Shown in pieces: positions 1 to 64,000 of a stretch of 64,000 nt of DNA. Source of the stretch: Pedobacter agri PB92 (GTDB lineage: Bacteria; Bacteroidota; Bacteroidia; Sphingobacteriales; Sphingobacteriaceae); assembly GCF_000258495.1 (NCBI RefSeq), contig NZ_AJLG01000004.1:1-64000 (forward strand), written 5' to 3'. Every line of letters starts with the position of its first letter. Position 1 is the first letter of the stretch. The notes beneath the pieces were generated by a model. That model had not been told where the DNA came from. It searched no databases and saw only the letters and a list, made by a program, of their open reading frames with translations. Made by a program: the position numbers and the translations under genes.

Positions 1-552
1 CTATTTATGCTGCCAGCACCTACCACCTCCGACAACCACCCGCTTACAATAGCCTCCAGTCTTGTTTTTTGCCCCACAAACTGAAGAGGTAGGTGCAGTG
101 GTTCCCCCAGAGCTATTTCCGCCACTTGGGGTGGTGGAAACGTAGCTGCCAAAGCTCGCTGTACCGTTTCCAGTGATGGTATTATAGGAAAGATCAGCGC
201 GGTTATAACCGAGATTTCCGTACACGGCCTCTTCATCTTTCAAAATATAAGCTTGGATAGTCTGATAACTTGAAATGATTGATGAAACGCTTAACTTCAG
301 ATCAAAGGAAATTTTTTTATCAATTTTAAAAGTCCATTTACCCATGTTACCTGTTACCGATTTAGTCTGATTAGCTGCATCGGTATAGGAGATATTGCAA
401 TAATCACAGGTAACTTCATAAGAATAAACTATCGGAGTTTGCTGCGGCTCTTTTATCATTTCCACGGCTGCTTTCTTGCAGGAGCTGGTCATCATAACGA
501 ATAAAATAACTAGCGCGGTAGACATTACTGATTTTGTAAAAATTGTTCTCAT
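1..552 (-). CDS. Exported lipoprotein with C-terminal Cys/His mini-domain, unknown function
   Basis: The protein has about 183 residues. The N-terminus is hydrophobic and ends in a lipobox-like MTSSC, so it is probably a lipoprotein. The middle is a beta-rich stretch (Tyr, Thr and Ser rich). A Gly/Ser/Thr linker leads to the last 25 residues, which hold three Cys and a final His in the pattern CGAKNKTGGYC, then CWQHK. I recall this spacing from small Bacteroidota domains of unknown function (DUF5763-like); it looks like a zinc knuckle, but that is an inference. An in-frame ATG at 573 exists. I chose the ATG at 552 because the predicted -7 element at 577-584 would put the transcript start at about 570. 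The gene is a member of the TTACGG-N4-CCGTAA regulon. Confidence 0.75.
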   Translation of the reverse strand: MRTIFTKSVMSTALVILFVMMTSSCKKAAVEMIKEPQQTPIVYSYEVTCDYCNISYTDAANQTKSVTGNMGKWTFKIDKKISFDLKLSVSSIISSYQTIQAYILKDEEAVYGNLGYNRADLSYNTITGNGTASFGSYVSTTPSGGNSSGGTTAPTSSVCGAKNKTGGYCKRVVVGGGRCWQHK

Positions 553-576
553 ATCTATTATTTTAATTAACATGAG

Positions 577-621
577 CGAAGGTATGAGTAATCAAAAAAA
601 CATTTTTACGGGTTTCCGTAA
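577..621 (-). promoter_or_regulatory. Palindromic operator plus -7 element of the lipoprotein gene
   Basis: Read on the minus strand, TTACGGAAACCCGTAA (606-621) is followed after 21 bp by TACCTTCG (577-584). The latter is one base away from the Bacteroidota -7 consensus TAnnTTTG. The same palindrome-to-promoter spacing occurs at five other promoters in this window. A palindrome centred near -43 suggests an activator site; that role is inferred. Confidence 0.75.
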
Positions 622-805
622 GTGGTAGAACATCTAAAATAAAAACCTAATTAAGGCATTTCTATGCGCTATAATAAAGCTTCTATCTAGGTAGCTATTA
701 AACGTTCAATAGAGGAGCAACCAGATGCTCTGTATGACAAAATAGTATTATCAAAAAAGTCTATGAAACTTGCTAGTTGACAATTAAATCAACTTTAATA
801 TTGAT

Positions 806-1921
806 TCATTGAGCCAATCTATGCTTGACATGTTTTTTTCTGAGCAACTTTTTTATCAGGAAAAATACAATCAGTAAAATTATAACCAGCGATATACCCC
901 ATCCCACAATTTGCAAGACAAAACGGTGGTAAGATAGGTGGTTACTAATAATATAATTAGAAAGCGGTTTTAGTTTCTTTTTGCTATCCACAGGATGCAC
1001 TCCGCTATCGGTAAAAAATTCATATTCTCCATTCCTTTTCGCATACCAAACTTTTCCAACCGCATTTTTGCTTAGCGTATCGGACCACCCAATTTTTTTA
1101 AAATTTTTATAAAGGCTTTTTTGCAAAGGAATTATGCCAGTTTGGGTATTACTCTTTTCACATTCCACCGAAACATATTTATCACCATCCCAGTACATGC
1201 ACTTCTCAGTCGGAAGCGTATCACTTTCAAACCATCCGCTCTGTTGAAGAATGATAGCAATACTGAAAATTAAAAATCCAGCAATACTGTATACTGCAAA
1301 TTTCCTATAGGAATTTCTTTTTTCTTCAAATGACTGCGTTTCCTCAACATCTTCCTCTTGAGTTTCATCCTGAGAAGTAGTCAGGTTCTCATTGTCATTA
1401 TCTTCAGTTGGTTCGGGATGCTGAAGAAGCTTCTCAAGGTCATCATAGTGACAATCTTCATCCGCTTCCGCTATCTCACCTTTTCCCTCTTCCATATCAA
1501 AATTTTCATTGGTATCTGAAGAATTTTCATCCTCAGAAGTTCCTAAATACGAATTCAAGCCAGCACCATATTTTTTCACCTTCCAATCTTGATAGGAATG
1601 AAATTCTATTAGCCAGGCTAAAAGTTTTACAGGCTCTTCGTCTCTAATGACCGTCCCTTTTGTTAGAAAGTTAACCAACGGTCTGAATTTATCAAGCTCA
1701 AATCGGTCAATGCTTTTAAACAGATCTTCATATTTTCCCAAAGGATCGAAAAAATCCTTAATTATATCTCTGTCCTCCTTGCTATTTTTTATTGCATAAA
1801 TCCTTATGCATTCCTTTCTCAGTTTAAGCCTTTCCGGATTCTCCATAGCGGTGGAAAGTTGATTGGATTTCTTTTTTAAAAAGTAAAATTCCAGTAATTC
1901 TCTTTTATAATCTTCGAACAT
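806..1921 (-). CDS. Two-helix membrane protein with long acidic linker, unknown function
   Basis: The protein has about 371 residues and I do not recognise its family. Residues 1 to about 120 are soluble, charged and probably helical. Residues about 125-200 form a very acidic, low-complexity linker rich in Glu and Asp. Two hydrophobic helices follow at about 213-231 and 342-362, with a segment of about 110 residues between them that probably faces the periplasm. The tail is very basic. The longer frame would begin with TTG at 1930; the ATG at 1921 fits the predicted promoter better, leaving a leader of about 10 nt or more. It is a regulon member with its own operator. Acidic linkers of this kind usually tether or space domains, but no function is shown by sequence. 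Confidence 0.75.
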   Translation of the reverse strand: MFEDYKRELLEFYFLKKKSNQLSTAMENPERLKLRKECIRIYAIKNSKEDRDIIKDFFDPLGKYEDLFKSIDRFELDKFRPLVNFLTKGTVIRDEEPVKLLAWLIEFHSYQDWKVKKYGAGLNSYLGTSEDENSSDTNENFDMEEGKGEIAEADEDCHYDDLEKLLQHPEPTEDNDNENLTTSQDETQEEDVEETQSFEEKRNSYRKFAVYSIAGFLIFSIAIILQQSGWFESDTLPTEKCMYWDGDKYVSVECEKSNTQTGIIPLQKSLYKNFKKIGWSDTLSKNAVGKVWYAKRNGEYEFFTDSGVHPVDSKKKLKPLSNYIISNHLSYHRFVLQIVGWGISLVIILLIVFFLIKKLLRKKHVKHRLAQ

Positions 1922-1938
1922 CAGCGTCAATATTTCCC

Positions 1939-1982
1939 CAAAAATAAGAGGGAATTTCCGGAATTTTTACGGTTTCCCGGAA
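1939..1982 (-). promoter_or_regulatory. Palindromic operator plus -7 element of the acidic membrane protein gene
   Basis: On the minus strand TTCCGGGAAACCGTAA (1967-1982) matches TTACGG-N4-CCGTAA with one mismatch. It is followed after 20 bp by TATTTTTG (1939-1946), a full match to TAnnTTTG. The ATG of the gene lies 18 bp further on. Confidence 0.75.
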
Positions 1983-2292
1983 TTAGCAAGGAATTAGGGG
2001 AATAAAAGGAATGAATGGAATTATCTGTAAGACAAGCTCTTGACTCCTACTATGTTTGCATCGTTGAATCGGCAGACAGTTATTCATATAAACGATTGAG
2101 TGCTTCTTGCAAGTTTAAACAATAAGACAATGCCGCGGGACTGATAACCGGTTTGGGAAGCAGTTCTCTGTTTCCGCGATTGCGTCTTAATACTTCCCAA
2201 AAAATTCAGAAGGCCTTCTGACAAAAAATGTAGCAATCCCCCTGTATGGTCAGAGGGACCTACCAAGGTATGTCTTTTAATTTTTTGAAATT
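1983..2292. other. Intergenic stretch without a recognisable gene
   Basis: About 310 bp between divergent genes. Apart from the operator at its left edge I see no coding signal, RNA gene or long repeat. A short frame on the minus strand here shows no protein-like composition and was not annotated. Confidence 0.5.
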
Positions 2293-2493
2293 ATGTTTAT
2301 TCCATTGTTTATTGCAATTTTATTAGGTCTGGTAAGTCCATCAGATAACAACAACTGTTCAAACAGTAGCGGCACAGTAGTAACCACCCAGAATGCCAAC
2401 GGCGATGACGGTGATGATGGAACGGATACTGGTGAAACGGGAGGCGGGCCGGTGAGCGGCGAGAACGGAACTATAAAGCCACCAAAACCATAA
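2293..2493 (+). CDS. Small exported or membrane-anchored peptide, unknown function
   Basis: The frame encodes 66 residues from ATG to TAA. The first 14 residues are strongly hydrophobic, like a signal peptide or anchor. The rest is low-complexity: Asn/Ser, then Gly/Asp/Thr, ending in a basic IKPPKP tail. The base composition rises in GC over the Gly/Asp part. A hairpin terminator sits 18 bp after the stop, which supports a real transcript. No operator palindrome is present upstream. I do not recognise a family, and the coding status is plausible rather than certain. Confidence 0.5.
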   Translation: MFIPLFIAILLGLVSPSDNNNCSNSSGTVVTTQNANGDDGDDGTDTGETGGGPVSGENGTIKPPKP

Positions 2494-2510
2494 TAATTTT
2501 GTTTATTGAC

Positions 2511-2540
2511 AGAGGGCGGCCCAGGCGGCCCTCTTTTCTT
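2511..2540 (+). terminator. Intrinsic terminator of the small peptide gene
   Basis: A GC-rich hairpin, arms AGAGGGC and GCCCTCT (2511-2534), is followed by TTTCTT. It separates the small peptide from the kinase gene. Confidence 0.75.
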
Positions 2541-2615
2541 CAAAAGGTTATGCCTTCGAAGACCAACAATTCAATTCCTAAAAATTTTTCTTAATTTGGC
2601 GTAAATCCCTAAATT

Positions 2616-3932
2616 TTGAAACTCTCCGTTTTTGCAATTATCCTACTGGCTTTATTTTCTGCTTGTTCAGATAATAAAGCAGTAAAAAAGTCTACAGAAC
2701 CCAATACCTTTTATTATCAGGCCTATCATTACGATGATCATGGACTACAAGACAGTGCTTTTTTATTTTTCAGTAAGGCTAAAGATGTATTTTCCCAACG
2801 AGGGGATAGCTTGGGAATCGGCAAATGCCTTCTTAATATGGCTATAATCTCAAATTCCAGGGGTGATTACTTTGGAGCTCAAGAACTTTCACTCAGTGCG
2901 ATCCCCTTTTTTAGACCACATAATTTAAAGGAACACCCTTACCTTCAATCCAACTATAACAACCTTGGGATGGTTTCCTACAATTTGCTTGATTTCCGGC
3001 AAGCAATTACTTTTTATAATATAGCAAAAAAATACACCCTGGATGCAGCCGGATTATTGATTTTAAACAACAATATTGCGAACGCCTACAGGCGTTTAGG
3101 TGAATTTGACAAAGCGATTAAAATATATTCTATTATACTTAGCCAAAAACTCTCTGAAAAGGAATGGTCAAGAACACTTTCAAACTTCGCCTATACCAAA
3201 TGGCAGCAGAACCGTAAATATGATGCCTCGAATGAGCTTTTTCGCGCATTAAAAGTCAGAAAGCATATAGCTGATTTGCAGGGACAGATTTCCAGTTATA
3301 CGTTCCTGACCGACTTTTATAGCTTAACTCAGCCCGGCTTAGCCAAATACTACGCAAAGGAAATGTACAATGTCGCAGAAAAAATAAATAACCCAAATGA
3401 TAAGCTCGAAGCTCTTCAGAGGTTGGTCAGACTAAGTGCCGAAAACCAAAGCAAGCAATATTTTAATGTCCATCAGATTTTAAATGATAGTTTGCAGACA
3501 GCCCGGAACGCAGCAAAAAATCAATTTGCGCTGATACGTTACGAAAGTGAGAAAAGTAAGGCAGATAATTTAAGGCTTCAGCAAGAAAACACAGAGAAAA
3601 CCTATCAGGTTAATAAGCAGAAGACTGTTACCTATCTTCTATCATTCCTATTTGTACTATTTACACTTATTGGTTTATACCTAAGTAAAAAACGAAAAGA
3701 AAGGCTGGAACTCACCGCGCAGAATCGAATAAAAGAGGGTCAGCTTAAAACATCAAAAAAAGTTCATGATGTAGTAGCTAATGGCTTGTATAGGGTAATG
3801 ACGGAGATCGAAAATCAAAGTGGTATTGGAAAGGAAGAAATACTCGATAGACTTGACGGGATGTATCAGAAATCTAGAGATATATCATATGAAGTTGAGC
3901 TTCCGCAAGCCCAAGATTATCATAAAAAATAA
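2616..3932 (+). CDS. TPR-containing sensor histidine kinase, sensor and phosphoacceptor half
   Basis: The 438 residues begin with a lipoprotein-like signal (LFSAC, Cys17). Residues about 30-300 are helical TPR-type repeats, then come a coiled coil (about 300-330), one membrane helix (337-357) and a HisKA_3-like helix with KKVHDVV, where His384 is the likely phosphorylated residue. This is the layout of Bacteroidota TPR kinases. The frame stops at TAA 3930-3932 before the ATPase domain, which continues in the -1 frame (3926-4303). The only usable start is TTG at 2616, because a stop codon (TAA, 2610-2612) lies just upstream. The gene is cotranscribed with the response regulator at 4307. The stop falls directly after an A6 run, so a one-base homopolymer error or real indel is the simplest explanation. 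Confidence 0.8.
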   Translation: MKLSVFAIILLALFSACSDNKAVKKSTEPNTFYYQAYHYDDHGLQDSAFLFFSKAKDVFSQRGDSLGIGKCLLNMAIISNSRGDYFGAQELSLSAIPFFRPHNLKEHPYLQSNYNNLGMVSYNLLDFRQAITFYNIAKKYTLDAAGLLILNNNIANAYRRLGEFDKAIKIYSIILSQKLSEKEWSRTLSNFAYTKWQQNRKYDASNELFRALKVRKHIADLQGQISSYTFLTDFYSLTQPGLAKYYAKEMYNVAEKINNPNDKLEALQRLVRLSAENQSKQYFNVHQILNDSLQTARNAAKNQFALIRYESEKSKADNLRLQQENTEKTYQVNKQKTVTYLLSFLFVLFTLIGLYLSKKRKERLELTAQNRIKEGQLKTSKKVHDVVANGLYRVMTEIENQSGIGKEEILDRLDGMYQKSRDISYEVELPQAQDYHKK

Positions 3933-4303
3933 ATAGCCTTTTAAAGATATTTGAATCTGAACGCGTCCACATCACAATTGAGGGGAACACGCAGAATCTT
4001 TGGGAAGGGATATCTGCCTCTGTGGAACATGAGCTCGAGCATATTCTTCAGGAATTTATGGTTAATATGGATAAACATAGTCAGGCATCCCATGTATCAG
4101 TTCGCTTCAGCAGGCAAGGTGATAGATTAGCTATATCTTATCATGATGATGGAATCGGCGTATCGGATAAAATAAATTATGGCAACGGACTTAAGAATAC
4201 GGGAAACCGTATAAAAAATATACAAGGTGAAATTATCTTTGGAACTAAATCTGAAAAAGGACTGGAAATCAATTTTTCCTTTCCCGTTTCTCAACAACCT
4301 TAA
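3926..4303 (+). CDS. Histidine kinase ATPase domain, out-of-frame continuation
   Basis: In the -1 frame relative to the upstream kinase half, the reading continues without stops from 3926 to 4303. It encodes a HATPase_c domain: an N-box-like stretch with QEFMVNMDKHSQ, a G1 box DDGIGV and a G2-like GNGLKNTG. Adding one A to the A6 run at 3924-3929 joins both halves into one protein of about 560 residues, the usual kinase size. As the sequence stands, this part could only be made alone from the GTG at 4022 or by a ribosomal slip. It ends 3 bp before the response regulator start. Confidence 0.75.
   Translation, partial: KINSLLKIFESERVHITIEGNTQNLWEGISASVEHELEHILQEFMVNMDKHSQASHVSVRFSRQGDRLAISYHDDGIGVSDKINYGNGLKNTGNRIKNIQGEIIFGTKSEKGLEINFSFPVSQQP
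4197..4241 (+). promoter_or_regulatory. Operator and promoter inside the kinase gene, driving the response regulator
   Basis: ATACGGGAAACCGTAT (4197-4212) is a symmetric match to the regulon palindrome. Exactly 21 bp later comes TATCTTTG (4234-4241), a full match to TAnnTTTG. The response regulator ATG is at 4307. The palindrome codes for part of the conserved GNRIKN region, so selection on protein could contribute, but the spacing match is unlikely to be chance. Confidence 0.7.
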
Positions 4304-4306
4304 ACA

Positions 4307-4975
4307 ATGTTCAAAAAAGTATTAATAGCCGAGGATCACGAAAGCGCCAGCATTTCCGTTCAAAAGACATTAACAGATTTAAATATTTTTCATGATAACC
4401 GGAACTATGTGTTTTATTGTGATGATGCACTCAGCCGGATTCAAAAGGCGATAAGCGAAGGAGAGCCCTATGAACTTTTGATTACTGATTTATCTTTCGA
4501 TGAGGATTCGCCGCAAGTTGTTAAAAGCGGATCAGAACTTATTAAAGCCGCCAGAAACATACAACCTGATCTTAAAGTTTTGGTTTTTTCGATCGAAAAT
4601 CGCGTTTCTGTTGCTGCAGGATTAATGAGTGAGCTGGATATAGACGCTTTTGTTCCCAAAGCAAGAAACGATGCAAAAGACTTAAAGGCTGCAATTGAAA
4701 AGATGGCTGCCGACAGAAAATATCTATCGCCAAACTTAAAAAAAACCTTCTCTCCAGAGCCCGCATTTACATTCACCGATTATGACAAAACTATTATTTC
4801 TATGCTTGCAAATGGAAAACCCCAGAAAGATATTCCATTTTACCTCCAGAGAAACAGTATCAAGCCCTCTAGTTTAAGTAGCGTGGAAAAGAGATTCAAC
4901 ACAATCAAAACAATACTCGATATTTCTAGCAATGAGCAATTGATCGCATATTGTAAAGACAGGAAAATCATATAA
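4307..4975 (+). CDS. NarL/LuxR-type response regulator
   Basis: The protein has 222 residues. An N-terminal receiver domain shows the acidic pair Glu9-Asp10, the phosphoacceptor Asp61 in LITDL, the switch Ser95 and the conserved Lys118. Residues about 150-215 form a LuxR-type helix-turn-helix. It follows the kinase by 3 bp and is its natural partner. A regulon-type promoter inside the kinase suggests that it activates its own transcription, and it is the best candidate for the protein that binds TTACGG-N4-CCGTAA at six promoters; both points are inferences. The HTH is more divergent than in typical NarL proteins. Confidence 0.88.
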   Translation: MFKKVLIAEDHESASISVQKTLTDLNIFHDNRNYVFYCDDALSRIQKAISEGEPYELLITDLSFDEDSPQVVKSGSELIKAARNIQPDLKVLVFSIENRVSVAAGLMSELDIDAFVPKARNDAKDLKAAIEKMAADRKYLSPNLKKTFSPEPAFTFTDYDKTIISMLANGKPQKDIPFYLQRNSIKPSSLSSVEKRFNTIKTILDISSNEQLIAYCKDRKII

Positions 4976-5182
4976 CGCTGCCATCGTTCGGCTAGATTAA
5001 ATTTATCATTAAATTGCATTACTTTAATTGAGAGCTAATTGCTTAAGGTAGATTAGCATTTATACTGGCGGTCAAATTTCAAGTACCCAATCTTATATTT
5101 CTTCTGTTTTCTTAATAACGGTTTTAATTACCTATTAGCCTTTTCGTGATGTGATTAAAATAATTGCACATCGCATTTCCTT

Positions 5183-5227
5183 TTACGGAAACCCGTAAGC
5201 TATTCATTTTTCACTCCTATAAATTTG
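5183..5227 (+). promoter_or_regulatory. Palindromic operator plus -7 element of the KTSC operon
   Basis: TTACGGAAACCCGTAA (5183-5198), then 21 bp, then TAAATTTG (5220-5227), a full match to TAnnTTTG. The first ATG of the operon is 20 bp downstream. Confidence 0.8.
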
Positions 5228-5247
5228 GAGCTTAAACAAATATTAAG

Positions 5248-5475
5248 ATGGAAAGATATTTAAATCACAGCGGCAGTTCAGGAGTAGCTGCTTACCAGAT
5301 TGGCGAAGACTATATCTGGGTTCAATTTACCTCAGGAAGTATTTATGAATATACCTATTCAAGTGCCGGAACAAGAAATATCGAAGAGATGAAATCTCTG
5401 GCAAATTCAGGGAGCGGGCTTAATAGTTTCATTATGAAAAACGTGAGGAATAAATATTCTAGAAAAATACAATAA
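5248..5475 (+). CDS. KTSC domain protein
   Basis: This 75-residue protein is essentially one KTSC domain, named for its likeness to the C-terminus of lysyl-tRNA synthetases. Visible features are the strands YIWVQFTSGSIYEYTY, a helix with MKSLANSGSGLNSFI, and a basic end. KTSC proteins are short and their role is not known; nucleic-acid binding is often supposed. The gene opens a three-gene operon and its stop lies 2 bp before the next ATG. Its promoter carries the regulon palindrome. Confidence 0.85.
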   Translation: MERYLNHSGSSGVAAYQIGEDYIWVQFTSGSIYEYTYSSAGTRNIEEMKSLANSGSGLNSFIMKNVRNKYSRKIQ

Positions 5476-5477
5476 AT

Positions 5478-5714
5478 ATGGAATATAAAGTCATTCCCTT
5501 TACTGCAACCCTGGACCAAAAGAAACAAACAGCAGTTGCGGTCGCAGAACAACTAGAGGAGGTCATAAATTACTACAAGTCTCAGGGCTGGATATATATT
5601 AGGTTGGAAAGCGTGTCTACGTATGTTCAGCCAGACAATGGGTGCTTCGGAATAGGCGCAAAGCCTGGTTATCTTGCACCCTACCAGATGGTAGTTTTTG
5701 GTAAAACGGAGTAA
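5478..5714 (+). CDS. Small DUF4177-like protein
   Basis: 78 residues starting MEYKVIPF, with a helix over VAEQLEEVINYYKSQGW and a C-terminal strand ending in YQMVVFGK. This is the pattern of DUF4177-type proteins, which combine an N-terminal EYKV strand with a GW-containing turn; the assignment is from memory and tentative. The stop codon overlaps the next start (TAATG), so translation is probably coupled. It is the second gene of the KTSC operon. Confidence 0.7.
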   Translation: MEYKVIPFTATLDQKKQTAVAVAEQLEEVINYYKSQGWIYIRLESVSTYVQPDNGCFGIGAKPGYLAPYQMVVFGKTE

Positions 5715-5995
5715 TGAAGTATATTTTGTTATTTGCAATCAGATTTTACTGGATTTTGAAATCTAATAAACAGCCTGCCCGTTGTCTTTTCAGAATAAGT
5801 TGTTCCCGTTACGTCTATCAGATAACTACAGAAGATGGATTTTTTAAAGGTGTTCATGCATTGTTCAAACGTTTCAGAAATTGCAGGCATGGCTATCAGC
5901 TGATGATAAATCCCTTGAATGGGCAAAAGACTATGGTTTTGCCTGATGGCACAAACATTAGACAAAATGAAATTGCAGAAAAATTCCTCAACTGA
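5714..5995 (+). CDS. YidD-like membrane protein insertion factor family protein
   Basis: 93 residues. After a hydrophobic, aromatic N-terminal helix comes CLFRISCSRYVYQ, then GFFKGVHALFKRFRNCRHGY. These match the YidD signature, in which a Cys-rich SCS motif is followed by a Gly-helix and an R-C-x motif. Canonical YidD helps YidC insert inner-membrane proteins and lies next to rnpA and yidC. This copy instead ends a regulated operon with a KTSC protein and is diverged, so its job may be different. The start overlaps the previous stop by one base. Confidence 0.7.
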   Translation: MKYILLFAIRFYWILKSNKQPARCLFRISCSRYVYQITTEDGFFKGVHALFKRFRNCRHGYQLMINPLNGQKTMVLPDGTNIRQNEIAEKFLN

Positions 5996-6237
5996 AATGC
6001 TCCAAATAATCCCTATCGATCTATAAAGTGTTAACAATCTAATACCCTCTACGACGGCGCTTAATCATAACAAATATTCGCTCTCAGAAAATCGGGAGAT
6101 TGCTTTGACTGATTAGTCATATGATATGCAATTTCCCATTTTCATTTTAGGCATGATATCGTATACCGTATTAGACCCTACATAATATGAGCTAGATTTT
6201 TTAAACTTCAGATTGACAGCCGGATAAAAGAACTGCT
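5996..6237. other. Intergenic stretch before the PLD operon
   Basis: About 240 bp with no coding signal that I can support. The operator and promoter of the next operon begin at its right edge. Confidence 0.4.
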
Positions 6238-6282
6238 TTACGGTTTCCCGTAATAATGCGTGCCAGCTGAATTATATTTTTG
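6238..6282 (+). promoter_or_regulatory. Palindromic operator plus -7 element of the PLD/VWA operon
   Basis: TTACGGTTTCCCGTAA (6238-6253), then 21 bp, then TATTTTTG (6275-6282), a full TAnnTTTG match. The -7 element covers the in-frame TTG at 6280, so the coding sequence must begin at the ATG at 6301. Confidence 0.8.
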
Positions 6283-6300
6283 TTCAATAATAGTCCAGAT

Positions 6301-8301
6301 ATGATAACATCTCAACACTCTTTAGAACAGGAAGTTCTTCAGGATAATAAAGAAATTTTTGCCCGGCTTGTTAAGGAGTTGGAAGGTGCAGATTTCGAAC
6401 TGCTAATCGCTACGGCATGGTTTACCGATGAGGAACTTTTCGATATTGTCAAAAGTAAAGCTGCTCAGCGCGTCAGCGTTAAGCTAATAATTGCAGATAA
6501 CCAGGAGAATCGTAAACTTCCTTTTGATGAATTGGTAGCACTTGGTGCATCAGTTACCAAAATTAAAGGTGCGGGCTATGGGAACATGAATCAAAAGTTT
6601 TGTGTAATTGACAAACGTATTGCCATGCATGGCTCGTATAACTGGTCCGTAAATGCAAGAAAAAATAATCATGAAAGTATTATCGTCACCAACCATAACG
6701 AAACTGTAGCAAGTTTGATTGACACTTTCAATGATATTGAAAACAAAATCACAAGTCAAGGCGAACAGCCAATAGAAGATAATATTCAAACGGATAAATC
6801 TGAAGTTTTAAAACTAGAAAAGCATACTGCGAAAGAGTATGCAGTTTCAGAATTCACCAAAGTGCTTGATTCAATGATTGCTGCAGAAATAGGGAATTTC
6901 GACCGTTCCATGCTCAGCAAACAGGGTTATGAAAGATCTAAATTCAATAACGGCGACCACCAGGTGCTGACTAAGGCACTTGATACAGTTTATTCGGTGT
7001 TTATCAATGATATTGACGTAGTCGAAGATAAAAAAAGAAGACTCCTTACAAAAATTGATGAGCAGGAAATAAAAAGCATCAATGCATTTCAGGAAAGCCT
7101 TGCACTGCAATTACAGAGTGCGGAAGTGGAATCTGAAAACGAAATATTGAATGCAAAAAATAAACTGATTAACCTAAAGTCAGATGTTGAGAAAAACTCG
7201 CAAATCATTGATGGGATAAAAAATACAAAAATCGAATTCCATCAAAATATTATTGGTGAAATTAAAGAGAAAATTCGTCATGCCAAAAGGGAGTTCATCA
7301 GTCCCAAATTTAAATGGTATGAATTTATTCCTGTACTCACCGCAAATATTTGTCTGATAATCTACCTGTTTATCTTTTATTCTTCGGCGTGTTACATTTT
7401 GTTGTTTGCCGTTGAGGATTCAAAAATTGCCATGCAGAGCGGACTCGAAAGCATACCCATGGAAATCTTCAATCCAAAAGCGATTAATCTGACGATCGAA
7501 AAAGGAGGCTCAGGGATTCTTTTTATCTTTCTCTTTGTAAGCATTCCGATATTCTGTGCGCTAATAAAACTTTTCACTAAAAATAACTGGATAGTTATTC
7601 CAATGTTTCTAGTTGGGATTCTGCTCATTGATACTGCAATTGCTTATAAAGTTTCTTCGGCAATCCATCAGATGAAATTCGACTCTGGGGACTCGAATGA
7701 GGCTTGGAGAGTGCAGATGGCTTTTAGCGACCCTAATTTCTATCTGGTGTTTTTATTGGGTGGCTTTGGCCTTCTGATGCTGAAGTTTGCTTTTGATAAA
7801 TTGATGTCAATTTTCGATGAGCGCAATCCTGACATCGCCTCACTAAGGAGCAATGTTCTTGTTGACCAGATGGGTGAAGATATCGGTCTTGAAGAAGCAA
7901 AAATTGTGTTGCTCAAAGAAGAAATTCAATCTATTGAATCTGTAAATATCGGATTAGATGCCCAATGTAAGATTACGGAGGTCTACCTTTCGACCCTTCC
8001 TAATAAGTTGAATCTGATTAAGGAACTTAAGAAAACGGATTTGATTACCGGTAAACAGCATATTAGTGATATTGCCACGATATATAAAAGCCATGTTCAA
8101 AATGATAACATTCCTATTTCAATTGATTCGTTGCGAGATAGGATAAATATTTTCCTGGAGGGCTGGAATGATTTTCTTCATGAACGATATTCTATCCCGC
8201 TTGCGATGGAAAAATCGCGCGAAGCCTTCGACACCGCCGTTAGCTGGCAAACCGAAAAAATGAAAAATTCATATATAGATAAGCGCGTTCAAATATCATG
8301 A
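6301..8301 (+). CDS. PLD-like domain fused to coiled coil and membrane domain
   Basis: 666 residues. Residues about 10-160 form a single phospholipase D-like domain. The HKD motif is read as N97-Q-K99 with Asp104, followed by GSYNWS. The catalytic His of HxKxxxxD is therefore Asn, so classical phosphodiesterase activity is doubtful. A long helical region (about 170-335) follows, then four hydrophobic segments (about 339-367, 404-424, 429-450, 480-500) and another coiled-coil tail. The gene overlaps the next one by 4 bp (ATGA), so the two products probably work together. PLD-like domains act in nucleases, lipases and effectors; which applies here is not visible. The start is set by the promoter. 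Confidence 0.8.
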   Translation: MITSQHSLEQEVLQDNKEIFARLVKELEGADFELLIATAWFTDEELFDIVKSKAAQRVSVKLIIADNQENRKLPFDELVALGASVTKIKGAGYGNMNQKFCVIDKRIAMHGSYNWSVNARKNNHESIIVTNHNETVASLIDTFNDIENKITSQGEQPIEDNIQTDKSEVLKLEKHTAKEYAVSEFTKVLDSMIAAEIGNFDRSMLSKQGYERSKFNNGDHQVLTKALDTVYSVFINDIDVVEDKKRRLLTKIDEQEIKSINAFQESLALQLQSAEVESENEILNAKNKLINLKSDVEKNSQIIDGIKNTKIEFHQNIIGEIKEKIRHAKREFISPKFKWYEFIPVLTANICLIIYLFIFYSSACYILLFAVEDSKIAMQSGLESIPMEIFNPKAINLTIEKGGSGILFIFLFVSIPIFCALIKLFTKNNWIVIPMFLVGILLIDTAIAYKVSSAIHQMKFDSGDSNEAWRVQMAFSDPNFYLVFLLGGFGLLMLKFAFDKLMSIFDERNPDIASLRSNVLVDQMGEDIGLEEAKIVLLKEEIQSIESVNIGLDAQCKITEVYLSTLPNKLNLIKELKKTDLITGKQHISDIATIYKSHVQNDNIPISIDSLRDRINIFLEGWNDFLHERYSIPLAMEKSREAFDTAVSWQTEKMKNSYIDKRVQIS

Positions 8302-9224
8302 AACAATATATCCTTATTAGCCTGATGTTGCTCACATCCGCATCACTTTCTGCCCAGAAAAAAGAAATTGTCAACTATAATATAATATTTTCTCCCGATC
8401 TGTCTAACAGGCTGAATACAACTTTATATCCTAAAGTGGTTAATGATGCAGATATAGTGGAAGGTGTGCTCAAAAATATTTATCCAATACTCCGGATTAA
8501 ACGTTCGCAAGATCAACTTGACCGTTACAGCGTTGATTTTGTAAACAAAGGATTAATCAGTATGTACAAGGTTAATACCGATATGCTTAATATCGATTTT
8601 CAACGTTTCGAAAGGCAAAGTGACAGAATTGCATATGTGATGGCCCGAAAAGTTCCCCGAACACTTACCGGAGATGTTTCCGGCTTTATGTCGGAATATA
8701 GAAAGTTTAGCGAAAAAGCATCCAAATCAAACAATGGTGCAGATATATGGAGCTACTTTCAGTCAGGCATTGATAACCGGATTGTTTTGCCAAGTTTGGT
8801 AAATGCTAAAGTAACTCAAAAATTTAGAAATATCATGGTGCTGCTCACCGACGGGTACATCGAAGCTGGTATTTACAATAAAGGTTATGATTTGAGTGCC
8901 AAAAAAGTTGCTGATTTCAGGAAGTCATTTTTGAAGTCAAAATCAGAAAGTATGGAGTCATTTCTTTCTAAAAATAAGGTGTTCAGAATTAATCCGGTAA
9001 AAAATGCTGAGTTGAAAAATCTGGAGGTGATCGTTTTAGAAATGTACGACCGATCCCTTTCCAAAACTGGCGCAGCAACCGCACATCCTACTGATATGGA
9101 AATCATGAAAGTAATTTGGACAGATTGGATGAGAGCTTCTGGTGTAAAAAGATTTGAACTCAGGCAGACAGCTAGTAATAGCGCAGAAGCAGTGAAGTAT
9201 GTAATGGATTTTATCAGAAACTAG
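8298..9224 (+). CDS. Exported VWA-like protein
   Basis: 308 residues with a clear signal peptide (cleavage after SLSAQ, about residue 20) and no further membrane helix. The strand NIIFSPDLSNRLN holds a MIDAS-like D-x-S (Asp34, Ser36), with Arg where the second Ser usually sits. A second core strand IMVLLTDG fits a von Willebrand A fold near residue 184. The assignment is therefore VWA-like with a degenerate metal site. It overlaps the PLD-like gene by 4 bp, which suggests a two-protein system with a membrane part and a periplasmic part. The exact role is unknown. Confidence 0.65.
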   Translation: MKQYILISLMLLTSASLSAQKKEIVNYNIIFSPDLSNRLNTTLYPKVVNDADIVEGVLKNIYPILRIKRSQDQLDRYSVDFVNKGLISMYKVNTDMLNIDFQRFERQSDRIAYVMARKVPRTLTGDVSGFMSEYRKFSEKASKSNNGADIWSYFQSGIDNRIVLPSLVNAKVTQKFRNIMVLLTDGYIEAGIYNKGYDLSAKKVADFRKSFLKSKSESMESFLSKNKVFRINPVKNAELKNLEVIVLEMYDRSLSKTGAATAHPTDMEIMKVIWTDWMRASGVKRFELRQTASNSAEAVKYVMDFIRN

Positions 9225-9693
9225 ATGTTTTTATCAACTGAAGTACCTTAACTAACCACTCGATTAAATAGATACTATGAACTTACTTTAAGACTTGGAA
9301 AGTTTGATAACGAAATTGTGAACGTATAGAATAAATGTCTTATGCTGACGGGAATGAAAAATGAGGCACATTTGATATAATGCTAGAGAGGAGTCAATGA
9401 ACTCTTTAAAGTGGGTTACGACTCATGGCTTCTTGCTCCAGTTACTGCCAAAAAAGAGTAGAATTGATAAAAGACCCTCAAAAGCATGTTCTCAGAAAAT
9501 TCACCTATCCCGCATTTGTGGCCTGCAAAAACCAAACGCACCACCTTAAGCGTTTTTGCTTCTGCATTTACGGCAAAAATTCTCATCATTTTACAGCTAG
9601 CTATCTTTGGGTTTTTGGTTTGAGGTTCAGTGAGAAGGAATTGAGCTTTTTACTTGACTATAGAATGGCAATTAAGATTTTAAGACCTAAGTT
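9225..9693. other. Intergenic stretch without a supported gene
   Basis: About 470 bp. A 97-codon plus-strand frame (9425-9718) runs into the 3' end of the LytTR gene and has Cys/His-rich, non-protein-like composition, so I did not call it. No repeat or RNA gene is evident. Confidence 0.45.
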
Positions 9694-10554
9694 TCAAAAT
9701 GATGCTCTAAACCATTGAATAAATAGTGTGGCCTTCAAGCGGCTGACTGATATGTTATCTTTCGTTTTTGGCAGTACTTTGACTGATAAACTTCTGTCAG
9801 CAAATTTTTCATAGCCTTCCACCGCTAATTTTGATATAATATGGGTCCTGTTAGCGCGGAAGAACAATGCATGGTCAAGATTTTTATAAAGATTGTCCAA
9901 TGCTACAAAGCACACATCACGATCGCCGTTGTGATGCTGAATGTAAGTGGTCTTAGTATCTATAAAGATGTAGGCAATGGTTTCTGTTGCAATTTTTTTT
10001 TCTCCTTTTCCATCAGGAATGTACAGATGTTCGGCAAGGTCTGTTTTTAAGTTTCGAGCATCATTCTTTATCCATCCTGGAACTTTATGGATATAGTAAA
10101 GCACGATGTGCAATAGATTGATCATTATGCATATAAGCACCAGAAGGCTAGACATATTCCTGATGTACCTTGTCGAACTAATATTGACTTTGAGAAAATA
10201 AAAGGAAGCCCAGCCGAAAAAATAACAGATTAAAACAGGGGCCATGAGCCCCAGAAGGATCTGAAAAAAGAGCCTTTTCCACAAATTTTCTTCCCACAAC
10301 CACTTTGAATCCAGATAAATTGTGAAAATATTCGTAAAAGTTATCATCAAGAATACTGCTGCGAAAGTGTTTGCACAGGCAATATGGTACCAGGTCTGGC
10401 TAAAGGTATTCCAGAATCGCGAGTTCATCGTTGGCCAGTTAAGACAGATCGTTATGCACAGCGCAATCACCATCATCCAGCTAAAGCTGAAATAGTCTAG
10501 AGAATTTTTGCCATCTGATTTATCGCTATGCATAAACTGCCCTATTAGTTTCAT
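9694..10554 (-). CDS. Membrane-anchored LytTR transcriptional regulator
   Basis: 286 residues. The N-terminal half has about four hydrophobic helices (about 24-38, 55-75, 94-118, 133-155). The C-terminal 100 residues are a LytTR DNA-binding domain: TETIAYIFID, TYIQHHNGD, LDNLYKNLD, FFRANRTHIIS, and the closing strand NISVSRLKA. This is the common Bacteroidota design of a LytTR domain on a membrane module, without a receiver domain. No kinase is adjacent and the target genes are unknown. It stands alone in its orientation. Confidence 0.85.
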   Translation of the reverse strand: MKLIGQFMHSDKSDGKNSLDYFSFSWMMVIALCITICLNWPTMNSRFWNTFSQTWYHIACANTFAAVFLMITFTNIFTIYLDSKWLWEENLWKRLFFQILLGLMAPVLICYFFGWASFYFLKVNISSTRYIRNMSSLLVLICIMINLLHIVLYYIHKVPGWIKNDARNLKTDLAEHLYIPDGKGEKKIATETIAYIFIDTKTTYIQHHNGDRDVCFVALDNLYKNLDHALFFRANRTHIISKLAVEGYEKFADRSLSVKVLPKTKDNISVSRLKATLFIQWFRASF

Positions 10555-10718
10555 AAAAATACAAAAAACCCTTTTTATTGGTTAGTCATTTGGGCTACTT
10601 CAACAAATTGATGAGCAGTTCACACCTTAATTATGTACAGGTGAGGGAATAACACAAATAAATGCACATTTTTTTTTGGATGGTTAACCCTAAATTTATT
10701 CAACCAATACGATAGGTC

Positions 10719-11075
10719 ATGAACGAGAATTTTGATGAAATGCCCTCCGAATCACAAAGAAAAGAATATAAATTTCTGTGGTTGAAGCTACGAAAACCGG
10801 AAAGAAAAGAAACTTATCAAACGCTTTTTAGCTTGATTGCGGTATTGCTTGGTGGTGGGCTGGCTACATTATTTCCCCAGAAAAACTGTACCTGCGAAGA
10901 TCAGGTAACGGATTTGAGATTAGAAACACTAGCCCGTGAAGGAAATAAACAAGTAATCAATTATCAGCAAGAGCGGGAAAGTGTTATTGTTTGTGCCGCT
11001 AAGAGAGAGGAGTTGCTTAAAAGACTTGAACAGCAGGAAAAGCAACGTTTAAATAAAAAGACTAAAGCCAATTGA
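10719..11075 (+). CDS. Single-helix membrane protein with coiled-coil tail, unknown function
   Basis: 118 residues. A charged N-terminus (about 40 residues) is followed by one hydrophobic helix (TLFSLIAVLLGGGLATLFP, about 44-62), then CTCEDQ and a long charged coiled coil to the end. The composition is typical of a real protein and the codon usage fits its neighbours. I do not recognise a family. Confidence 0.65.
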   Translation: MNENFDEMPSESQRKEYKFLWLKLRKPERKETYQTLFSLIAVLLGGGLATLFPQKNCTCEDQVTDLRLETLAREGNKQVINYQQERESVIVCAAKREELLKRLEQQEKQRLNKKTKAN

Positions 11076-11335
11076 TTTTGGTGAAATAACATTAAGATAT
11101 GCAGGGTAGCACCTGTGTTCAGCCGCCCTTCCCGGGCGTAAAGTAGAAAGCGCTAAGATAGCTCGCCCGGAGGTGAATTGGGTTATTGGTGCGGAAACCG
11201 GCAGGTGCTCGCAAGTGTTAAACCGGACTTTCAACAAGGGGCGCATGCGCAGCGATAAGTGCACAGATTTTTATAGTGGGCAAGTAGCAACCAGGTTGAT
11301 GCAAAGGGTAAATTGTTAGTTAACGACATGAAATT

Positions 11336-11566
11336 ATGAAGACATCAAGGATAGCGATATGGATTGAACAGATACCGAGATTCATTTTCCGGATCTGCCT
11401 TGCCGAATTGGCGATGCTATTCCTCGGTATAATCAAAATTTGTCTCGATGCGGTAGATGGAATATTAATTCCAATAACTCCAACCAATAATTACCAGGCC
11501 CAAAAGAGAGTTGTTGTTCAATTTCCACATGTTCGAAGATTTGCGCTGTTTCCGGCGAGGCCGTGA
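11336..11566 (+). CDS. Possible small membrane protein
   Basis: 76 residues from ATG. A hydrophobic stretch of about 25 residues (ICLAELAMLFLGIIKICLDA) is followed by a basic tail. A terminator-like hairpin lies 15 bp after the stop. No family is recognised. Coding status is uncertain because the 260 bp upstream hold no clear promoter. Confidence 0.35.
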   Translation: MKTSRIAIWIEQIPRFIFRICLAELAMLFLGIIKICLDAVDGILIPITPTNNYQAQKRVVVQFPHVRRFALFPARP

Positions 11567-11580
11567 GGCCTGATTAAAGG

Positions 11581-11613
11581 AAAAAGGCTGTCCAAAGCTG
11601 AACAGTCCTTTTT
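11581..11613 (+). terminator. Terminator-like hairpin
   Basis: Arms AAAAAGGCTGT and ACAGTCCTTTTT, paired with one bulge, ending in a T run. It closes the small gene at 11336-11566. Confidence 0.65.
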
Positions 11614-11673
11614 CGGAATGCCCGCCACAAGGGCGACCATAATTAAATCATTTTAAATTTAAACAATATCGGT

Positions 11674-12033
11674 ATGTATACCAAATCATTTAATACTAAA
11701 AAAACATGGCTTGGAGCTATGTTTTCTTTTGCACTAGTTGCAATTATGGGTTTAACTTTTGCGTTTAAACCATCAGATAGTAGTGCCAATATCAAGAAAG
11801 TACAGCCAAATCTGTACTGGTATCAGATCAGTTCTTCGGGTACATTACAGGCGCAGCTTAACAGTACCCCTCAGACAAAGGATGATTCTATGCCTGGTGG
11901 CAGCAATCCCCTAACCTCTTGTGAGGATCAGACTGCTGCTGATTGTATCAGAGGTTACGAAACTGTTCAGACGATTGATGATATCGCTCCCGCTCCAGCG
12001 GACAACGACCATCGCGTAAGGTTCAGTAATTAA
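11674..12033 (+). CDS. Small exported protein, DUF6520-like
   Basis: 119 residues. An N-terminal signal with MFSFALVAIMGLTFAF is followed by a secreted, acidic, Pro/Asp/Ser-rich part containing one Cys pair (TSCEDQTAADC). Small proteins of this build are common in Bacteroidota and are annotated as DUF6520; the match is from memory. It has its own terminator and faces the SusCD-TlpA operon tail to tail. Confidence 0.65.
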   Translation: MYTKSFNTKKTWLGAMFSFALVAIMGLTFAFKPSDSSANIKKVQPNLYWYQISSSGTLQAQLNSTPQTKDDSMPGGSNPLTSCEDQTAADCIRGYETVQTIDDIAPAPADNDHRVRFSN

Positions 12034-12038
12034 TGATC

Positions 12039-12080
12039 AAGGGGTGGTAATGGATGGTTATTCCTTCACCACCCCTTTTT
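12039..12080 (+). terminator. Intrinsic terminator overlapping the 3' end of the tlpA-like gene
   Basis: Arms AAGGGGTGGT (12039-12048) and ACCACCCCTT (12068-12077), then TTT. It terminates the plus-strand gene and covers the last codons of the convergent gene. Confidence 0.75.
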
Positions 12081-13377
12081 CCCTTATTACCAGGACATCA
12101 ATTGGCCTTTTCTGTTCAACAAGGTCGAGCCCATATTGCTTTAACTGTGCTCTGATTTTTCCCAGATTAAAACTATCAACAGCATTTCCGTTCAATTCAA
12201 TGTCTATGTTTCCTGAATAACCGGTTTCGTCCACAAATGGCTTTTCTAGTCTAAGCGCTACCCAGGAACTTAAAATATTTGAAAAAGTTTTAAAAGGACG
12301 GTTAATCAGTCTCCTAACCGAATCAATTCGACTGGTCCGGATATCAGACATCCTAAAATTTGAAGGCCCGGTTTTCTTAGACTTTAGCTTATCCGTATTT
12401 CCTACCTTTACTAAAATCATACTACTGATCAATTTCTTTTCTGCTCTTGCATCAAATCCAAGATATCGCTTCAGATCGGAACGCATCATAATGAACCTTT
12501 CTTCGTCCATATTTTCCGGCAACAGCAGTGCATAGTTGTATAGATTTTTTCTCTTCCAATCGTAAGCCAGTTCTTCCTCTTTAGGTGAAATAAACCGTTG
12601 AGTATCGTTCACATCCAATACAATGTTCCATTTCTTGGAAAAATCGTATTTCCCCTGTTCCCCGAAAGCTTCCCTGTATAAATTGATGAGGTCGTAGTTA
12701 TGGAATGATAACCCATTCTTTCCTATCGATCCATTTAAATTCACCCCCGGAATCGCTTTTGAAAGATAGGAATAGCTAATTACGCTAGGCTCATATTCCC
12801 TGTCAAAGAGAGATGTCAAGTATTTACGCCTTTCCCGGTAATCCTCTAAATTCATTTTGTTTCCGGCAAGGAAGCGACGAATGGATGCTGCCGTGAGTTC
12901 ATTGGTCATCTGGTGAAACTTCCCTTCTCCGTCTATCCACGCATATGCAGGATTAGCGCGATTCGGGAATAATTTGTTGATCGTGACGTCACCGGTTGCA
13001 AATGGAATCTGTGGCCTGAAAAGAAATTTGCGGGTCTCAAAAAACCTTCTTGTTGAATCAAGACTTTCCTTGTTAACCAGCACAATCGTTACCTCGTCTG
13101 CGAAAAGTCGCTGCAGGGAATCTATTTTTGGAAACGACTTTAAACAGGAAATACAGCTTGGGCTCCAAAAATCGAATATGATCAACTTTCCTCTAATCTT
13201 CCCAAGGTCAAACGCTTTCTTAGGATAGTTATAAGTATTTTGAAGCACGATATCAGGAATCTGTTCGCCTTTTTTTAAAGCGGCCTGGGCCATACCTAAC
13301 AGTGGAAAGAAAATCAACATTAAAATTAGGAGAATTAAATGTTGGGTTTTAGCTGTTTTAATTTGTCTAATTTTCAT
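12058..13377 (-). CDS. TlpA-like thioredoxin fused to a TIGR03435-like C-terminal domain
   Basis: 439 residues with a signal peptide (cleavage near GMAQA, about 31). A thioredoxin/AhpC-type domain carries the redox motif C75-I-S-C78 in FWSPSCISCLK. The C-terminal half ends with a strand-rich segment (RLEKPFVDETGYSGN, then KQYGLDLVEQKRPIDVLVI) that resembles the TIGR03435/DUF3738 domain known from soil bacteria. It would act in the periplasm as a thiol-disulfide protein. It overlaps the susD-like gene by 11 bp and is the third gene of the operon. TlpA proteins are often encoded with SusCD in Pedobacter-type genomes; the substrate is not evident. Confidence 0.85.
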   Translation of the reverse strand: MKIRQIKTAKTQHLILLILMLIFFPLLGMAQAALKKGEQIPDIVLQNTYNYPKKAFDLGKIRGKLIIFDFWSPSCISCLKSFPKIDSLQRLFADEVTIVLVNKESLDSTRRFFETRKFLFRPQIPFATGDVTINKLFPNRANPAYAWIDGEGKFHQMTNELTAASIRRFLAGNKMNLEDYRERRKYLTSLFDREYEPSVISYSYLSKAIPGVNLNGSIGKNGLSFHNYDLINLYREAFGEQGKYDFSKKWNIVLDVNDTQRFISPKEEELAYDWKRKNLYNYALLLPENMDEERFIMMRSDLKRYLGFDARAEKKLISSMILVKVGNTDKLKSKKTGPSNFRMSDIRTSRIDSVRRLINRPFKTFSNILSSWVALRLEKPFVDETGYSGNIDIELNGNAVDSFNLGKIRAQLKQYGLDLVEQKRPIDVLVIREKGVVKE

Positions 13378-14812
13378 ATCCTGTATTTTGGGTTAAAAAA
13401 ATATTGGTCTGCGTTTCTGAAAAAGGAATGGGATATAATGCCATGAAAGGTTTCCAGTTTGGCTTAAGTCCAGTAAGTTTTTGGTCAACTCTGCCGCTTC
13501 TTTTCAAATCAAGCCACCGATGGCCCCACTCACAAAAAAGTTCATTCTGACGTTCATGAAATATTGCCTCAGTCAGCTCCGCTTTAGTCAGTATAGTAGA
13601 AAGGTTGGGGAGTGGATTTGTTATGGCAGGTGTTGCAGCTACCCTAGCTCTGGTTCGAACCACATTCAGATCCGAGACCGCTCCACCGAGGTTGTCCTGA
13701 GCTATCCGCGCTTCCGCTCTAATCAGGTACTGCTCAGCCAGGCGCAGGACGATAAGACTTTCACTTACCGTGGAGTTGGCCCTGACCTTATATTTGTAAG
13801 GATAGCTATAACTTATACCATTGACAATATTACTGGACAACCACCTGCTTTTTCGAAGATCTCCTGGCTCAAATTCATTTAGCAGGTTATCCATGATCAC
13901 AAGAAGAGGAACAATAGTACCAGAAGACGGGAGGAAAACGGCTGCTTCCGCGGTATTAGCCGTTTCCCTTACCAATTGCCAGATGGTTTCATTTGAGGTG
14001 TTCAGAAAGGTTTTGTTTAGATCCGGCTCCATGTTATATAAACCGGAGGATATTACTGAAGATGCTTCAGCCTCTGCCTCAGCCCATCGCTGGCTGTAAA
14101 GATAAACCCTGGCCAAAAGTGCTCTGGCCGCGAATAGATTGGGCCTTGCTTTTGCGCTACTCGGGTAATTTGCAGTCAGGAGAACTTTAGCTTCCTCAAG
14201 GTCTTTAATAATCTGGGCGTAAACAATGTTCGATGACGTTCGTGGCATTACCGCGTTCTGCTCAAAGTCGCTTGTGAGCGTAAGTGGAATATCACCAAAA
14301 AGATTAACCAGATAAAATAAATAAAATGCCCGAATGGTAAGGGTTTCACCGGTTAACTGTTTTTTTGTTGCGGTACTTAATGAGTTTGAGGCGGCCAGCC
14401 CTTCCAGAATGGCATTTGCGTGGTAAATGTTGCGGTATGCCGTGCTCCAGAAGTTATTGCTGATTATCCCGTTTGAAGAAAGCAGCATATTGGCCGAAAA
14501 TGGATCATAACTGCTGCTTGGCGCAGGATTGAACAGTTCATCCGCCGACAAGCCGGAGTATACGCTCAGCCCGCCATTACTCATGCTCAGGTTTAACGTC
14601 ACCATCTTGCTATAGAGCCCCATCACCGCTGATGTTGCGGTCTCATTTCCAGAAAATACATCTTCGCTGAGGATCAGGTTTCCTGTCTTTGGCACCTCAA
14701 TTAGTTTTTCACATGCACTCCATAAAAAAGCAGTTAATAGCAGGCTCCCAAGAAGCAAGAGCTTAAGATGAGGAATAGGCCCTGGGTGTGTTTTAATTAC
14801 TGTTGTTTTCAT
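13367..14812 (-). CDS. SusD/RagB family nutrient-binding lipoprotein
   Basis: 481 residues with a lipobox at Cys34 (LWSAC). It has the SusD core: TPR-like helices carrying NIYHANAILEGL, an AARALLARVYLYSQRWAEAE stretch and the C-terminal ERQNELFCEWGHRWLDLKR signature. It sits on the outer membrane surface as the lid of the SusC channel encoded 2 bp upstream. The substrate cannot be told; no glycosidase or peptidase is in the operon. Confidence 0.93.
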   Translation of the reverse strand: MKTTVIKTHPGPIPHLKLLLLGSLLLTAFLWSACEKLIEVPKTGNLILSEDVFSGNETATSAVMGLYSKMVTLNLSMSNGGLSVYSGLSADELFNPAPSSSYDPFSANMLLSSNGIISNNFWSTAYRNIYHANAILEGLAASNSLSTATKKQLTGETLTIRAFYLFYLVNLFGDIPLTLTSDFEQNAVMPRTSSNIVYAQIIKDLEEAKVLLTANYPSSAKARPNLFAARALLARVYLYSQRWAEAEAEASSVISSGLYNMEPDLNKTFLNTSNETIWQLVRETANTAEAAVFLPSSGTIVPLLVIMDNLLNEFEPGDLRKSRWLSSNIVNGISYSYPYKYKVRANSTVSESLIVLRLAEQYLIRAEARIAQDNLGGAVSDLNVVRTRARVAATPAITNPLPNLSTILTKAELTEAIFHERQNELFCEWGHRWLDLKRSGRVDQKLTGLKPNWKPFMALYPIPFSETQTNIFLTQNTGYEN

Positions 14813-14814
14813 AA

Positions 14815-17811
14815 TTATAGTATTAATTGTAAACCAGCGGTTATTGTCCTTAAGGGTGGCAACACAAACAGATTCTGGCTTTCTGGGTCTGCTCCTTTAT
14901 ATCCTGTTATGGTTAGTAAATTTTGACCATGAACGTATATACTCAGCTGTTGCAGTTTGAGCTTTTTCACCCATCGCTCCGCAAAGGCATAGGTCAGGGA
15001 TACATTTTTGAGCCTGATAAAAGATGCGTCACTAAATACTGCACTTGAAGCCGGTAAATAACTTCCCGCCGGCGCATAAGCAGCGCTGCTGCCAGAGGCT
15101 ACGAAACGCTGAATATCTGCAAGGTTTCCAACAGCTTGCCACCGATCCAGTACAATAGTGGGCTGGTTGAAATAAAAGTAACCCGGGATGAAGGTCGATT
15201 GGGTATATAAGTAGTTATATCCGGTCTGCTTTTTGAATTCCAGGAAAATGTCCAGCTTGATGTTTTTATAGGAAAAACTGTTCTGAAGGCCTCCATAGAA
15301 ATCAGGCTGAGTATTTCTTATCAGGATTCTATCAGAAGCGTCATATAAGCCATCTCCGTTTACATCACGAAAGGAGTAGATTCCTGTTGATGGATCTACC
15401 CCAAGGTATTCGAGCACTCTTTTTGTCGAAAGCGGTTCGCCGATGATATAGGTATTGGCATAGCTGGAGCGATCAAGGCCACTGAATTTCACAAGCTTGT
15501 TTTTTGGAATGCTCAGGTTTGCATTAGATGTCCATTTAAAAGCGCCACTCAGAAAGTTGGTACTTTCAAGACTGATTTCCAGTCCTGAATTCTGCACCAC
15601 AGCATCGAAGTTTCTAAGAATCGAGGTAAAGCCTGTTTGTATGGGCAGCTGATAATTGATCAGCTGGTTTCCGCTACGGTTTACAAAGTATGCCGCACTA
15701 AGCATGATCCGGTTTTTCAGCACCCCTAGCTCCAGTGCCACTTCAGCTTTATGGTTTGTCTCCCAGGAAAAATCCGCATTATACAGGCTTGAAGGCTGGA
15801 GCCCGGCATTTCCCTGATAAGGCAGGCTGGAATTCGTCCAGGTATCCAGGAACTTATAGTTACCAATCTGGTCATTGCCTGTTGTGCCGTAGCTGGCCCT
15901 TATCTTTCCGAAACTAAGCCAGGAAAGTTTTTCCCTAATATAATCCTCTCCTGTAAATATCCATGCCGTTCCAAGGGCGCCAAAGTTTGCAAAACGCTTT
16001 CCCGGTCCGAACCTGCTCGATCCATCACGTCTTCCCGTCAGGTTGATGAGGTATTTATCCGCAAAATTATAATTGATTCTTCCATAAATGGCCGTATAGC
16101 GGTAAGCGTAATCACTATTGCTTGTGGTTACATTCCCTGCTGCGGCTATTGAGGAAAGCAGGATATCATTCCTGTAATTCTGTGCGGAAACGCTCAACGT
16201 ATTGCTGCTTGTATTCTGTAAGGTCCCGCCGGCAAGTATGTTCAATTTGCCCTTACCTGAGGTATTGGTATATTCGAGCTGCGGCTCGACAATCCAGCTG
16301 CTTAAAAATGACCGGCCAAAGTTGGAATAGGGAAGTGTTCCTGAGTTAGGATTTATGGAACTCGAGGGATTAAGCGCCTGGTCATTACCAGATAAGCTAT
16401 TGTACCCCAGGCTTACCTTTCCTTTTAGTCCGGCTAAGATTTCGTAGGCCATATTAACGCTTGTTGTCAGGTTACTGAACTTTCCGGTGTATTGTCTGTT
16501 GGCTGCGGCCAAAGGGTTGGTAATTGCCCCGCCAAAAAAAGTGCCGCCCTCTTGCCAGTTCAGGTTGCCTGCATCATCGTATAATCGAATATTTGGTGGC
16601 ATATTGATATAGGCCGTAAGATCGCCCGAACCCATCTTATTGCGGTCATATAAAAGCCCGCCACTAAAATCAAGACTAAAGCGTTCGTCCGTTGAGCGGT
16701 GATTCAGGCTAATCCGGCCTGATAGTTTATCGTCACGCTGTTCACCAGGAAATACAGAAGTCTCTCCATGATAGCCTCCGGAAATCAGGAACCTGGTTTT
16801 CTCAGTCCCACCGCTTATCGATGACTGTACGTCGGTGGTTTTTGCATTTCCTCCAATCAGAAGATCCTTAAAATTGGTATATCTGGTCTGGTCCCATAAC
16901 AGGAGATCGGGGGCGTTTGCATTTGTCAAAGTAAGCCCGTCATTTTTAAAAGCCTCCCTTCGCATCTTAAGGTAATCTTCTGTTGCCAACATATCCATTG
17001 TTCTGGTGATGTGGCTATATCCGTTGTAGATATTCAGGTTTAATCTGCTCTTACCTGCTACACCTTTTTTTGTCGTGATCAGAATTACACCATTCGCTCC
17101 GCGGCTACCATATATTGATGTCGCATCAGCATCCTTTAAGATTTCAACACTTTCAATTTCCGAAGGGTTGATGGTACTGAATGGACTCACCCCGCTACTT
17201 CCTGTTGCATTGGTAACAGTGTTGATGGCATTGTTTCCTGGGGAAAAGGGAATTCCGTCGATAATAAATAACGGTTCAGAGCCTTGCATCAGCGATCCCT
17301 GGCCTCTGATTTGTACCTTCAGCCCAGCGCCATTGATGCCGCTATTTTGTGTGATGGCAAGTCCTGGTATCCTGCCTTGCAATGCACTTAGCGGATTTGA
17401 CACAGGTTGAAGCGCGATTTCTGAAGCACTTACCTTTCCGATAGCGCCGGTGTTCAGCTTTTTAGTCGTTGTGCCATAGGCGATCACCACTACATCATCA
17501 AGAGATCCTGCTGACTCATTCAAGATGATCTCAAGTGTTAATTTAGGTCCAAAGGGGATATTCGCAGTCTGGTAACCGACACTGCTTATCGTAAGGATTC
17601 CATTAAGTTTGTCAACCGTGAGGCTGAACTTCCCTTCTTTATCTGTGAAAGTTATCCTTTCTTTTTCAGAGGTTTTTATCGTTACGCCAGGAATAGGCTT
17701 CCCGGCTTTATCCCTCACTGTGCCGGAGAGTTTTATCGAAACAGTCTGCGCAGCTGCCCAAAAATTTAGGCATAGCAAAGCCATTACGATGAATTTTATC
17801 GTTTTTTTCAT
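14815..17811 (-). CDS. SusC/RagA family TonB-dependent outer-membrane transporter
   Basis: 998 residues. A signal peptide (cleavage after FWAAAQ) leads to a carboxypeptidase-D-like regulatory domain (about 25-100), a TonB plug (DDVVVIAYGTTTKK, then LQGRIPGLAITQN and LFIIDGIPF) and a 22-strand-type barrel to the C-terminus. It takes up an unknown ligand together with the SusD partner. No anti-sigma FecR or ECF sigma gene is near, so control is through another route. A large inverted repeat lies 36 bp upstream of the start. Confidence 0.95.
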   Translation of the reverse strand: MKKTIKFIVMALLCLNFWAAAQTVSIKLSGTVRDKAGKPIPGVTIKTSEKERITFTDKEGKFSLTVDKLNGILTISSVGYQTANIPFGPKLTLEIILNESAGSLDDVVVIAYGTTTKKLNTGAIGKVSASEIALQPVSNPLSALQGRIPGLAITQNSGINGAGLKVQIRGQGSLMQGSEPLFIIDGIPFSPGNNAINTVTNATGSSGVSPFSTINPSEIESVEILKDADATSIYGSRGANGVILITTKKGVAGKSRLNLNIYNGYSHITRTMDMLATEDYLKMRREAFKNDGLTLTNANAPDLLLWDQTRYTNFKDLLIGGNAKTTDVQSSISGGTEKTRFLISGGYHGETSVFPGEQRDDKLSGRISLNHRSTDERFSLDFSGGLLYDRNKMGSGDLTAYINMPPNIRLYDDAGNLNWQEGGTFFGGAITNPLAAANRQYTGKFSNLTTSVNMAYEILAGLKGKVSLGYNSLSGNDQALNPSSSINPNSGTLPYSNFGRSFLSSWIVEPQLEYTNTSGKGKLNILAGGTLQNTSSNTLSVSAQNYRNDILLSSIAAAGNVTTSNSDYAYRYTAIYGRINYNFADKYLINLTGRRDGSSRFGPGKRFANFGALGTAWIFTGEDYIREKLSWLSFGKIRASYGTTGNDQIGNYKFLDTWTNSSLPYQGNAGLQPSSLYNADFSWETNHKAEVALELGVLKNRIMLSAAYFVNRSGNQLINYQLPIQTGFTSILRNFDAVVQNSGLEISLESTNFLSGAFKWTSNANLSIPKNKLVKFSGLDRSSYANTYIIGEPLSTKRVLEYLGVDPSTGIYSFRDVNGDGLYDASDRILIRNTQPDFYGGLQNSFSYKNIKLDIFLEFKKQTGYNYLYTQSTFIPGYFYFNQPTIVLDRWQAVGNLADIQRFVASGSSAAYAPAGSYLPASSAVFSDASFIRLKNVSLTYAFAERWVKKLKLQQLSIYVHGQNLLTITGYKGADPESQNLFVLPPLRTITAGLQLIL

Positions 17812-18692
17812 GAAGTCCGTTAGTTGGTTGGGAAAAAGGCTTAGAAAAAACCAAGGCAGGTTATCATTAAAGAACCTATTTCTATTTAACCATTCAGGTT
17901 ACCTGCCTTTGGTTTTGATAGATTATACGGGGTTCTTAGGCTTTAAAGCATAAAGCCTATCGAAAGGATAGTGGTTGCTCAGGCTCATTTGTAATTTACA
18001 TTTATAGGATTTAAAAAATTAGGCAAAAACCAGCCCTTCCGCATAAAAACATGCGGGTACGGGAAATCGTATTGCTTATTAAAAAAAGATGCCTACCTTG
18101 GGAATGCGAATAACTATAGTAATGCACCCTTGCCTAACAGCAATAAAGGGCTGGCACCAAGGTAAATTAACCCGCCAGGAATCAGTGCGCTCTCTCACAC
18201 CAACCCCTACTTTTTAATGGGCTATTTTATACCTGGAATTCCGGCACGCGCATTACGATGGAGAACAGATAACGTTCTTTAACAAGAGTTTAAGGGAAAA
18301 CTTGAGTATCACTTCCTGGAAGTGGTACGATTTGATGGCGCTTAATTTTTTCGTTTTCATAAACGGTTAATTTTATGTAAAACGATGCAGGCTCAATAAA
18401 AGCAAATGGGAAACCATATTGGAAAGAAACCAATAGGGCGAACTCCAAGGCTTTTGAGTGAGGTACCGTCAAGAACCGCTTAAGCCAAGGCTTAAGTTCC
18501 ACAAAAGACTAACATGAAGTCCGCCCTATTGAATATAAGATATCGCGAAGATAGCAAAACTCAATAGATCGGCGAACTCACGGTCGGCTCATGTGGAAGT
18601 TTGACGGTTTTCACTCATGAGTAACATCGTTAAAGCCAGGTTATACCCCAACTCTATTTGTCGCTGTAATAACTGATAACAAATATAATAAA
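17812..18692. other. Non-coding gap rich in inverted repeats
   Basis: About 880 bp without a supported gene. It contains several pairings: AAAACCAAGGCAGGT (17847-17861) with its near-complement at 17901-17916; a hairpin at 17938-17958; CCAGCCCTT (about 18030) against AAGGGCTGG (about 18148); the palindrome CACTTCCTGGAAGTG (about 18310-18324); CTTAAGCC-AA-GGCTTAAG (18478-18495); and CAATAGGGCG (about 18430) against CGCCCTATTG (about 18521). The density is unusual and suggests a structured RNA or remains of a mobile element. Confidence 0.5.
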
Positions 18693-18730
18693 TTGATTAT
18701 TAAAATCAAAATATTGACTATTAAAATCAA
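18693..18730 (+). promoter_or_regulatory. Twin operators of the XRE regulator
   Basis: TTGATTATTAAAATCAA (18693-18709) and TTGACTATTAAAATCAA (18714-18730) are near-identical, each partly palindromic (TTGAT/ATCAA), and are 21 bp apart. They end 11 bp before the XRE start codon. This is the arrangement expected for an autoregulated controller protein. Confidence 0.65.
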
Positions 18731-18741
18731 TTAATAATAAA

Positions 18742-18954
18742 ATGGCTGATCTAAACAGAATAAAAGTCGTACTTGCCGAGAAGAAAATTTCCAATAAATC
18801 ATTGGCCGAACACCTTAATAAAAGAGAAGAAACGATTTCGCGATGGTGCAAAAATAAGCAACAACCATCAATAGACGACCTTAATAAAATTGCAGAATTC
18901 CTGAGAATGGATATCAGAGACTTATTAAATCCAAGTGATTGGAGTAAAAAGTAA
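18742..18954 (+). CDS. XRE-family HTH regulator (controller-like)
   Basis: 70 residues, almost entirely one helix-turn-helix domain: KSLAEHLNKREETISRWCKNKQQPSIDDLNKIAEFL. Small XRE proteins next to restriction genes act as controller proteins that time nuclease expression. Here it precedes the SRA-HNH gene by 65 bp and has twin operators in front, so autoregulation is likely. A decayed copy of the same gene lies at 25121-25291. Confidence 0.88.
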   Translation: MADLNRIKVVLAEKKISNKSLAEHLNKREETISRWCKNKQQPSIDDLNKIAEFLRMDIRDLLNPSDWSKK

Positions 18955-19019
18955 TGCTGAAGAACTTAAATGAATTAAATAATATACAAACTAACAACTA
19001 AGTTAAGCGCTAACTTTTC

Positions 19020-19562
19020 ATGACTAAGCCAATAATATTTGGAGAGATAAAAGGTATCCCAGAAGGTTATCAATTTGAAGATAGAAGAATAATGATGAAG
19101 GACAGTTTCCGTAGAAACTGGGCAGGAGGAATAGACGGGACTGGGAAAACAGGCGTTGCGGCTATTGTACTTTTAGGGGGCTACGCTGATGACGAGGATC
19201 TTGGCGATACAATCATTTATACAGGCGCTGGTGGCAACGAGGGCGACAGTAAAAAGCAAACTAAAGACCAAGACTGGAATAATCGAGGCAACGCTGGATT
19301 ATTAAAAAGCATGGACGAAGGATTACCCGTAAGAGTAATTAGAGGCGCAAAACACAAAACCCCATTTTCTCCAAAACAAGGCTATAAGTACGCAGGCCTT
19401 TACAGTGTAATAGACGCGTGGCAGGAGGTCGGTAAAAGCGGTTTTAAAATCTGCAGATACAAGCTCGAATACACAGGTATTAATCCACATAGGAAAACCA
19501 CTGAAGAAATAGAACTTGATTACTCGACTAAAGAGAAAAAAGAACCGAAAGCGTCGTTCTAA
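19020..19562 (+). CDS. SRA-YDG domain of a methylation-dependent nuclease, N-terminal part
   Basis: 180 residues. The SRA domain is seen in FGEIKGIPEGYQFEDRR, the GIDGTGKTGVAAIVLLGGY core, the DTIIYTGAGGNEGD motif, and KGYKYAGLYSVIDAW-type strands near residue 120-135. SRA domains flip out 5-methylcytosine or its derivatives. In bacteria they are usually joined to an HNH nuclease that cuts modified DNA (type IV-like restriction). Here the HNH part follows in the -1 frame, so the protein ends early (KASF). The A6 run at 19536-19541 is the likely site of a one-base loss. Confidence 0.82.
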   Translation: MTKPIIFGEIKGIPEGYQFEDRRIMMKDSFRRNWAGGIDGTGKTGVAAIVLLGGYADDEDLGDTIIYTGAGGNEGDSKKQTKDQDWNNRGNAGLLKSMDEGLPVRVIRGAKHKTPFSPKQGYKYAGLYSVIDAWQEVGKSGFKICRYKLEYTGINPHRKTTEEIELDYSTKEKKEPKASF

Positions 19563-19897
19563 GAATAGTTCGTGACACCAAAATAGCAAGAGAAGTTAAA
19601 CAGCTCTACAATTATCAGTGCCAAATATGCAATGAAACCATCATTACCAAAGTTGGCCGCTATGCAGAAGGAGCACACATCAAACCCCTAGGCAAACCAC
19701 ATAACGGAGATGATAACTCAAATAACCTAATATGTTTATGCCCTAACCATCATGTAATGTTTGACAAAGGGCTATTCTCTATTTCAGATGAATTTAACCT
19801 ATTAGGCGACATGGATGGAAAGTTAATTTTGAAGGAAAAGCATAAACTAAATTTATTAAATCTAGCCTATCATCGCCTTGCACATGGATACAGTTAG
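19541..19897 (+). pseudogene. HNH nuclease part of the SRA-HNH gene, out of frame
   Basis: Read in the -1 frame relative to the SRA part, this stretch encodes VVLRIVRDTKIAREVK, a CQIC knuckle, AHIKPLGKPHNGDDN, and NLICLCPNHHVMFDKG. These form a complete HNH site (His, Asn, His) with both zinc-type Cys pairs. There is no usable start codon of its own, so it needs a frameshift or one extra A. Its stop (19895-19897) overlaps the start of the Nudix gene by 14 bp, the usual tight linkage of a functional operon. All catalytic residues remain, so the break is recent or an assembly error. Confidence 0.78.
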
Positions 19898-20279
19898 AGT
19901 TGTGTGTGGCATTATTTTCAAGGAAGATAAAATACTTCTCTGCAGAAGAAAAGCTGAAAAATCCCTTGGTGGTTATTGGGAATTCCCAGGCGGAAAAGTT
20001 GAGCCGGATGAATCGGAAGGTGATGCGTTAAAGAGAGAGCTTCGAGAAGAGCTCTCCATGCAAGTTGAAATAAACAACCATTTTAAAACCATTACTCATC
20101 AATACGAGAACGTTCAAATAGAACTTATAGCCTACGGCTGTAAGTTCATTCAAGCTGATTTCGTACTAATAGACCATAATGAAATTCAATGGGTTAAAAA
20201 TACAGATCTACTCAGCTTCAATTTAGCCCCAGCAGATGTACCTATTGCTAAAACGCTTATTGCAAAAAGAAAATATTAA
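19884..20279 (+). CDS. MutT-like Nudix hydrolase
   Basis: 131 residues. The Nudix box is complete except for its last Gly: G37 and E43, then R51-E-L-R-E55-E56. The flanks GYWEFPGGKVEPDE and the C-terminal EIQWVKNTDLLSF match MutT-type (deoxy)nucleoside triphosphate pyrophosphohydrolases. The ATG at 19884 is preferred over the TTG at 19878. It overlaps the HNH reading frame by 14 bp, so it belongs to the restriction operon. Whether it cleans 8-oxo-dGTP or hydrolyses modified nucleotides for the system is not known. Confidence 0.88.
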   Translation: MDTVRVVCGIIFKEDKILLCRRKAEKSLGGYWEFPGGKVEPDESEGDALKRELREELSMQVEINNHFKTITHQYENVQIELIAYGCKFIQADFVLIDHNEIQWVKNTDLLSFNLAPADVPIAKTLIAKRKY

Positions 20280-20345
20280 AGCTAGTGGAGAATTATTTTC
20301 TACTGCCTTTTAAAAAAGCAGTCTAGAAACCGGCAACTATAAAAA

Positions 20346-20570
20346 ATGAATGCGATATTCCACGCAGAAGAAACCCAAGGTGGCTACAACTGGACCATTA
20401 CCTCCAAACTAGGCCATATCCTGTATACGGCAGAACAAAAATATGGGCTAAGAGATAAAGAATATAGTAAACTCAAAAATTTAGTTGCCAAAAACAGAAA
20501 AACAGGAGTTAAATTGTATGAGGTCCAAAAGTCCAACCTCTTGCTAAAGCTATTTTTTTCAATTGTTTAG
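20346..20570 (+). CDS. Possible small protein, unknown function
   Basis: 74 residues starting MNAIFHAEETQGGYNW, with a charged central helix (KEYSKLKNLVAKNRKTGVKLY). The first 55 residues look protein-like. The last part overlaps the convergent gene by about 60 bp and turns hydrophobic, so the original end may be lost. Unknown family. Confidence 0.4.
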   Translation: MNAIFHAEETQGGYNWTITSKLGHILYTAEQKYGLRDKEYSKLKNLVAKNRKTGVKLYEVQKSNLLLKLFFSIV

Positions 20571-20916
20571 CTTTTTTCTCCATAGAAGAGGTGGTTTCTT
20601 TACTCATATTTATACTAGCATGCCCAATAAATGGAATGTTATCTTCAATTACATCTAGCGAAATAGCACTACATTCATCCTCACTCACTGAAACAGTCCC
20701 TGATGTTTCGAAACCAATGCTTCTAAAGTGATGAAATGAGGCTTCTGGTGTGAACTCATCATTATTATAAACAGATAGCAAACCTTCATCTGTTTTTTTA
20801 GGCTTAAATACTTGACTAGTGATTTCACCAATGGGTTGAAACGCTTGTACAGAAATTATCTTGTTTGTTACAAAATTTGGATTTACCTGCCTATGGAAAA
20901 GTTTATCTTTTGACAT
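20509..20916 (-). CDS. Small partner protein of an unknown two-gene module
   Basis: 135 residues. Its start overlaps the stop of the 373-residue gene upstream by one base (TAATG), so the two are translationally coupled. The order of motifs HRQVNPNFV, TSQVFKPKKTDEGLLSVY, PEASFHHF and GHASINMSKE resembles a family of short hypothetical proteins that I remember from proteobacteria with the same larger partner. Their function is unknown to me. Placement in a defence island and coupling to a larger partner would fit a toxin-antitoxin or defence pair, but this is only an inference. Confidence 0.7.
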   Translation of the reverse strand: MSKDKLFHRQVNPNFVTNKIISVQAFQPIGEITSQVFKPKKTDEGLLSVYNNDEFTPEASFHHFRSIGFETSGTVSVSEDECSAISLDVIEDNIPFIGHASINMSKETTSSMEKKAKQLKKIALARGWTFGPHTI

Positions 20917-22037
20917 TAAAGAGCTTCATTTACTAAAAGATTCATTGATTTCCATCCTACTTTCGTAGAAAGATCAAAGTTTTTTATCGTTTCTTTTTCA
21001 TTCTCAAAATTTAATGCATGTAACCTTGACTTAAAATTCATTAAATCTATCACAGCATCAATTTCGTATTCACTAGAAGACCATTCAAATTGTATATTAC
21101 CATCTGGTCGAGGAAATATGGCTGGCTTAATGAAAGTTTTTGGAACAAACCTATCATAGAATGTGAGCAACTTGAGCAAGCCCTTTTTATTTGGCGCTTT
21201 ACCCTCACCATCTAACCAACCATCTTTTATTAGCATCAATTCATCAATTCTTGAATGCACATCGTAGGGATCAATCAGTGTTGCCTCATCAACTCGGTCA
21301 ATTACCTGTAAACGTCCAGTTGAATCAAATTTCCCTGTACCTTTAATTAGAACTTTGGTTACAAGCTCAACATCAGCTAAACTTTTGACTAATAATTGGA
21401 TATCTATGAGTGCTAATGAAGCACTTACTAGTAAGCCAGATTCACTAATTGTAAATGTTTGATTTTTTTTATCAATAGAAGTAACATCAGCATAAATTTC
21501 AAATTTATCTATCGTCAACCCAACATATGGCCTATTTAAAACCTTTGCTCTAATGTCGTCAGTAAGCTTGCCATATTTTTTCCGACCAGTCCTATTTAAA
21601 AACATGGTTTCATTAGGTCTTAAATGGCGACCAATCCTAATAAAGTAGTTAGCATACTTCGGCTTGGATAATATTGAATTGTTATCCTCAATATCAATAT
21701 TCTCTAAATCTTTTATCAGAAGATTTTTTGCTTTTTCAAGGTATGAGTAGGTATCATTACTTAAATCCAGTGCTTCGATTTCAGAAGTGTCCAAGTCCAA
21801 CTCCATAATAGAGCTACCTTTTTTTATATCTAATAGCCTCAAGCTTATTCCATCTAGAAAGTGATTAGGTAGTCTACTTCGTGTGGGATGCTCTTTTTTA
21901 TAAATATCCTTAGCCAATTCAAAGATTAAATCCTGAATTACTGATAATTCCTGAAGAAATTCTACGGGTACAGATTTTGTTTTAAACCTATCACCTTCTA
22001 GTGTTGGTGTAAGAAATTTTTTCTGATTATTCTTCAA
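20916..22037 (-). CDS. Large protein of an unknown two-gene module
   Basis: 373 residues, soluble, no signal or membrane helix. The start codon is TTG at 22037; no ATG lies in frame nearby. I see a helical N-terminal third, a beta-rich middle (GLTIDKFEIYADVTSIDKK, then LIKGTGKFDSTGRLQVI) and a C-terminal part with DGWLDGEGKAPNKKG and FPRPDGNIQFEWSS. No known catalytic motif stands out. It is coupled to the gene at 20509-20916. A palindrome, TTTAGAA-ATA-TTCTAAA, lies 29 bp upstream (22066-22082) and may be its operator. Confidence 0.75.
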   Translation of the reverse strand: MKNNQKKFLTPTLEGDRFKTKSVPVEFLQELSVIQDLIFELAKDIYKKEHPTRSRLPNHFLDGISLRLLDIKKGSSIMELDLDTSEIEALDLSNDTYSYLEKAKNLLIKDLENIDIEDNNSILSKPKYANYFIRIGRHLRPNETMFLNRTGRKKYGKLTDDIRAKVLNRPYVGLTIDKFEIYADVTSIDKKNQTFTISESGLLVSASLALIDIQLLVKSLADVELVTKVLIKGTGKFDSTGRLQVIDRVDEATLIDPYDVHSRIDELMLIKDGWLDGEGKAPNKKGLLKLLTFYDRFVPKTFIKPAIFPRPDGNIQFEWSSSEYEIDAVIDLMNFKSRLHALNFENEKETIKNFDLSTKVGWKSMNLLVNEAL

Positions 22038-22065
22038 GATACGATGATTGCGTTACGCTAAAATA

Positions 22066-22082
22066 TTTAGAAATATTCTAAA
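22066..22082 (-). promoter_or_regulatory. Palindrome upstream of the two-gene module
   Basis: TTTAGAA-ATA-TTCTAAA has two perfect 7-bp arms. Its core TAGAATATTTCTA, read on the other strand, also occurs at 40510-40522. It may be an operator. Confidence 0.5.
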
Positions 22083-22413
22083 TATAAAACGTTAAAGTGA
22101 AAACTTGCTAGTTAATAACTAGTATAGAGTTATAAAACGATTTTTTCGACAACAAATTATTTGTTTGATCACATTGTTAGCTATCACGGTCGGTATAACT
22201 AGCCCAGAATATATTTTCTATATAACGCAAGCTTAGACAGCATCGTCTCCCCATCGAACCTCATCCAACTAAAAAATCTGCATTTCTTTAAGCAAAAAAT
22301 AGCTCGTTTCTTCAAGTATGTTTTTTTACAATTGCCTATTGCATTATCTCATAAAGTCTTCAATGTCTTTCCTTTGCTTAAGGCGGTATCCTTGTTCCAA
22401 TATATCTACCGTT
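22083..22413. other. Intergenic stretch without a gene
   Basis: About 330 bp between divergent transcription units. No frame or repeat that I can support, before the operator at 22414. Confidence 0.4.
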
Positions 22414-22458
22414 TTATGGAAAACCGTAAATTAATTGATCTGGGTTAGATTAGCTTTG
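22414..22458 (+). promoter_or_regulatory. Sixth regulon operator plus -7 element, far from the others
   Basis: TTATGGAAAACCGTAA (22414-22429) matches TTACGG-N4-CCGTAA with one mismatch. After exactly 21 bp comes TAGCTTTG (22451-22458), a full TAnnTTTG match. A 43-codon gene starts 50 bp downstream. Confidence 0.75.
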
Positions 22459-22507
22459 TATAGGGCTTATATCTGTCCGAGAACTAATTATTAATTTAAA
22501 ATTTATT

Positions 22508-22639
22508 ATGGAAGCAATCAAACCTGGGCCTAAGCCCAAAACAGAGGAGGGAAATGACGATAAGAGAAGGAGAGTTCTGCCGGAGACCAAACCGAAACAT
22601 CCTGATCTGAAGCCGCACATCCACAAACCAAAGGATTAA
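22508..22639 (+). CDS. 43-residue Lys/Pro-rich peptide under the regulon promoter
   Basis: The frame ATG 22508 to TAA 22637-22639 encodes 43 residues with 10 Lys and 8 Pro, no hydrophobic stretch, and the repeated theme KPKxxxPxLKPHIHKPKD at its end. The composition is unlike chance translation. A regulon-type operator with a perfect -7 element lies 50 bp upstream, and this is the main support that it is a gene. An inverted repeat (TGAGG/CCTCA, about 22650-22670) follows. The function is unknown; a basic peptide of this type may bind nucleic acid or act as a small effector. Confidence 0.6.
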   Translation: MEAIKPGPKPKTEEGNDDKRRRVLPETKPKHPDLKPHIHKPKD

Positions 22640-23059
22640 GCTTGTTGGCGTGAGGTTTTGTAGCCTCATGCCTAACAGCCCCTTTTATAGCTACAAAATT
22701 GAAATTTGTTTCCCTGTATTTAAGTGGGTATTTCAGGTAAATAGGTGCTCGTTCCATTTTCAAAAGCAATGAATTAACAATATTTAAATGTTTTAAGAGC
22801 TGTCTGATTCTCGAAATATAGTTATCTAATCAAATAGAAATGCACTAAATACATTTTTAAGAAGATTTTTTAAATTTAGTATTGAAGTTTTTTGGTGTGG
22901 CTTGTTTATTTAATGCGCATGTGAGGAAGGGGCTATAATAGGAAAGTGCTTTTAAGGACATTAATTCATTATCATATAAGTCAATAAAACAAAAACGAAT
23001 CAACATTTGGTGATAAATATTGATAGTTTAGTAAAATAACTACACCTAAATTAACCCTC
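22640..23059. other. Intergenic stretch before the sce7725/sce7726 pair
   Basis: About 420 AT-rich bp. A weak hairpin follows the small peptide gene; otherwise I see no feature. Confidence 0.4.
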
Positions 23060-24073
23060 ATGAAATATTATCCTGTTTTGCTTTCGAAGGCTGGCGAATT
23101 AATTGCCTTGGAAAAACTTGCACAGAATGTTAAAAATAGTTCTGCACCTATTATACAAGTTGTTGAAGATAACTTTATTTCTGTATCAGATCATCTAAAA
23201 AACAATTGGTCATTCACAAATAACGAAGTACTGGTAGATTTTTCTTTGATCGATAGTTTGCCAGGTAAAATGGCAGATGTAACACTATTAATAACGGACT
23301 CGGTTGCAAATGGAATTAATATTATTCCTGTTATTGATTCTAGCTCGCCAATTGCATATATTAATGCAATTAGTTCTTTAGTAAATCAGTTTAATCTTAA
23401 AGTATGTTTAAGAGAAATTTACCCATCTAATTTGATTTCGCTTAATTCGCAAATTGCGAGTATTTTAAATACTTTCTCTATATCCGAATCACAAATAATT
23501 CTATTGCTAGATCTTGGTTATGTACAAGCGAGTAATTTCTCTATGAAAGTTAATAACATCGCTGCGCTGATAGGCGGCTTAACAAATGTTTCAAATTTCG
23601 ATGCGATAGTCGTTGCGAGCGGATCTTTCCCCGAAAATTTATCACCTTTTACTGCAAATCATCTTCATATAATAAGACGTTATGAAAACGATATCTGGGA
23701 ATATTTAACAACGCAGAATCTCCCACAAAATTTAAGATATGGCGATTACGGCACGAAATATCCAACTTATACGAATGTGAGTTTTACTGGAACATGCAGT
23801 ATAAAATATACGACACCTAAAACCTTTGCTATTTATAGAGGTGAACTCTCACAAAATCATCCACTTGGAAATGCTCAGTATATACAGTTTGCGAAGCAAT
23901 TAGTTTTGGCATCTCACTATTCTGGCCCATCCTTTAGTTGGGGAGATCAAAAAATTGAGATAATTTCTCTTCAGTCACTATCACCTCCACCTCGTTTGAA
24001 ACCAGGTAATGCTAAGACATGGGTTGAGATAAGCCAGAATCATCACATAACATTATTAGAAAGTATTTTGTAG
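23060..24073 (+). CDS. sce7725 / T4 beta-protein family protein
   Basis: 337 residues, soluble. The start MKYYPVLLSKAGELIALEKL, the repeated hydrophobic strands of a barrel-like fold, the segment IRRYENDIWEYL and the late motif KFAIYRGELSQNHPLG-like (CSIKYTTPKTFAIYRG) fit the beta-protein family, whose members near defence genes are named sce7725. It is followed 86 bp later by an sce7726 family gene, the pairing that gives these families their names. The pair is inferred to be a defence module because of its neighbours. Biochemistry is not known to me. Confidence 0.75.
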   Translation: MKYYPVLLSKAGELIALEKLAQNVKNSSAPIIQVVEDNFISVSDHLKNNWSFTNNEVLVDFSLIDSLPGKMADVTLLITDSVANGINIIPVIDSSSPIAYINAISSLVNQFNLKVCLREIYPSNLISLNSQIASILNTFSISESQIILLLDLGYVQASNFSMKVNNIAALIGGLTNVSNFDAIVVASGSFPENLSPFTANHLHIIRRYENDIWEYLTTQNLPQNLRYGDYGTKYPTYTNVSFTGTCSIKYTTPKTFAIYRGELSQNHPLGNAQYIQFAKQLVLASHYSGPSFSWGDQKIEIISLQSLSPPPRLKPGNAKTWVEISQNHHITLLESIL

Positions 24074-24159
24074 TTTGATGCTTAGGGGAACGTAGTTTAT
24101 TAGCAATAGATTCTATGTTTTTAATAAAAATGAGCTAAGTTTGAAGAAAAAGTTGATTT

Positions 24160-24714
24160 ATGACTGATGTTGATATCAGAATCATTCTGAAAAATACTTT
24201 GTTGAAAAATTATTACGAATGTTCGAATAGTAGGGTTGTTGAAGAGCTTGAACTTCCTATTGCAAAAGCGAGAATAGATATGGCAGTGATCAATGGTTAT
24301 ATGCATGGCTTTGAAATAAAAAGCGCAAGTGATACATTAAAAAGAATTCCATCTCAAGTGGAAGCATATACTAAAGTATTTGACTACCTATCAATCGTTA
24401 CGGAAGAAAAATATCGGAATAAATTACTTATGATGACGCCAAAGTGGGTAGGAATAATTATTTGTAATAAAGATGGTGAAACAACCTTAATTAGAAAAGC
24501 ATTAATAAATAAAAAAAAGCAATCATTTTTTCTTGCAAAGCTTTTATGGAAAGATGAATTGCAACTACTTTTGGCTAACAGTGGGGTAAAATTTAATAAA
24601 TCAGATCGAAATTGGTTGTTATGTGAGGCCCTTGCCGAAAGATTTACCGTAAAAGAAATATCTGAATTAGTCCGAGAACAACTTCGACTAAGAGCAAACT
24701 GGAAAAGTTGTTAA
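24160..24714 (+). CDS. sce7726 family protein (nuclease-like fold likely)
   Basis: 184 residues. The N-terminal part holds RIDMAVINGYMHGFEIKSASDTLKR-type sequence, in which the D...E-x-K arrangement (IDMAV, then FEIKS) resembles the PD-(D/E)xK nuclease core. KRIPSQVEAYTKVFDYLSIV follows, as in proteins that load nuclease folds on DNA. The sce7726 name is from memory of the adjacent pair in Sorangium. The gene closely follows the beta-protein gene. Nuclease activity is an inference from the motif. Confidence 0.78.
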   Translation: MTDVDIRIILKNTLLKNYYECSNSRVVEELELPIAKARIDMAVINGYMHGFEIKSASDTLKRIPSQVEAYTKVFDYLSIVTEEKYRNKLLMMTPKWVGIIICNKDGETTLIRKALINKKKQSFFLAKLLWKDELQLLLANSGVKFNKSDRNWLLCEALAERFTVKEISELVREQLRLRANWKSC

Positions 24715-25120
24715 CTCGCCAGCTGGTCTAAGCCGCTTATATCGCATTTTTCGAGATTTCATAACTTGGCCTAACAGAGCCTGGTTTTGGATTAATTTAA
24801 ACTTGGATAGATTTTTTTTGAAAAGCTGAATCTAAAAAGCTGTTGGAAGGAGTTGTTGGTATTTGTTCAGAGGGTAAGTAACATATTGTATTTAATCGGC
24901 AATCCATTTGGCAGCCACTTTGCATTGAAATGGAGGGGATATTAGGTTCTTCCCCGCTTTTGGTGGTAAGTCACCAGAGAAAGGATTAAAAGATTTTGTA
25001 GATATAATAATTGTTCTTAGAATAGATATGGACACCCTAGTACAAAAATAAATTATGACGATATTTTAGGGATGATGATTACCCACTATGAAAAAAGTAC
25101 AAAGGAATTGGGTTTATAAG
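24715..25120. other. Intergenic stretch
   Basis: About 400 bp with no frame that I can support. It precedes the decayed XRE copy. Confidence 0.4.
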
Positions 25121-25291
25121 GAAGAAAACTTAAAAATAAGTCATTGGCTGAACACCTTAATAAAAAGAGAGGAAACGATTTCGCGATGATGCAAGAATAA
25201 GCAACAACCATCAATAGACGACTTTAATAAAATTGCAGAGTTCTTGAGGGTGGATATCAGAGAGTTGTTGAATCCGAGCGATTGGAGTAAA
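25121..25291 (+). pseudogene. Decayed second copy of the XRE regulator gene
   Basis: The DNA from 25121 to 25291 aligns over its whole length with 18780-18950 of the intact XRE gene, with roughly 85-90 percent identity by eye. It has an extra A in AATAAAAAGAGAGG and the Trp codon TGG of the recognition helix is TGA. The 5' part with start codon is missing. It is a dead copy left by duplication or recombination. Its last bases create TAAATTTG (25288-25295), a usable -7 element for the next gene. Confidence 0.85.
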
Positions 25292-25295
25292 TTTG
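25265..25295 (+). promoter_or_regulatory. Possible promoter of the AbiC-like gene within the dead XRE copy
   Basis: TTG (25268-25270), 17 bp, then TAAATTTG (25288-25295), a full match to TAnnTTTG. The AbiC-like ATG is 37 bp further on. The sequence at the same place in the intact XRE gene is AAAAAG and carries no -7 element. Confidence 0.45.
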
Positions 25296-25332
25296 AGGTC
25301 CTCGGTTACAAACAAAAGAAAGCAACTTAATT

Positions 25333-26625
25333 ATGAATAATGCCTCTCAACCCTTCAGAAAATTCCCACTAAAAGCGTTATTGCGGAGCTTAGCTCTAGG
25401 AGCAATATCTGCGATAAGTTTATTAGCTTTTTTTTTTCTAGCATCTAAATACATTGTCGCAATTGGGAAATTTGCAACTTTCAACGCAGAGTCCGGACCA
25501 ATAGGTGATACTATTGGAGGAACAGTTGGGCCATTGATAGCCATCATTGCGTCAGTATTAACATTTCTCGCATTTTGGGTTCAATATGACGCTAACCAGC
25601 AACAAAAGATTGATCTACAAACCGAAAGATTCGAAAACAAATTTTATCAGATGTTACAAATTCATAGAGATAATGTAACTGAGCTAAAAATGAGGTCAGT
25701 AAAAATTATCGAAAGTGATGATAGTTATACCTTTGAGACTGTTGCTGAAGATGGCAAAGCGGTCTTTAAAGATATTTTCAATCAGTTTGTCGATTGCTCT
25801 AATGAGCTAAAATTATTCTTCAATAAACTAGATAGAATTTATGAGAGTGATTATAGGATTAAACTAGAAAAAAATGCTTTTCTTCAAAACGATAAGAAAT
25901 TACTCGCACTTTTAGCAAAGGTTGATATTTGCTATTCAATCGTATATTATGGAGTAGGGGCCGAAGGTTTGATAACTCTTCATAAAATTTTTGAGAATAA
26001 ATATAAGGACAAGTTTATTCAAGACATCTTAAGATATATTAGTTTAAAACCTGGTGGTGATTTGGCAATACTTCAAAAATGGGCTCGACTTAATAAAAGA
26101 GGTTACAGGCCAACTAAAATCATCATTTTAGATAAAATTTTTAGCTGGAGAAAAAATAACTCGGTGCTAGATCCCCAAGCATGTACTTTAGAGAACTCAG
26201 TGGATTCATTAGCCAAAGATTATCACAATAGATATAAAAAATACTATGAGGGCCATCAGAGTAGATTAGGGCACTATTTCAGACATCTATATCAAACAGT
26301 AAAATATATAAATAATCAAGAAAAAATTTCTTACAAAAGAAAGTATGAATACATCAAAGTACTGAGAGCACAGCTCTCGAATTACGAGCAGGCTATATTA
26401 TTCTTAAATAGCTTGAGTTCTTTGGGCCAAAATTGGGAAATGCATCCTGAAATAAACTCAGAATTAACTACAAACGGTAAAGTTAACTTTGAACTTATCA
26501 CAAAATATAATCTAATAAAAAATCTTCCTGGAGAAACGATTTATGGAATACCTTTTAAAAGATTTTATCCAAATGTTCAGTATGAGGGACATGATAAAAA
26601 AAGGAATAATTCGCATTACATATAA
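25333..26625 (+). CDS. Putative phage abortive infection protein (AbiC-type)
   Basis: 430 residues. Two membrane helices near the N-terminus (about 14-39 and 58-79) are followed by a soluble helical domain with the marker FENKFYQMLQIHRDNVTELK. Further conserved-looking blocks are GHYFRHLYQTVKYI and KYEYIKVLRAQLSNYEQAILFLNSLS. This matches the putAbiC family (PF16872), known as putative phage abortive infection proteins anchored in the membrane. The mechanism is not settled. It is flanked by a dead XRE copy and the helicase-ATPase fusion. Confidence 0.85.
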   Translation: MNNASQPFRKFPLKALLRSLALGAISAISLLAFFFLASKYIVAIGKFATFNAESGPIGDTIGGTVGPLIAIIASVLTFLAFWVQYDANQQQKIDLQTERFENKFYQMLQIHRDNVTELKMRSVKIIESDDSYTFETVAEDGKAVFKDIFNQFVDCSNELKLFFNKLDRIYESDYRIKLEKNAFLQNDKKLLALLAKVDICYSIVYYGVGAEGLITLHKIFENKYKDKFIQDILRYISLKPGGDLAILQKWARLNKRGYRPTKIIILDKIFSWRKNNSVLDPQACTLENSVDSLAKDYHNRYKKYYEGHQSRLGHYFRHLYQTVKYINNQEKISYKRKYEYIKVLRAQLSNYEQAILFLNSLSSLGQNWEMHPEINSELTTNGKVNFELITKYNLIKNLPGETIYGIPFKRFYPNVQYEGHDKKRNNSHYI

Positions 26626-27023
26626 TAGTTACTTTAATTTATTAACTTAAATACAGAATTATATTCGTGATGAGAAGATCTAAATAAAAAATCGCCCGTA
26701 TAACTTCTTTTAGTGAATACTTTAGATGTATGTTAGCTGTAAGCATAACAAACTTCAAATATTTTGTAAAAATCCAGTCTAATCAATTTTTGGTTATTCT
26801 GCAGTTCTAAAATAAGATTTAGAAACTAAGAAAACCAGTCCTTTACAGAAATTATGTTACAATACTTACAGCAAATGGGGGGGGAAAAGTTTAACTTGAA
26901 GATAAAGTTAAATTATTTTATCTTGCAAATATGATATTGTTATTAACTATTGTTTATAAGGCTAATTAGTATAACTCAAGACCAAACAACAAATTAACGC
27001 ACTTTTTCACTGATAAATTTAAA
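26626..27023. other. Intergenic stretch before the helicase-ATPase fusion
   Basis: About 400 very AT-rich bp, including a G8 run at about 26877-26884. I find no clear operator; a promoter for the next gene must lie here, but I cannot place it with confidence. Confidence 0.4.
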
Positions 27024-30000
27024 ATGATATATTTTCATTATTGCCAAAACTATCTAGAGAATACGAATGACCAATCCGCAAAATTAATCTTAAAAAAACT
27101 TACGGAATATTCAGTAAGAGATACCCTTAGAGGGATTAATTCTATTGCTTGCCACACTGGTGGCATTTTTGTACTCAACATATCTTCTCCTCATTTAAAA
27201 ATTATAATGGAGGAGAAACGCATTGATTTTGGAGAGAAGCAGATAACAGTCTATTTCGTTCGAGATCTACTTAATGCTAGTTCAATGTACAATTGGCTAC
27301 AGTATTATGTGGAAATAAGAGATGGCAAATGGCTGGAATATAACCCCCTGCCCGATTTCGAGCAAAACGCCTTCATTCATTACTATGAAAGTACCTCGAA
27401 TGCTGTTGGAAAGAAGAAAGAGTATCCTCCAAACAATCTAATCGAATGGCATAGAGACTATAGGTTAAAGGTCGATTATGACATATATGAATCTGAGGAT
27501 TGGGTTAAATTTGCAATTAATAGCTCGCCAAGTGATGGTATGAAAGATGATGAGGCTAAACTCTATAAATTGGCTTTAGATTCACTTTCAAACGGAGAGT
27601 TAAACAATCATGCGAGTTATGAAACAATATGCATTAGAGAAAATTGTGATATACGAGTTGTTGAACTTCATGATATTTGTATCTATTATTTGGAGATTAT
27701 CCTACCTACAGTTAACACACCAATATTTCTTCTAATAAACGGAGCAAATAAGGTCACGCAATTTGATCATTATAATAATATTAAAGAGAATCTGAAAGAC
27801 AGAGATTATAAGATTGATTCGATCGAGCGTGTACAGCGCCTAGCGTTAAGGGCCTATCCTAAATGGGCACTGAAGAATGCAGATCTATGGAAAGCCATTC
27901 AAAAAAATAGTGAAACGGGAAATCTATCCCTGTTACCTGAACAAACGGTTTTTTTGAAGGAATTTACATTCCCAAAATATATCAACGGACAAGCAGGTAG
28001 CGGTAAATCAACCATGTTGTATTACTTATTCGCGAACACCTACTATTTTAAATGTTTTGGTGAGATAGAGGGTGACGTAATCTTTCTCACTGAAAACGAA
28101 AATTTACTTAAGCATACAAAAAAGTCAGTAGTCGAACTTTTGCAGTGTAATCCAGAGTTTGAGCTGTCATTTGAGGATATATCGAACGTGGACAAAAATT
28201 TCATGTCTTTTAAGAATTTCTTACTAAGTCAGATTCCTGACGATGTAGATAGCTTTCGAAACGATAAATATCTTGATTTCTCAAGATTTAAGATGCTGTA
28301 TGAATCCTCGGCAATTCCAACTCATGTTATAAAAAAATATTCAGCCGAATTATCATGGTTTATACTCTCTACATATATTAACGGTTACGATTTGGATTTC
28401 CAAATCACTAGTGAAAATTATGAAGAAAAAATGCCATCTGAGGGCAAAAAATTGGTATCGCTTGATGATTTGAGAGGGATTGAACGAGAAATTCTACCAT
28501 TTTACAGGAAGCAGATTGAAGAAAATGGTTATTGGGACAAAATTAAAATCATTCGATATATTAAAGATAATCTACAAAAAGAGAAGCTTTATGAAGTTAT
28601 CTTTTGCGACGAGGCGCAAGATTTTAGTAGGGTAGAGTTACGTTATATTCTAGGCCTTTCGAGCTACTTGCATTATGATTTAAGCACAACAGAGCAAGTA
28701 CCAATTGTATTTGCTGGCGACGCGCTACAAACTGTTAATCCAACTGGTTTTAGAGCTGCGGAAGTGAAGGACATGTTATACGAAGAACTAAAACAAATTG
28801 CTGGTTTTAAATTAGATACTGACAAAATTGAATATGCCCCAGAGTTTAACTATCGATCATCCCAGGCAATTGTCAATGTAGCAAATGCAATTCAATACTG
28901 GCGGAAGAAAAATTTCGAATCTATAATAAAAAAGCCACAAATTGCAAAGAGACCTGAATTTGGGAAAGACAATAATCTAAATATCTTCATCGACTTCAAA
29001 AGCGTAGAGCAGAATGAGAACAATATTATTGATAAGCTTAAATATAAAATATTTATCATTCCAGTAAATTTTGATGACAAGGAAGAATACATTAGAACCA
29101 ACGCAATACTCAAAAGTTTTCCAGAGGCAAATATAAAAACTGCTGTTGAGGCAAAAGGTATAGATTATGAACAGGTTGTTATTTTTGGCTTTGGCGAGTA
29201 TGGAATGTCAATTGAAAACTTAGAAGAATATGAGAGGCGGTTTTTCTATAACAAACTCTACGTAGCTGTCACCAGGGCTCAGTTAGAATTGATCATTTTA
29301 GATTCAAATGATAGTCAGGAGAAGTTTTGGTTGAAGATGATCAGATTTTATGCAGACTCATCTTGGAGTAATGATAGTGGAGTACAGCCTAAAGAGATTC
29401 AAGAAACTATAGTATTTGGGGCAAACCAAATTCCACAGATTTTGCAAAGTACGCCCGAAATGGCACTTGCAAATGCATACAAAGACAAGGAACAAGGTGT
29501 ATTTTCTAAAAATCCCTTCTTATTAAGAATTGCAGCTCATCAATTCTTAAAATTAGGTAAAAAAGATGAACATTTTATCTGCCTAGCTTTGATGTATAAG
29601 CTTAGAGAAGAATGGCATGAATCAGCAAAATATTATTTAAACAAGGATGTCGGTTATCAAGGCATTCCGGAAGCAGCCCTAATCTATTGGGAAGGTAAAC
29701 TTTTAAACGAGTTTTTAAAATTTAGTCTTAAACCAGAAAATGAAGAAAACCACATAAAGACGATTATTGCCACTCTTATGCTGACAGGTGAATTGGAAGG
29801 GAGTCAATTGAGGTCTCTTAGAGAAAGTCGAAATAAGATAAGGGGTATTTTATATGATACTCCATGGATGCACGAAATTATTAATCAACTTCTTCAACTA
29901 CTCGAAACAAGCAGCGATACGGAAAGTATAAAGCTATTAATCGATGTGTTTGAAGAAATTTGCAGCAATGAGTACACTGATGTTTGGCTTAAAATAGGCG

Positions 30001-31646
30001 AAAAAAATCTTCAGATTAAACGGTATGAATATGCCGTTGAGGCTTTTGAGAAAATTGGACATGAGGGAGTGTCATTTATTACCGCCAAAATTCAAATTTC
30101 TAAACAGAGTGGAAAAGTGATCGAAGAGGTGTTCTGGTTAGGAAGCCTGATGAAGGAACCACAGCTTAATGAATTGAAAAGGAAGGAGATTCGAAGTGAA
30201 ATTATCGAACTTTATAAGTTAAATCGTGAAATTTTTATCCAAGATGGAATTACTCCCCCTCAAACATTGCTTTTCATATATTCAAGCTTATTAAAAGAAG
30301 GTAATTTGCACTCTGACATATTATTAATTTGTAAATGTGCAGAGAAGACTTTTTTGCAAATAAATAAGAAAACTGTTGAAATTGTTACTTTCTACCACCA
30401 ATTTATGATAGAGTCGAAAAGGAATACGGAAATATTCCAATTTGTATTGACTCGGTGGGTAAGAACTATGCTATTAGGTGGATTTCATATCCCTGAGGTT
30501 AATGAAATATATAGGGCTGTTTGTGCAGCTAACAAAATCAGATTCCACTACTTCACTGAAGAGGAAATAATACGAATTCCAGCAATTCCCTCTAGTATAA
30601 TCAGTGAACCTCCGTTCCATTTTAAAAATGTTAGTATACGCAATTTCCGGAAGCTCCAGAATGTCACTGTAGAAAACCTCGGTCTTATCAACTTAGTTGT
30701 TGGTGACAATAATGTTGGCAAAACAACATTCTTGGAATCTCTTTTATTTACAAGTGATCCAGAACAACTTTTGACGAGGCTTGCTTTTGCTTTTATTGAA
30801 AGGAAAAATTTGTTCCCTTCAGTATCCATCACTTCTGAAGGTTCTCGTTATTTTTACAAATTAGAGAAGAACTTCCTTTTAGATTTTAAAAATCACCACA
30901 ATCCAACCTCTCCTACTGAATATATCATTGAAAATAATCGCTCGGAATGGAAATATACACTTCATTTGGATGATCTTCGTCAACACGACATTAGTCCTGG
31001 GACCATATCTTTTAGCGAAGATAATTGGCTTCTCGTAGAAGAATTAAATGCGGTGGACTTGGTTAAGACGCCCTTGATCGCTTATGGAAAGGGATTCGGT
31101 AGCGATTTGGCGAAATCATACTTTGAAGAGGTAATTTCCAGACCTGAAATTGAGAAAAATGTTGTTCAAAGTATGAGGCTGTTTATTCCAGGTGTAGAAA
31201 GAATAATTGCAGACACCGCCACTGGCGGAATTCATATCTATGATAGAGATTTCCCTGAAATACCATTACCTCTGCACCAATATGGAGAAGGTGCCAACAA
31301 GCTTTTTAGGATCTTAGTCTTACTTGTAATTCATCGAGAAAAACGGGTTTTGATTGATGAAATTGATGCTGGAATACATTTTTCGAGATTTCCAGCTTTT
31401 TGGAAAACTATTATAACGGTGGCAATTGAGAATAACACACAGATCATAGCTACTACTCACAATGACGAGTGCATTAAATATTATGCTCAGATTTTGGAAA
31501 AACTTGGTCTCGATTGTCAAAAACGTGCTAGGGTGGTTCAGTTAAAGAACGTAGCAGATCAAATCAAGATCAGATCATATGAGTATAATAGCTTTAACGA
31601 GGCTATTGATAATAACTTTGAACTCAGAGGAGGAGATAAGTTATGA
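27024..31646 (+). CDS. UvrD-like helicase fused to OLD-type ATPase, Gabija-like
   Basis: 1540 residues, in four parts. (1) An N-terminal domain of about 300 residues without a family match. (2) An SF1 UvrD/Rep-like helicase: Walker A INGQAGSGKST (about 320), Walker B VIFCDEAQDF (about 526), motif III-like FAGDALQTVNPTGF (about 562), KGIDYEQVVIFGF and VAVTRAQLELI (about 710-750). (3) A helical region, TPR-like, about 820-1190. (4) An OLD/AAA15-type ATPase: Walker A VVGDNNVGKTTFL (about 1225), signature YGEGANKLFRI, Walker B VLIDEIDAG (about 1440), switch ATTHND (about 1476). In Gabija these belong to two proteins, with the ATPase fused to TOPRIM. Here the ATPase is on the helicase and the TOPRIM gene overlaps by 4 bp. 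Confidence 0.88.
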   Translation: MIYFHYCQNYLENTNDQSAKLILKKLTEYSVRDTLRGINSIACHTGGIFVLNISSPHLKIIMEEKRIDFGEKQITVYFVRDLLNASSMYNWLQYYVEIRDGKWLEYNPLPDFEQNAFIHYYESTSNAVGKKKEYPPNNLIEWHRDYRLKVDYDIYESEDWVKFAINSSPSDGMKDDEAKLYKLALDSLSNGELNNHASYETICIRENCDIRVVELHDICIYYLEIILPTVNTPIFLLINGANKVTQFDHYNNIKENLKDRDYKIDSIERVQRLALRAYPKWALKNADLWKAIQKNSETGNLSLLPEQTVFLKEFTFPKYINGQAGSGKSTMLYYLFANTYYFKCFGEIEGDVIFLTENENLLKHTKKSVVELLQCNPEFELSFEDISNVDKNFMSFKNFLLSQIPDDVDSFRNDKYLDFSRFKMLYESSAIPTHVIKKYSAELSWFILSTYINGYDLDFQITSENYEEKMPSEGKKLVSLDDLRGIEREILPFYRKQIEENGYWDKIKIIRYIKDNLQKEKLYEVIFCDEAQDFSRVELRYILGLSSYLHYDLSTTEQVPIVFAGDALQTVNPTGFRAAEVKDMLYEELKQIAGFKLDTDKIEYAPEFNYRSSQAIVNVANAIQYWRKKNFESIIKKPQIAKRPEFGKDNNLNIFIDFKSVEQNENNIIDKLKYKIFIIPVNFDDKEEYIRTNAILKSFPEANIKTAVEAKGIDYEQVVIFGFGEYGMSIENLEEYERRFFYNKLYVAVTRAQLELIILDSNDSQEKFWLKMIRFYADSSWSNDSGVQPKEIQETIVFGANQIPQILQSTPEMALANAYKDKEQGVFSKNPFLLRIAAHQFLKLGKKDEHFICLALMYKLREEWHESAKYYLNKDVGYQGIPEAALIYWEGKLLNEFLKFSLKPENEENHIKTIIATLMLTGELEGSQLRSLRESRNKIRGILYDTPWMHEIINQLLQLLETSSDTESIKLLIDVFEEICSNEYTDVWLKIGEKNLQIKRYEYAVEAFEKIGHEGVSFITAKIQISKQSGKVIEEVFWLGSLMKEPQLNELKRKEIRSEIIELYKLNREIFIQDGITPPQTLLFIYSSLLKEGNLHSDILLICKCAEKTFLQINKKTVEIVTFYHQFMIESKRNTEIFQFVLTRWVRTMLLGGFHIPEVNEIYRAVCAANKIRFHYFTEEEIIRIPAIPSSIISEPPFHFKNVSIRNFRKLQNVTVENLGLINLVVGDNNVGKTTFLESLLFTSDPEQLLTRLAFAFIERKNLFPSVSITSEGSRYFYKLEKNFLLDFKNHHNPTSPTEYIIENNRSEWKYTLHLDDLRQHDISPGTISFSEDNWLLVEELNAVDLVKTPLIAYGKGFGSDLAKSYFEEVISRPEIEKNVVQSMRLFIPGVERIIADTATGGIHIYDRDFPEIPLPLHQYGEGANKLFRILVLLVIHREKRVLIDEIDAGIHFSRFPAFWKTIITVAIENNTQIIATTHNDECIKYYAQILEKLGLDCQKRARVVQLKNVADQIKIRSYEYNSFNEAIDNNFELRGGDKL

Positions 31647-32347
31647 GCAAAATCCTGATTTTTTGTGAGGGCATAACTGACCTCTTTTTCATCGGCCACT
31701 GTCTGGATAAATTTTTCGGATTGGAATTCAAGTACATTTATAACAAGAAAAAACCGTTAAACGAATGTATAATAACTCATAAATGCGAAATTGTTGGTAT
31801 TGGTGGATGTGAAAAACTTACTAATCCTTTATATCTGGATAGACTTCGTGATAACACGGCAGAAGGTGGCAGGAACATTATTATTTTTGATGCAGACTTT
31901 GGCCCCGAAGCTGTAGGAGAAAAAAAAGGAACTGGCAATAATGGTTTTGTTAATGCAAAAAGAAAACTCGAAGACATCCAGAAAACTAAGGAGGTAGAAT
32001 TTGATTTTTATTTATGGCATAATAACGCAAACGATGGAGAAGTAGAGGATCTTTTAGCAAAGCTAATTCCAGAAAATAAGAAGAAGTTGATGGATTGTAT
32101 AAATAATCATAAGGAATGTTTATCTAGCTTAGAAATTGATAATTTAATGGTCCCAGATAAAAAGAAGGTACTTGGTTATTACCTTTACAGTCTTCAACAC
32201 GATTTGCACGATTACCAGAATAATGATGTTTGGCATCTCAGTATTACGGATATTTCAGACCTTGGAAAATTTGCTACATTTTTGCAAAAATACTTCGCGT
32301 CTAATAACGTAAATGATGGACTCGCTGAAATTGCGACTAACGCATAG
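31643..32347 (+). CDS. Stand-alone TOPRIM protein (DUF3226-like), partner of the fusion
   Basis: 234 residues with the TOPRIM pattern: Glu9 in FCEGITD, the D-x-D pair Asp83 and Asp85 in IIIFDADFG, and the late acidic motif DGEVEDLL (Asp131-Glu135). The general build (LWHNNANDGEVEDLL) is close to DUF3226 proteins. TOPRIM sites bind Mg2+ and cut or join DNA. In OLD-type nucleases the TOPRIM follows the ATPase in one chain; here it is separate, but overlaps the ATPase gene (ATGA), which argues for one complex. An anti-phage nuclease role is inferred from Gabija and the neighbourhood. Confidence 0.85.
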   Translation: MSKILIFCEGITDLFFIGHCLDKFFGLEFKYIYNKKKPLNECIITHKCEIVGIGGCEKLTNPLYLDRLRDNTAEGGRNIIIFDADFGPEAVGEKKGTGNNGFVNAKRKLEDIQKTKEVEFDFYLWHNNANDGEVEDLLAKLIPENKKKLMDCINNHKECLSSLEIDNLMVPDKKKVLGYYLYSLQHDLHDYQNNDVWHLSITDISDLGKFATFLQKYFASNNVNDGLAEIATNA

Positions 32348-33043
32348 GGCAAAAAGGAATAACTGTATTTTACGATGGGTTGATTTTGTCATTTGAGGTA
32401 GTTGAGCTGCAAAGGTAAATTATTATTTTTCTCTCCCAGTATCAATCATCTCTGTCCCATTGCCTGGCCAGTTTCTCTATATAATCCACAAAACCTGCTA
32501 TGCTAATCAAGATTTGTGTTTTGAACCAGGTTAAGTAATTCTCAATTTGAGATACCTGTTAACATTCGAAAACCTTAATTGCAAAACTACTTGTTGTCAC
32601 AAAATTAGGGTTAATTAGTAAATATTTCGTCACAGAATTAGGGTTATTTATTGCTTTTCTGTTACAGAATTAGGGTAAATGTATGTTTTGCCGAAATGTT
32701 CGCGAAAATCATTTATCAATTTTCTTGATATTTTGTAGCTGGTTGTATTTAGATGATTTTTCTTGTGTTAAACGAATTCATTTCGTAAATTTGAGTGTCA
32801 ACATTTGAGCCAATAATAGTCATTTTGACAGTTAGTGAGTCGAAATTGTATTTTACAATTATTTGATAGTCAGAAGGTTATTTAAATAAAACTTGTTCTG
32901 GTTTCGTCGGCAACTCTAATTGCAGTTAATTTCGCTTTACCTGTAAAGAAATATTTTGAACCATTAACAAAATTTTTGCATATTGCATACGCAAGGGGTG
33001 AGAGCCTTGCATCAATCATTAGATTGAGAGCGTTAATTTAGAT
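32348..33043. other. Non-coding gap with three evenly spaced repeats
   Basis: About 700 bp between the TOPRIM gene and the convergent integrase. No supported gene. It holds three direct repeats described separately and ends in a terminator. Confidence 0.45.
32596..32678. repeat. Three direct repeats GTYACARAATTAGGGT at 32-33 bp spacing
   Basis: GTCACAAAATTAGGGT (32596), GTCACAGAATTAGGGT (32629) and GTTACAGAATTAGGGT (32661) differ at only two positions. The spacing is three helical turns, so proteins bound to them would sit on one face of DNA. Iterons of a replication origin, recombinase arm sites or an operator array are possible. Confidence 0.7.
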
Positions 33044-33079
33044 AAAAGGATGCAACAGCAATGTCGCATCCTTTTTTTC
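33044..33079. terminator. Bidirectional terminator between TOPRIM gene side and integrase
   Basis: Arms AAAAGGATGC (33044-33053) and GCATCCTTTT (33065-33074), with T runs on both strands. It can end the integrase transcript and any plus-strand transcript. Confidence 0.75.
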
Positions 33080-33132
33080 TTTAGGGTTAATGCTTATCGA
33101 GGTTTAGTATGTCAATCTTGTAAAATTTCACA

Positions 33133-34344
33133 TTATTCTACTTTCTCCAAAATTTTCTGCATATCCAATCCGATCTTATGATCAAGTACTTTTGCATAAA
33201 TCTGCGTCGTTTTAATACTGGTATGTCCCATCATCTTTGACACGCTTTCAATAGGTACGCCGTTATTGAGTGTTATAGTAGTCGCAAATGTATGCCTGGC
33301 GATATGGAAAGTCAGCAACTTTCTGATATCGCAGAGGTCAGCTATCTCTTTTAAATAGGCATTCATTTTCTGATTGCTCATCATAGGAAGCAGGGTATCT
33401 TTCATAATACATTGTGGATGATTTTCATAAGTCTTGATTATGGAAAGGGCTGCGGGCAGTACAGGTATCCGTGAAAGCGTATTCGTTTTTTTTCTGCTGG
33501 TGTATATCCATAAATTGTCATCAGTTCCTTTAACCAGTTCAGATCGTTTTAATTTACATACGTCAACATAGGCAAGCCCAGTATAGCAACTGAAAATAAA
33601 CATGTCGCGAACTGTAGAAACTCTATCCATACTGAATTTCTTTTCCCTTATACGGATTAATTCTTCTTTAGTAAGAACCTCTCGGTGCACAGTATTCTGT
33701 TTTGGCTTATAATTTAGATATGGGTCTATAGCCAGCCAACCATTAGATAAACATATACGAACGATTTTGCCGAGGTTCTTGATGTACTTGATTGCAGAGT
33801 TATTGCCACAGTTGCGAACACTCCTAAGATAGTATTCAAAATCTATTAAAAAAGCAAAGTTGATCTTCGTAACAGGGATGTCTGAAATATTATAATTTAA
33901 TTGCATAAAATCCTTAACATGCATCAGACAGGTCTCATAGCGCCGAAGGGTGCTCTGTTCAAATTCTTTGCCGATGAGGGTTTTCATTTTGGCGTTATGA
34001 TCTGCAAATATGGTAACTAGAGTTCTTGATTGAAACCCTTTCCCAATGAAGCGGTTTTTAACTGTTTCTGCTGTAACAGTTTCATTTGCTAATGTCATTA
34101 CCTGATGAAGTTCTTGAGCCTTTGATTGCAACTTATCAAGATATGCATTTAAAACCCTGTTATCTTCTTTGGTACCAGCGACCCGCCCAGCCTGTGCGTT
34201 CCAGCGCTTGGGATCGCAAGACTTTCCAGTTGAGGTTTCTGCCCGTCGTCCGTCAACTGTAAATCTTAAATAAATAGTAATTGGCCCATCTTTGTAAGTA
34301 GCGCGCTTCTTTAAATAAAAAAGCAAATTCATGTTTGTTCTCAT
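33133..34344 (-). CDS. Tyrosine recombinase / site-specific integrase
   Basis: 403 residues, full length. It has an N-terminal arm-binding part, a SAM-like core-binding domain (about 105-200) and a C-terminal catalytic domain. Visible catalytic residues are HIARHTFAT (His and Arg), GHTSIKTTQIYAKV (His and Tyr383) and a Lys in SRKKTN. The first conserved Arg is replaced: the motif reads CYTGLAYVDV, a substitution that is common in Bacteroidota integrases. Its 5' end faces two tRNA-Asp genes only 246 bp away, so it probably mobilises the defence island into that tRNA locus. Confidence 0.92.
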   Translation of the reverse strand: MRTNMNLLFYLKKRATYKDGPITIYLRFTVDGRRAETSTGKSCDPKRWNAQAGRVAGTKEDNRVLNAYLDKLQSKAQELHQVMTLANETVTAETVKNRFIGKGFQSRTLVTIFADHNAKMKTLIGKEFEQSTLRRYETCLMHVKDFMQLNYNISDIPVTKINFAFLIDFEYYLRSVRNCGNNSAIKYIKNLGKIVRICLSNGWLAIDPYLNYKPKQNTVHREVLTKEELIRIREKKFSMDRVSTVRDMFIFSCYTGLAYVDVCKLKRSELVKGTDDNLWIYTSRKKTNTLSRIPVLPAALSIIKTYENHPQCIMKDTLLPMMSNQKMNAYLKEIADLCDIRKLLTFHIARHTFATTITLNNGVPIESVSKMMGHTSIKTTQIYAKVLDHKIGLDMQKILEKVE

Positions 34345-34532
34345 GACAAGTGGTTAAAGTGATACAAAATTGTTAATTCCGTCACTTACAGTCAAGATGT
34401 TTAATGAGTGAACTAGCTTATAAACAACCGCTTAAGCTATATTTGGTGAGCATTAATATCATTTAATATGCTCACCTAATTGCTCACTTTTTCCTCACGA
34501 AAAATTGAATATTTTGATGTTTTCACTAAACG
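34345..34532. other. Region between integrase and tRNA-Asp, probable attachment side
   Basis: About 190 bp upstream of the integrase gene and downstream of the tRNA 3' end. It contains a repeated word GCTCAC/CTCACC (about 34447-34487). A recombination site at the 3' end of the tRNA would lie next to it, but I found no second copy of the tRNA end further left in the window. Confidence 0.35.
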
Positions 34533-34566
34533 AAAAAGCCTGTAAACATTTAATTTACAGGCTTTT
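34533..34566 (-). terminator. Terminator after tRNA-Asp copy 1
   Basis: Arms AAAAAGCCTGTAAA and TTTACAGGCTTTT form a long hairpin whose minus-strand reading ends in a T run. It lies 23 bp past the 3' end of the tRNA. Confidence 0.75.
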
Positions 34567-34588
34567 AGTTAAATTTAAAACTATTTTC

Positions 34589-34717
34589 GCGGAATGGACG
34601 GGACTCGAACCCGCGACCTCCTGCGTGACAGGCAGGCATTCTAACCAGCTGAACTACCACTCCTTTTGTTCCCTTTTAAGTTTGAACCTCTTTCCTCTTT
34701 CGAGGTTGCAAATATAG
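34589..34717. repeat. 129-bp direct repeat, copy 1 (tRNA-Asp plus promoter)
   Basis: Identical by eye to 34891-35019 (offset 302 bp). The unit carries the tRNA, a 45-nt leader with the hairpin AACCTC/GAGGTT, and a -7 element TATATTTG on the minus strand (34709-34716). Confidence 0.9.
34590..34663 (-). tRNA. tRNA-Asp (GTC), copy 1
   Basis: On the minus strand the acceptor arm GGAGTGG pairs with CCATTCC, the D arm carries CAGCTGGTTAGAATG, the anticodon stem CCTGC/GCAGG encloses loop CTGTCAC with anticodon GTC, and the T arm has GGTTCGAGTCC. 74 nt with discriminator G; CCA is not encoded. Confidence 0.96.
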
Positions 34718-34852
34718 CCACTATATTTAGTTTATCCTTATCTAAAGCGAGTATTTCTTTCTCAAACACGTAACTGCCTGAATACCATTTAAAATATTTT
34801 TTACTTAAAGGATTTGAATGAAATAAGCACGATGACATCAATGGGTAGAAAA

Positions 34853-34890
34853 CAAAAAAGCCTCAACTTTTTCAAGTTAAGGCTTTTGTT
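34853..34890 (-). terminator. Terminator after tRNA-Asp copy 2
   Basis: Arms AAAAAGCCTCAACTT and AAGTTAAGGCTTTT, minus-strand reading ends in a T run. It starts just past the tRNA 3' end, so each tRNA copy has its own terminator with a different sequence. Confidence 0.75.
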
Positions 34891-35019
34891 GCGGAATGGA
34901 CGGGACTCGAACCCGCGACCTCCTGCGTGACAGGCAGGCATTCTAACCAGCTGAACTACCACTCCTTTTGTTCCCTTTTAAGTTTGAACCTCTTTCCTCT
35001 TTCGAGGTTGCAAATATAG
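34891..35019. repeat. 129-bp direct repeat, copy 2 (tRNA-Asp plus promoter)
   Basis: Second copy of the unit at 34589-34717, with its own -7 element TATATTTG on the minus strand (35011-35018). The spacer between the copies is unique. Confidence 0.9.
34892..34965 (-). tRNA. tRNA-Asp (GTC), copy 2
   Basis: Sequence identical to the first copy over 74 nt, anticodon GTC, with the same leader and promoter. It is the copy next to the core gene prfA. Confidence 0.96.
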
Positions 35020-35067
35020 AGACAATATCTTTATTTGCAAATTTTATTTTAAAATAATTATAACCAA

Positions 35068-36141
35068 TTAATTACCAGCGCCTTCTTGCATCTTCTCTGC
35101 ATTTTCAGCAAACTGAAGTGCATCTATAATTTCCTGGATCTCTCCATCCATGATGGTTGGAAGATTATACATCGTTAATCCAATACGATGTTCGGTAACA
35201 CGCCCTTGCGGATAATTGTAGGTTCTGATTTTTGCCGAACGATCTCCTGTAGACACCATTGTTTTACGTTTAGCAGCAATATCACCATTTTTTTTCTGCA
35301 ACTCAATATCGTATAATTTACTGCGCAACATTTCCATTGCAATTACACGGTTACCCAATTGCGAACGCTCTTGCTGACAAACCACTACTATTCCGGACGG
35401 TTTGTGGGTTAACTGTACTTTAGTTTCTACCTTATTTACGTTCTGTCCACCCGCACCACCAGACCGTGAAGTCTGCAATTCAATATCAGCTGGGTTGATA
35501 TACAAATCAATCTCTTCAGCCTCTGGTAAAACCGCAACTGAAGCTGCCGAGGTATGTACACGACCCTGCGTTTCGGTATCAGGAACACGTTGAACACGGT
35601 GCACACCACTTTCATATTTCAACTGACCATAAACATCATCGCCGCTAACTTTCAAAATCACCTCTTTGTAACCACCAGCAGTTCCTTCCGTAACATCAAC
35701 CGTTTCTACTCTCCAGCCTTTGGTTTCAAAATAGCGGGTATACATGCGGTATAAATCGCCTGCAAACAGAGCAGCCTCATCTCCACCTGTACCGCCACGG
35801 ATTTCAAACACAGCGTTTTTAGCGTCTTCAGGATCTTTTGGAATTAACATTAAACGGATATTGCTTTCCATTTCTTCCTGTTGCTTCAGCAATAAATCCA
35901 GTTCTTCTTTTGCCATCTCACGCATTTCAGGATCTTTTTCAACCGCTAAAATTTCTTTGTTGGCGTCAATATTACTCATCACATTTTTGTAGATTTTATA
36001 TTCGTCTACAATTTTGCCCAAGTCTTTATATTCTTTGTTTAAAGCCGCGAAACGCTTCATATCCTGAATTACATCCGGATTACTCAACGATTCTTCTACA
36101 TCTTCCCAGCGTAGTTTTATAGCTTCTAATTTATCTAACAT
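35068..36141 (-). CDS. prfA: Peptide chain release factor 1
   Basis: 357 residues, the usual RF1 length. The GGQ motif that triggers peptidyl-tRNA hydrolysis is in [11 protein letters not shown] (about residue 230). The stop-codon recognition segment reads [20 protein letters not shown], where P-D-T is the PxT type of RF1, which reads UAA and UAG, and not the SPF type of RF2. It lies between the tRNA-Asp pair and lpxH and marks the return to core genome. Confidence 0.97.
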
Positions 36142-36270
36142 ATTATTTTTTGTATTGAACTTCCCTGCATCCAGCGGTAGCTAAAATTTAAGGAAATGCG
36201 AAAATAAGGAAAAAAGCTGAATTTGTTTGAAACAGGCTTATACAGATTAAAACGTTTTGGAAATGAAAGG

Positions 36271-36500
36271 TGCTGAAATATGGCAGCCGACAGCCCCGCT
36301 AACGTTTCAAGTCCCGAAGAAAAATCGGGCGCTTTACACTTATATCGGGTTTAGGAACAAAGGTTAAATACCATGTTGAACATTATAAGAACGGCAAACT
36401 AAAATAGCAGCAATAAACCGAGTGAATAAACGGGATTGAAATGGCAGCTCCCGATTTTTCATCGGGACTATAATGCAAAGCCCGACTTGCATTAACCTTA
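36271..36500. repeat. Hairpin-rich intergenic repeat (REP-like)
   Basis: Non-coding stretch between prfA and lpxH with short CCCGA/TCGGG hairpins: CCCGA-AGAAAAA-TCGGG (36313-36329) and TCCCGAT-TTTTC-ATCGGGA (36449-36467), plus further CCCGA words. The GC content rises above its surroundings. The look is that of dispersed intergenic repeats of Sphingobacteriaceae; copy number cannot be judged from one window. The rest of 36142-36575 holds no gene. Confidence 0.5.
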
Positions 36501-36575
36501 ATTCCCGATTGCTTTCCAAACAATCAACACACAAAGATATCTACACTACAGGCGAGATGACGACTTTCAAAAATT

Positions 36576-37316
36576 TTATTGAAAGTATTCCAACTTCAAA
36601 TCAACCCCATCAAAAACACCATAAGAATTGTAATTTAACCACTCGCCAATGTTTACATAACGGCTTCCATTGCCCAAATCAATATCCAACGGCAAATGCC
36701 TATGGCCAAAAATGAAGTAATCAAAATGCTGTTTTTGCAACTGCTCTTTGGCATAAATGGCGAGCCATTCTTTATCTTCCCCCAAAAAAACTTCTTTTTC
36801 AGTTTGCGCTGCCCTACTCCCCTGGCTCCATGCATTTGCAATGCCAATGCCGAAATTTGGATGCAAACGGGCAAATAACCACTGGCAAAGTTTACTTCTG
36901 AAAATCTTTCGCAAAAATTTGTACTTAGCATCTCCCGGCCCCAAACCATCGCCATGATGAAGGTAAAACCTCTTACCATTTCGCTCAATTATCTTTTCAT
37001 CGCTAATGATTTCCATCCCAATTTCTTGCGTAAAATAATCGCGAACCCACATATCATGATTTCCTTTAAAGAAATAAATTTTGATTCCAGCATCGGCCAT
37101 GGTGGCCAGTTTACCTTGCAAACGGATAAATCCTTTCGGGATTACTTTAGCATATTCAAACCAAAAATCGAAAATATCGCCCATTAAAAACAATTCGCTG
37201 CAAGTAGGCTCTATAAAATTTAACCAATTTACAATACGCTCCTCTCGGCCGCGACTTTCGTTGTAATTCGGCGTACCTAAGTGGAAATCGGAAGCGAAAT
37301 AGATGTTTTTTGACAT
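36576..37316 (-). CDS. lpxH: UDP-2,3-diacylglucosamine diphosphatase
   Basis: About 246 residues from the ATG at 37316 (a TTG at 37328 is in frame but less likely). The calcineurin-type metallophosphatase motifs appear in order: DFHLG, GDIFDFW, GNHDMW, HHGDG, GHRHLP. This enzyme cleaves UDP-2,3-diacylglucosamine to lipid X in lipid A synthesis, at the cytoplasmic face of the inner membrane. Length and motifs fit the Bacteroidota LpxH type. Confidence 0.9.
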   Translation of the reverse strand: MSKNIYFASDFHLGTPNYNESRGREERIVNWLNFIEPTCSELFLMGDIFDFWFEYAKVIPKGFIRLQGKLATMADAGIKIYFFKGNHDMWVRDYFTQEIGMEIISDEKIIERNGKRFYLHHGDGLGPGDAKYKFLRKIFRSKLCQWLFARLHPNFGIGIANAWSQGSRAAQTEKEVFLGEDKEWLAIYAKEQLQKQHFDYFIFGHRHLPLDIDLGNGSRYVNIGEWLNYNSYGVFDGVDLKLEYFQ

Positions 37317-37458
37317 GTTCGGCTTCAAAGGTAGGGGAAAAAGTCCGAAGTCGGAAGTTAGAAGCCTGAAGTAAAATCAACAAAATTTTAATGGCTGCAA
37401 AATCAAATCAATGGAAAATTGAAACGGGGAAAAAACATATATTAGTAAACAAATCTTT

Positions 37459-39591
37459 ATGAGCATGAAAAAACAAATTGCTTTAGGCTTATTTGCGATA
37501 AGTCTTTTTGCCTGTAATGAAGGTAAAAAACCAGCTGAAAAAATTACAATAATGAAATATCCGGAAACTAAAAAAGACAGCACGACAGATAACTATTTTG
37601 GCACCAGCATCGCTGATCCTTATCGCTGGCTGGAAAACGATACTTCGGCAGAAACCGCGGCCTGGGTAAATGCTGAAAATAAAGTAACGCAAAATTACCT
37701 ATCGCAGATTCCTTACCGGGATGATATTAAGCGAAGATTAACCGAAATCTGGAACTATCCAAAAGACGGCACACCTTTTAAAGTTGGAGAATATTACTTT
37801 TTCACCAAAAATAATGGTTTGCAAAATCAAAGTGTATGGTTTATTAAAAAGGGTTTAAATGGTATTGAAGAAGTTTTTCTTGATCCCAATAAGCTTACAG
37901 CAGATGGAACAGCAGCCGTTTCACTGATCGGCTTTTCTCATAACAAAAAGTACGTAGCTTACTCTGTTGCTCAGGCAGGCTCAGACTGGAGCAATATTTA
38001 TGTGATGGATATCGCCACGAAAATGAAATTGGGTGACGAACTGAAATGGACTAAGTTTTCGGGTGCAGCCTGGAAAGGCGATGGTTTTTATTACAGCAAA
38101 TTTGATGAACCTGCCAAAGGCATGGATTTATCAGCAGCGAATAAATTTCAAAAAATCTATTACCACAAACTGGGCGATCAACAAAAAGAAGATCAATTGA
38201 TTTTCGAGGATAAAACGAATCCGAATCTTTATTTTGGCGCTGGTGTAACTGAAGACGAACAGTTTTTAATTATCTATGCAAGTGCCGGAACTTCAGGCAA
38301 TGCACTTCACTATCAGGATTTAAAGGAACCTGGCAGCAAAATTTCGCTTCTGGTGAAAGGATATGACCATAATCACAGTGTAATTGAAAACGTTAACGAC
38401 AAACTGCTGGTAAATACAGATTTGGGTGCAGAAAACAAAAAAGTAGTTCTGGTTGATCCTAAAAATGCTGATCCAGCCCAATGGCAAACCATTATACCCG
38501 AATCGCAACTCGCATTAGAAGGCGTTTCAACAGGTGGCGGCTATTTGTGGGCTTCCTATTTGAAAGATGCCAGCACCAATATTGTTCAATTTGACTTAAC
38601 CGGAAAAAAACTTAGAGCAGTTAAATTACCTGCTTTAGGTACAGCTGATGGTTTTAGTGCTTTTAAAGAGGACAAAGAATTTTTCTACAGTTTTTCAAAT
38701 TTCACCACTCCAGGAACAATTTATCGATACGATATTGCAAAAGCTGAATCTACACTTTACAAAAAATCTGAATTAAAATTTAATACCGACAATTACGAAA
38801 CCAAGCAGGTATTTTATACTTCTAAGGATGGAACTAAGGTACCCATGTTTATTGTTCACAAAAAGGGAATAAAACTGGACGGCAACAATCCTGTATATTT
38901 ATATGCATATGGTGGTTTTCAGGTAAGTTTAACGCCGGGCTTTAGCTTATCGAGAATGTTATTTTTAGAAAAAGGTGGCATTTATGTACAGCCAAGTTTG
39001 CGTGGCGGCAGTGAATATGGAGAAGCCTGGCATAAAGGCGGAATGCTGGGTAAAAAGCAAAATGTATTTGATGATTTTATCGCCGCTGCAGAATATTTGA
39101 TTCAGGAGAAATATACTAACGCGTCAAAAATCGCTATCTCTGGTGGATCAAATGGTGGCTTGTTAGTGGGCGCATGTATGACGCAAAGACCAGAGCTTTT
39201 CAAAGTTGCTTTGCCTGCAGTTGGTGTGTTAGACATGTTGCGCTATCATAAATTTACAGTTGGTTGGGGATGGGCGGTAGAATACGGCACCAGTGATAAA
39301 AAAGAGGACTTTGATTACCTGATCAAATATTCACCACTTCACAATATCAAAGCGGATGTAAATTATCCTGCAACACTAATTACAACAGCAGATCATGATG
39401 ACCGCGTGGTGCCGGCGCATTCTTTTAAGTTCGCGGCTACATTGCAGGAAAAGTATAAAGGTGAAAATCCTATCTTAATCCGCATTGAAACTAAAGCTGG
39501 CCACGGCGCAGGAAAGCCAACTACTAAAATGATTGAAGAGGCAAGCGATGTTTGGAGTTTTGTATTTCAGAACTTAGGAATGAGCTGGTAA
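37459..39591 (+). CDS. Prolyl oligopeptidase family serine peptidase (S9A)
   Basis: 710 residues with a lipoprotein signal (SLFACNEG). An N-terminal beta-propeller (about 80-430) gates an alpha/beta-hydrolase domain. The catalytic triad is Ser in SGGSNGG (about 562), Asp in DHDDRV (about 645) and His in KAGHGAG (about 680). It cuts short peptides after proline, here probably in the periplasm. ATG 37459 or 37465 may serve as start; the second begins the typical MKKQIAL signal. Confidence 0.93.
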   Translation: MSMKKQIALGLFAISLFACNEGKKPAEKITIMKYPETKKDSTTDNYFGTSIADPYRWLENDTSAETAAWVNAENKVTQNYLSQIPYRDDIKRRLTEIWNYPKDGTPFKVGEYYFFTKNNGLQNQSVWFIKKGLNGIEEVFLDPNKLTADGTAAVSLIGFSHNKKYVAYSVAQAGSDWSNIYVMDIATKMKLGDELKWTKFSGAAWKGDGFYYSKFDEPAKGMDLSAANKFQKIYYHKLGDQQKEDQLIFEDKTNPNLYFGAGVTEDEQFLIIYASAGTSGNALHYQDLKEPGSKISLLVKGYDHNHSVIENVNDKLLVNTDLGAENKKVVLVDPKNADPAQWQTIIPESQLALEGVSTGGGYLWASYLKDASTNIVQFDLTGKKLRAVKLPALGTADGFSAFKEDKEFFYSFSNFTTPGTIYRYDIAKAESTLYKKSELKFNTDNYETKQVFYTSKDGTKVPMFIVHKKGIKLDGNNPVYLYAYGGFQVSLTPGFSLSRMLFLEKGGIYVQPSLRGGSEYGEAWHKGGMLGKKQNVFDDFIAAAEYLIQEKYTNASKIAISGGSNGGLLVGACMTQRPELFKVALPAVGVLDMLRYHKFTVGWGWAVEYGTSDKKEDFDYLIKYSPLHNIKADVNYPATLITTADHDDRVVPAHSFKFAATLQEKYKGENPILIRIETKAGHGAGKPTTKMIEEASDVWSFVFQNLGMSW

Positions 39592-39599
39592 GAAACTGT

Positions 39600-39635
39600 T
39601 AATCTGATGAGCCATAAACAAATCTCATCAGATTA
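39600..39635. terminator. Hairpin between convergent genes
   Basis: A perfect 12-bp stem, TAATCTGATGAG (39600-39611) and CTCATCAGATTA (39624-39635), lies exactly between the two stop codons. It lacks a long T run. Confidence 0.65.
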
Positions 39636-39636
39636 C

Positions 39637-40329
39637 TTATTGGTGCTTATCGACAATGGTGCCTCTGGAAACCAATTTTGGGAAACCCGATATATAGGTT
39701 GTACCCAGGCAACCGGTTTTTAATTTTATCATTACTTTATCGTGAGGATTAATTTTTTTAAAACCAATATACCAATAGAAAAATCCCGAGGTTTCAATTG
39801 CACCTAACGTTGTAATGGTAACGTGAAATGTTCTCGTTTTGCCGGTACCCTTAATAAATCGGTGCGTAACCTCTGTTTCTAAATTATCAATTTTACGACT
39901 GTAAAACTTATTTACCAATAACAATATTACATCCGAAAGCCAAAATTTTGAGACATATATCAACATTAAGAGGAAAAATATACCACAGAGAATGGTCCTC
40001 AACAGGCTATCATCTGCAAAGATTCGGCGAAAGTTAAAAAAGTATATGACAACAACTGGCAAAATCAGGAAGTAATTGAGGTAGCTAACCCATCCACTAA
40101 ATTTTGGATTACTTAACACGGCACTGACATTAAAAACAAAGATCGAAAATAAAGGCATCAGCAATATCCAATTCCACGGCTGAGCACCAAAATAAATGTA
40201 TGCACCAAGCCCTAATGGCATAAATGCACTTGGAAGTTGCCAAGTTTCGCCATAAATGATAAATATCGCGGCCCAAACCACAAATGCTAATCCCAAAATT
40301 GGCAAAAGAATACCTAGATCCATAATCAT
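39637..40329 (-). CDS. Multi-helix membrane protein, unknown function
   Basis: 230 residues. Five or six hydrophobic helices fill the first 150 residues. The C-terminal 80 residues are a soluble beta-rich part (TFHVTITTLGAIETSGFFYW, then KVMIKLKTGCLGTTYISGFPKLV). I do not recognise the family. It stands alone between the oligopeptidase and the ferredoxin reductase. Confidence 0.75.
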   Translation of the reverse strand: MIMDLGILLPILGLAFVVWAAIFIIYGETWQLPSAFMPLGLGAYIYFGAQPWNWILLMPLFSIFVFNVSAVLSNPKFSGWVSYLNYFLILPVVVIYFFNFRRIFADDSLLRTILCGIFFLLMLIYVSKFWLSDVILLLVNKFYSRKIDNLETEVTHRFIKGTGKTRTFHVTITTLGAIETSGFFYWYIGFKKINPHDKVMIKLKTGCLGTTYISGFPKLVSRGTIVDKHQ

Positions 40330-40509
40330 CTATTATTGTTTAAGGCTCTAAACATAGAAATTATTCACAAGCCAGACAATACTCAATGAACTCTATTAAA
40401 TCCCTAGACAAATTATAGTTTGTTTAGCATTCTTAATATTCATGATCTTTTGTTTTAAGGCCATTTAGAACACACAAAATACTGACTAAAAACACATTAC
40501 AAAATTATC

Positions 40510-40559
40510 TAGAATATTTCTAAATAGAGAAATTGATAAAAGTTTATTTTGTAACTTTG
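40510..40559 (+). promoter_or_regulatory. Promoter and palindrome of the ferredoxin reductase gene
   Basis: TAACTTTG (40552-40559) is a full match to the -7 consensus, 18 bp before the ATG. Thirty bp upstream is the palindrome TAGAATATTTCTA (40510-40522), which also occurs in front of the two-gene module at 22 kb. Confidence 0.6.
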
Positions 40560-40576
40560 CATCAAATTTTTTTTGA

Positions 40577-41587
40577 ATGATCTCTACTGATATAGCCGTA
40601 ATAGGCGCTGGTCCGGTTGGTTTATTTGCCATTTTTGAAGCCGGTTTATTAAAAATGCGTTGCCACTTAATTGATTACCTTCCTCAGGTTGGTGGTCAGC
40701 TATCTGAAATTTACCCTAAGAAACCGATCTATGATATTCCTGGTTATCCATCGGTATTGGCGCAAGAACTTATTGATAATTTGATGGAACAGGCAAAACC
40801 TTTCCATCCAACCTTTACGCTAGGCGAACGTATCGAAGGGTTAGAAAAACGCGGCGAAGCTGATTTCGTACTTACAACAAATATGGGTACGGTAATTGAA
40901 GCCAAAGTGGTAGTAATTGCTGGGGGTTTGGGTTGTTTCGAACCTCGTAAACCTGCTGTGGAAAACCTTGAAAATTTCGAGAACGGAAAAGGTGTTAACT
41001 ACATGATCCTTGATCCGGAGAAATACCGTGATCAAAAGATGGTTATTGCTGGTGGTGGCGACTCTGCTTTAGACTGGACCATTTATTTGGCAGATGTTTG
41101 TTCTGAGCTAACATTAGTGCACAGAAGCGAAAGTTTCCGTGGTGCTCCTGATTCTGTTGCCAAAGTAATGGCACTGGCTGAAAGCGGAAAAATTAATCTT
41201 GTTTTAAACAGCAATTTACAGGCCGTTCATGGTACTGATAAATTAGAGCAGGTTGAAATTGTACAAAACCGTACAATGGAAAAAACGGTTGTAGCTGCAG
41301 ATCATTTAATTCCTTTATTTGGGCTGAGCCCTAAATTAGGCCCAATTGAAGCCTGGAATTTAAACATCAGCAAAAGTGCTATCGAAGTAAATACTGACGA
41401 TTATTCTACCAACATTCCGGGTATTTATGCAATTGGCGATATCAATACTTACACAAATAAATTAAAGTTAATTCTTTGTGGTTTTCATGAGGCGGCGTTA
41501 ATGAGTCATAGCGCTTATTCTTACATGAATCCTGGAGTTAAATATACCATGAAGTACACAACAGTAAACGGCGTTTCAGAATTTTAA
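40577..41587 (+). CDS. Ferredoxin-NADP reductase, thioredoxin-reductase type
   Basis: 336 residues. FAD-binding IGAGPVG (about 9-15), NAD(P)-binding VIAGGGDSALDW and the closing FAD motif IYAIGDI are present. The CxxC redox pair of thioredoxin reductases is missing, which is typical for the YumC-type ferredoxin/flavodoxin-NADP reductases. A [2Fe-2S] ferredoxin gene follows 66 bp downstream and is the likely electron partner. It has a strong promoter. Confidence 0.9.
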   Translation: MISTDIAVIGAGPVGLFAIFEAGLLKMRCHLIDYLPQVGGQLSEIYPKKPIYDIPGYPSVLAQELIDNLMEQAKPFHPTFTLGERIEGLEKRGEADFVLTTNMGTVIEAKVVVIAGGLGCFEPRKPAVENLENFENGKGVNYMILDPEKYRDQKMVIAGGGDSALDWTIYLADVCSELTLVHRSESFRGAPDSVAKVMALAESGKINLVLNSNLQAVHGTDKLEQVEIVQNRTMEKTVVAADHLIPLFGLSPKLGPIEAWNLNISKSAIEVNTDDYSTNIPGIYAIGDINTYTNKLKLILCGFHEAALMSHSAYSYMNPGVKYTMKYTTVNGVSEF

Positions 41588-41653
41588 GCTTTGCGTTAAT
41601 ATTGTTTCAATAAAAAACTATTTTAGTTAAGTTTGCGCTTATAAGCGAGCAAA

Positions 41654-41980
41654 ATGGAAAACAACATTACAATATATATGCAGGAACCGGATGGTTCTGT
41701 TACACCACATGAAGCCCCAACTGATATGGGCCTAAGTTTGATGGAGTTTTTGAAAGCATCTGAGTATGATATATTAGCTACTTGCGGCGGAATGGCACTA
41801 TGTGCTACTTGTTGCGTAGATGTTTTAGAAGGCGAAGAAAAGCTAAATGAAATGACCGATGATGAGTACGCCATGTTAGATACTTTGCCTGACTTATTGC
41901 CAAATTCTCGTTTGGCATGCCAGCTGCAGTTAAATAATAACATGGATGGTTTAAAAGTGAAACTTCATGGTGTAAGCTAA
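41654..41980 (+). CDS. [2Fe-2S] ferredoxin (adrenodoxin-like)
   Basis: 108 residues. The cluster ligands are Cys44, Cys50 and Cys53 in TCGGMALCATC and Cys89 in SRLACQ, i.e. C-x5-C-x2-C...C as in adrenodoxin-type ferredoxins. It probably takes electrons from the reductase encoded just upstream. A terminator lies 20 bp after the stop. Confidence 0.93.
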   Translation: MENNITIYMQEPDGSVTPHEAPTDMGLSLMEFLKASEYDILATCGGMALCATCCVDVLEGEEKLNEMTDDEYAMLDTLPDLLPNSRLACQLQLNNNMDGLKVKLHGVS

Positions 41981-41999
41981 GCTGAAAATATAAAATATA

Positions 42000-42037
42000 A
42001 AAAAGGCGATACTGAAAACAGTGTCGCCTTTTTTTAT
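42000..42037 (+). terminator. Intrinsic terminator of the ferredoxin operon
   Basis: Arms AAAAAGGCGA and TCGCCTTTTTTT with a 14-nt loop and a T7 run. Confidence 0.85.
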
Positions 42038-42141
42038 CTCTTATTGGCCATTGCAAGGCGTGAAACAATTTTATTCTACACTAGTTTGCTTCATACCTTG
42101 CAATAACGAAACTGAGCGTGAGTACCCTCGCAGCAAGAACA

Positions 42142-44745
42142 CTATTGAATGTTTATCTTTTGACGCTCCACATTCCAACCATATACTTCAACAGCCAGGT
42201 TGCCTTCTCCATCATGAAATTCTACGGTAACAACTCTGGTTTCGCCAGGGAGCACACTTAAATAATTATCATCGTAGAAAGCCGGAAGGATTCGTTTTCC
42301 AGTTTCACGGTTAATTAATGCTACCCGGTTAAAAAATGCTACCGGATTACCGACAGGATTGCTCAAAGTTACGGCTATTTTATTTTTTGATGTTCGGTTT
42401 GCTGAAACGCTTAAATTTGCTGACTTGAGTTCCTGTAACCCTTTATAGCTTCCATTTTTATCTGCTAACCAATAAATGTTTTCACTCAAAACCTCCTGCT
42501 TTTCATTCAATAATTTTAAGGAAACAAACACGCCATCTTTCTGATCCATTTTCTTCAGGAAATCATTCAGTGGAAAAAACCGGCGAACCGATGATGCTCC
42601 AATAGAATTGAAAACCTGGGAGTAGAAATAATCCTTTCCAGCCATATCATATACTTTAGCCTGAACCATTAAATTATTACGATCTGTTAGGCCATTGTTA
42701 ACCACTGTTACCATGCTGTCTAAGGGATTCATCATGATATGCAACGGCTCGCTTCCTTTCCTTAAGCCATATAAACTGGCGTTTGGATCTAAATAATAAT
42801 CGTACATCTGCCCACGCAGCGCTGTCCATGGGTTTTGTGTTTTCCAGATAATTGAGCCGGTATACCAGTCCCACATTTTATTGGAAAAACCTTCCATTAA
42901 CGCCCGGTATTGATCGTAATTTACCAACTGTGCCTTCATGGCAAAATCTTTGGCATCTTTAGCTTTCCCGTATGGATTAATGTATTGATTGTAGCCGATA
43001 TATTTATGATAATCCCAAACGGAATCGGGTTTGCTTTTAAATTGTGGTGCAATCATGTTTTCCTTCGGAATAAAACGCTCCAGCGATTCATAATCGCCCA
43101 CCCCGACAGAACCTACTTCAGAGTTATACGGAAAAGTTTTTACGGCCCAAAAACTTATCGGATCCTGAATACCATATGGTCCATCACCATTGCCGCCAAT
43201 TGCATTGTACGACATTTCATCGCTATTGGAAAAATCAAAGAATTTTCTCGTACCATCTAACCGAGGCAGAATGTCGTTTTTAATGGGATTCAAAATATCT
43301 TCCGGAGGAGTAATCTCATTTCCACCACACCAAAAAGCTAATGAAGGATGGTTGCGAATCATTTTCACCTGATCTTCAATAGCCGTTAACACTAATGGAT
43401 GATTATCAGGGTAGTTCCTTCTGGTCCATTGATCTTCTTTTTTCAATGGATCAACCCAACGGCCATTACAATCGCCGCTAAACCAAAAATCCTGAAAAAC
43501 CAACAGGCCATATTTATCGCAGGCATTGTAAAACTCAGGGCGCTCTAAAATCGCACCACCCCAAATTCTAATCAGATTCAGATTCATATCTTTATGATAC
43601 CTTACTTCAGCGTCATAACGGGCATCACTAAAACGTAACATCGCATCAGATATGATCCAGTTTCCACCTTTTATAAAAATCTTTTGCCCGTTTACATAAG
43701 CACCCATACTTTTAGTATGCTCATTCCATATGTTGTCAATCTGCCTGATTCCTACAGTTAAATTTTCCTGATCTAAAACCTGGTTGGCGCTGATAAACCG
43801 AATATTCACAGGATATAAATCTTGTTTGCCGTAACCGCTTGGCCACCACAGTCTGGGGTTTTCCAGGGTTAAATCCGGAAACTTAATTTCTGATGCTGCA
43901 GCGGAAACAGTAACATTTTTTTTAACCAGCTTACCGGCTATTTCATATTGTAAAATTCCTGAAATGGCTTTCCCTGTCGGATTCTCGACCTCAACAGATA
44001 CTTTGATAATTGCGGGCGCTTGTTTAGCACCTGGCAATCTTTTTCCCGGAACCAAGGTGACAACATGAGGATTTTGAATATTGATACCTTTGGTTTTTTC
44101 AATGGTAACTTTATCCCAGATACCTGTATTGCGATCGCGGGTAGGTTGAATCCAATCCCAACCAGCAGTGTATTGTGTAGTCAAACCTTTTGCTATAGTT
44201 CCATCCCCACCCTGGCCGCCATTCGGGTTACCCGGAAAATCAGGAGGATAAACGATTACTGCCAGGCGATTTTTACCAGTTGAGGAAAGGAGTTTGGTAA
44301 TATTGTACTTCACCCTTAAGTGCATACCCTCATGGGTTTTCTGATTAACCTTTTTTCCGTTTAAGAAAATCTCAGCTTTGTAATTGATCCCCCGAAACTG
44401 TAACCAAACCTGGTCATTTCCAGCTGCACTTTCATTAAAATCCTTTACAAACCAATAGGTATAATGTTCTTTCCCGACATTGTAGATATCTGCAATTTTC
44501 TCATTGTTCATCCCATAAAAAGGATCAGGAACTTTTTTATTGTTCAGCAAAGTAGTTAATACCGTTCCAGGAACAGTAGCAGGCATCCAGCCACTGGTAT
44601 TAAAGCCTAAAGTTGAGATCTGAGATTCGCTGGCGCTGGCATCCTTCACATTTACACATAACCAACCTGAGTTTAGTTCGTAACGCTGTTGCGAAAAGGC
44701 TTTCAGATTTAAAAGCAGCACACAAAACAAAAATATTTTTTTCAT
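42142..44745 (-). CDS. Glycoside hydrolase family 2, beta-mannosidase-like
   Basis: 867 residues with a signal peptide (cleavage near AFSQ). In order: a sugar-binding jelly roll (about 20-200), an immunoglobulin-like domain, a TIM barrel (about 310-640) and C-terminal beta domains. The acid/base Glu is in WCGGNE (about 474) and the nucleophile Glu in YNSEVGSVG (about 542). Overall similarity points to beta-mannosidase, endo-beta-mannosidase or exo-glucosaminidase members of GH2; I cannot decide among them. It follows a GH92 mannosidase by 40 bp in one operon, which favours a mannose-containing glycan. Confidence 0.88.
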   Translation of the reverse strand: MKKIFLFCVLLLNLKAFSQQRYELNSGWLCVNVKDASASESQISTLGFNTSGWMPATVPGTVLTTLLNNKKVPDPFYGMNNEKIADIYNVGKEHYTYWFVKDFNESAAGNDQVWLQFRGINYKAEIFLNGKKVNQKTHEGMHLRVKYNITKLLSSTGKNRLAVIVYPPDFPGNPNGGQGGDGTIAKGLTTQYTAGWDWIQPTRDRNTGIWDKVTIEKTKGINIQNPHVVTLVPGKRLPGAKQAPAIIKVSVEVENPTGKAISGILQYEIAGKLVKKNVTVSAAASEIKFPDLTLENPRLWWPSGYGKQDLYPVNIRFISANQVLDQENLTVGIRQIDNIWNEHTKSMGAYVNGQKIFIKGGNWIISDAMLRFSDARYDAEVRYHKDMNLNLIRIWGGAILERPEFYNACDKYGLLVFQDFWFSGDCNGRWVDPLKKEDQWTRRNYPDNHPLVLTAIEDQVKMIRNHPSLAFWCGGNEITPPEDILNPIKNDILPRLDGTRKFFDFSNSDEMSYNAIGGNGDGPYGIQDPISFWAVKTFPYNSEVGSVGVGDYESLERFIPKENMIAPQFKSKPDSVWDYHKYIGYNQYINPYGKAKDAKDFAMKAQLVNYDQYRALMEGFSNKMWDWYTGSIIWKTQNPWTALRGQMYDYYLDPNASLYGLRKGSEPLHIMMNPLDSMVTVVNNGLTDRNNLMVQAKVYDMAGKDYFYSQVFNSIGASSVRRFFPLNDFLKKMDQKDGVFVSLKLLNEKQEVLSENIYWLADKNGSYKGLQELKSANLSVSANRTSKNKIAVTLSNPVGNPVAFFNRVALINRETGKRILPAFYDDNYLSVLPGETRVVTVEFHDGEGNLAVEVYGWNVERQKINIQ

Positions 44746-44785
44746 TGATTTTTAAAAGTTTGGTTTTAAAGGTTGCTATCAATTC

Positions 44786-47044
44786 CTATTTAGTAGAAAC
44801 AGGTCGATCTGCCGGATTCACACCCCATGTTTTTGAAGGCTGATCGCCCATATAAATCTGCATTGTACCACCATCGGAAATGGTTTTATGCAAAATGAAT
44901 CCTTTATTATATGGTTTGCCATTGATCAGAATTTTTTGGATGTACTTATTTGTAACGCTGTTGCCAATTACCCTGATATCGAACTTCTTATTTTCAGGCA
45001 AAGCAATCGTAGCTGAATTAACCAGAGGCGTTCCGAAGACATAAGCCCCGTTGGCAGGATTAACCGGGTAGAATCCCATCGCCGTAAAAACATACCAGGC
45101 ACTCATTTGACCCACATCCTCATTGCCACACAAACCATCAGGTTTAGCAGTGAAAAAACCATTATCAATTTTTCTGATTAAATCGGCCGTTTTCCAGGGT
45201 TGGCCTGCATAGGCATAAAGATATGGAATATGATGACCTGGCTCATTTCCCTGAGCATAATTGCCAATCAATCCGGAAATATCAGGTGAGCTGTTTTCGC
45301 CTAAATCTGCAGGAACGATAAATAATGAATCCAGTTTATTCACAAATGGTTTATCGCCACCAAAAAGATTAATTAGGCCTTCCACATCCTGAGGAACGAG
45401 CCAGGTATATTGCCAGGCATTTCCTTCCGTATAATCATCTTCGCGATGTTTAGCCTTAACCGGACTAAACGGTGTACGCCACTTCCCATCTGCCATTTTA
45501 CCACGCATAAACTGAACATCCTGATCAAAATATTCCCTGTAGAGCTGTGCCCTTTTACTGAAGTATTGATAATCTTCAGTTTTATTCAATGCCTTTGCAA
45601 ACATGGCGATACAGTAATCATCAATGGCATATTCCAGGGCTTTTGCTGCTGATTCATTTACTTTTTCTGCCGGGATATACTTTAGTTCTTGAATATACCC
45701 TATGCCATCGGTTTTCTGCATGGCAGATTGTTTTACGGCTTCGTAAGCTAGATTAACATCATAACCACGATAACCTTTTAAATAAGCATCCACTACGACA
45801 GGTACGGCATGATAACCTACCATGGTGTTGGTTTCATTACCCATTAAATGCCATACCGGGAGTTTCCCTTGCTCTTTGTAAATAGCCAACATCGTATTTA
45901 CCACATCGTTTACGCGATCCTGATGGATGATGGTATATAATGGATTTGCTGCCCGATAGGTATCCCATAAAGAAAAAGTAGTATAATTAGTGAAGTTTGC
46001 AGCCCTGTAAACCTTTTTATCTGTACCCAGATAATCTTTATTCACATCATTAAAAATTGACGGCGCAACCATAGTGTGATATAAAGCCGTATAAAATATT
46101 TTTTTGGTATTAACGCTTGCATCGATTTTAACCTTTGATAACTCCCGCTCCCATTTCGCATCCGCACTTTTTACAGTCGATGCGAAATCCCAACCCGGCA
46201 ATTCAGTTTGAAGGTTAAGAATTGCATTTTCTATGCTAACGGGAGATAAAGCCACTTTGATTTGAAGCTTATTGTTATTGATCGATGAGAAATTGGCTAT
46301 TGCCTTTAACTTTTTACCACTAATTTCTTTACCTTTTTTCAGCTGATCATCATCATAAATATCGAAACTGTTTATAGGTTGAGAAAACTTAATAACGAAA
46401 TATAAACGCTGATCATTTGCCCAGCCTTTTGAATTTCTGTTGCCAACTACGGTCGTTGCGTCAATCTGCTTAAAAGACACATTGGTGGGCGCATCCCAGC
46501 CAATGCCTTCTACCAAATCAATCACAATGTGTGGTGTTACTGAATTTTTTGGAAAGCTGTACTGATGAAAGCCAACCCGGTTAGTTGTAGTGAGCTCAGC
46601 TCTGATTTTATATTTATCCAGCAAAACACTATAATACCCGGCCTTTGCAATTTCATTTTCGTGGGTGAATGTTGAAAGATAACCTTTTTCTTCAGCTCCC
46701 TTTTTACCCTTTTCTAAAACGGTTGCTCCGGTAACGGGCATAATTGAAATATCCCCTAAATCACCGATGCCCGTTCCGCTTAAATGTGTATGCGAAAACC
46801 CGGTGATGGTGTTGCTCACATAATTGTAACCACTGCACCAATCCCAGCCTTCCATTATATTATTAGGCCCCAGTTGCACCGCACCAAATGGAACATTGGC
46901 ACCTACAAAAACATGCCCATGTTTAGCCGAACCAATTATAGGGTCAACAAAAGAAGTTAGCTTAGCACTTTTCTGTGCCTGAACGTGAAGAGATAAAAAA
47001 AGTGAGGCGCAAAAAAAGAATGGTTTAAAGCTTTTTAATTTCAT
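44786..47044 (-). CDS. GH92 family alpha-mannosidase
   Basis: 752 residues with signal peptide (cleavage near VQAQ). Family markers are VDPIIGSAKHGHVFVGANVPFG-type N-terminus, GFSHTHLSGTG, the GNEPGHH motif and GLCGNEDVGQMSAWYVF. GH92 enzymes are Ca2+-dependent exo-alpha-mannosidases (mainly alpha-1,2) that trim N-glycan type mannose in the periplasm of Bacteroidota. It opens the operon with GH2. Confidence 0.95.
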   Translation of the reverse strand: MKLKSFKPFFFCASLFLSLHVQAQKSAKLTSFVDPIIGSAKHGHVFVGANVPFGAVQLGPNNIMEGWDWCSGYNYVSNTITGFSHTHLSGTGIGDLGDISIMPVTGATVLEKGKKGAEEKGYLSTFTHENEIAKAGYYSVLLDKYKIRAELTTTNRVGFHQYSFPKNSVTPHIVIDLVEGIGWDAPTNVSFKQIDATTVVGNRNSKGWANDQRLYFVIKFSQPINSFDIYDDDQLKKGKEISGKKLKAIANFSSINNNKLQIKVALSPVSIENAILNLQTELPGWDFASTVKSADAKWERELSKVKIDASVNTKKIFYTALYHTMVAPSIFNDVNKDYLGTDKKVYRAANFTNYTTFSLWDTYRAANPLYTIIHQDRVNDVVNTMLAIYKEQGKLPVWHLMGNETNTMVGYHAVPVVVDAYLKGYRGYDVNLAYEAVKQSAMQKTDGIGYIQELKYIPAEKVNESAAKALEYAIDDYCIAMFAKALNKTEDYQYFSKRAQLYREYFDQDVQFMRGKMADGKWRTPFSPVKAKHREDDYTEGNAWQYTWLVPQDVEGLINLFGGDKPFVNKLDSLFIVPADLGENSSPDISGLIGNYAQGNEPGHHIPYLYAYAGQPWKTADLIRKIDNGFFTAKPDGLCGNEDVGQMSAWYVFTAMGFYPVNPANGAYVFGTPLVNSATIALPENKKFDIRVIGNSVTNKYIQKILINGKPYNKGFILHKTISDGGTMQIYMGDQPSKTWGVNPADRPVSTK

Positions 47045-47135
47045 GGATATAATAGGAGATATGAATTTGTTAAATCGTTTTACCTGAGTAAATGATTTTG
47101 TTATTAAATATTATTTGGGTTGACTGAATTTAGGG

Positions 47136-48827
47136 TTAATCTATACTGGCAACTTCTTTAACAGGCTTACCGATTACTTTGTAGTTTCCATCGCCTTTTA
47201 AAATAGCTAACATTTGTGGTTGATTGGTAAAAAGCGACTTCGCAGCAGCTAGCTCTTTATCATACTGAAAGCTTTGCTCAATCCGACCTTTTTCAAAAAA
47301 ATATCTGCTGATGATTTGCGTTTCCAATACACGTTTGATTTCTGATTTGTGTGTTGCTAAATCGTTCTTTTTTGAGGAGGTCAATTTATATTTCAGGTTC
47401 TCCAAATCCGCCTTTACCTCAGCAGATTTGTTTTCTTTTTCAGCTTCTGCCCGCAGGTCGGAAAGTAAGCGTTCTGTCCGGCTTTGATAGGTTAAATCTT
47501 TATCGGCCAAAGTGTTTACAAAAGCTGTGTAGTCTGCATCCGATATTTGAAAAACTTTAGCCGATTCCAGTTTTGGGTTTTTCTTCCAATAGGCATTGGC
47601 ATAATTAAAAAACAAACTTTTATTTATCATCGTGATGGTTACCGGGCTTAACTTGGCCGCATTTACCACTACATCTGGGTAAACACCGTTACCACTATAC
47701 ACATTTCTACCTGCTTTGGTTTGGAACATTGCAATTGTTGAATCTGCGAAGCGCTCTGCAATTCCATTGGCATCTTTGTGAGCATAATCGAGCTTTTGAA
47801 TGCATCTGCCTGATGGTGTATAGTATTTGGCTACCGTAACTTTTACCAGGCTATTATAGGGCAGATTAAAGGTTTGTTGTACTAAACCTTTGCCATAACT
47901 GCGCTGTCCGATAACAATTGCCCTGTCTAAATCCTGTAGTGATCCGGCAACAATTTCTGAAGCTGAAGCAGAATTTGCATTAACTAAAACCACCAGCGGA
48001 ACAGAGGTAGAAACCGGCACAGCCATCGTTTTATAAGTAATGGTTTTTTCAGCATTTTTCCCTTTCTGAATTACCACCAACTGATCTTTATCTACAAAAA
48101 GGTTTACAATTTTAACGGCCTCCTGTAAAATGCCGCCACCATTATTCCTTAAATCCAAAACAATTCCTTTAGGATTTTCTTTGTTGATGCCCAGCAATGC
48201 GTCTTTTACCTCTTGCCCGGAATTTTCCAAAAATTTATCCAACTTGATATAGCCGATACCATCGCCGACCATACCGGAGTAAGAAACATTGGGTTGTTTA
48301 ATTTCTTCGCGGTTTAATTTCTTAAGGATTTCCTTACCATCTCTAACTAAGGTTAAATCAACAACGGTTCCTTTTGGGCCGCGTAACAACTGACTGATCT
48401 GGCTTCTTTCTTTTCCCTTAACTTCAATACCATTTATCTTCAAAACCTGATCACCAGGTTTCACATCGCTTTTATTGGCCGGATAGCCTTCGCTCACATC
48501 GTTTATAAATAGTTTACCGTCTATTAACACGGTGGCAGCACCAATTCCACCATATTGCGTACTTACATATTTTAACTTATAGTCTTCTATTTCTGATTCA
48601 GGAACATATTCCGTGTAAGGATCAAGGCTCTCGAGCATGGCATCAATCCCGGTTTTCATTAGTTGTGGTGCATTGGTATCATCCACATAATTAATGTTAA
48701 TCTCTTTGTATAATGATGCGAAAATATCGAGGTTTTTTGATACAAGAAATAAATCTTCTTTGAAAGAAAAAGAGATCACAGCCAAGCAAACACCTGCCGC
48801 TAAAACATAATATTTTAGTTTCTTCAT
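47136..48827 (-). CDS. S41 family C-terminal processing peptidase
   Basis: 563 residues. An N-terminal signal anchor (YVLAAGVCLAVISFSF) is followed by a PDZ domain (about 85-165, YGGIGAATVLIDGK and PGDQVLKINGIEV) and the S41 catalytic core: Ser in NANSASASEI (about 285) and Lys in SYGKGLVQ (about 311). CtpA/Prc-type proteases trim exported proteins at their C-termini in the periplasm. A charged helical C-terminal region of about 150 residues is also typical of the larger Bacteroidota members. Confidence 0.93.
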   Translation of the reverse strand: MKKLKYYVLAAGVCLAVISFSFKEDLFLVSKNLDIFASLYKEININYVDDTNAPQLMKTGIDAMLESLDPYTEYVPESEIEDYKLKYVSTQYGGIGAATVLIDGKLFINDVSEGYPANKSDVKPGDQVLKINGIEVKGKERSQISQLLRGPKGTVVDLTLVRDGKEILKKLNREEIKQPNVSYSGMVGDGIGYIKLDKFLENSGQEVKDALLGINKENPKGIVLDLRNNGGGILQEAVKIVNLFVDKDQLVVIQKGKNAEKTITYKTMAVPVSTSVPLVVLVNANSASASEIVAGSLQDLDRAIVIGQRSYGKGLVQQTFNLPYNSLVKVTVAKYYTPSGRCIQKLDYAHKDANGIAERFADSTIAMFQTKAGRNVYSGNGVYPDVVVNAAKLSPVTITMINKSLFFNYANAYWKKNPKLESAKVFQISDADYTAFVNTLADKDLTYQSRTERLLSDLRAEAEKENKSAEVKADLENLKYKLTSSKKNDLATHKSEIKRVLETQIISRYFFEKGRIEQSFQYDKELAAAKSLFTNQPQMLAILKGDGNYKVIGKPVKEVASID

Positions 48828-48970
48828 ACCTTTTTATTTATAATCCAGCACAGCCTGAACTGTTGGGATGATTATTTCTATAAAGGTAAATGTACGAAAA
48901 GGTGCAAATATTAAAAGAAGATATTTGGCAGATAAGAGAATGTATATGTTACCGGGAGGGTGTTAGGCTT

Positions 48971-49186
48971 TTAAAGTCTGTTGCCTTTAGTATCGGCCAG
49001 AGCTTTTTGAATGGTAAATTCGATGTATGTACGATCGCGTTTTACCAAGCGCATTAAATCTTCAACCAATTGATCTTCTTTACCCGGAGTAAATTCCAAA
49101 GGCTCATTAGCCAAATCACGGTATTTTCTTAAGAACTTTGTTTTTACCTTAAATGCAGTTTCTGAAGTAAGTTGAAAATTAGCCAT
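48971..49186 (-). CDS. Small charged protein, unknown function
   Basis: 71 residues from the ATG at 49186. It is charged and helical, with TKFLRKYRDLANEPLEF and VEDLMRLVKRDRTYIEF. It may be a small cytoplasmic protein; I do not recognise the family. An in-frame TTG at 49207 would add seven residues. Confidence 0.65.
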   Translation of the reverse strand: MANFQLTSETAFKVKTKFLRKYRDLANEPLEFTPGKEDQLVEDLMRLVKRDRTYIEFTIQKALADTKGNRL

Positions 49187-49357
49187 AGCAGATTTTATTT
49201 GAGGCAAAAGTAAAAAATATTTGCTCAGGTTATTACTTTTTTGTTTCGGGTGTTAAAAAAATAGAGTTTTAGGGAATATCTTTACACCATAATAGTGTTA
49301 AAACACCGTTATACAATCTAATTAAAACAAACACGCAAAAATTTAAAACTTTAAAAC

Positions 49358-49960
49358 ATGAAAAAAATCATCCTTTCTATTGTTTTCCTAACAATCGGTT
49401 GGGCAACATCTCAAGCGCAAACTTTTAACCTGGGGGTTAAGGCAGGTGTAAACTTATCTAAACTAAATGCCGATTTTGCCAGCGAAGAAAATCGTTTAGG
49501 TTACCAGGTTGGTGCCTGGGCCCGCATCGGTGGCGCTAGCTTCTATGTGCAGCCTGAGGCTTATATCGGAAGCAAAGGAAATAAGTTCATCAGCTTCACC
49601 AACAACAACAATACTGAAATAGCCGCAGAAGGAAAGGTGAAATTTACCACTTTAGATATTCCGGTTTTACTCGGAACCAAGTTTGGAGCCAATAATCTTA
49701 ACTTCAGATTAATGGCCGGGCCAGTTGTTTCCTTCGTGTTAGATGAAAACTCCAGCTTTAGCAGTGCTTATGATCAGGTTACTGATTTTAAAAACTACAA
49801 AGACCAGGCATTCGGCATCCAGGCTGGTGCAGGTGTAGATGTTGGCGCAATCTCAGTTGATTTGCGTTATGAGGCTGGCCTTTCAAACATCAGCAAGAGT
49901 GAAAAATATACCCAAAAGCCTAACTTATTTCAGTTGAGTTTAGGATTTAAAATTTTATAA
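49358..49960 (+). CDS. Outer-membrane beta-barrel (porin family) protein
   Basis: 200 residues. Signal peptide with cleavage after SQAQ, then alternating strands of an eight-stranded barrel (FNLGVKAGVNLSKL, SVDLRYEAGLSNIS, LFQLSLGFKIL), the pattern of the OMP_b-brl_2 family. The C-terminus ends with a barrel-type strand. A -7-like TATCTTTA lies at 49277-49284, about 74 bp upstream. Confidence 0.9.
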   Translation: MKKIILSIVFLTIGWATSQAQTFNLGVKAGVNLSKLNADFASEENRLGYQVGAWARIGGASFYVQPEAYIGSKGNKFISFTNNNNTEIAAEGKVKFTTLDIPVLLGTKFGANNLNFRLMAGPVVSFVLDENSSFSSAYDQVTDFKNYKDQAFGIQAGAGVDVGAISVDLRYEAGLSNISKSEKYTQKPNLFQLSLGFKIL

Positions 49961-50094
49961 GAAATTCAGGCGCCAGAAATTAGTTTTTTGGCGCTTGCCT
50001 TTGGTTAAAATCTGCATCTGTAAAATTGGCATTACAGCAGTTGGATAGCTTAAAAAATACGATTTTTATATCTGTATTCTTTAATCCGACTAAA

Positions 50095-51930
50095 ATGAAA
50101 ACCCTTTTTCTTCTCTTATTTGCCCTGATAATATCTTCCGGACTTTGGGCGCAAGACTTTAAATACGCATTTGTTACCGACACGCATGTCGGATCGTCGA
50201 CAGGAGAAGAAGATCTTCGAAGAACAGTTGCCGACATTAATGAACTGCCCGACATTGATTTTATTATTATTACCGGCGACATTACAGAGATGGGTACGAA
50301 TAATGAACTGACTTTGGCAAAACAGATCCTATCCGGACTTAAAAAGCCCTACCACATTATTCCCGGAAATCATGACACGGGCTGGTCGGAATCGGGAGGG
50401 GTAAAATTCATTACCGAATTTGGTGGTGATAAATTTACTTTCGATCATAATGGCTATCGTTTTATCGCCTGTGCATCAGGTCCCTATGTAAGGATGAGTG
50501 ATGGACACATCCCCAGGGATGCTACTGTTTGGCTGGATAGCGTATTAAAAGCAACTCCAAAAAATATGCCCATCATTTTTGCAAATCACTATCCGCTTGA
50601 TAACAGTTTAGATAATTGGTACGAAGCAACGGATCGATTAAAGAGATATAATATTCAATATGCAATATGTGGTCATGGGCATAATAACCATCCCTATAAT
50701 TTCGAAGGAATTGAAGCTACGATGGGTCGCTCGAACTTGCGGGCCAAAGACAGCATCGGTGGTTATAACATTGTTAGCATGACAAAGGATACGGTCTTCT
50801 TTCAAACGAAAAAGCCCACTCAAGCTATTGGTGCCGCCTGGAGAAAAATTGTCTTAAAAACTTTTGAAGATAATCAGAAGAAATATCCTCGCCCCGATTT
50901 TAATATCAATACAAAATACGCCAATACAAAGGAAGTATGGTCCTATCATTCAACTGCCAATGTAGTAAACACGCCTGCTTATTCCAGTAATCATGTCATT
51001 TTTGGAAACAGCCTGGGTTTAATAGAAGCGCTGAACAAAAAAACAGGTAAAAGAGTTTGGGTTTTCCATACTGGGGGTGCAATTTACTCCTCTCCGGTTG
51101 TGGTAGACAATCTAGTTATTTTAGGTTCTGGCGATGGGTTTATTTACGCATTAAATGAAAAGACAGGAAAAATCAGCTGGAAAATGCAAACAGCAAATTC
51201 TGTTTTGGGTTCGCCAGTTGTAAGTGGCAAATATATTTATATCGGAGGAAGTGACAATACTTTCAGAGCCCTAGAGGCAAAAACCGGAAAAGTAGTATGG
51301 GCATTTAAAGAAGTTGAAGGTACAATAGTAGGCAAGCCGCTTATCTATCAGGGCAAAATTATTTTTGGCTCCTGGGGAAGACATTTATACGCATTGGATA
51401 TAAACAGCGGAAATCTTGTATGGAAATGGAACAATGGCCAGGCAAACAGAATGTTTTCTCCGGCAATGGTAACTCCCGTGGCTGCTAAAGGCATTGTATA
51501 CATTGCCGCTCCCGATAGATACTTAACTGCGATTGACGCAAATAATGGCAGTACCCTTTGGAGAAACAAAGAAGCTACGGTTCGTGAATCAATTGGTTTA
51601 TCAACTGATAGTACAACCATTTATGGCAAAACCATGCAAGATGAAATTGTTGCCTACAAGGCACAGCCTCAAGATCCGGGTGTGCTTTGGAGATACAACG
51701 CTGGCTTTGGTTATGAACATGTACCATCAATGTTGATTGAAAAAGATGGCAATATTTTCTTTGGTACAAAAAATGGTGTAGTATATGCTATTAACCCAAA
51801 AAACCAAACGACAACCTGGGCTCATAAAATAGATAACTCGATGATTAACACGGTAAATGTTGTTGATGGGAAAAATCTAGTGGTGAGCACCATGGACGGA
51901 AAAGTAGCTTGGCTGAATGTAAAAAAGTGA
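50095..51930 (+). CDS. Metallophosphoesterase fused to PQQ-like beta-propeller
   Basis: About 611 residues from the ATG at 50095, which starts a clear signal peptide (MKTLFLLL... SGLWAQ); the longer TTG frame from 50026 would bury it. Residues about 20-240 are a calcineurin-like phosphoesterase: DTHVG, GDITEMG, GNHD, NHYPL, GHGHN. Residues about 280-610 are repeated propeller blades with the signature GxxYALNxxTGKxxW (for example GFIYALNEKTGKISW). Both parts would be periplasmic. The fusion is seen in Bacteroidota; substrate unknown. Confidence 0.9.
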   Translation: MKTLFLLLFALIISSGLWAQDFKYAFVTDTHVGSSTGEEDLRRTVADINELPDIDFIIITGDITEMGTNNELTLAKQILSGLKKPYHIIPGNHDTGWSESGGVKFITEFGGDKFTFDHNGYRFIACASGPYVRMSDGHIPRDATVWLDSVLKATPKNMPIIFANHYPLDNSLDNWYEATDRLKRYNIQYAICGHGHNNHPYNFEGIEATMGRSNLRAKDSIGGYNIVSMTKDTVFFQTKKPTQAIGAAWRKIVLKTFEDNQKKYPRPDFNINTKYANTKEVWSYHSTANVVNTPAYSSNHVIFGNSLGLIEALNKKTGKRVWVFHTGGAIYSSPVVVDNLVILGSGDGFIYALNEKTGKISWKMQTANSVLGSPVVSGKYIYIGGSDNTFRALEAKTGKVVWAFKEVEGTIVGKPLIYQGKIIFGSWGRHLYALDINSGNLVWKWNNGQANRMFSPAMVTPVAAKGIVYIAAPDRYLTAIDANNGSTLWRNKEATVRESIGLSTDSTTIYGKTMQDEIVAYKAQPQDPGVLWRYNAGFGYEHVPSMLIEKDGNIFFGTKNGVVYAINPKNQTTTWAHKIDNSMINTVNVVDGKNLVVSTMDGKVAWLNVKK

Positions 51931-51952
51931 TCGTTTCGAAATTCCTGCACAA

Positions 51953-51983
51953 CAAAAGAGCCCTCTAAACGAGGGCTCTTTTG
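51953..51983. terminator. Bidirectional terminator between convergent genes
   Basis: CAAAAGAGCCCTC (51953-51965) and GAGGGCTCTTTTG (51971-51983), perfect 13-bp arms with A and T tracts, between the propeller protein and the susD-like gene. Confidence 0.9.
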
Positions 51984-52003
51984 TGTAATACATTTTTGAG
52001 CTG

Positions 52004-53854
52004 TTACCAGCCTGTGGTTTGTGTAAGTTTATACCCTTTCTCCTGATATTGAATAATCTGCGCCTGTCCAACTGGTGCTAAATAAGCACGATCGGTAAAC
52101 GCATTTCTGTTTGTTGCATTGGTCACCATCCAATAGCCTACCATCGCAGCTGCGTTTGTTCCGTTATATGTAACAATGGTTCCATCTGCCTTTTTTACTT
52201 TAACGTTTCCAGCTGTTGCATTGGCAGGAGTTAAGTAGGCTGGAGCTTCTGTTTGTACATTTACCCACGGACCCAGAAAATAATCCGGATTGGTACTAAA
52301 ATTCATATTATTCAGTTTTTTCCAACGTTTTAAATCCAGTAACCTGGTATGCTCGAAAACGAATTCCATACGTCTTTCTCTACGGATTTCCCAAATTAAA
52401 TCAGGAACATCAGCGTCACGGGCAGGATCGACCGGAAGTGAACCAATGGTTAAAGGTGCGGTTTTTAAAACGCCTTTTGCTATGGCAGCAGCATCCAACG
52501 GACGATTTCTAATTGCGTTAACAGATTTATTTAAATCTGCCTGCGTAACTGCTGCCGCACCAAAATATTGAGCCAATACTGCTTTTGCTTCCACCCAGTT
52601 TAAAACCACCTCCGCTAAACGAATTACTGGCGCATCACTGGTATTGGTATTACTTCCCCAGGCTGCCGGATAGGTTTTACCGATATAAGTAAGGGCATCT
52701 CTAGATGCAAATTTGAAGCCATATAATAAAGTAGCCGACGGCACCAAAGCCTTATCATAGAATGAAGCCTCGAAGCGTGGATCTCTGGTTTTTACTAAAT
52801 CAGCGATAGTAAAGGAGTTTGCACCTGTTACAGCAGAATTTTGCCAAACTTTTCCATCATTTAATAGGAATGATTTGATCAAAACCAAGTTCCCATCCAC
52901 ACCTACAACCTCGGTTCCGTTTTGGTATGAGCCAATACTGTGGGTAACGGCTAAAGCTGCATCATAAGTTCTGTAAAGCAGTACTTCTGGATGACCAGCC
53001 AGGTTATCACTTGAAAAGATTGATTTAAAATCGCGGGTAAAGTTGTATTTATTGCTATTGATCACATAATCTCCTGCCTCTACCGCAAACTCTAAGTATT
53101 TTTTAGCTCTTGCAGCATCCAAGCCATGATAATGTTCATAAGTACCTTCAAAAAGCATAAATCTCGAGATAAATGCGGCCGCAATATATTTGTTTAAGTA
53201 TTGTGCACCATCATTTTCACGCATATTAGCCATTACGAATTTAAAATCGTCATAAACCTTATCCATCACCACACCTCTTGCGTCTCTATCTTTGTATAAA
53301 GTAGCTAAATCAGTATCTGCAACCTCCTTATCAAAATAAGGTACATCACCGAAAACACTTACTAATCTGCTGTACTCAAAACCTCTAAAAAAACGTGCAA
53401 CAGCCGACCAATGATTATACGCTTCAGTCGAAATTTTAGGTTTTGCTACATTATCCAAACGATTAATCATCACATTAGATTTTCGCACCCATGAAAAGTT
53501 CCAAGTTGGACCGGCATAAGTTGCCAGCCATTCTGCACCTTCTGCAGCCGAGCCTCTAGATGTAGGTATACTGCTTTCAAAGTTAGCCTGTACATTTTTT
53601 CCTGTTAAATCATCTGAGAAAGTATAGCCTCTTACCGGAGTGTAATCAGCAGTAAAGCCAGAATTATAGCCATTAAAATAGTTTGGATAGTAAGCATTTG
53701 CATACATCCGAATATCGTCTTCCCCACGCCAGTATTGTCCATCTACATAATCTGTTAAAGGTGGACGATCTAAAACATCCTTTTTACAAGAAGCCATAAA
53801 CAGGCATACCATCACCGGTAAACCATATATATATTTGAAATATTTCATCTTCAT
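52004..53854 (-). CDS. SusD/RagB family nutrient-binding lipoprotein
   Basis: 616 residues. Lipobox FMASC near residue 20. The SusD signatures are the TPR-like helices with AVARFFRGFEYSRLVSVFGDVPYF and the late RRERRMEFVFEHTRLLDLKRWK. It pairs with the SusC gene 4 bp upstream. Substrate unknown. There is a 13-bp-arm terminator after its stop. Confidence 0.95.
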   Translation of the reverse strand: MKMKYFKYIYGLPVMVCLFMASCKKDVLDRPPLTDYVDGQYWRGEDDIRMYANAYYPNYFNGYNSGFTADYTPVRGYTFSDDLTGKNVQANFESSIPTSRGSAAEGAEWLATYAGPTWNFSWVRKSNVMINRLDNVAKPKISTEAYNHWSAVARFFRGFEYSRLVSVFGDVPYFDKEVADTDLATLYKDRDARGVVMDKVYDDFKFVMANMRENDGAQYLNKYIAAAFISRFMLFEGTYEHYHGLDAARAKKYLEFAVEAGDYVINSNKYNFTRDFKSIFSSDNLAGHPEVLLYRTYDAALAVTHSIGSYQNGTEVVGVDGNLVLIKSFLLNDGKVWQNSAVTGANSFTIADLVKTRDPRFEASFYDKALVPSATLLYGFKFASRDALTYIGKTYPAAWGSNTNTSDAPVIRLAEVVLNWVEAKAVLAQYFGAAAVTQADLNKSVNAIRNRPLDAAAIAKGVLKTAPLTIGSLPVDPARDADVPDLIWEIRRERRMEFVFEHTRLLDLKRWKKLNNMNFSTNPDYFLGPWVNVQTEAPAYLTPANATAGNVKVKKADGTIVTYNGTNAAAMVGYWMVTNATNRNAFTDRAYLAPVGQAQIIQYQEKGYKLTQTTGW

Positions 53855-53858
53855 TATT

Positions 53859-56800
53859 TTAAAAAGTTAACTGTAAACCAAAAGAAACACTTTTGAATGC
53901 TGGAATTCCAGTTCCGGTACGACCACTGTTGTAATTAGATTGATCCCAAAGCGAATAACCACTTACACTTTCAGGATCAATTGGCAAATCGCCCAAATGA
54001 TCCCAGGTAAAGAAATTCTCCAAGGCCGTATAAACTCTCAGCGAACTGATTCCAACTTTTTTTGTTAATAATTGAGGGAAAGTATAACCAAGGGTTAAAT
54101 TTTTGAGCCTTAAATAAGCCATATTTAACAAGTACCTATCTTGCACCTGCATGTTATTGGTAGTGCTACTTGCGGCATTGTTGTATGCTGCCGGATAGAA
54201 TGCGTCAGGTGTTTGCGGTGTCCAATAGTTACCTGCAATTGCCTCTGGCATGGCGCCATCTGCAGAGTTGAAGCCTGGGATGGCTAAAAATCCAGCTCCC
54301 CAAATCTTGCGACTTCCAACCCCCTGGAAGAAGGCGCTAATATCAACACCTTTAAAATCGGCACCCAATCTAAATCCATATTCATAACTAGGATTTGAGT
54401 TACCAATTACTTCCAGATCGCCGTGATTAGCCAGGGTTCCATCGCCGTTGCTGATTTCGCCATCACCGTTCACATCCAGGAATTTTACATCACCCGGCCC
54501 AAAACGGAAGTTGGCTGAATTTTGTAAAAACGGCTGGTAAACCGGTTTCTCGCCATTTGGCCCAGCTTTTAACTTATAAGCCTGCTTTCCTGCATTTAAT
54601 CTGCTTTCTGCAGCAGTTAAAGTTATCAAAATAGGCTTTCCACTTCCATCAAGTTCAAAATCACTCATTTGGTATAACCTGTCTGTACGGTACCCCCAGA
54701 TTTCACCAATGTCTTTTCCATTATAGTTACCAGTAACCTGGGTTCCAGAACCGTAGGCAGTTAATCTTGTTTTAGCATCAGAGATATTTCCTTTAAAGTT
54801 AATTCCTAAACCATTTTTGAATCTATGATTAAAGTCAACTGTTAACTCCCAACCTCTCGTTTTTAAGGACCCGTAATTTCCCTGAGGTGCTCCGGCTCCA
54901 AATGTTAGTGGTATACCCTCTGCAGGCACAATCATATTGTTTGTACTTCTTTGGAAAACATCAAATGAAACGTTTAACTTATTTTTTAGTAAGGTTGCAT
55001 CAACACCCACGTTCGTTGTTACAATGTCTTGCCACTGAATATCTGCAGCAACTGCTGCTGGTGTGCCTACAAAATTCACTTTTGCGCCGTTTGCACCAAT
55101 CCAAGTTGATTGACCGCTTGGCATAGTTGCGATATATAAACCATTAGGAACAGTTTGATCACCGATAGAACCCCACGAACCTCTGAATTTTAATTGATCT
55201 AAAACAGGCTTAGTCCATGACATGAAGCTTTCTTCACTGGCTACCCAACCCGCCGAGAATGATGGGAACCATCTCCATTGCAAGTCTGTTGGAAATTTCG
55301 AAGAGCCATCGTAACGCAGGTTACCCTCTATTAAATATTTATTTTTGAATGCATAATTCACGCGGCCAAAATAACCTAACTGCGCTTCCCATCTCTTATC
55401 AGAACCCGGAATACTTACTCCACCTGGTATTAAACCCATTGCCGTTGTGGCTGGTATAACAGTTTGTACCCCTGTTCCAAATTTGAACTGTGGATTAATA
55501 ATATCGGCAAGATTGGTAATCATGCCGAACTGGGATTCTGTAGTAGAAGCAACACGATTTAAACCCAGTATGAATTTGAAATCATGATCCTGTTTGATGT
55601 TCCAGTTATAAGTTGTGAATGCATTGATCGTATGCATAAAGAAATTAGTCGCTGTTCTGGCGAAATGATCCGGACTTGATCCTGGTGTGGTGTACATGTC
55701 GAGCGATAAATCATAAGCAGCGATAGCGCCAGCAGTAGTACTGGATACAACTTGCCCCATATCGTTTACATAAATTGGCGCACCGTTTGCATCTAAACGG
55801 GCTTTCGGCGCCACCCATGAATTTCTGGCCGTAAATCTTGTCCCTGGGCGTTTCCAGTCTTCATTTTGATTGGTAAAGGTATAATCAAAATCAACTTTCC
55901 AGTTCTTCATGATGTTTACTGTAGTTCCCAAATTCACATTTGCATAATTTAGCAGGATGTTTGCCGTGTTTGCCGCAGCAACCTCACTCTCAGGACTACG
56001 AATTGCATCGCCATTTTCATCCTTTCCAAGTGGATACAATGAACTCCAGCGATACAGGTATAACCAAGGATCGGCTGTTGTGGAGTTAGTTGAGTAAGCA
56101 TATTGCTTATTTCTTCTGGAATACAATGCCCCCCCGCGAATGGTTAAGTATTTGTTAATTTCACTCGAAATTTTTAGTGAAGCATTGTACCGGGTAAAGC
56201 GATCCTCTTTAGCTGGTTTTAGCATCCCGCTTTGATCTAACAAAGCTAAACCTAAATTGTATGAGGTTTTCCCTGTAGTTCCACCAACGGATAAATTGTG
56301 TTGTTGTGTCGGTGCCCATTCTTTTATCATATAATCATAAGGATCATATGTTCTAACACCCATTTTTTGATTTGCACCTTGCACATACCAATCTCTTCCG
56401 AATACTGTTGGGTCGTCCGGACCAATTGTGTTGCCGTACTTTTCTTTCCAGGCTACAGCTTTTTCATAACTTGCTCTGTCAACGTAATAAAACGCACCAG
56501 TTGGTGTTGTTATTCCTACCCTTTCAGAAGCATCAACAGTGTATTTTAAACCATTTACATCTGCCATCTTTAAATCTTTCCATACATTTTGAAAAGAAAA
56601 GTTGTTTGAATAATTAATAGACGGCTTATCACTTCCTGAACCTTGTTTGGTAGTAATCAATACCACACCAAAAGCAGCTTTGGCACCATAGATAGAAGCG
56701 GCCGCGGCATCCTTTAGAATAGTGATTGATGCAATGTCGTTGGGATTCACGAGCTGTATACTTGGAATCTCAACATTGTCAACCAAAATTAAAGGCGAAC

Positions 56801-57326
56801 TACCTCCTGCAAAAGAAGCCAGCTGGCCACGGATTTTGATGACAGGGTCAGATCCAATTTCGCCGCTTGGTACAGTAACGCTTAAACCCGAAGCCGCACC
56901 TTGTAATGCTCTTCCTACATCGGCAATTGGCCTGCCTTCCAAAGTTTTTTTAACATCGATTGTAGAGACAGCTCCTGTTAAGTTACCCTTACGCTGGGTA
57001 CCATAACCTACCACCACTACATCGTCCAAACCTTGAGCATCCGTTTTAAGGCTTACATTTACTGTTGTGCCCGTTCCTACGGTTCTTTCCAGTGTTACAT
57101 AGCCAATGTAGGAAAAAACTAGTACATCGCCAGTTGATGCTTTAATGGAATAGCTACCATCGGCATTGGTTTGTGCAACCGCAGCAGCTCCCTTAACTCG
57201 AATAGAAACACCGGGAATAGGTCCATCATCTGATGTAACCTTGCCGGTAATAGTTACCTGTTGCGCTATAGCGTGAGCCAGCAGCAAAAACGTACCAAGA
57301 AAAATAAATAGTAATTTTTTTCTCAT
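53859..57326 (-). CDS. SusC/RagA family TonB-dependent transporter
   Basis: 1155 residues. Signal peptide (ending AIAQ), carboxypeptidase-like domain (about 22-100), TonB plug with LDDVVVVGYGTQRKGN and LILVDNVEIPSI, and a long barrel with the C-terminal FGLQLTF. The size is larger than the 998-residue SusC of region 2. Its promoter region contains GCACAAAAACGCA at 57457-57469, shared with the SusC at 63 kb. Confidence 0.96.
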   Translation of the reverse strand: MRKKLLFIFLGTFLLLAHAIAQQVTITGKVTSDDGPIPGVSIRVKGAAAVAQTNADGSYSIKASTGDVLVFSYIGYVTLERTVGTGTTVNVSLKTDAQGLDDVVVVGYGTQRKGNLTGAVSTIDVKKTLEGRPIADVGRALQGAASGLSVTVPSGEIGSDPVIKIRGQLASFAGGSSPLILVDNVEIPSIQLVNPNDIASITILKDAAAASIYGAKAAFGVVLITTKQGSGSDKPSINYSNNFSFQNVWKDLKMADVNGLKYTVDASERVGITTPTGAFYYVDRASYEKAVAWKEKYGNTIGPDDPTVFGRDWYVQGANQKMGVRTYDPYDYMIKEWAPTQQHNLSVGGTTGKTSYNLGLALLDQSGMLKPAKEDRFTRYNASLKISSEINKYLTIRGGALYSRRNKQYAYSTNSTTADPWLYLYRWSSLYPLGKDENGDAIRSPESEVAAANTANILLNYANVNLGTTVNIMKNWKVDFDYTFTNQNEDWKRPGTRFTARNSWVAPKARLDANGAPIYVNDMGQVVSSTTAGAIAAYDLSLDMYTTPGSSPDHFARTATNFFMHTINAFTTYNWNIKQDHDFKFILGLNRVASTTESQFGMITNLADIINPQFKFGTGVQTVIPATTAMGLIPGGVSIPGSDKRWEAQLGYFGRVNYAFKNKYLIEGNLRYDGSSKFPTDLQWRWFPSFSAGWVASEESFMSWTKPVLDQLKFRGSWGSIGDQTVPNGLYIATMPSGQSTWIGANGAKVNFVGTPAAVAADIQWQDIVTTNVGVDATLLKNKLNVSFDVFQRSTNNMIVPAEGIPLTFGAGAPQGNYGSLKTRGWELTVDFNHRFKNGLGINFKGNISDAKTRLTAYGSGTQVTGNYNGKDIGEIWGYRTDRLYQMSDFELDGSGKPILITLTAAESRLNAGKQAYKLKAGPNGEKPVYQPFLQNSANFRFGPGDVKFLDVNGDGEISNGDGTLANHGDLEVIGNSNPSYEYGFRLGADFKGVDISAFFQGVGSRKIWGAGFLAIPGFNSADGAMPEAIAGNYWTPQTPDAFYPAAYNNAASSTTNNMQVQDRYLLNMAYLRLKNLTLGYTFPQLLTKKVGISSLRVYTALENFFTWDHLGDLPIDPESVSGYSLWDQSNYNSGRTGTGIPAFKSVSFGLQLTF

Positions 57327-57456
57327 AAACGTAAGTTTAGAATGTTGTTAGAATGATTAGTTTTTTTAATACCGCATAAAACAGCAATATTTCAAGTAAA
57401 TATCACTAAATATTTTTTGAAAATTGTAAATTTTGGTATACAAAATTTTTATTACC

Positions 57457-57488
57457 GCACAAAAACGCAGAAAAGCGCATAAATATTG
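57457..57488 (-). promoter_or_regulatory. Shared operator-like element upstream of SusC at 53859
   Basis: GCACAAAAACGCA (57457-57469), then AAAAGCGCATAAATATTG (57471-57488). It aligns with 63240-63270, 13 of 13 bases in the first block and CGCA repeated 6-8 bp later. It is a candidate site for the DeoR-family regulator. TACCGCA words also lie nearby (about 57368 and 57453). Confidence 0.5.
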
Positions 57489-57540
57489 ACTATGAGAACT
57501 TTAGGTAACAGGAATTATATATGCTATTCAATCAGTAAAA

Positions 57541-57571
57541 CAAAAAAGGCCAACCTTTGAGGGTTGGCCTT
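57541..57571 (-). terminator. Terminator of the SusCD-DUF4397 operon
   Basis: Minus-strand hairpin, arms AAGGCCAACC and GGTTGGCCTT, followed by six T on the minus strand. It lies 20 bp after the DUF4397 stop codon. Confidence 0.85.
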
Positions 57572-57591
57572 GATAAGATTTTATTTAAAAG

Positions 57592-58356
57592 TTAGCGGGT
57601 TAAGAAAAATCCAACATAAGGTTTTCTTACTGCATCAGTTCGACCAGAATAACCTGTGGCAAATACTGTATAGATCCTTCTGTTTAAAAAAGTACTGGCG
57701 CTTGTATAAGTTGCCAATGCTGTTGTTCCGCCACTCGCTCTAATTGTCCAAGCAAGTGCGGTACCGGCTAAAACTGGTCTAATAAAAAATTCACTTTCCT
57801 TTAAATAGCCGATATTAGCCACAACCAAAGTTGTTCCATAATACAAATCAACTGAAGGTACATTTGGCATCAGATTAACAAATTTATACTTCACAAATCC
57901 CGAATCAGGCAAAACAAAATTATCAACTGCCAATAAGCTTTTTGTATTTGCAGCAGTATCTGTTAAATGGAGCGTATATGATTTGCCGGCCTCGGTAGAA
58001 ATTCCTGTTTTATATAATACGACAGAATCGATACTTGTACCTCGTTTAGGAATGGAAATAGATACTTCAGATGCTCCAGGCTGAATCACCAAGTAATCTG
58101 GCCTAGAATCGCCCAATGTACCATAGCCACCTCCAGGATAGGGATATCTTGTTTTGATGAGTGTACTAACGCGTTTCCCATTTATATTGATTTGCACATT
58201 GGGATCTGCACCATAGGCAATGTTATAATTAACTTTCAACATCGCTTGGTCATCCCTTAAAATTTCGAACTCACCATAATTAATCTCATTCTTGCTACAA
58301 GAAATTGCAATAGATGCAATGACTATAATTGCTATATATTTTATAATTGACTTCAT
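57592..58356 (-). CDS. DUF4397 domain lipoprotein
   Basis: 254 residues. Lipobox in ASIAISCSK. The middle segment VKYKFVNLMPNVPSVDLYYGTTLVV and the following IRPVLAGTALAWTIRASG are typical of DUF4397, a beta-sandwich domain in surface lipoproteins. It lies 15 bp behind susD and is the third gene of the operon; such lipoproteins often help a SusCD system bind its ligand. That role is an inference. Confidence 0.85.
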   Translation of the reverse strand: MKSIIKYIAIIVIASIAISCSKNEINYGEFEILRDDQAMLKVNYNIAYGADPNVQININGKRVSTLIKTRYPYPGGGYGTLGDSRPDYLVIQPGASEVSISIPKRGTSIDSVVLYKTGISTEAGKSYTLHLTDTAANTKSLLAVDNFVLPDSGFVKYKFVNLMPNVPSVDLYYGTTLVVANIGYLKESEFFIRPVLAGTALAWTIRASGGTTALATYTSASTFLNRRIYTVFATGYSGRTDAVRKPYVGFFLTR

Positions 58357-58371
58357 TTTTTTTGGGTTTTA

Positions 58372-59973
58372 TTATGGAAGGTTTGACCATGTTTCTAATG
58401 TATGATAGTCGGTAGCCAAGCCACCCCATCTCGCTAACTCTTCTTGATTCCAAATATATTCAGATGCATATCTTGGTCTTAACCTATAAGCATACTTACC
58501 ATTATTTCTTTCAAAGAAATCGCCAGCTTCAAGTTGTCTGTATGTTTTGTACACCAATGGATCATAATGATATTTGCGTAAATCGCTCCATTGTTCCATA
58601 CCAGCCCAACCCCACTGCGAAATGTACTTCTGTTGCATGATATCAGCTATTTTTAGCGCTGTAGCATTTTGTGCAACTTCAGTACTTGCCAAATAAGCAT
58701 TAATTTCCGTTGCAGATATTGTAGCAGCGGCCGGTGACCCATTACGTCCATAAAGATTTACAAATTCCATATGTCCTCTTATGCCATTAATATATGATGT
58801 AAATGCTGATGCCAAATTTCCTTTTCTAAATTGTGCTTCCGCTTTAGCTAACTGAAGTTGTGCATAACTCATAACCGGATATCTTGCACTATTAGAATAA
58901 ATATATTTACCAGGAAACGGCAAAACTGACGTTCCAGATAAAGCACCTAAAATATGTGGTGTTGTTGCTGTGCCATTAAAGGGCAATGCACCTCTGTAAA
59001 TCCCTGTTGTAGGAATCGGATTCATCATTCTTGTTAACCTTGGATCAACACCTGGAACAGTAGGATCTACTGCAGCAGTACCCCTAACTCCACCGGTTAA
59101 TAAACTAACAATTGGCTGTCCGATTCTGCCGTAGGTTGGGGCTACAGTAGAAGTAGCAGTATACATACCAAAGTTTTGACTAAATGGATTTGAATCTGCA
59201 GCGTTTGTACCTCCGAAAGTTATAGTTGCATCATCAGCTGCTGAAGAAAAAGATAAATCGACATATTTTGTTACGCTATCTGCATATTGAGTATTAAATT
59301 CAGCCTTGTTAATTAAGTGACTATACTGTTGGGCCAACAAACCGTATACAAACTTTTTCCATTTTACACGATCTCCTTTATACATTTGATCACCCGAAAC
59401 ACCTGCAAGCAAGGCTATTGTACCAGCGGCATCTGTTTTATTAAAACATTCTAAAGCCTTTTGACTCCACAACCTAACTTTGGCATATACTTCTGGTTGA
59501 TCTTGATACTTAAATTTCAATTGATTTGCAAAAGCTTCATCAAGAATAATTGGTCCATGTGCATCCGTTAAAAGTTGGTAACTCCAAGCTTTTATCGCGT
59601 ATCCAATTCCTGCATAAGTCCATTTATCAGTTGCTTCAGCATCTTTAATCATCGCTTCGAGATTAAGGCCCAAATTGACATAAACCATTCTCCACATCGA
59701 TCCGCCTAAATCACTGGCGGATTGATAGCCATGTTTTTCCCATGCAATAGTAAAACTCGTTACGTCCTGGCCAAACATATCTTGAGTATACTTAAAAATC
59801 AATCGATTATCTGTAGCAGTATTGTTTGCCATTTGAAACATAATTGGCGCCAACAAATATTCTGCTTTAGTAGTTTGTGGCGTAGCCGGATCGACGTTGA
59901 TATCGAGCCATTTTTTACAGCTTGTAAAACCAATTACAATAACTGTGAACATTAATATTTTTAGAGATTTCAT
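58372..59973 (-). CDS. SusD-like lipoprotein (SusD/RagB family)
   Basis: 533 residues. Lipobox FTSCKKW near residue 19. The pattern YLLAPIMFQMANNTATDN and the late EMQQKYISQWGWAGMEQW-like segment (IADIMQQKYISQWGW) place it in the SusD_2/SusD-like group. It pairs with the SusC encoded 10 bp upstream. Confidence 0.93.
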   Translation of the reverse strand: MKSLKILMFTVIVIGFTSCKKWLDINVDPATPQTTKAEYLLAPIMFQMANNTATDNRLIFKYTQDMFGQDVTSFTIAWEKHGYQSASDLGGSMWRMVYVNLGLNLEAMIKDAEATDKWTYAGIGYAIKAWSYQLLTDAHGPIILDEAFANQLKFKYQDQPEVYAKVRLWSQKALECFNKTDAAGTIALLAGVSGDQMYKGDRVKWKKFVYGLLAQQYSHLINKAEFNTQYADSVTKYVDLSFSSAADDATITFGGTNAADSNPFSQNFGMYTATSTVAPTYGRIGQPIVSLLTGGVRGTAAVDPTVPGVDPRLTRMMNPIPTTGIYRGALPFNGTATTPHILGALSGTSVLPFPGKYIYSNSARYPVMSYAQLQLAKAEAQFRKGNLASAFTSYINGIRGHMEFVNLYGRNGSPAAATISATEINAYLASTEVAQNATALKIADIMQQKYISQWGWAGMEQWSDLRKYHYDPLVYKTYRQLEAGDFFERNNGKYAYRLRPRYASEYIWNQEELARWGGLATDYHTLETWSNLP

Positions 59974-59983
59974 TTTTTTATCA

Positions 59984-62900
59984 TTATAATTTTAAACGAA
60001 GACCAATATTTACGCCTAATGGCCGCCCCATATTACCATAATCTATACCGTAACCACCTGCACCACCCAACGAAGGGTTATTAGAGTTTGCATCGGGATC
60101 AGTTCCTGAATAGTTTGTAATTAGGAACACATCCGTAAGTGTTACAAAGGCGCCCAGGTTTTGGATAAAATTAGTTCTAGATAACATTTTCGTAGGAAAA
60201 TCATACGCAATAGTAACATCCCTTAATCTTAAAGATTTGATATTCTTTTCGACAAACATTTCTGGTGCAATACCGCTTGTTGTTGAACTATAATAGTTTG
60301 TATTTGCCGATGGAGTTACCAAGATTGTATTTATTGTAGGATTGCTCGTATTTTCCAAACCATCCTTTAATACTCCTGTTACAACACGTGGAACATCTCG
60401 ATCTAAAGTTTTAACACTTAATCCCCTTCTATACAGTTCGTATTGAGTTTGGTTATAAACATCACCACCGACTCTTAAATCAAGCAGAAAAGAAATATTG
60501 AAATTTTTAAAGGTAAGGTTGTTAACGAAGCCTAAATTATATTTTGGCGTTCTATCTCCAATTACTGGAAAATCCTGATCGCTACCCAATATAGGCAATC
60601 CGGTAGCCGGATTTATTAACAAATCTCCTCTATTATTTCTTTGGTTAACCCAGCCAGCAATTGCTAACGTACTTGCCCCTGGAAAAACAGCTCCTCTCAA
60701 ACCATTTGCTACCCAAGTATCAGAATCATAAAGCTCTGGCAACTCATCAGCGATAGACAATACGGTGCCTTTATTTTTGGTATAGTTTAAAGTCATATCC
60801 CAGCTAAATCCAGCAGATCTAAACGGCGATCCTTTCAATTGAACTTCAATACCTTTATTCACGACATCGCCACCATTCATTAATCTAATAACCGAACCTG
60901 TTCCATAACTAATTCGAGGTGCTATTATTTGCCTGTGACTATTTAGTTGGTAATAAGTAAAGTCTACACTAATTCTATCTTTTAAGAAACCCATCTCGAT
61001 ACCGGTTTCAAAGTTCCGAGTTTGTTCAGGAACCAGATCCGGATTTCCACCATTTGCGGCATCATAATTAAACCCACCACCAGTAGAATTTACGGTAAGC
61101 AACCTCGTAGCTAAAGCATATTGCTTATAAGGTTCTTTACCTGTTATACCATAAGAACCTCTTAATTTCCCACTGCTAAGCCATGTTAATTTTTTTACTC
61201 CCTCAAGCTCTGTAAAATTAAAAGCTAAACTAGCCGATGGGTATGCAAAATAGGGGTTATTCGGCATTAACCTCGAGGCTGCATCAACACGCCCAGAAAC
61301 GGTAAGATAAAGTAATGATTGATAACCCAAAACAGCTTGTCCGAACACCCCTGCGTTTCTATACCTTCCTATAAAAAGGCGTGCTGATTGTGTTGATGGA
61401 AGTGTATTGTTTATACTGTAAAAATTAGGATCGAACATGTTCTGCCCTCTTGCTGAATTTGTGGTATTATTTACATCGGAAAAGTTGGCTCCAACGATAT
61501 AGGTGTTATTGAATTTACCAAACTTGTGAGTTGCACTAGCAGTAATAGAGCCGTCTAATCTTTTATTCTGTTGCTGATAGGTATTAACTGTACCGCCAGT
61601 TGGTGTGGCTGCACTACCTGAGCCAGAGTAAGATTGTGTATGATAAACGGTGATACCATTTGTATTTGATAAATTTGTTCCTAAAATACCTGTTATCGAC
61701 AACCATTTTGTGGGTTTATAAGAAAGGTTGGCATTTCCAACAATTGCATTTGTTTTATCTTCAGATAAATTTTTATTTACATCCCAAAATGGGTTATCGC
61801 TCTCAAGGAAGATTGTTCCTGTGGTAGTTACTCTATTTCCAACTGGATCAATCCAGTTGTTAACATCAAACCTTGAAGGAAAACGCAGCAGCCCCATTAA
61901 GTAACCTTGAGCACCCTTGTTTGCTTTCTTGTTATAAGCGTTGGTATAACTGAATCTAGTGGTTACCTTTATCTTATCAGAAACTGGTATCACACCAACT
62001 ACTGAGGAAACAAATCGTTGATAACGTGTTGTTGGAATAGTACCTTTATTATCTGTATATTCATTAGACCATCTATAAGTTAAACTTTCTTTACCTCCCT
62101 CCACTACAACGTTATGTTTTTGTGCAGATCCCGTTCTAAAAAACGCACCGACATTATCATATATTGGCAAGCCTTCAGCATATTTTGGTCCGAAGAAGTT
62201 AAATGATCCGCCATTAAAAATACCATTGGCATCACCTTGTCCATATACCTCCTGTACCTCTGGCGCATTATTAACAGTTTCTATTCTGTAAGAGCCATTG
62301 TAAGAAACGCTAGATTTTCCTGCCTTTGCCTTTTTTGTAGTAATTACAATTGCGCCACTAGCACCTAAGTTGCCATAAAGCGCCGTTGCCTCAGGTCCCT
62401 TTAATATCGTGTAACTCTCAATATCAGCAGGATTGATATCTGATGCTCGGTTGGTGTAATCCTGACTTCTATTGTTTCCATTCATAGCTGTATTGCCTTG
62501 ATTTAAAACAGAGTTGTCAATAGGCACACCATCTAATACAATCAAAGGAGAATTGTCGCCCGTCATCGAAACTATACCTCGTAAAATAATTTGCGATGAT
62601 GCTCCTGGATCTCCTGAAGTTTGGTTTACAAAAAGGCCTGGTACCCTACCTGCAAGACCATTGATAAAATTTTCCCTACCAGTTTGAGTTACTTCATCTC
62701 CTTTTACTTTTGGCGTAGAATAGCCTAAAGATTTTACATCCCGGTCAATCCCATACGCTGTAACTACAACTTCATTAAGGGTACTGGCGTCTGCCTGCAA
62801 GGTGACATTGATTACAGTACTGTTTCCGATTGTTCGCTCTACTGTTTTGTAGCCGACATAAGAAAAAGAAAGTACATCTGTTTTTAATGCCTTAATGGTA

Positions 62901-63076
62901 AAATTCCCATCACTATTGGTTTGCGACACTATTGAGGTTCCCTTTACGCGTATGGATACGCCAGGAATTGGGCCATCGCCTGAGCTGACCTTGCCGGTGA
63001 TGGTTGCCTGCTGCGCAAATACCTGAGCAAGGAGCATAACCATACCGATAAAACTAAAGAGTAGTTTTTTCTTCAT
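59984..63076 (-). CDS. SusC/RagA family TonB-dependent transporter
   Basis: 1030 residues. Signal peptide (ending VFAQ), carboxypeptidase-like domain (about 22-98), plug with LNEVVVTAYGIDRDVKS, LAGRVPGLFVNQ and PLIVLDGVPIDNSV, then the barrel ending VNIGLRLKL. It is divergent from the DeoR-family gene; the 230-bp gap carries the shared GCACAAAAACGCA element. Confidence 0.96.
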   Translation of the reverse strand: MKKKLLFSFIGMVMLLAQVFAQQATITGKVSSGDGPIPGVSIRVKGTSIVSQTNSDGNFTIKALKTDVLSFSYVGYKTVERTIGNSTVINVTLQADASTLNEVVVTAYGIDRDVKSLGYSTPKVKGDEVTQTGRENFINGLAGRVPGLFVNQTSGDPGASSQIILRGIVSMTGDNSPLIVLDGVPIDNSVLNQGNTAMNGNNRSQDYTNRASDINPADIESYTILKGPEATALYGNLGASGAIVITTKKAKAGKSSVSYNGSYRIETVNNAPEVQEVYGQGDANGIFNGGSFNFFGPKYAEGLPIYDNVGAFFRTGSAQKHNVVVEGGKESLTYRWSNEYTDNKGTIPTTRYQRFVSSVVGVIPVSDKIKVTTRFSYTNAYNKKANKGAQGYLMGLLRFPSRFDVNNWIDPVGNRVTTTGTIFLESDNPFWDVNKNLSEDKTNAIVGNANLSYKPTKWLSITGILGTNLSNTNGITVYHTQSYSGSGSAATPTGGTVNTYQQQNKRLDGSITASATHKFGKFNNTYIVGANFSDVNNTTNSARGQNMFDPNFYSINNTLPSTQSARLFIGRYRNAGVFGQAVLGYQSLLYLTVSGRVDAASRLMPNNPYFAYPSASLAFNFTELEGVKKLTWLSSGKLRGSYGITGKEPYKQYALATRLLTVNSTGGGFNYDAANGGNPDLVPEQTRNFETGIEMGFLKDRISVDFTYYQLNSHRQIIAPRISYGTGSVIRLMNGGDVVNKGIEVQLKGSPFRSAGFSWDMTLNYTKNKGTVLSIADELPELYDSDTWVANGLRGAVFPGASTLAIAGWVNQRNNRGDLLINPATGLPILGSDQDFPVIGDRTPKYNLGFVNNLTFKNFNISFLLDLRVGGDVYNQTQYELYRRGLSVKTLDRDVPRVVTGVLKDGLENTSNPTINTILVTPSANTNYYSSTTSGIAPEMFVEKNIKSLRLRDVTIAYDFPTKMLSRTNFIQNLGAFVTLTDVFLITNYSGTDPDANSNNPSLGGAGGYGIDYGNMGRPLGVNIGLRLKL

Positions 63077-63239
63077 AATTAGTTAGTAAGAAAGTTGGTT
63101 TATAGGGTTGTTGTTTGTTCCGGCTTATCAAACATGCAGATTACCGCATGCTTAATAATAGTTATGTAAATATGATGAATGTTTTTTATATAAAAAACAA
63201 TTATATGAACTATTAAGTGTGAAGAAGCCATATTTAATT

Positions 63240-63270
63240 GCACAAAAACGCATAAACACGCAAATTATTG
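63240..63270. promoter_or_regulatory. Shared operator-like element between SusC and the DeoR gene
   Basis: GCACAAAAACGCA (63240-63252) followed by ACGCAAATTATTG (63258-63270). It matches the element in front of the SusC at 53859 and lies 36 bp before the DeoR-family start codon, so it could serve both divergent promoters. Confidence 0.5.
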
Positions 63271-63306
63271 AAAAGTATTTTTATTTTCGTGTAAACCAGA
63301 CCTAAA

Positions 63307-64000
63307 ATGCTTAAGAAAGAACGCCATGATTTTATTATGCGCCAAATCAATTTGCACAATCGTGTGCTCACTTCCGATTTGGTTCAGTTGCTAAATGTTT
63401 CAGAGGATACCATCAGGAGAGACCTCCAGGAGCTTGTGGATGAAGGCAAATTATTTAAAGTTCATGGCGGTGCACTGTCTAAATCTTATCATAGTTCGTT
63501 CGATGATAGCACTGTATATGCCCGAGACAGCAAAATTGGTATTGCTAAAAAAGCTATTTCATTAATTAAAGATGGGATGGTTGTACTAACGGGCGGCGGA
63601 ACGACAATTTTAGAATTTGTTAAACAGTTGCCTCAAAATATTGAAGCTACCTTTTTTACCATAAGCCCGCTGGTAGCAGTTGAATTGGCAAAGTATGACA
63701 ACATTGAGGTTGTGCTCATAGGAGGGTTGTTCTCTAAAAATTCACAAGTAACTTACGGAGGACATGTGATTACACAATTATCGGAAATAAAGGCCGACTT
63801 ATGTTTGATGGGAACAAGTGCCATACATCCTACAGATGGGCTGACAGATACTTACTGGGAAATTAACCAATTGAAAAAGGCAATGATTGCTTGTTCCAAA
63901 AAGACTGCGGTACTTTGTATCTCTGAAAAATTAGATATTTCTCTAAGATTAAAAGTTTGCCCCATAGAAAGCATTAGCTATTTAGTAACTGAACTAGATG
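63307..64000 (+). CDS. DeoR/GlpR family transcriptional regulator, cut by the window end
   Basis: At least 231 residues; the C-terminus lies outside. An N-terminal HTH_DeoR domain (MLKKERHDFIMRQI, DLVQLLNVSEDTIRRDLQEL, GKLFKVHGGAL) is followed by the DeoR sugar-phosphate-binding core with LTGGGTTILEF, FTISPLVAVELAKY and VLIGGLFSK. Such proteins are repressors released by a phosphorylated sugar. Divergent placement from the SusCD operon suggests that it controls the operon, and possibly the next one downstream through the shared element. Confidence 0.9.
   Translation, partial: MLKKERHDFIMRQINLHNRVLTSDLVQLLNVSEDTIRRDLQELVDEGKLFKVHGGALSKSYHSSFDDSTVYARDSKIGIAKKAISLIKDGMVVLTGGGTTILEFVKQLPQNIEATFFTISPLVAVELAKYDNIEVVLIGGLFSKNSQVTYGGHVITQLSEIKADLCLMGTSAIHPTDGLTDTYWEINQLKKAMIACSKKTAVLCISEKLDISLRLKVCPIESISYLVTELD

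What the first reader, a model, noticed from the sequence alone, without database searches (positions are those of the whole stretch)
577..6282. A local regulon with a palindrome TTACGG-N4-CCGTAA at fixed distance from -7
Six sites (606-621, 1967-1982, 4197-4212, 5183-5198, 6238-6253, 22414-22429) fit one palindrome. In all six a TAnnTTTG-like -7 element begins 20 or 21 bp downstream (five at exactly 21; five perfect matches, one with a single mismatch), on the strand of the gene it precedes. The targets are a Cys-tailed lipoprotein, an acidic membrane protein, the response regulator itself, a KTSC operon, a PLD/VWA operon and a 43-residue peptide. This is direct evidence for one activator acting on a set of unusual genes. 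The response regulator at 4307 is the natural candidate. I know of no described system with this set.
Basis: partly seen in the sequence, partly recalled or inferred. Interest (0 to 1): 0.9.

Follow-up and report, generated by a model that had tools for sequence, protein, structure and literature searches.

The report
Two-component switch for bacterial immunity genes
A DNA tag found by eye in a soil bacterium appears to be the switch of one sensor-and-regulator pair, and in many related bacteria the same tag sits in front of virus-defence genes, including the shared start of CRISPR-Cas9 and its guide RNA.

Summary
All six window sites are real (shuffle mean 0.005, maximum 1). The cassette is TTACGG-N4-CCGTAA, 21 bp, TAnnTTTG, which puts the palindrome at -41.5, the class II activator position. 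It occurs in 152 of 301 family and 28 of 296 phylum genomes, and tracks orthologues of the response regulator (RR) at 4307: 28 of 30 RR+ versus 0 of 266 RR- phylum genomes. One site lies in the kinase's ATP-lid codons, before the RR. Most surprising, 9 of 12 cas9 loci in RR+ genomes, but 0 of 13 in RR- genomes, carry the palindrome between cas9 and the divergent tracrRNA. Other site-headed operons encode Cas6, CBASS cyclase, Lamassu, a DrmD-type helicase and restriction enzymes; in the window, a Beta-protein/PD-Lambda-2_C gene. Best reading: a two-component system activates a regulon with a strong immunity arm. Against: most near-RR targets scanned lack PADLOC matches, 19 RR- family genomes keep orphan sites, and binding, activation and signal are untested. 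Ten literature searches listed no description.

The parts
606..621 (-). Activator palindrome TTACGGAAACCCGTAA; -7 TACCTTCG at 577-584
   Evidence: 0 palindrome mismatches, gap 21, one -7 mismatch
1..573 (-). Lipoprotein-like protein with Cys-rich C-terminus (190 aa), target of site 606
   Evidence: ORF; no Pfam family over its cut-off
1967..1982 (-). Palindrome TTCCGGGAAACCGTAA; -7 TATTTTTG at 1939-1946, gap 20
806..1921 (-). Acidic membrane protein: helical N-domain, acidic linker, hydrophobic helix, CMYW...HPV domain, hydrophobic helix; divergent partner of the kinase/RR genes, behind a site in 17 loci
   Evidence: no PDB fold match at E 0.001
2293..2493 (+). Small peptide (66 aa, hydrophobic start, Pro/Gly/Asp-rich tail) before the kinase
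   Evidence: a like ORF before the kinase in 37 of 78 named loci by a strict pattern and in contig C92
2616..4303 (+). TPR sensor histidine kinase, interrupted here by one frameshift near 3914-3926
   Evidence: intact in the C92 paralogue; open frames of 547-651 codons before the RR in 78 of 80 named loci
4197..4212 (+). Palindrome ATACGGGAAACCGTAT inside kinase ATP-lid codons; -7 TATCTTTG at 4234-4241; putative RR promoter
4307..4975 (+). Response regulator, receiver + C-terminal helical DNA-binding-type domain (222 aa)
5183..5198 (+). Palindrome TTACGGAAACCCGTAA; -7 TAAATTTG at 5220-5227
5248..5995 (+). Putative operon: KTSC-like (5248-5475), DUF4177-like (5478-5714), YidD (5714-5995)
   Evidence: YidD E 1.9e-10; a DUF4177-like relative, E 0.02 only
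6238..6253 (+). Palindrome TTACGGTTTCCCGTAA; -7 TATTTTTG at 6275-6282
6301..9224 (+). Putative operon: PLD-family protein (666 aa; hydrophobic stretches seen by eye) and a 308-aa protein of unknown family
   Evidence: PLDc_2 E 9.6e-17; DrmC E 5.9e-8
22414..22429 (+). Palindrome TTATGGAAAACCGTAA; -7 TAGCTTTG at 22451-22458
22508..22639 (+). 43-residue peptide, 81% identical to the first ORF after a site in genome G206 (L166)
23060..24714 (+). Beta protein / PD-Lambda-2_C (23060-24073) and cll-family protein (24160-24714), defence-type genes downstream of site 22414 (first start about 600 nt from the -7)
   Evidence: E 4.9e-40; Beta_protein E 1.1e-51; cll E 2.6e-28

Best explanation
A membrane two-component system (lipoprotein-type TPR sensor kinase plus a response regulator with an RcsB/NarL-like fold) controls a regulon through one cassette. 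The phosphorylated RR dimer binds TTACGG-N4-CCGTAA centred at -41.5 and recruits sigma-A RNA polymerase to TAnnTTTG promoters that lack a consensus -33 box (class II activation). It switches on its own gene from a promoter embedded in the kinase's ATP-lid codons, a divergent membrane protein, and a core of small proteins and nuclease-like proteins. In addition it switches on strain-specific immunity operons that carry the same 45-bp cassette: cas9 and tracrRNA from one shared site, Cas6, CBASS cyclase, Lamassu, restriction enzymes and others. Shown by sequence: the cassette, its geometry, its selection at DNA level inside a gene, co-occurrence with the RR, and its place in front of defence genes. 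Inferred: that this RR binds it, that the effect is activation, and that the signal is an envelope or phage-attack cue.
For: Joint motif beyond chance: 6 versus 0.005. Of 187 core palindromes in 80 RR loci, 168 have TAnnTTTG at gap 21 and 3 at gap 20; no other offset from -60 to +79 exceeds 3. Reversed control pattern: 7 hits in all 301 family genomes and 3 in 296 phylum genomes. RR-site association: Fisher p 4e-58 (family), 3e-37 (phylum). Outside the kinase, 3 of 91 sites are in long open frames versus 1323 of 1600 random positions. Target co-variation: HsdR_N-like genes have a site on their strand within 650 nt upstream in 25 of 30 loci of RR+ genomes and 0 of 9 of RR- genomes (26 of 30 versus 0 of 9 with any site within 1.5 kb); cas9 9 of 12 versus 0 of 13, p 1e-4. 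The leftward transcript at cas9 is tracrRNA-like: 13-17 nt shared with the complement of the CRISPR repeat in 7 of 7 loci with an array found, hairpin and T run by eye. In-kinase site: Thr ACG 74 of 74 (background 13%), Arg CGT 74 of 74 (background 16%), inner codons varied. -7 box spans -12 to -5 (PMC9723704, passages read), placing the palindrome at -49 to -34. Fold like RcsB; L190, S191, S192, E194, K195 of the likely recognition helix invariant in 22. PADLOC: 124 models matched among 94 downstream ORFs versus 7 among 94 length-matched random ORFs, per-protein hits.
Against: Seven of ten proteins scanned from near-RR targets, including the commonest, have no PADLOC match, so immunity is one arm of the regulon, not proven to be the whole. 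Nine of 20 distant-site proteins scanned singly have no PADLOC match and one only a weak one. 19 of 164 RR- family genomes keep exact sites and have no RR even at E 1e-15; two of the defence examples (L147, L160) come from such genomes. Three of 12 cas9 loci in RR+ genomes lack the site, and the -7 facing cas9 is perfect in only 1 of 9. Pfam does not detect a GerE HTH in any of 22 RRs. No binding, expression or phage data. Gene calls are simple ORF calls; related genomes are not independent observations.
Confidence: 0.68

Rival explanations
1. The system is a general envelope- or competition-stress response; nucleases, YidD, TerD, DUF1508 and membrane proteins are its purpose, and defence operons are occasional passengers that captured the promoter.
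For: Commonest near-RR targets are HsdR_N-like, DUF1508, DUF6232, DUF4236 and small Cys or secreted proteins, with TerD once, mostly without PADLOC matches. The kinase starts like a lipoprotein and carries TPRs, suiting an envelope signal.
Against: cas9/tracrRNA sites are tied to RR presence and occur in six genera; defence models are matched far more than in matched random genes.
Confidence: 0.27
2. A different, unlinked regulator binds the site and the RR is merely co-inherited with it.
For: 19 site+ family genomes lack the RR.
Against: Phylum sample: 0 of 266 RR- genomes have a site, 28 of 30 RR+ do; the site stands before the RR in 76 of 80 loci; no DNA-binding domain was seen by Pfam in the other module proteins scanned.
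Confidence: 0.06
3. The RR represses from this site and phosphorylation relieves it (compare CovR at cas9 in group B Streptococcus).
For: CovR is a repressing regulator of cas9 (PMC12216829, passages read).
Against: CovR's protected sequence covers the start point; here the centre is at -41.5 with one fixed spacing, upstream of a good -7 and without a -33 consensus.
Confidence: 0.06
4. Chance palindromes or a mobile repeat.
For: The palindrome alone is not clearly enriched in the window and is below its reversed control genome-wide at 2 mismatches (190 versus 298 per strand); near-identical cassettes repeat in G085 and G066.
Against: Exact spacing, reversed-pattern control for the joint element, control regions with 0 sites, amino-acid-changing yet palindrome-keeping codons.
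Confidence: 0.01

Closest known systems
RcsB (Rcs phosphorelay) and other NarL/FixJ-type response regulators
   Same: Full-length fold: best PDB matches to the RR model (TM about 0.7 for the best entries, 18% identity). That the Rcs pathway affects CRISPR in Serratia is recalled; I saw only a listing in which a Serratia CRISPR paper (PMC10810281) holds the word Rcs 15 times
   Different: TPR kinase instead of Rcs partners, different DNA site (RcsB box recalled, not tested), different phylum, no GerE hit by Pfam
PpoS/PpoR of Marinomonas mediterranea (BarA/UvrY-like)
   Same: Histidine kinase and response regulator control expression of two CRISPR-Cas systems and phage resistance (PMC8523701, abstract and outline read)
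   Different: Linked in the abstract to a BarA/UvrY-Csr cascade; I read no claim of a shared cassette at many defence promoters
CovRS-Cas9 in group B Streptococcus
   Same: Two-component regulator acts directly at a cas9 promoter next to tracrRNA (PMC12216829, passages read)
   Different: Repressor and virulence regulator; binds over the start point, not between divergent cas9 and tracrRNA promoters
WYL-domain regulators such as SiwR
   Same: Transcription factors tied to DNA-damage and phage-defence genes (PMC10693628, search listing only)
   Different: Ligand-sensing one-component regulator controlling adjacent genes, by that listing
Bacteroidota sigma-A promoters
   Same: -7 TAnnTTTG at -12 to -5 (PMC9723704, passages read)
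   Different: No -33 TTG consensus (30 of 221 unique sites have a TTG anywhere in -35 to -28); the palindrome ends at -34

Membership tests
Two-component response regulator (receiver domain) | Receiver fold with acidic pocket, phospho-accepting Asp and Lys | tested here: met
   Response_reg in 22 of 22 RRs at E 0.01 (the window RR scores 22.1 bits, below the curated 30.2); E9, D10, D61, K118 invariant
NarL/FixJ (LuxR_C) regulator | C-terminal GerE-type HTH by sequence model | tested here: not met
   GerE found in 0 of 22 at E 0.01
NarL/FixJ (LuxR_C) regulator | Four-helix HTH domain by fold | tested here: met
   AlphaFold model pLDDT 90, pTM 0.66; matches RcsB, LiaR, VraR, NarL among the first 50
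Class II activator promoter | Site centred near -41.5 at fixed spacing from the -7/-10 box | tested here: met
   168 of 187 at gap 21; -7 at -12 to -5
Class II activator promoter | Weak or missing -35/-33 element | tested here: met
   No TTG consensus near -33 in the logo of 156 sites; TTG anywhere in -35 to -28 in 30 of 221
Class II activator promoter | Transcription depends on the regulator | not testable with these tools
   Needs mutant and 5'-end mapping
Immunity regulon | Site-headed operons enriched in defence genes over random genes | tested here: met
   124 versus 7 PADLOC models, 94 ORFs each; single hits
Immunity regulon | Core targets are known defence proteins | tested here: not met
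   7 of 10 near-RR target proteins scanned have no PADLOC match
Immunity regulon | Needed for phage or plasmid resistance | not testable with these tools
   No phenotype data
Rcs phosphorelay | RcsF/RcsC/RcsD partners and RcsB box | not tested
   Resemblance is of fold only; the module seen has a TPR kinase instead

The most novel reading that the evidence does not exclude
A dedicated two-component system, spread over several families of its class, senses attack at the cell envelope and switches on the cell's immune repertoire as one programme, arming CRISPR-Cas9 effector and tracrRNA together from a single shared site. Horizontally acquired defence operons are 'plugged in' by carrying or gaining a 45-bp cassette. 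The unknown small proteins of the core regulon would then be undescribed immunity factors.
Probability: 0.45. Interest if true: 0.94.

Novelty: new variant of a known kind. Interest (0 to 1): 0.86.

Why it matters
How bacteria decide when to deploy costly immune systems is an open question; [quoted passage not shown] Here one readable cassette marks candidate targets of a single regulator in several families of Bacteroidota. The question becomes directly testable: find the signal, delete the regulator, challenge with phage. The cassette is also a discovery tool, since unknown genes that carry it are candidates for new defence or stress proteins. A promoter written into the ATP-lid codons of the regulator's own kinase is a clear case of regulatory selection on coding sequence.

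Tried and rejected
Palindrome alone as evidence: rejected, since it is not clearly enriched in the window at 3 mismatches and lies below its reversed control genome-wide at 2 mismatches (190 versus 298 per strand). Chance or purely coding-driven origin of the 4197 site: rejected by codon data. Seven of the 80 named loci were not in the codon count (L060, L067, L069, L092 read S-T-x-x-R-I; L131 and L134 differ; in L073 no kinase frame was found near the contig end). 76 of 80 named loci have the site within 200 bp before the RR with a perfect -7; L070 and L074 have the palindrome with one -7 mismatch, L134 the palindrome, L131 neither there (a one-mismatch site lies about 400 bp before the L131 RR). 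RR missed by a loose search in the 19 RR- site+ genomes: rechecked at E 1e-15, none found. Known RNA family: none at gathering score in window 1-24000. Fold of the acidic membrane protein: no significant PDB match, model mean pLDDT 67. My first coding test of the distant sites (6 of 61 in a frame over 110 codons) is biased low because the regions were cut about 100 bp upstream of the sites, on the 20-kb named loci, replaces it. Literature: ten searches over an open-access library; none listed this motif, regulon or gene set, but most subscription papers and bioRxiv are not covered, and the motif search returned microbiota papers of no relevance. An earlier count said the small peptide is in at least 44 of 78 loci; the true count is 37 of 78.

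Choice of samples: the 60 distant regions were picked by me from the listed matches because they lie on another contig than an RR or about 12 kb or more away; the listings were truncated, so they are not a random sample. The ORFs of five of them (L138, L139, L144, L150, L152) had been glimpsed. Regions from RR- genomes (G015, G057, G087, G186) make up 8 of the 60. L142 (SbcD-like start by eye) and others were not scanned one by one. The 20 control regions were taken at round coordinates of the same genomes. The 80 RR+ and 80 RR- genomes of the Cas9 test, and the 50 RR+ and 70 RR- genomes of the HsdR_N test, were subsets chosen by me without knowledge of the outcome (80 is the cap per call). 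Alignments A2 and A3 were made only to scan many unrelated proteins in one call.


Full report
What was checked. The six sites are at the stated places with the stated spacings. A joint search (GG-N4-CC fixed, palindrome up to 2 mismatches, -7 up to 1, at most 2 in all, gap 20-21) finds exactly these six in the window; 200 dinucleotide shuffles give a mean of 0.005 and a maximum of 1. The palindrome by itself is uninformative (24 found, 18.4 expected at 3 mismatches).

The same genome. The window lies on contig C4 of a 379-contig assembly. A whole-genome search showed further good palindromes. On contig C92 there is a second, complete module: divergent membrane protein, small peptide, intact 560-residue kinase and RR, with sites inside the kinase (13629), before a 119-residue secreted-looking protein (14552) and 344 nt upstream of an SNase-family nuclease (15100), all three with perfect -7 boxes at gap 21. 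A site with one palindrome and one -7 mismatch lies at C195:89, before a small Cys protein and a type I restriction gene. The window's own kinase is broken by one frameshift.

Spread and link to the regulator. The exact cassette TACGGN4CCGTA-N21..23-TAnnTTTG is present in 152 of 301 family genomes; the reversed control has 7 hits in all of them. RR orthologues (profile of 22, E up to 1e-40) are in 137 of the same 301. The cross-table is 133 RR+ with site, 4 RR+ without, 19 RR- with, 145 RR- without. In 296 phylum genomes (RR at E up to 1e-30): 28 with both, 2 with RR only (G320, G400), 0 with site only, 266 with neither; the reversed control has 3 hits. The 19 RR- site+ family genomes have no RR at E 1e-15, so orphan sites exist; loss of the RR or transfer of target genes would explain them (inference). 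The 80 best of 349 named relatives are from Pedobacter, Parapedobacter, Sphingobacterium, Mucilaginibacter, Arcticibacter, Hufsiella, Chryseobacterium and MAGs named Sphingobacteriaceae, Sphingobacteriales and Chitinophagaceae; identical contig coordinates (L061 and G203) place the window's genus as Pedobacter.

Geometry. In 80 named RR loci (1.54 Mb) there are 187 core palindromes; 168 have TAnnTTTG exactly 21 bp after the 16-mer and 3 at 20 bp, and no other offset between -60 and +79 exceeds 3. In Flavobacterium psychrophilum the -7 box spans -12 to -5 (PMC9723704, passages read), so the palindrome covers -49 to -34 and is centred at -41.5, the classical class II activator position (established knowledge). 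Among 156 unique sites (palindrome up to 1 mismatch, perfect -7, gap 21, so the fixed positions are fixed by selection) the centre is TTTC in 71, and there is no TTG consensus near -33; 30 of 221 unique exact-core sites have a TTG anywhere in -35 to -28. 400 kb of control regions from the same genomes hold no site. Apart from the 76 in-kinase sites, 3 of 91 sites in the named loci lie in an open frame of 150 or more codons, against 1323 of 1600 random positions.

A promoter inside a gene. In 74 kinases scored (73 of the 80 named loci plus C92), the ATP-lid residues N-T-x-x-R are always written AAT ACG Gnn nnC CGT, although ACG is 13% of Thr and CGT 16% of Arg codons elsewhere in these genes; the two middle residues change (GN, ET, GT, EN, VS, DS, GS and others) while the palindrome persists. 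The RR start follows the start of the -7 by about 65-76 nt in most loci. This shows selection on DNA and points to an RR promoter within the kinase gene, that is positive autoregulation if the RR activates.

Targets near the regulator. Clusters of ORFs starting within 700 nt downstream of a site, in the 80 named loci plus the window, L016, L017 and L019: HsdR_N-like protein (37 loci), DUF1508 (20), a 68-residue Cys protein (18), the acidic membrane protein (17), DUF6232 (11), DUF4236, DUF4177-like, YidD, a small secreted-looking Cys protein and a 126-residue protein (8 each), a 112-residue secreted-looking protein (7), KTSC-like (4), PLD (3). Pfam names of representatives. TerD (E 6e-67), Cas9 and Cas6 also occur behind sites. 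The commonest target co-varies with the regulator: HsdR_N-like genes were found in 30 of 50 RR+ and 9 of 70 RR- genomes searched; a site lies on the gene's strand within 650 nt upstream in 25 of 30 RR+ loci and 0 of 9 RR- loci. The RR- relatives are also more divergent (37-47% identity, one 73% fragment), a possible confounder.

Distant targets. For 60 regions with sites away from an RR (8 regions from RR- genomes), 94 ORFs were scanned with PADLOC beside 94 length-matched ORFs of control regions of the same genomes: 124 models matched versus 7, the latter being mad2, PDC-M72A, ankyrin, 2TM effector and PycTM. Models overlap, so 124 is not a count of genes. Of 20 proteins scanned singly, 11 matched: Cas6b, DUF1016/PDC-S02, CBASS cyclase (E 1.9e-145), ThsB-type TIR, LmuA (E 2.7e-103), LmuB, DrmD (E 3e-203), type I REase, an RT-protease-XI-like stretch, a DpdB-like protein behind a D12-class methyltransferase, and, weakly (E 2.3e-7), an SbcD-like protein; 9 had no match. 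ThsB (G087) and one HsdR_N-like gene (L147, G186) are in RR- genomes. In the window itself the 22414 site heads a 43-residue peptide that is 81% identical to the first ORF after a site in another genome (L166), and further on a Beta-protein/PD-Lambda-2_C gene and a cll-family gene.

CRISPR-Cas9. Cas9 (RuvC_III) was found in 12 of 80 RR+ genomes. In 9 of 12 the palindrome (up to 2 mismatches) lies before cas9, 62-134 bp upstream of the ATG in 8; in G037 it lies 429 bp before the first ATG of the long frame and directly precedes a second cas9-like start. Facing away from cas9, a perfect -7 stands at gap 21 in 8 of 9. Facing cas9, a -7 with at most one mismatch stands at gap 20-22 in 9 of 9 (at gap 21 in 6, perfect in 1), a weaker signal. 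The divergent transcript reads as tracrRNA (GAAAGCAAATCACAATAAGGATTATTCCGTTGTGAAAAC... with a hairpin and T run by eye); 13-17 nt match the complement of the local CRISPR repeat in 7 of 7 loci where an array was found (G028, G239, G217, G206, G185, G449, G570; none found in the G037 stretch, G558 not fetched). Cas9 was found in 13 of 80 RR- genomes, and 0 of 13 has the palindrome at up to 2 mismatches within 600 bp; Fisher p 1e-4. The tracrRNA core is present in 12 of 12 RR+ and 9 of 13 RR- loci, so the site, not the tracrRNA, differs. One dimer midway could thus serve two class II promoters (inference). L105 (Parapedobacter luteus) is a named example.

The regulator. The RR model (pLDDT 90) matches full-length RcsB best (TM about 0.7 in the best entries, 18% identity), with LiaR, VraR and NarL further down. 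All 22 RRs match the receiver family; none is seen as GerE by Pfam. LSSxEK in the likely recognition helix is invariant in the 22, in keeping with the invariant DNA site.

Mechanism and confidence (my estimates). Most likely the RR activates from the cassette; that it is the binder is about 90% likely, that it activates rather than represses about 90%, that defence against mobile DNA is a main purpose about 65%. The signal is unknown; a lipoprotein-like N-terminus with TPRs suggests an envelope cue, and the small peptide and the divergent membrane protein are candidate accessory sensors (inference).

Against. Seven of ten near-RR target proteins scanned are unknown to PADLOC. They may be new defence factors or may reveal a broader stress role. 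Genomes are related, so p-values overstate independence. Precedents of two-component control of CRISPR exist (PpoS/R, PMC8523701, abstract and outline; CovR, PMC12216829, passages), so the idea is not new in kind; I saw the many-target cassette and the shared cas9/tracrRNA site in nothing that the ten searches listed (calls under Tried and rejected).

Noticed in passing
window 2616-4303: The sensor kinase is split by a single frameshift near 3914-3926; intact copies exist in contig C92 and, as open frames, in 78 of 80 named loci. The RR here may depend on the C92 kinase, or the break may be an assembly matter.
   Followed up: partly
window 2293-2493; L016 11802-11999: A small peptide with a hydrophobic start (MFIPLFIAILLGL) and a Pro/Gly/Asp-rich tail precedes the kinase in 37 of 78 named loci by a strict pattern; candidate ligand or accessory of the sensor.
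   Followed up: partly
window 2150-2240; L016 11660-11790: By eye both modules share a leader with CTTCCCAAAAA and CAGAAGGCCTTCTGA before the small peptide; no Rfam family at gathering score in the window part.
   Followed up: no
window 20512-22037 and 24160-32347: Defence-rich stretch: PDC-M32A/B candidates, cll-family protein, and a 1540-residue protein whose C-terminal part matches AbiLi.
   Followed up: partly
L139, L140, L142, L144 (genomes G085, G066): Near-identical promoter cassettes are repeated at several places; in L140, L142 and L144 they are followed by similar short ORFs (MDFRDSALH, MMDFRDSVLQ, MIDFRDSVLQ). Possibly a copied promoter unit.
   Followed up: no
L269 (G037): A second cas9-like start (ILGLDLG) follows the palindrome upstream of the full-length cas9 frame.
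   Followed up: no
listing, family f4 genomes (e.g. G551:C8:13762, G356:C1:3207820, G328:C1:1887528): In another family of the class many sites continue as CCGTAAGG(A/T)(A/T)TTG...AATGG before the -7, a longer shared sequence than in Pedobacter.
   Followed up: no
window 18057-18072; L022 4690: Weak palindromes (3 and 2 mismatches) with one-mismatch -7 boxes at gap 21 and 22 in similar sequence contexts at two places of the genome; may be chance or decayed sites.
   Followed up: no
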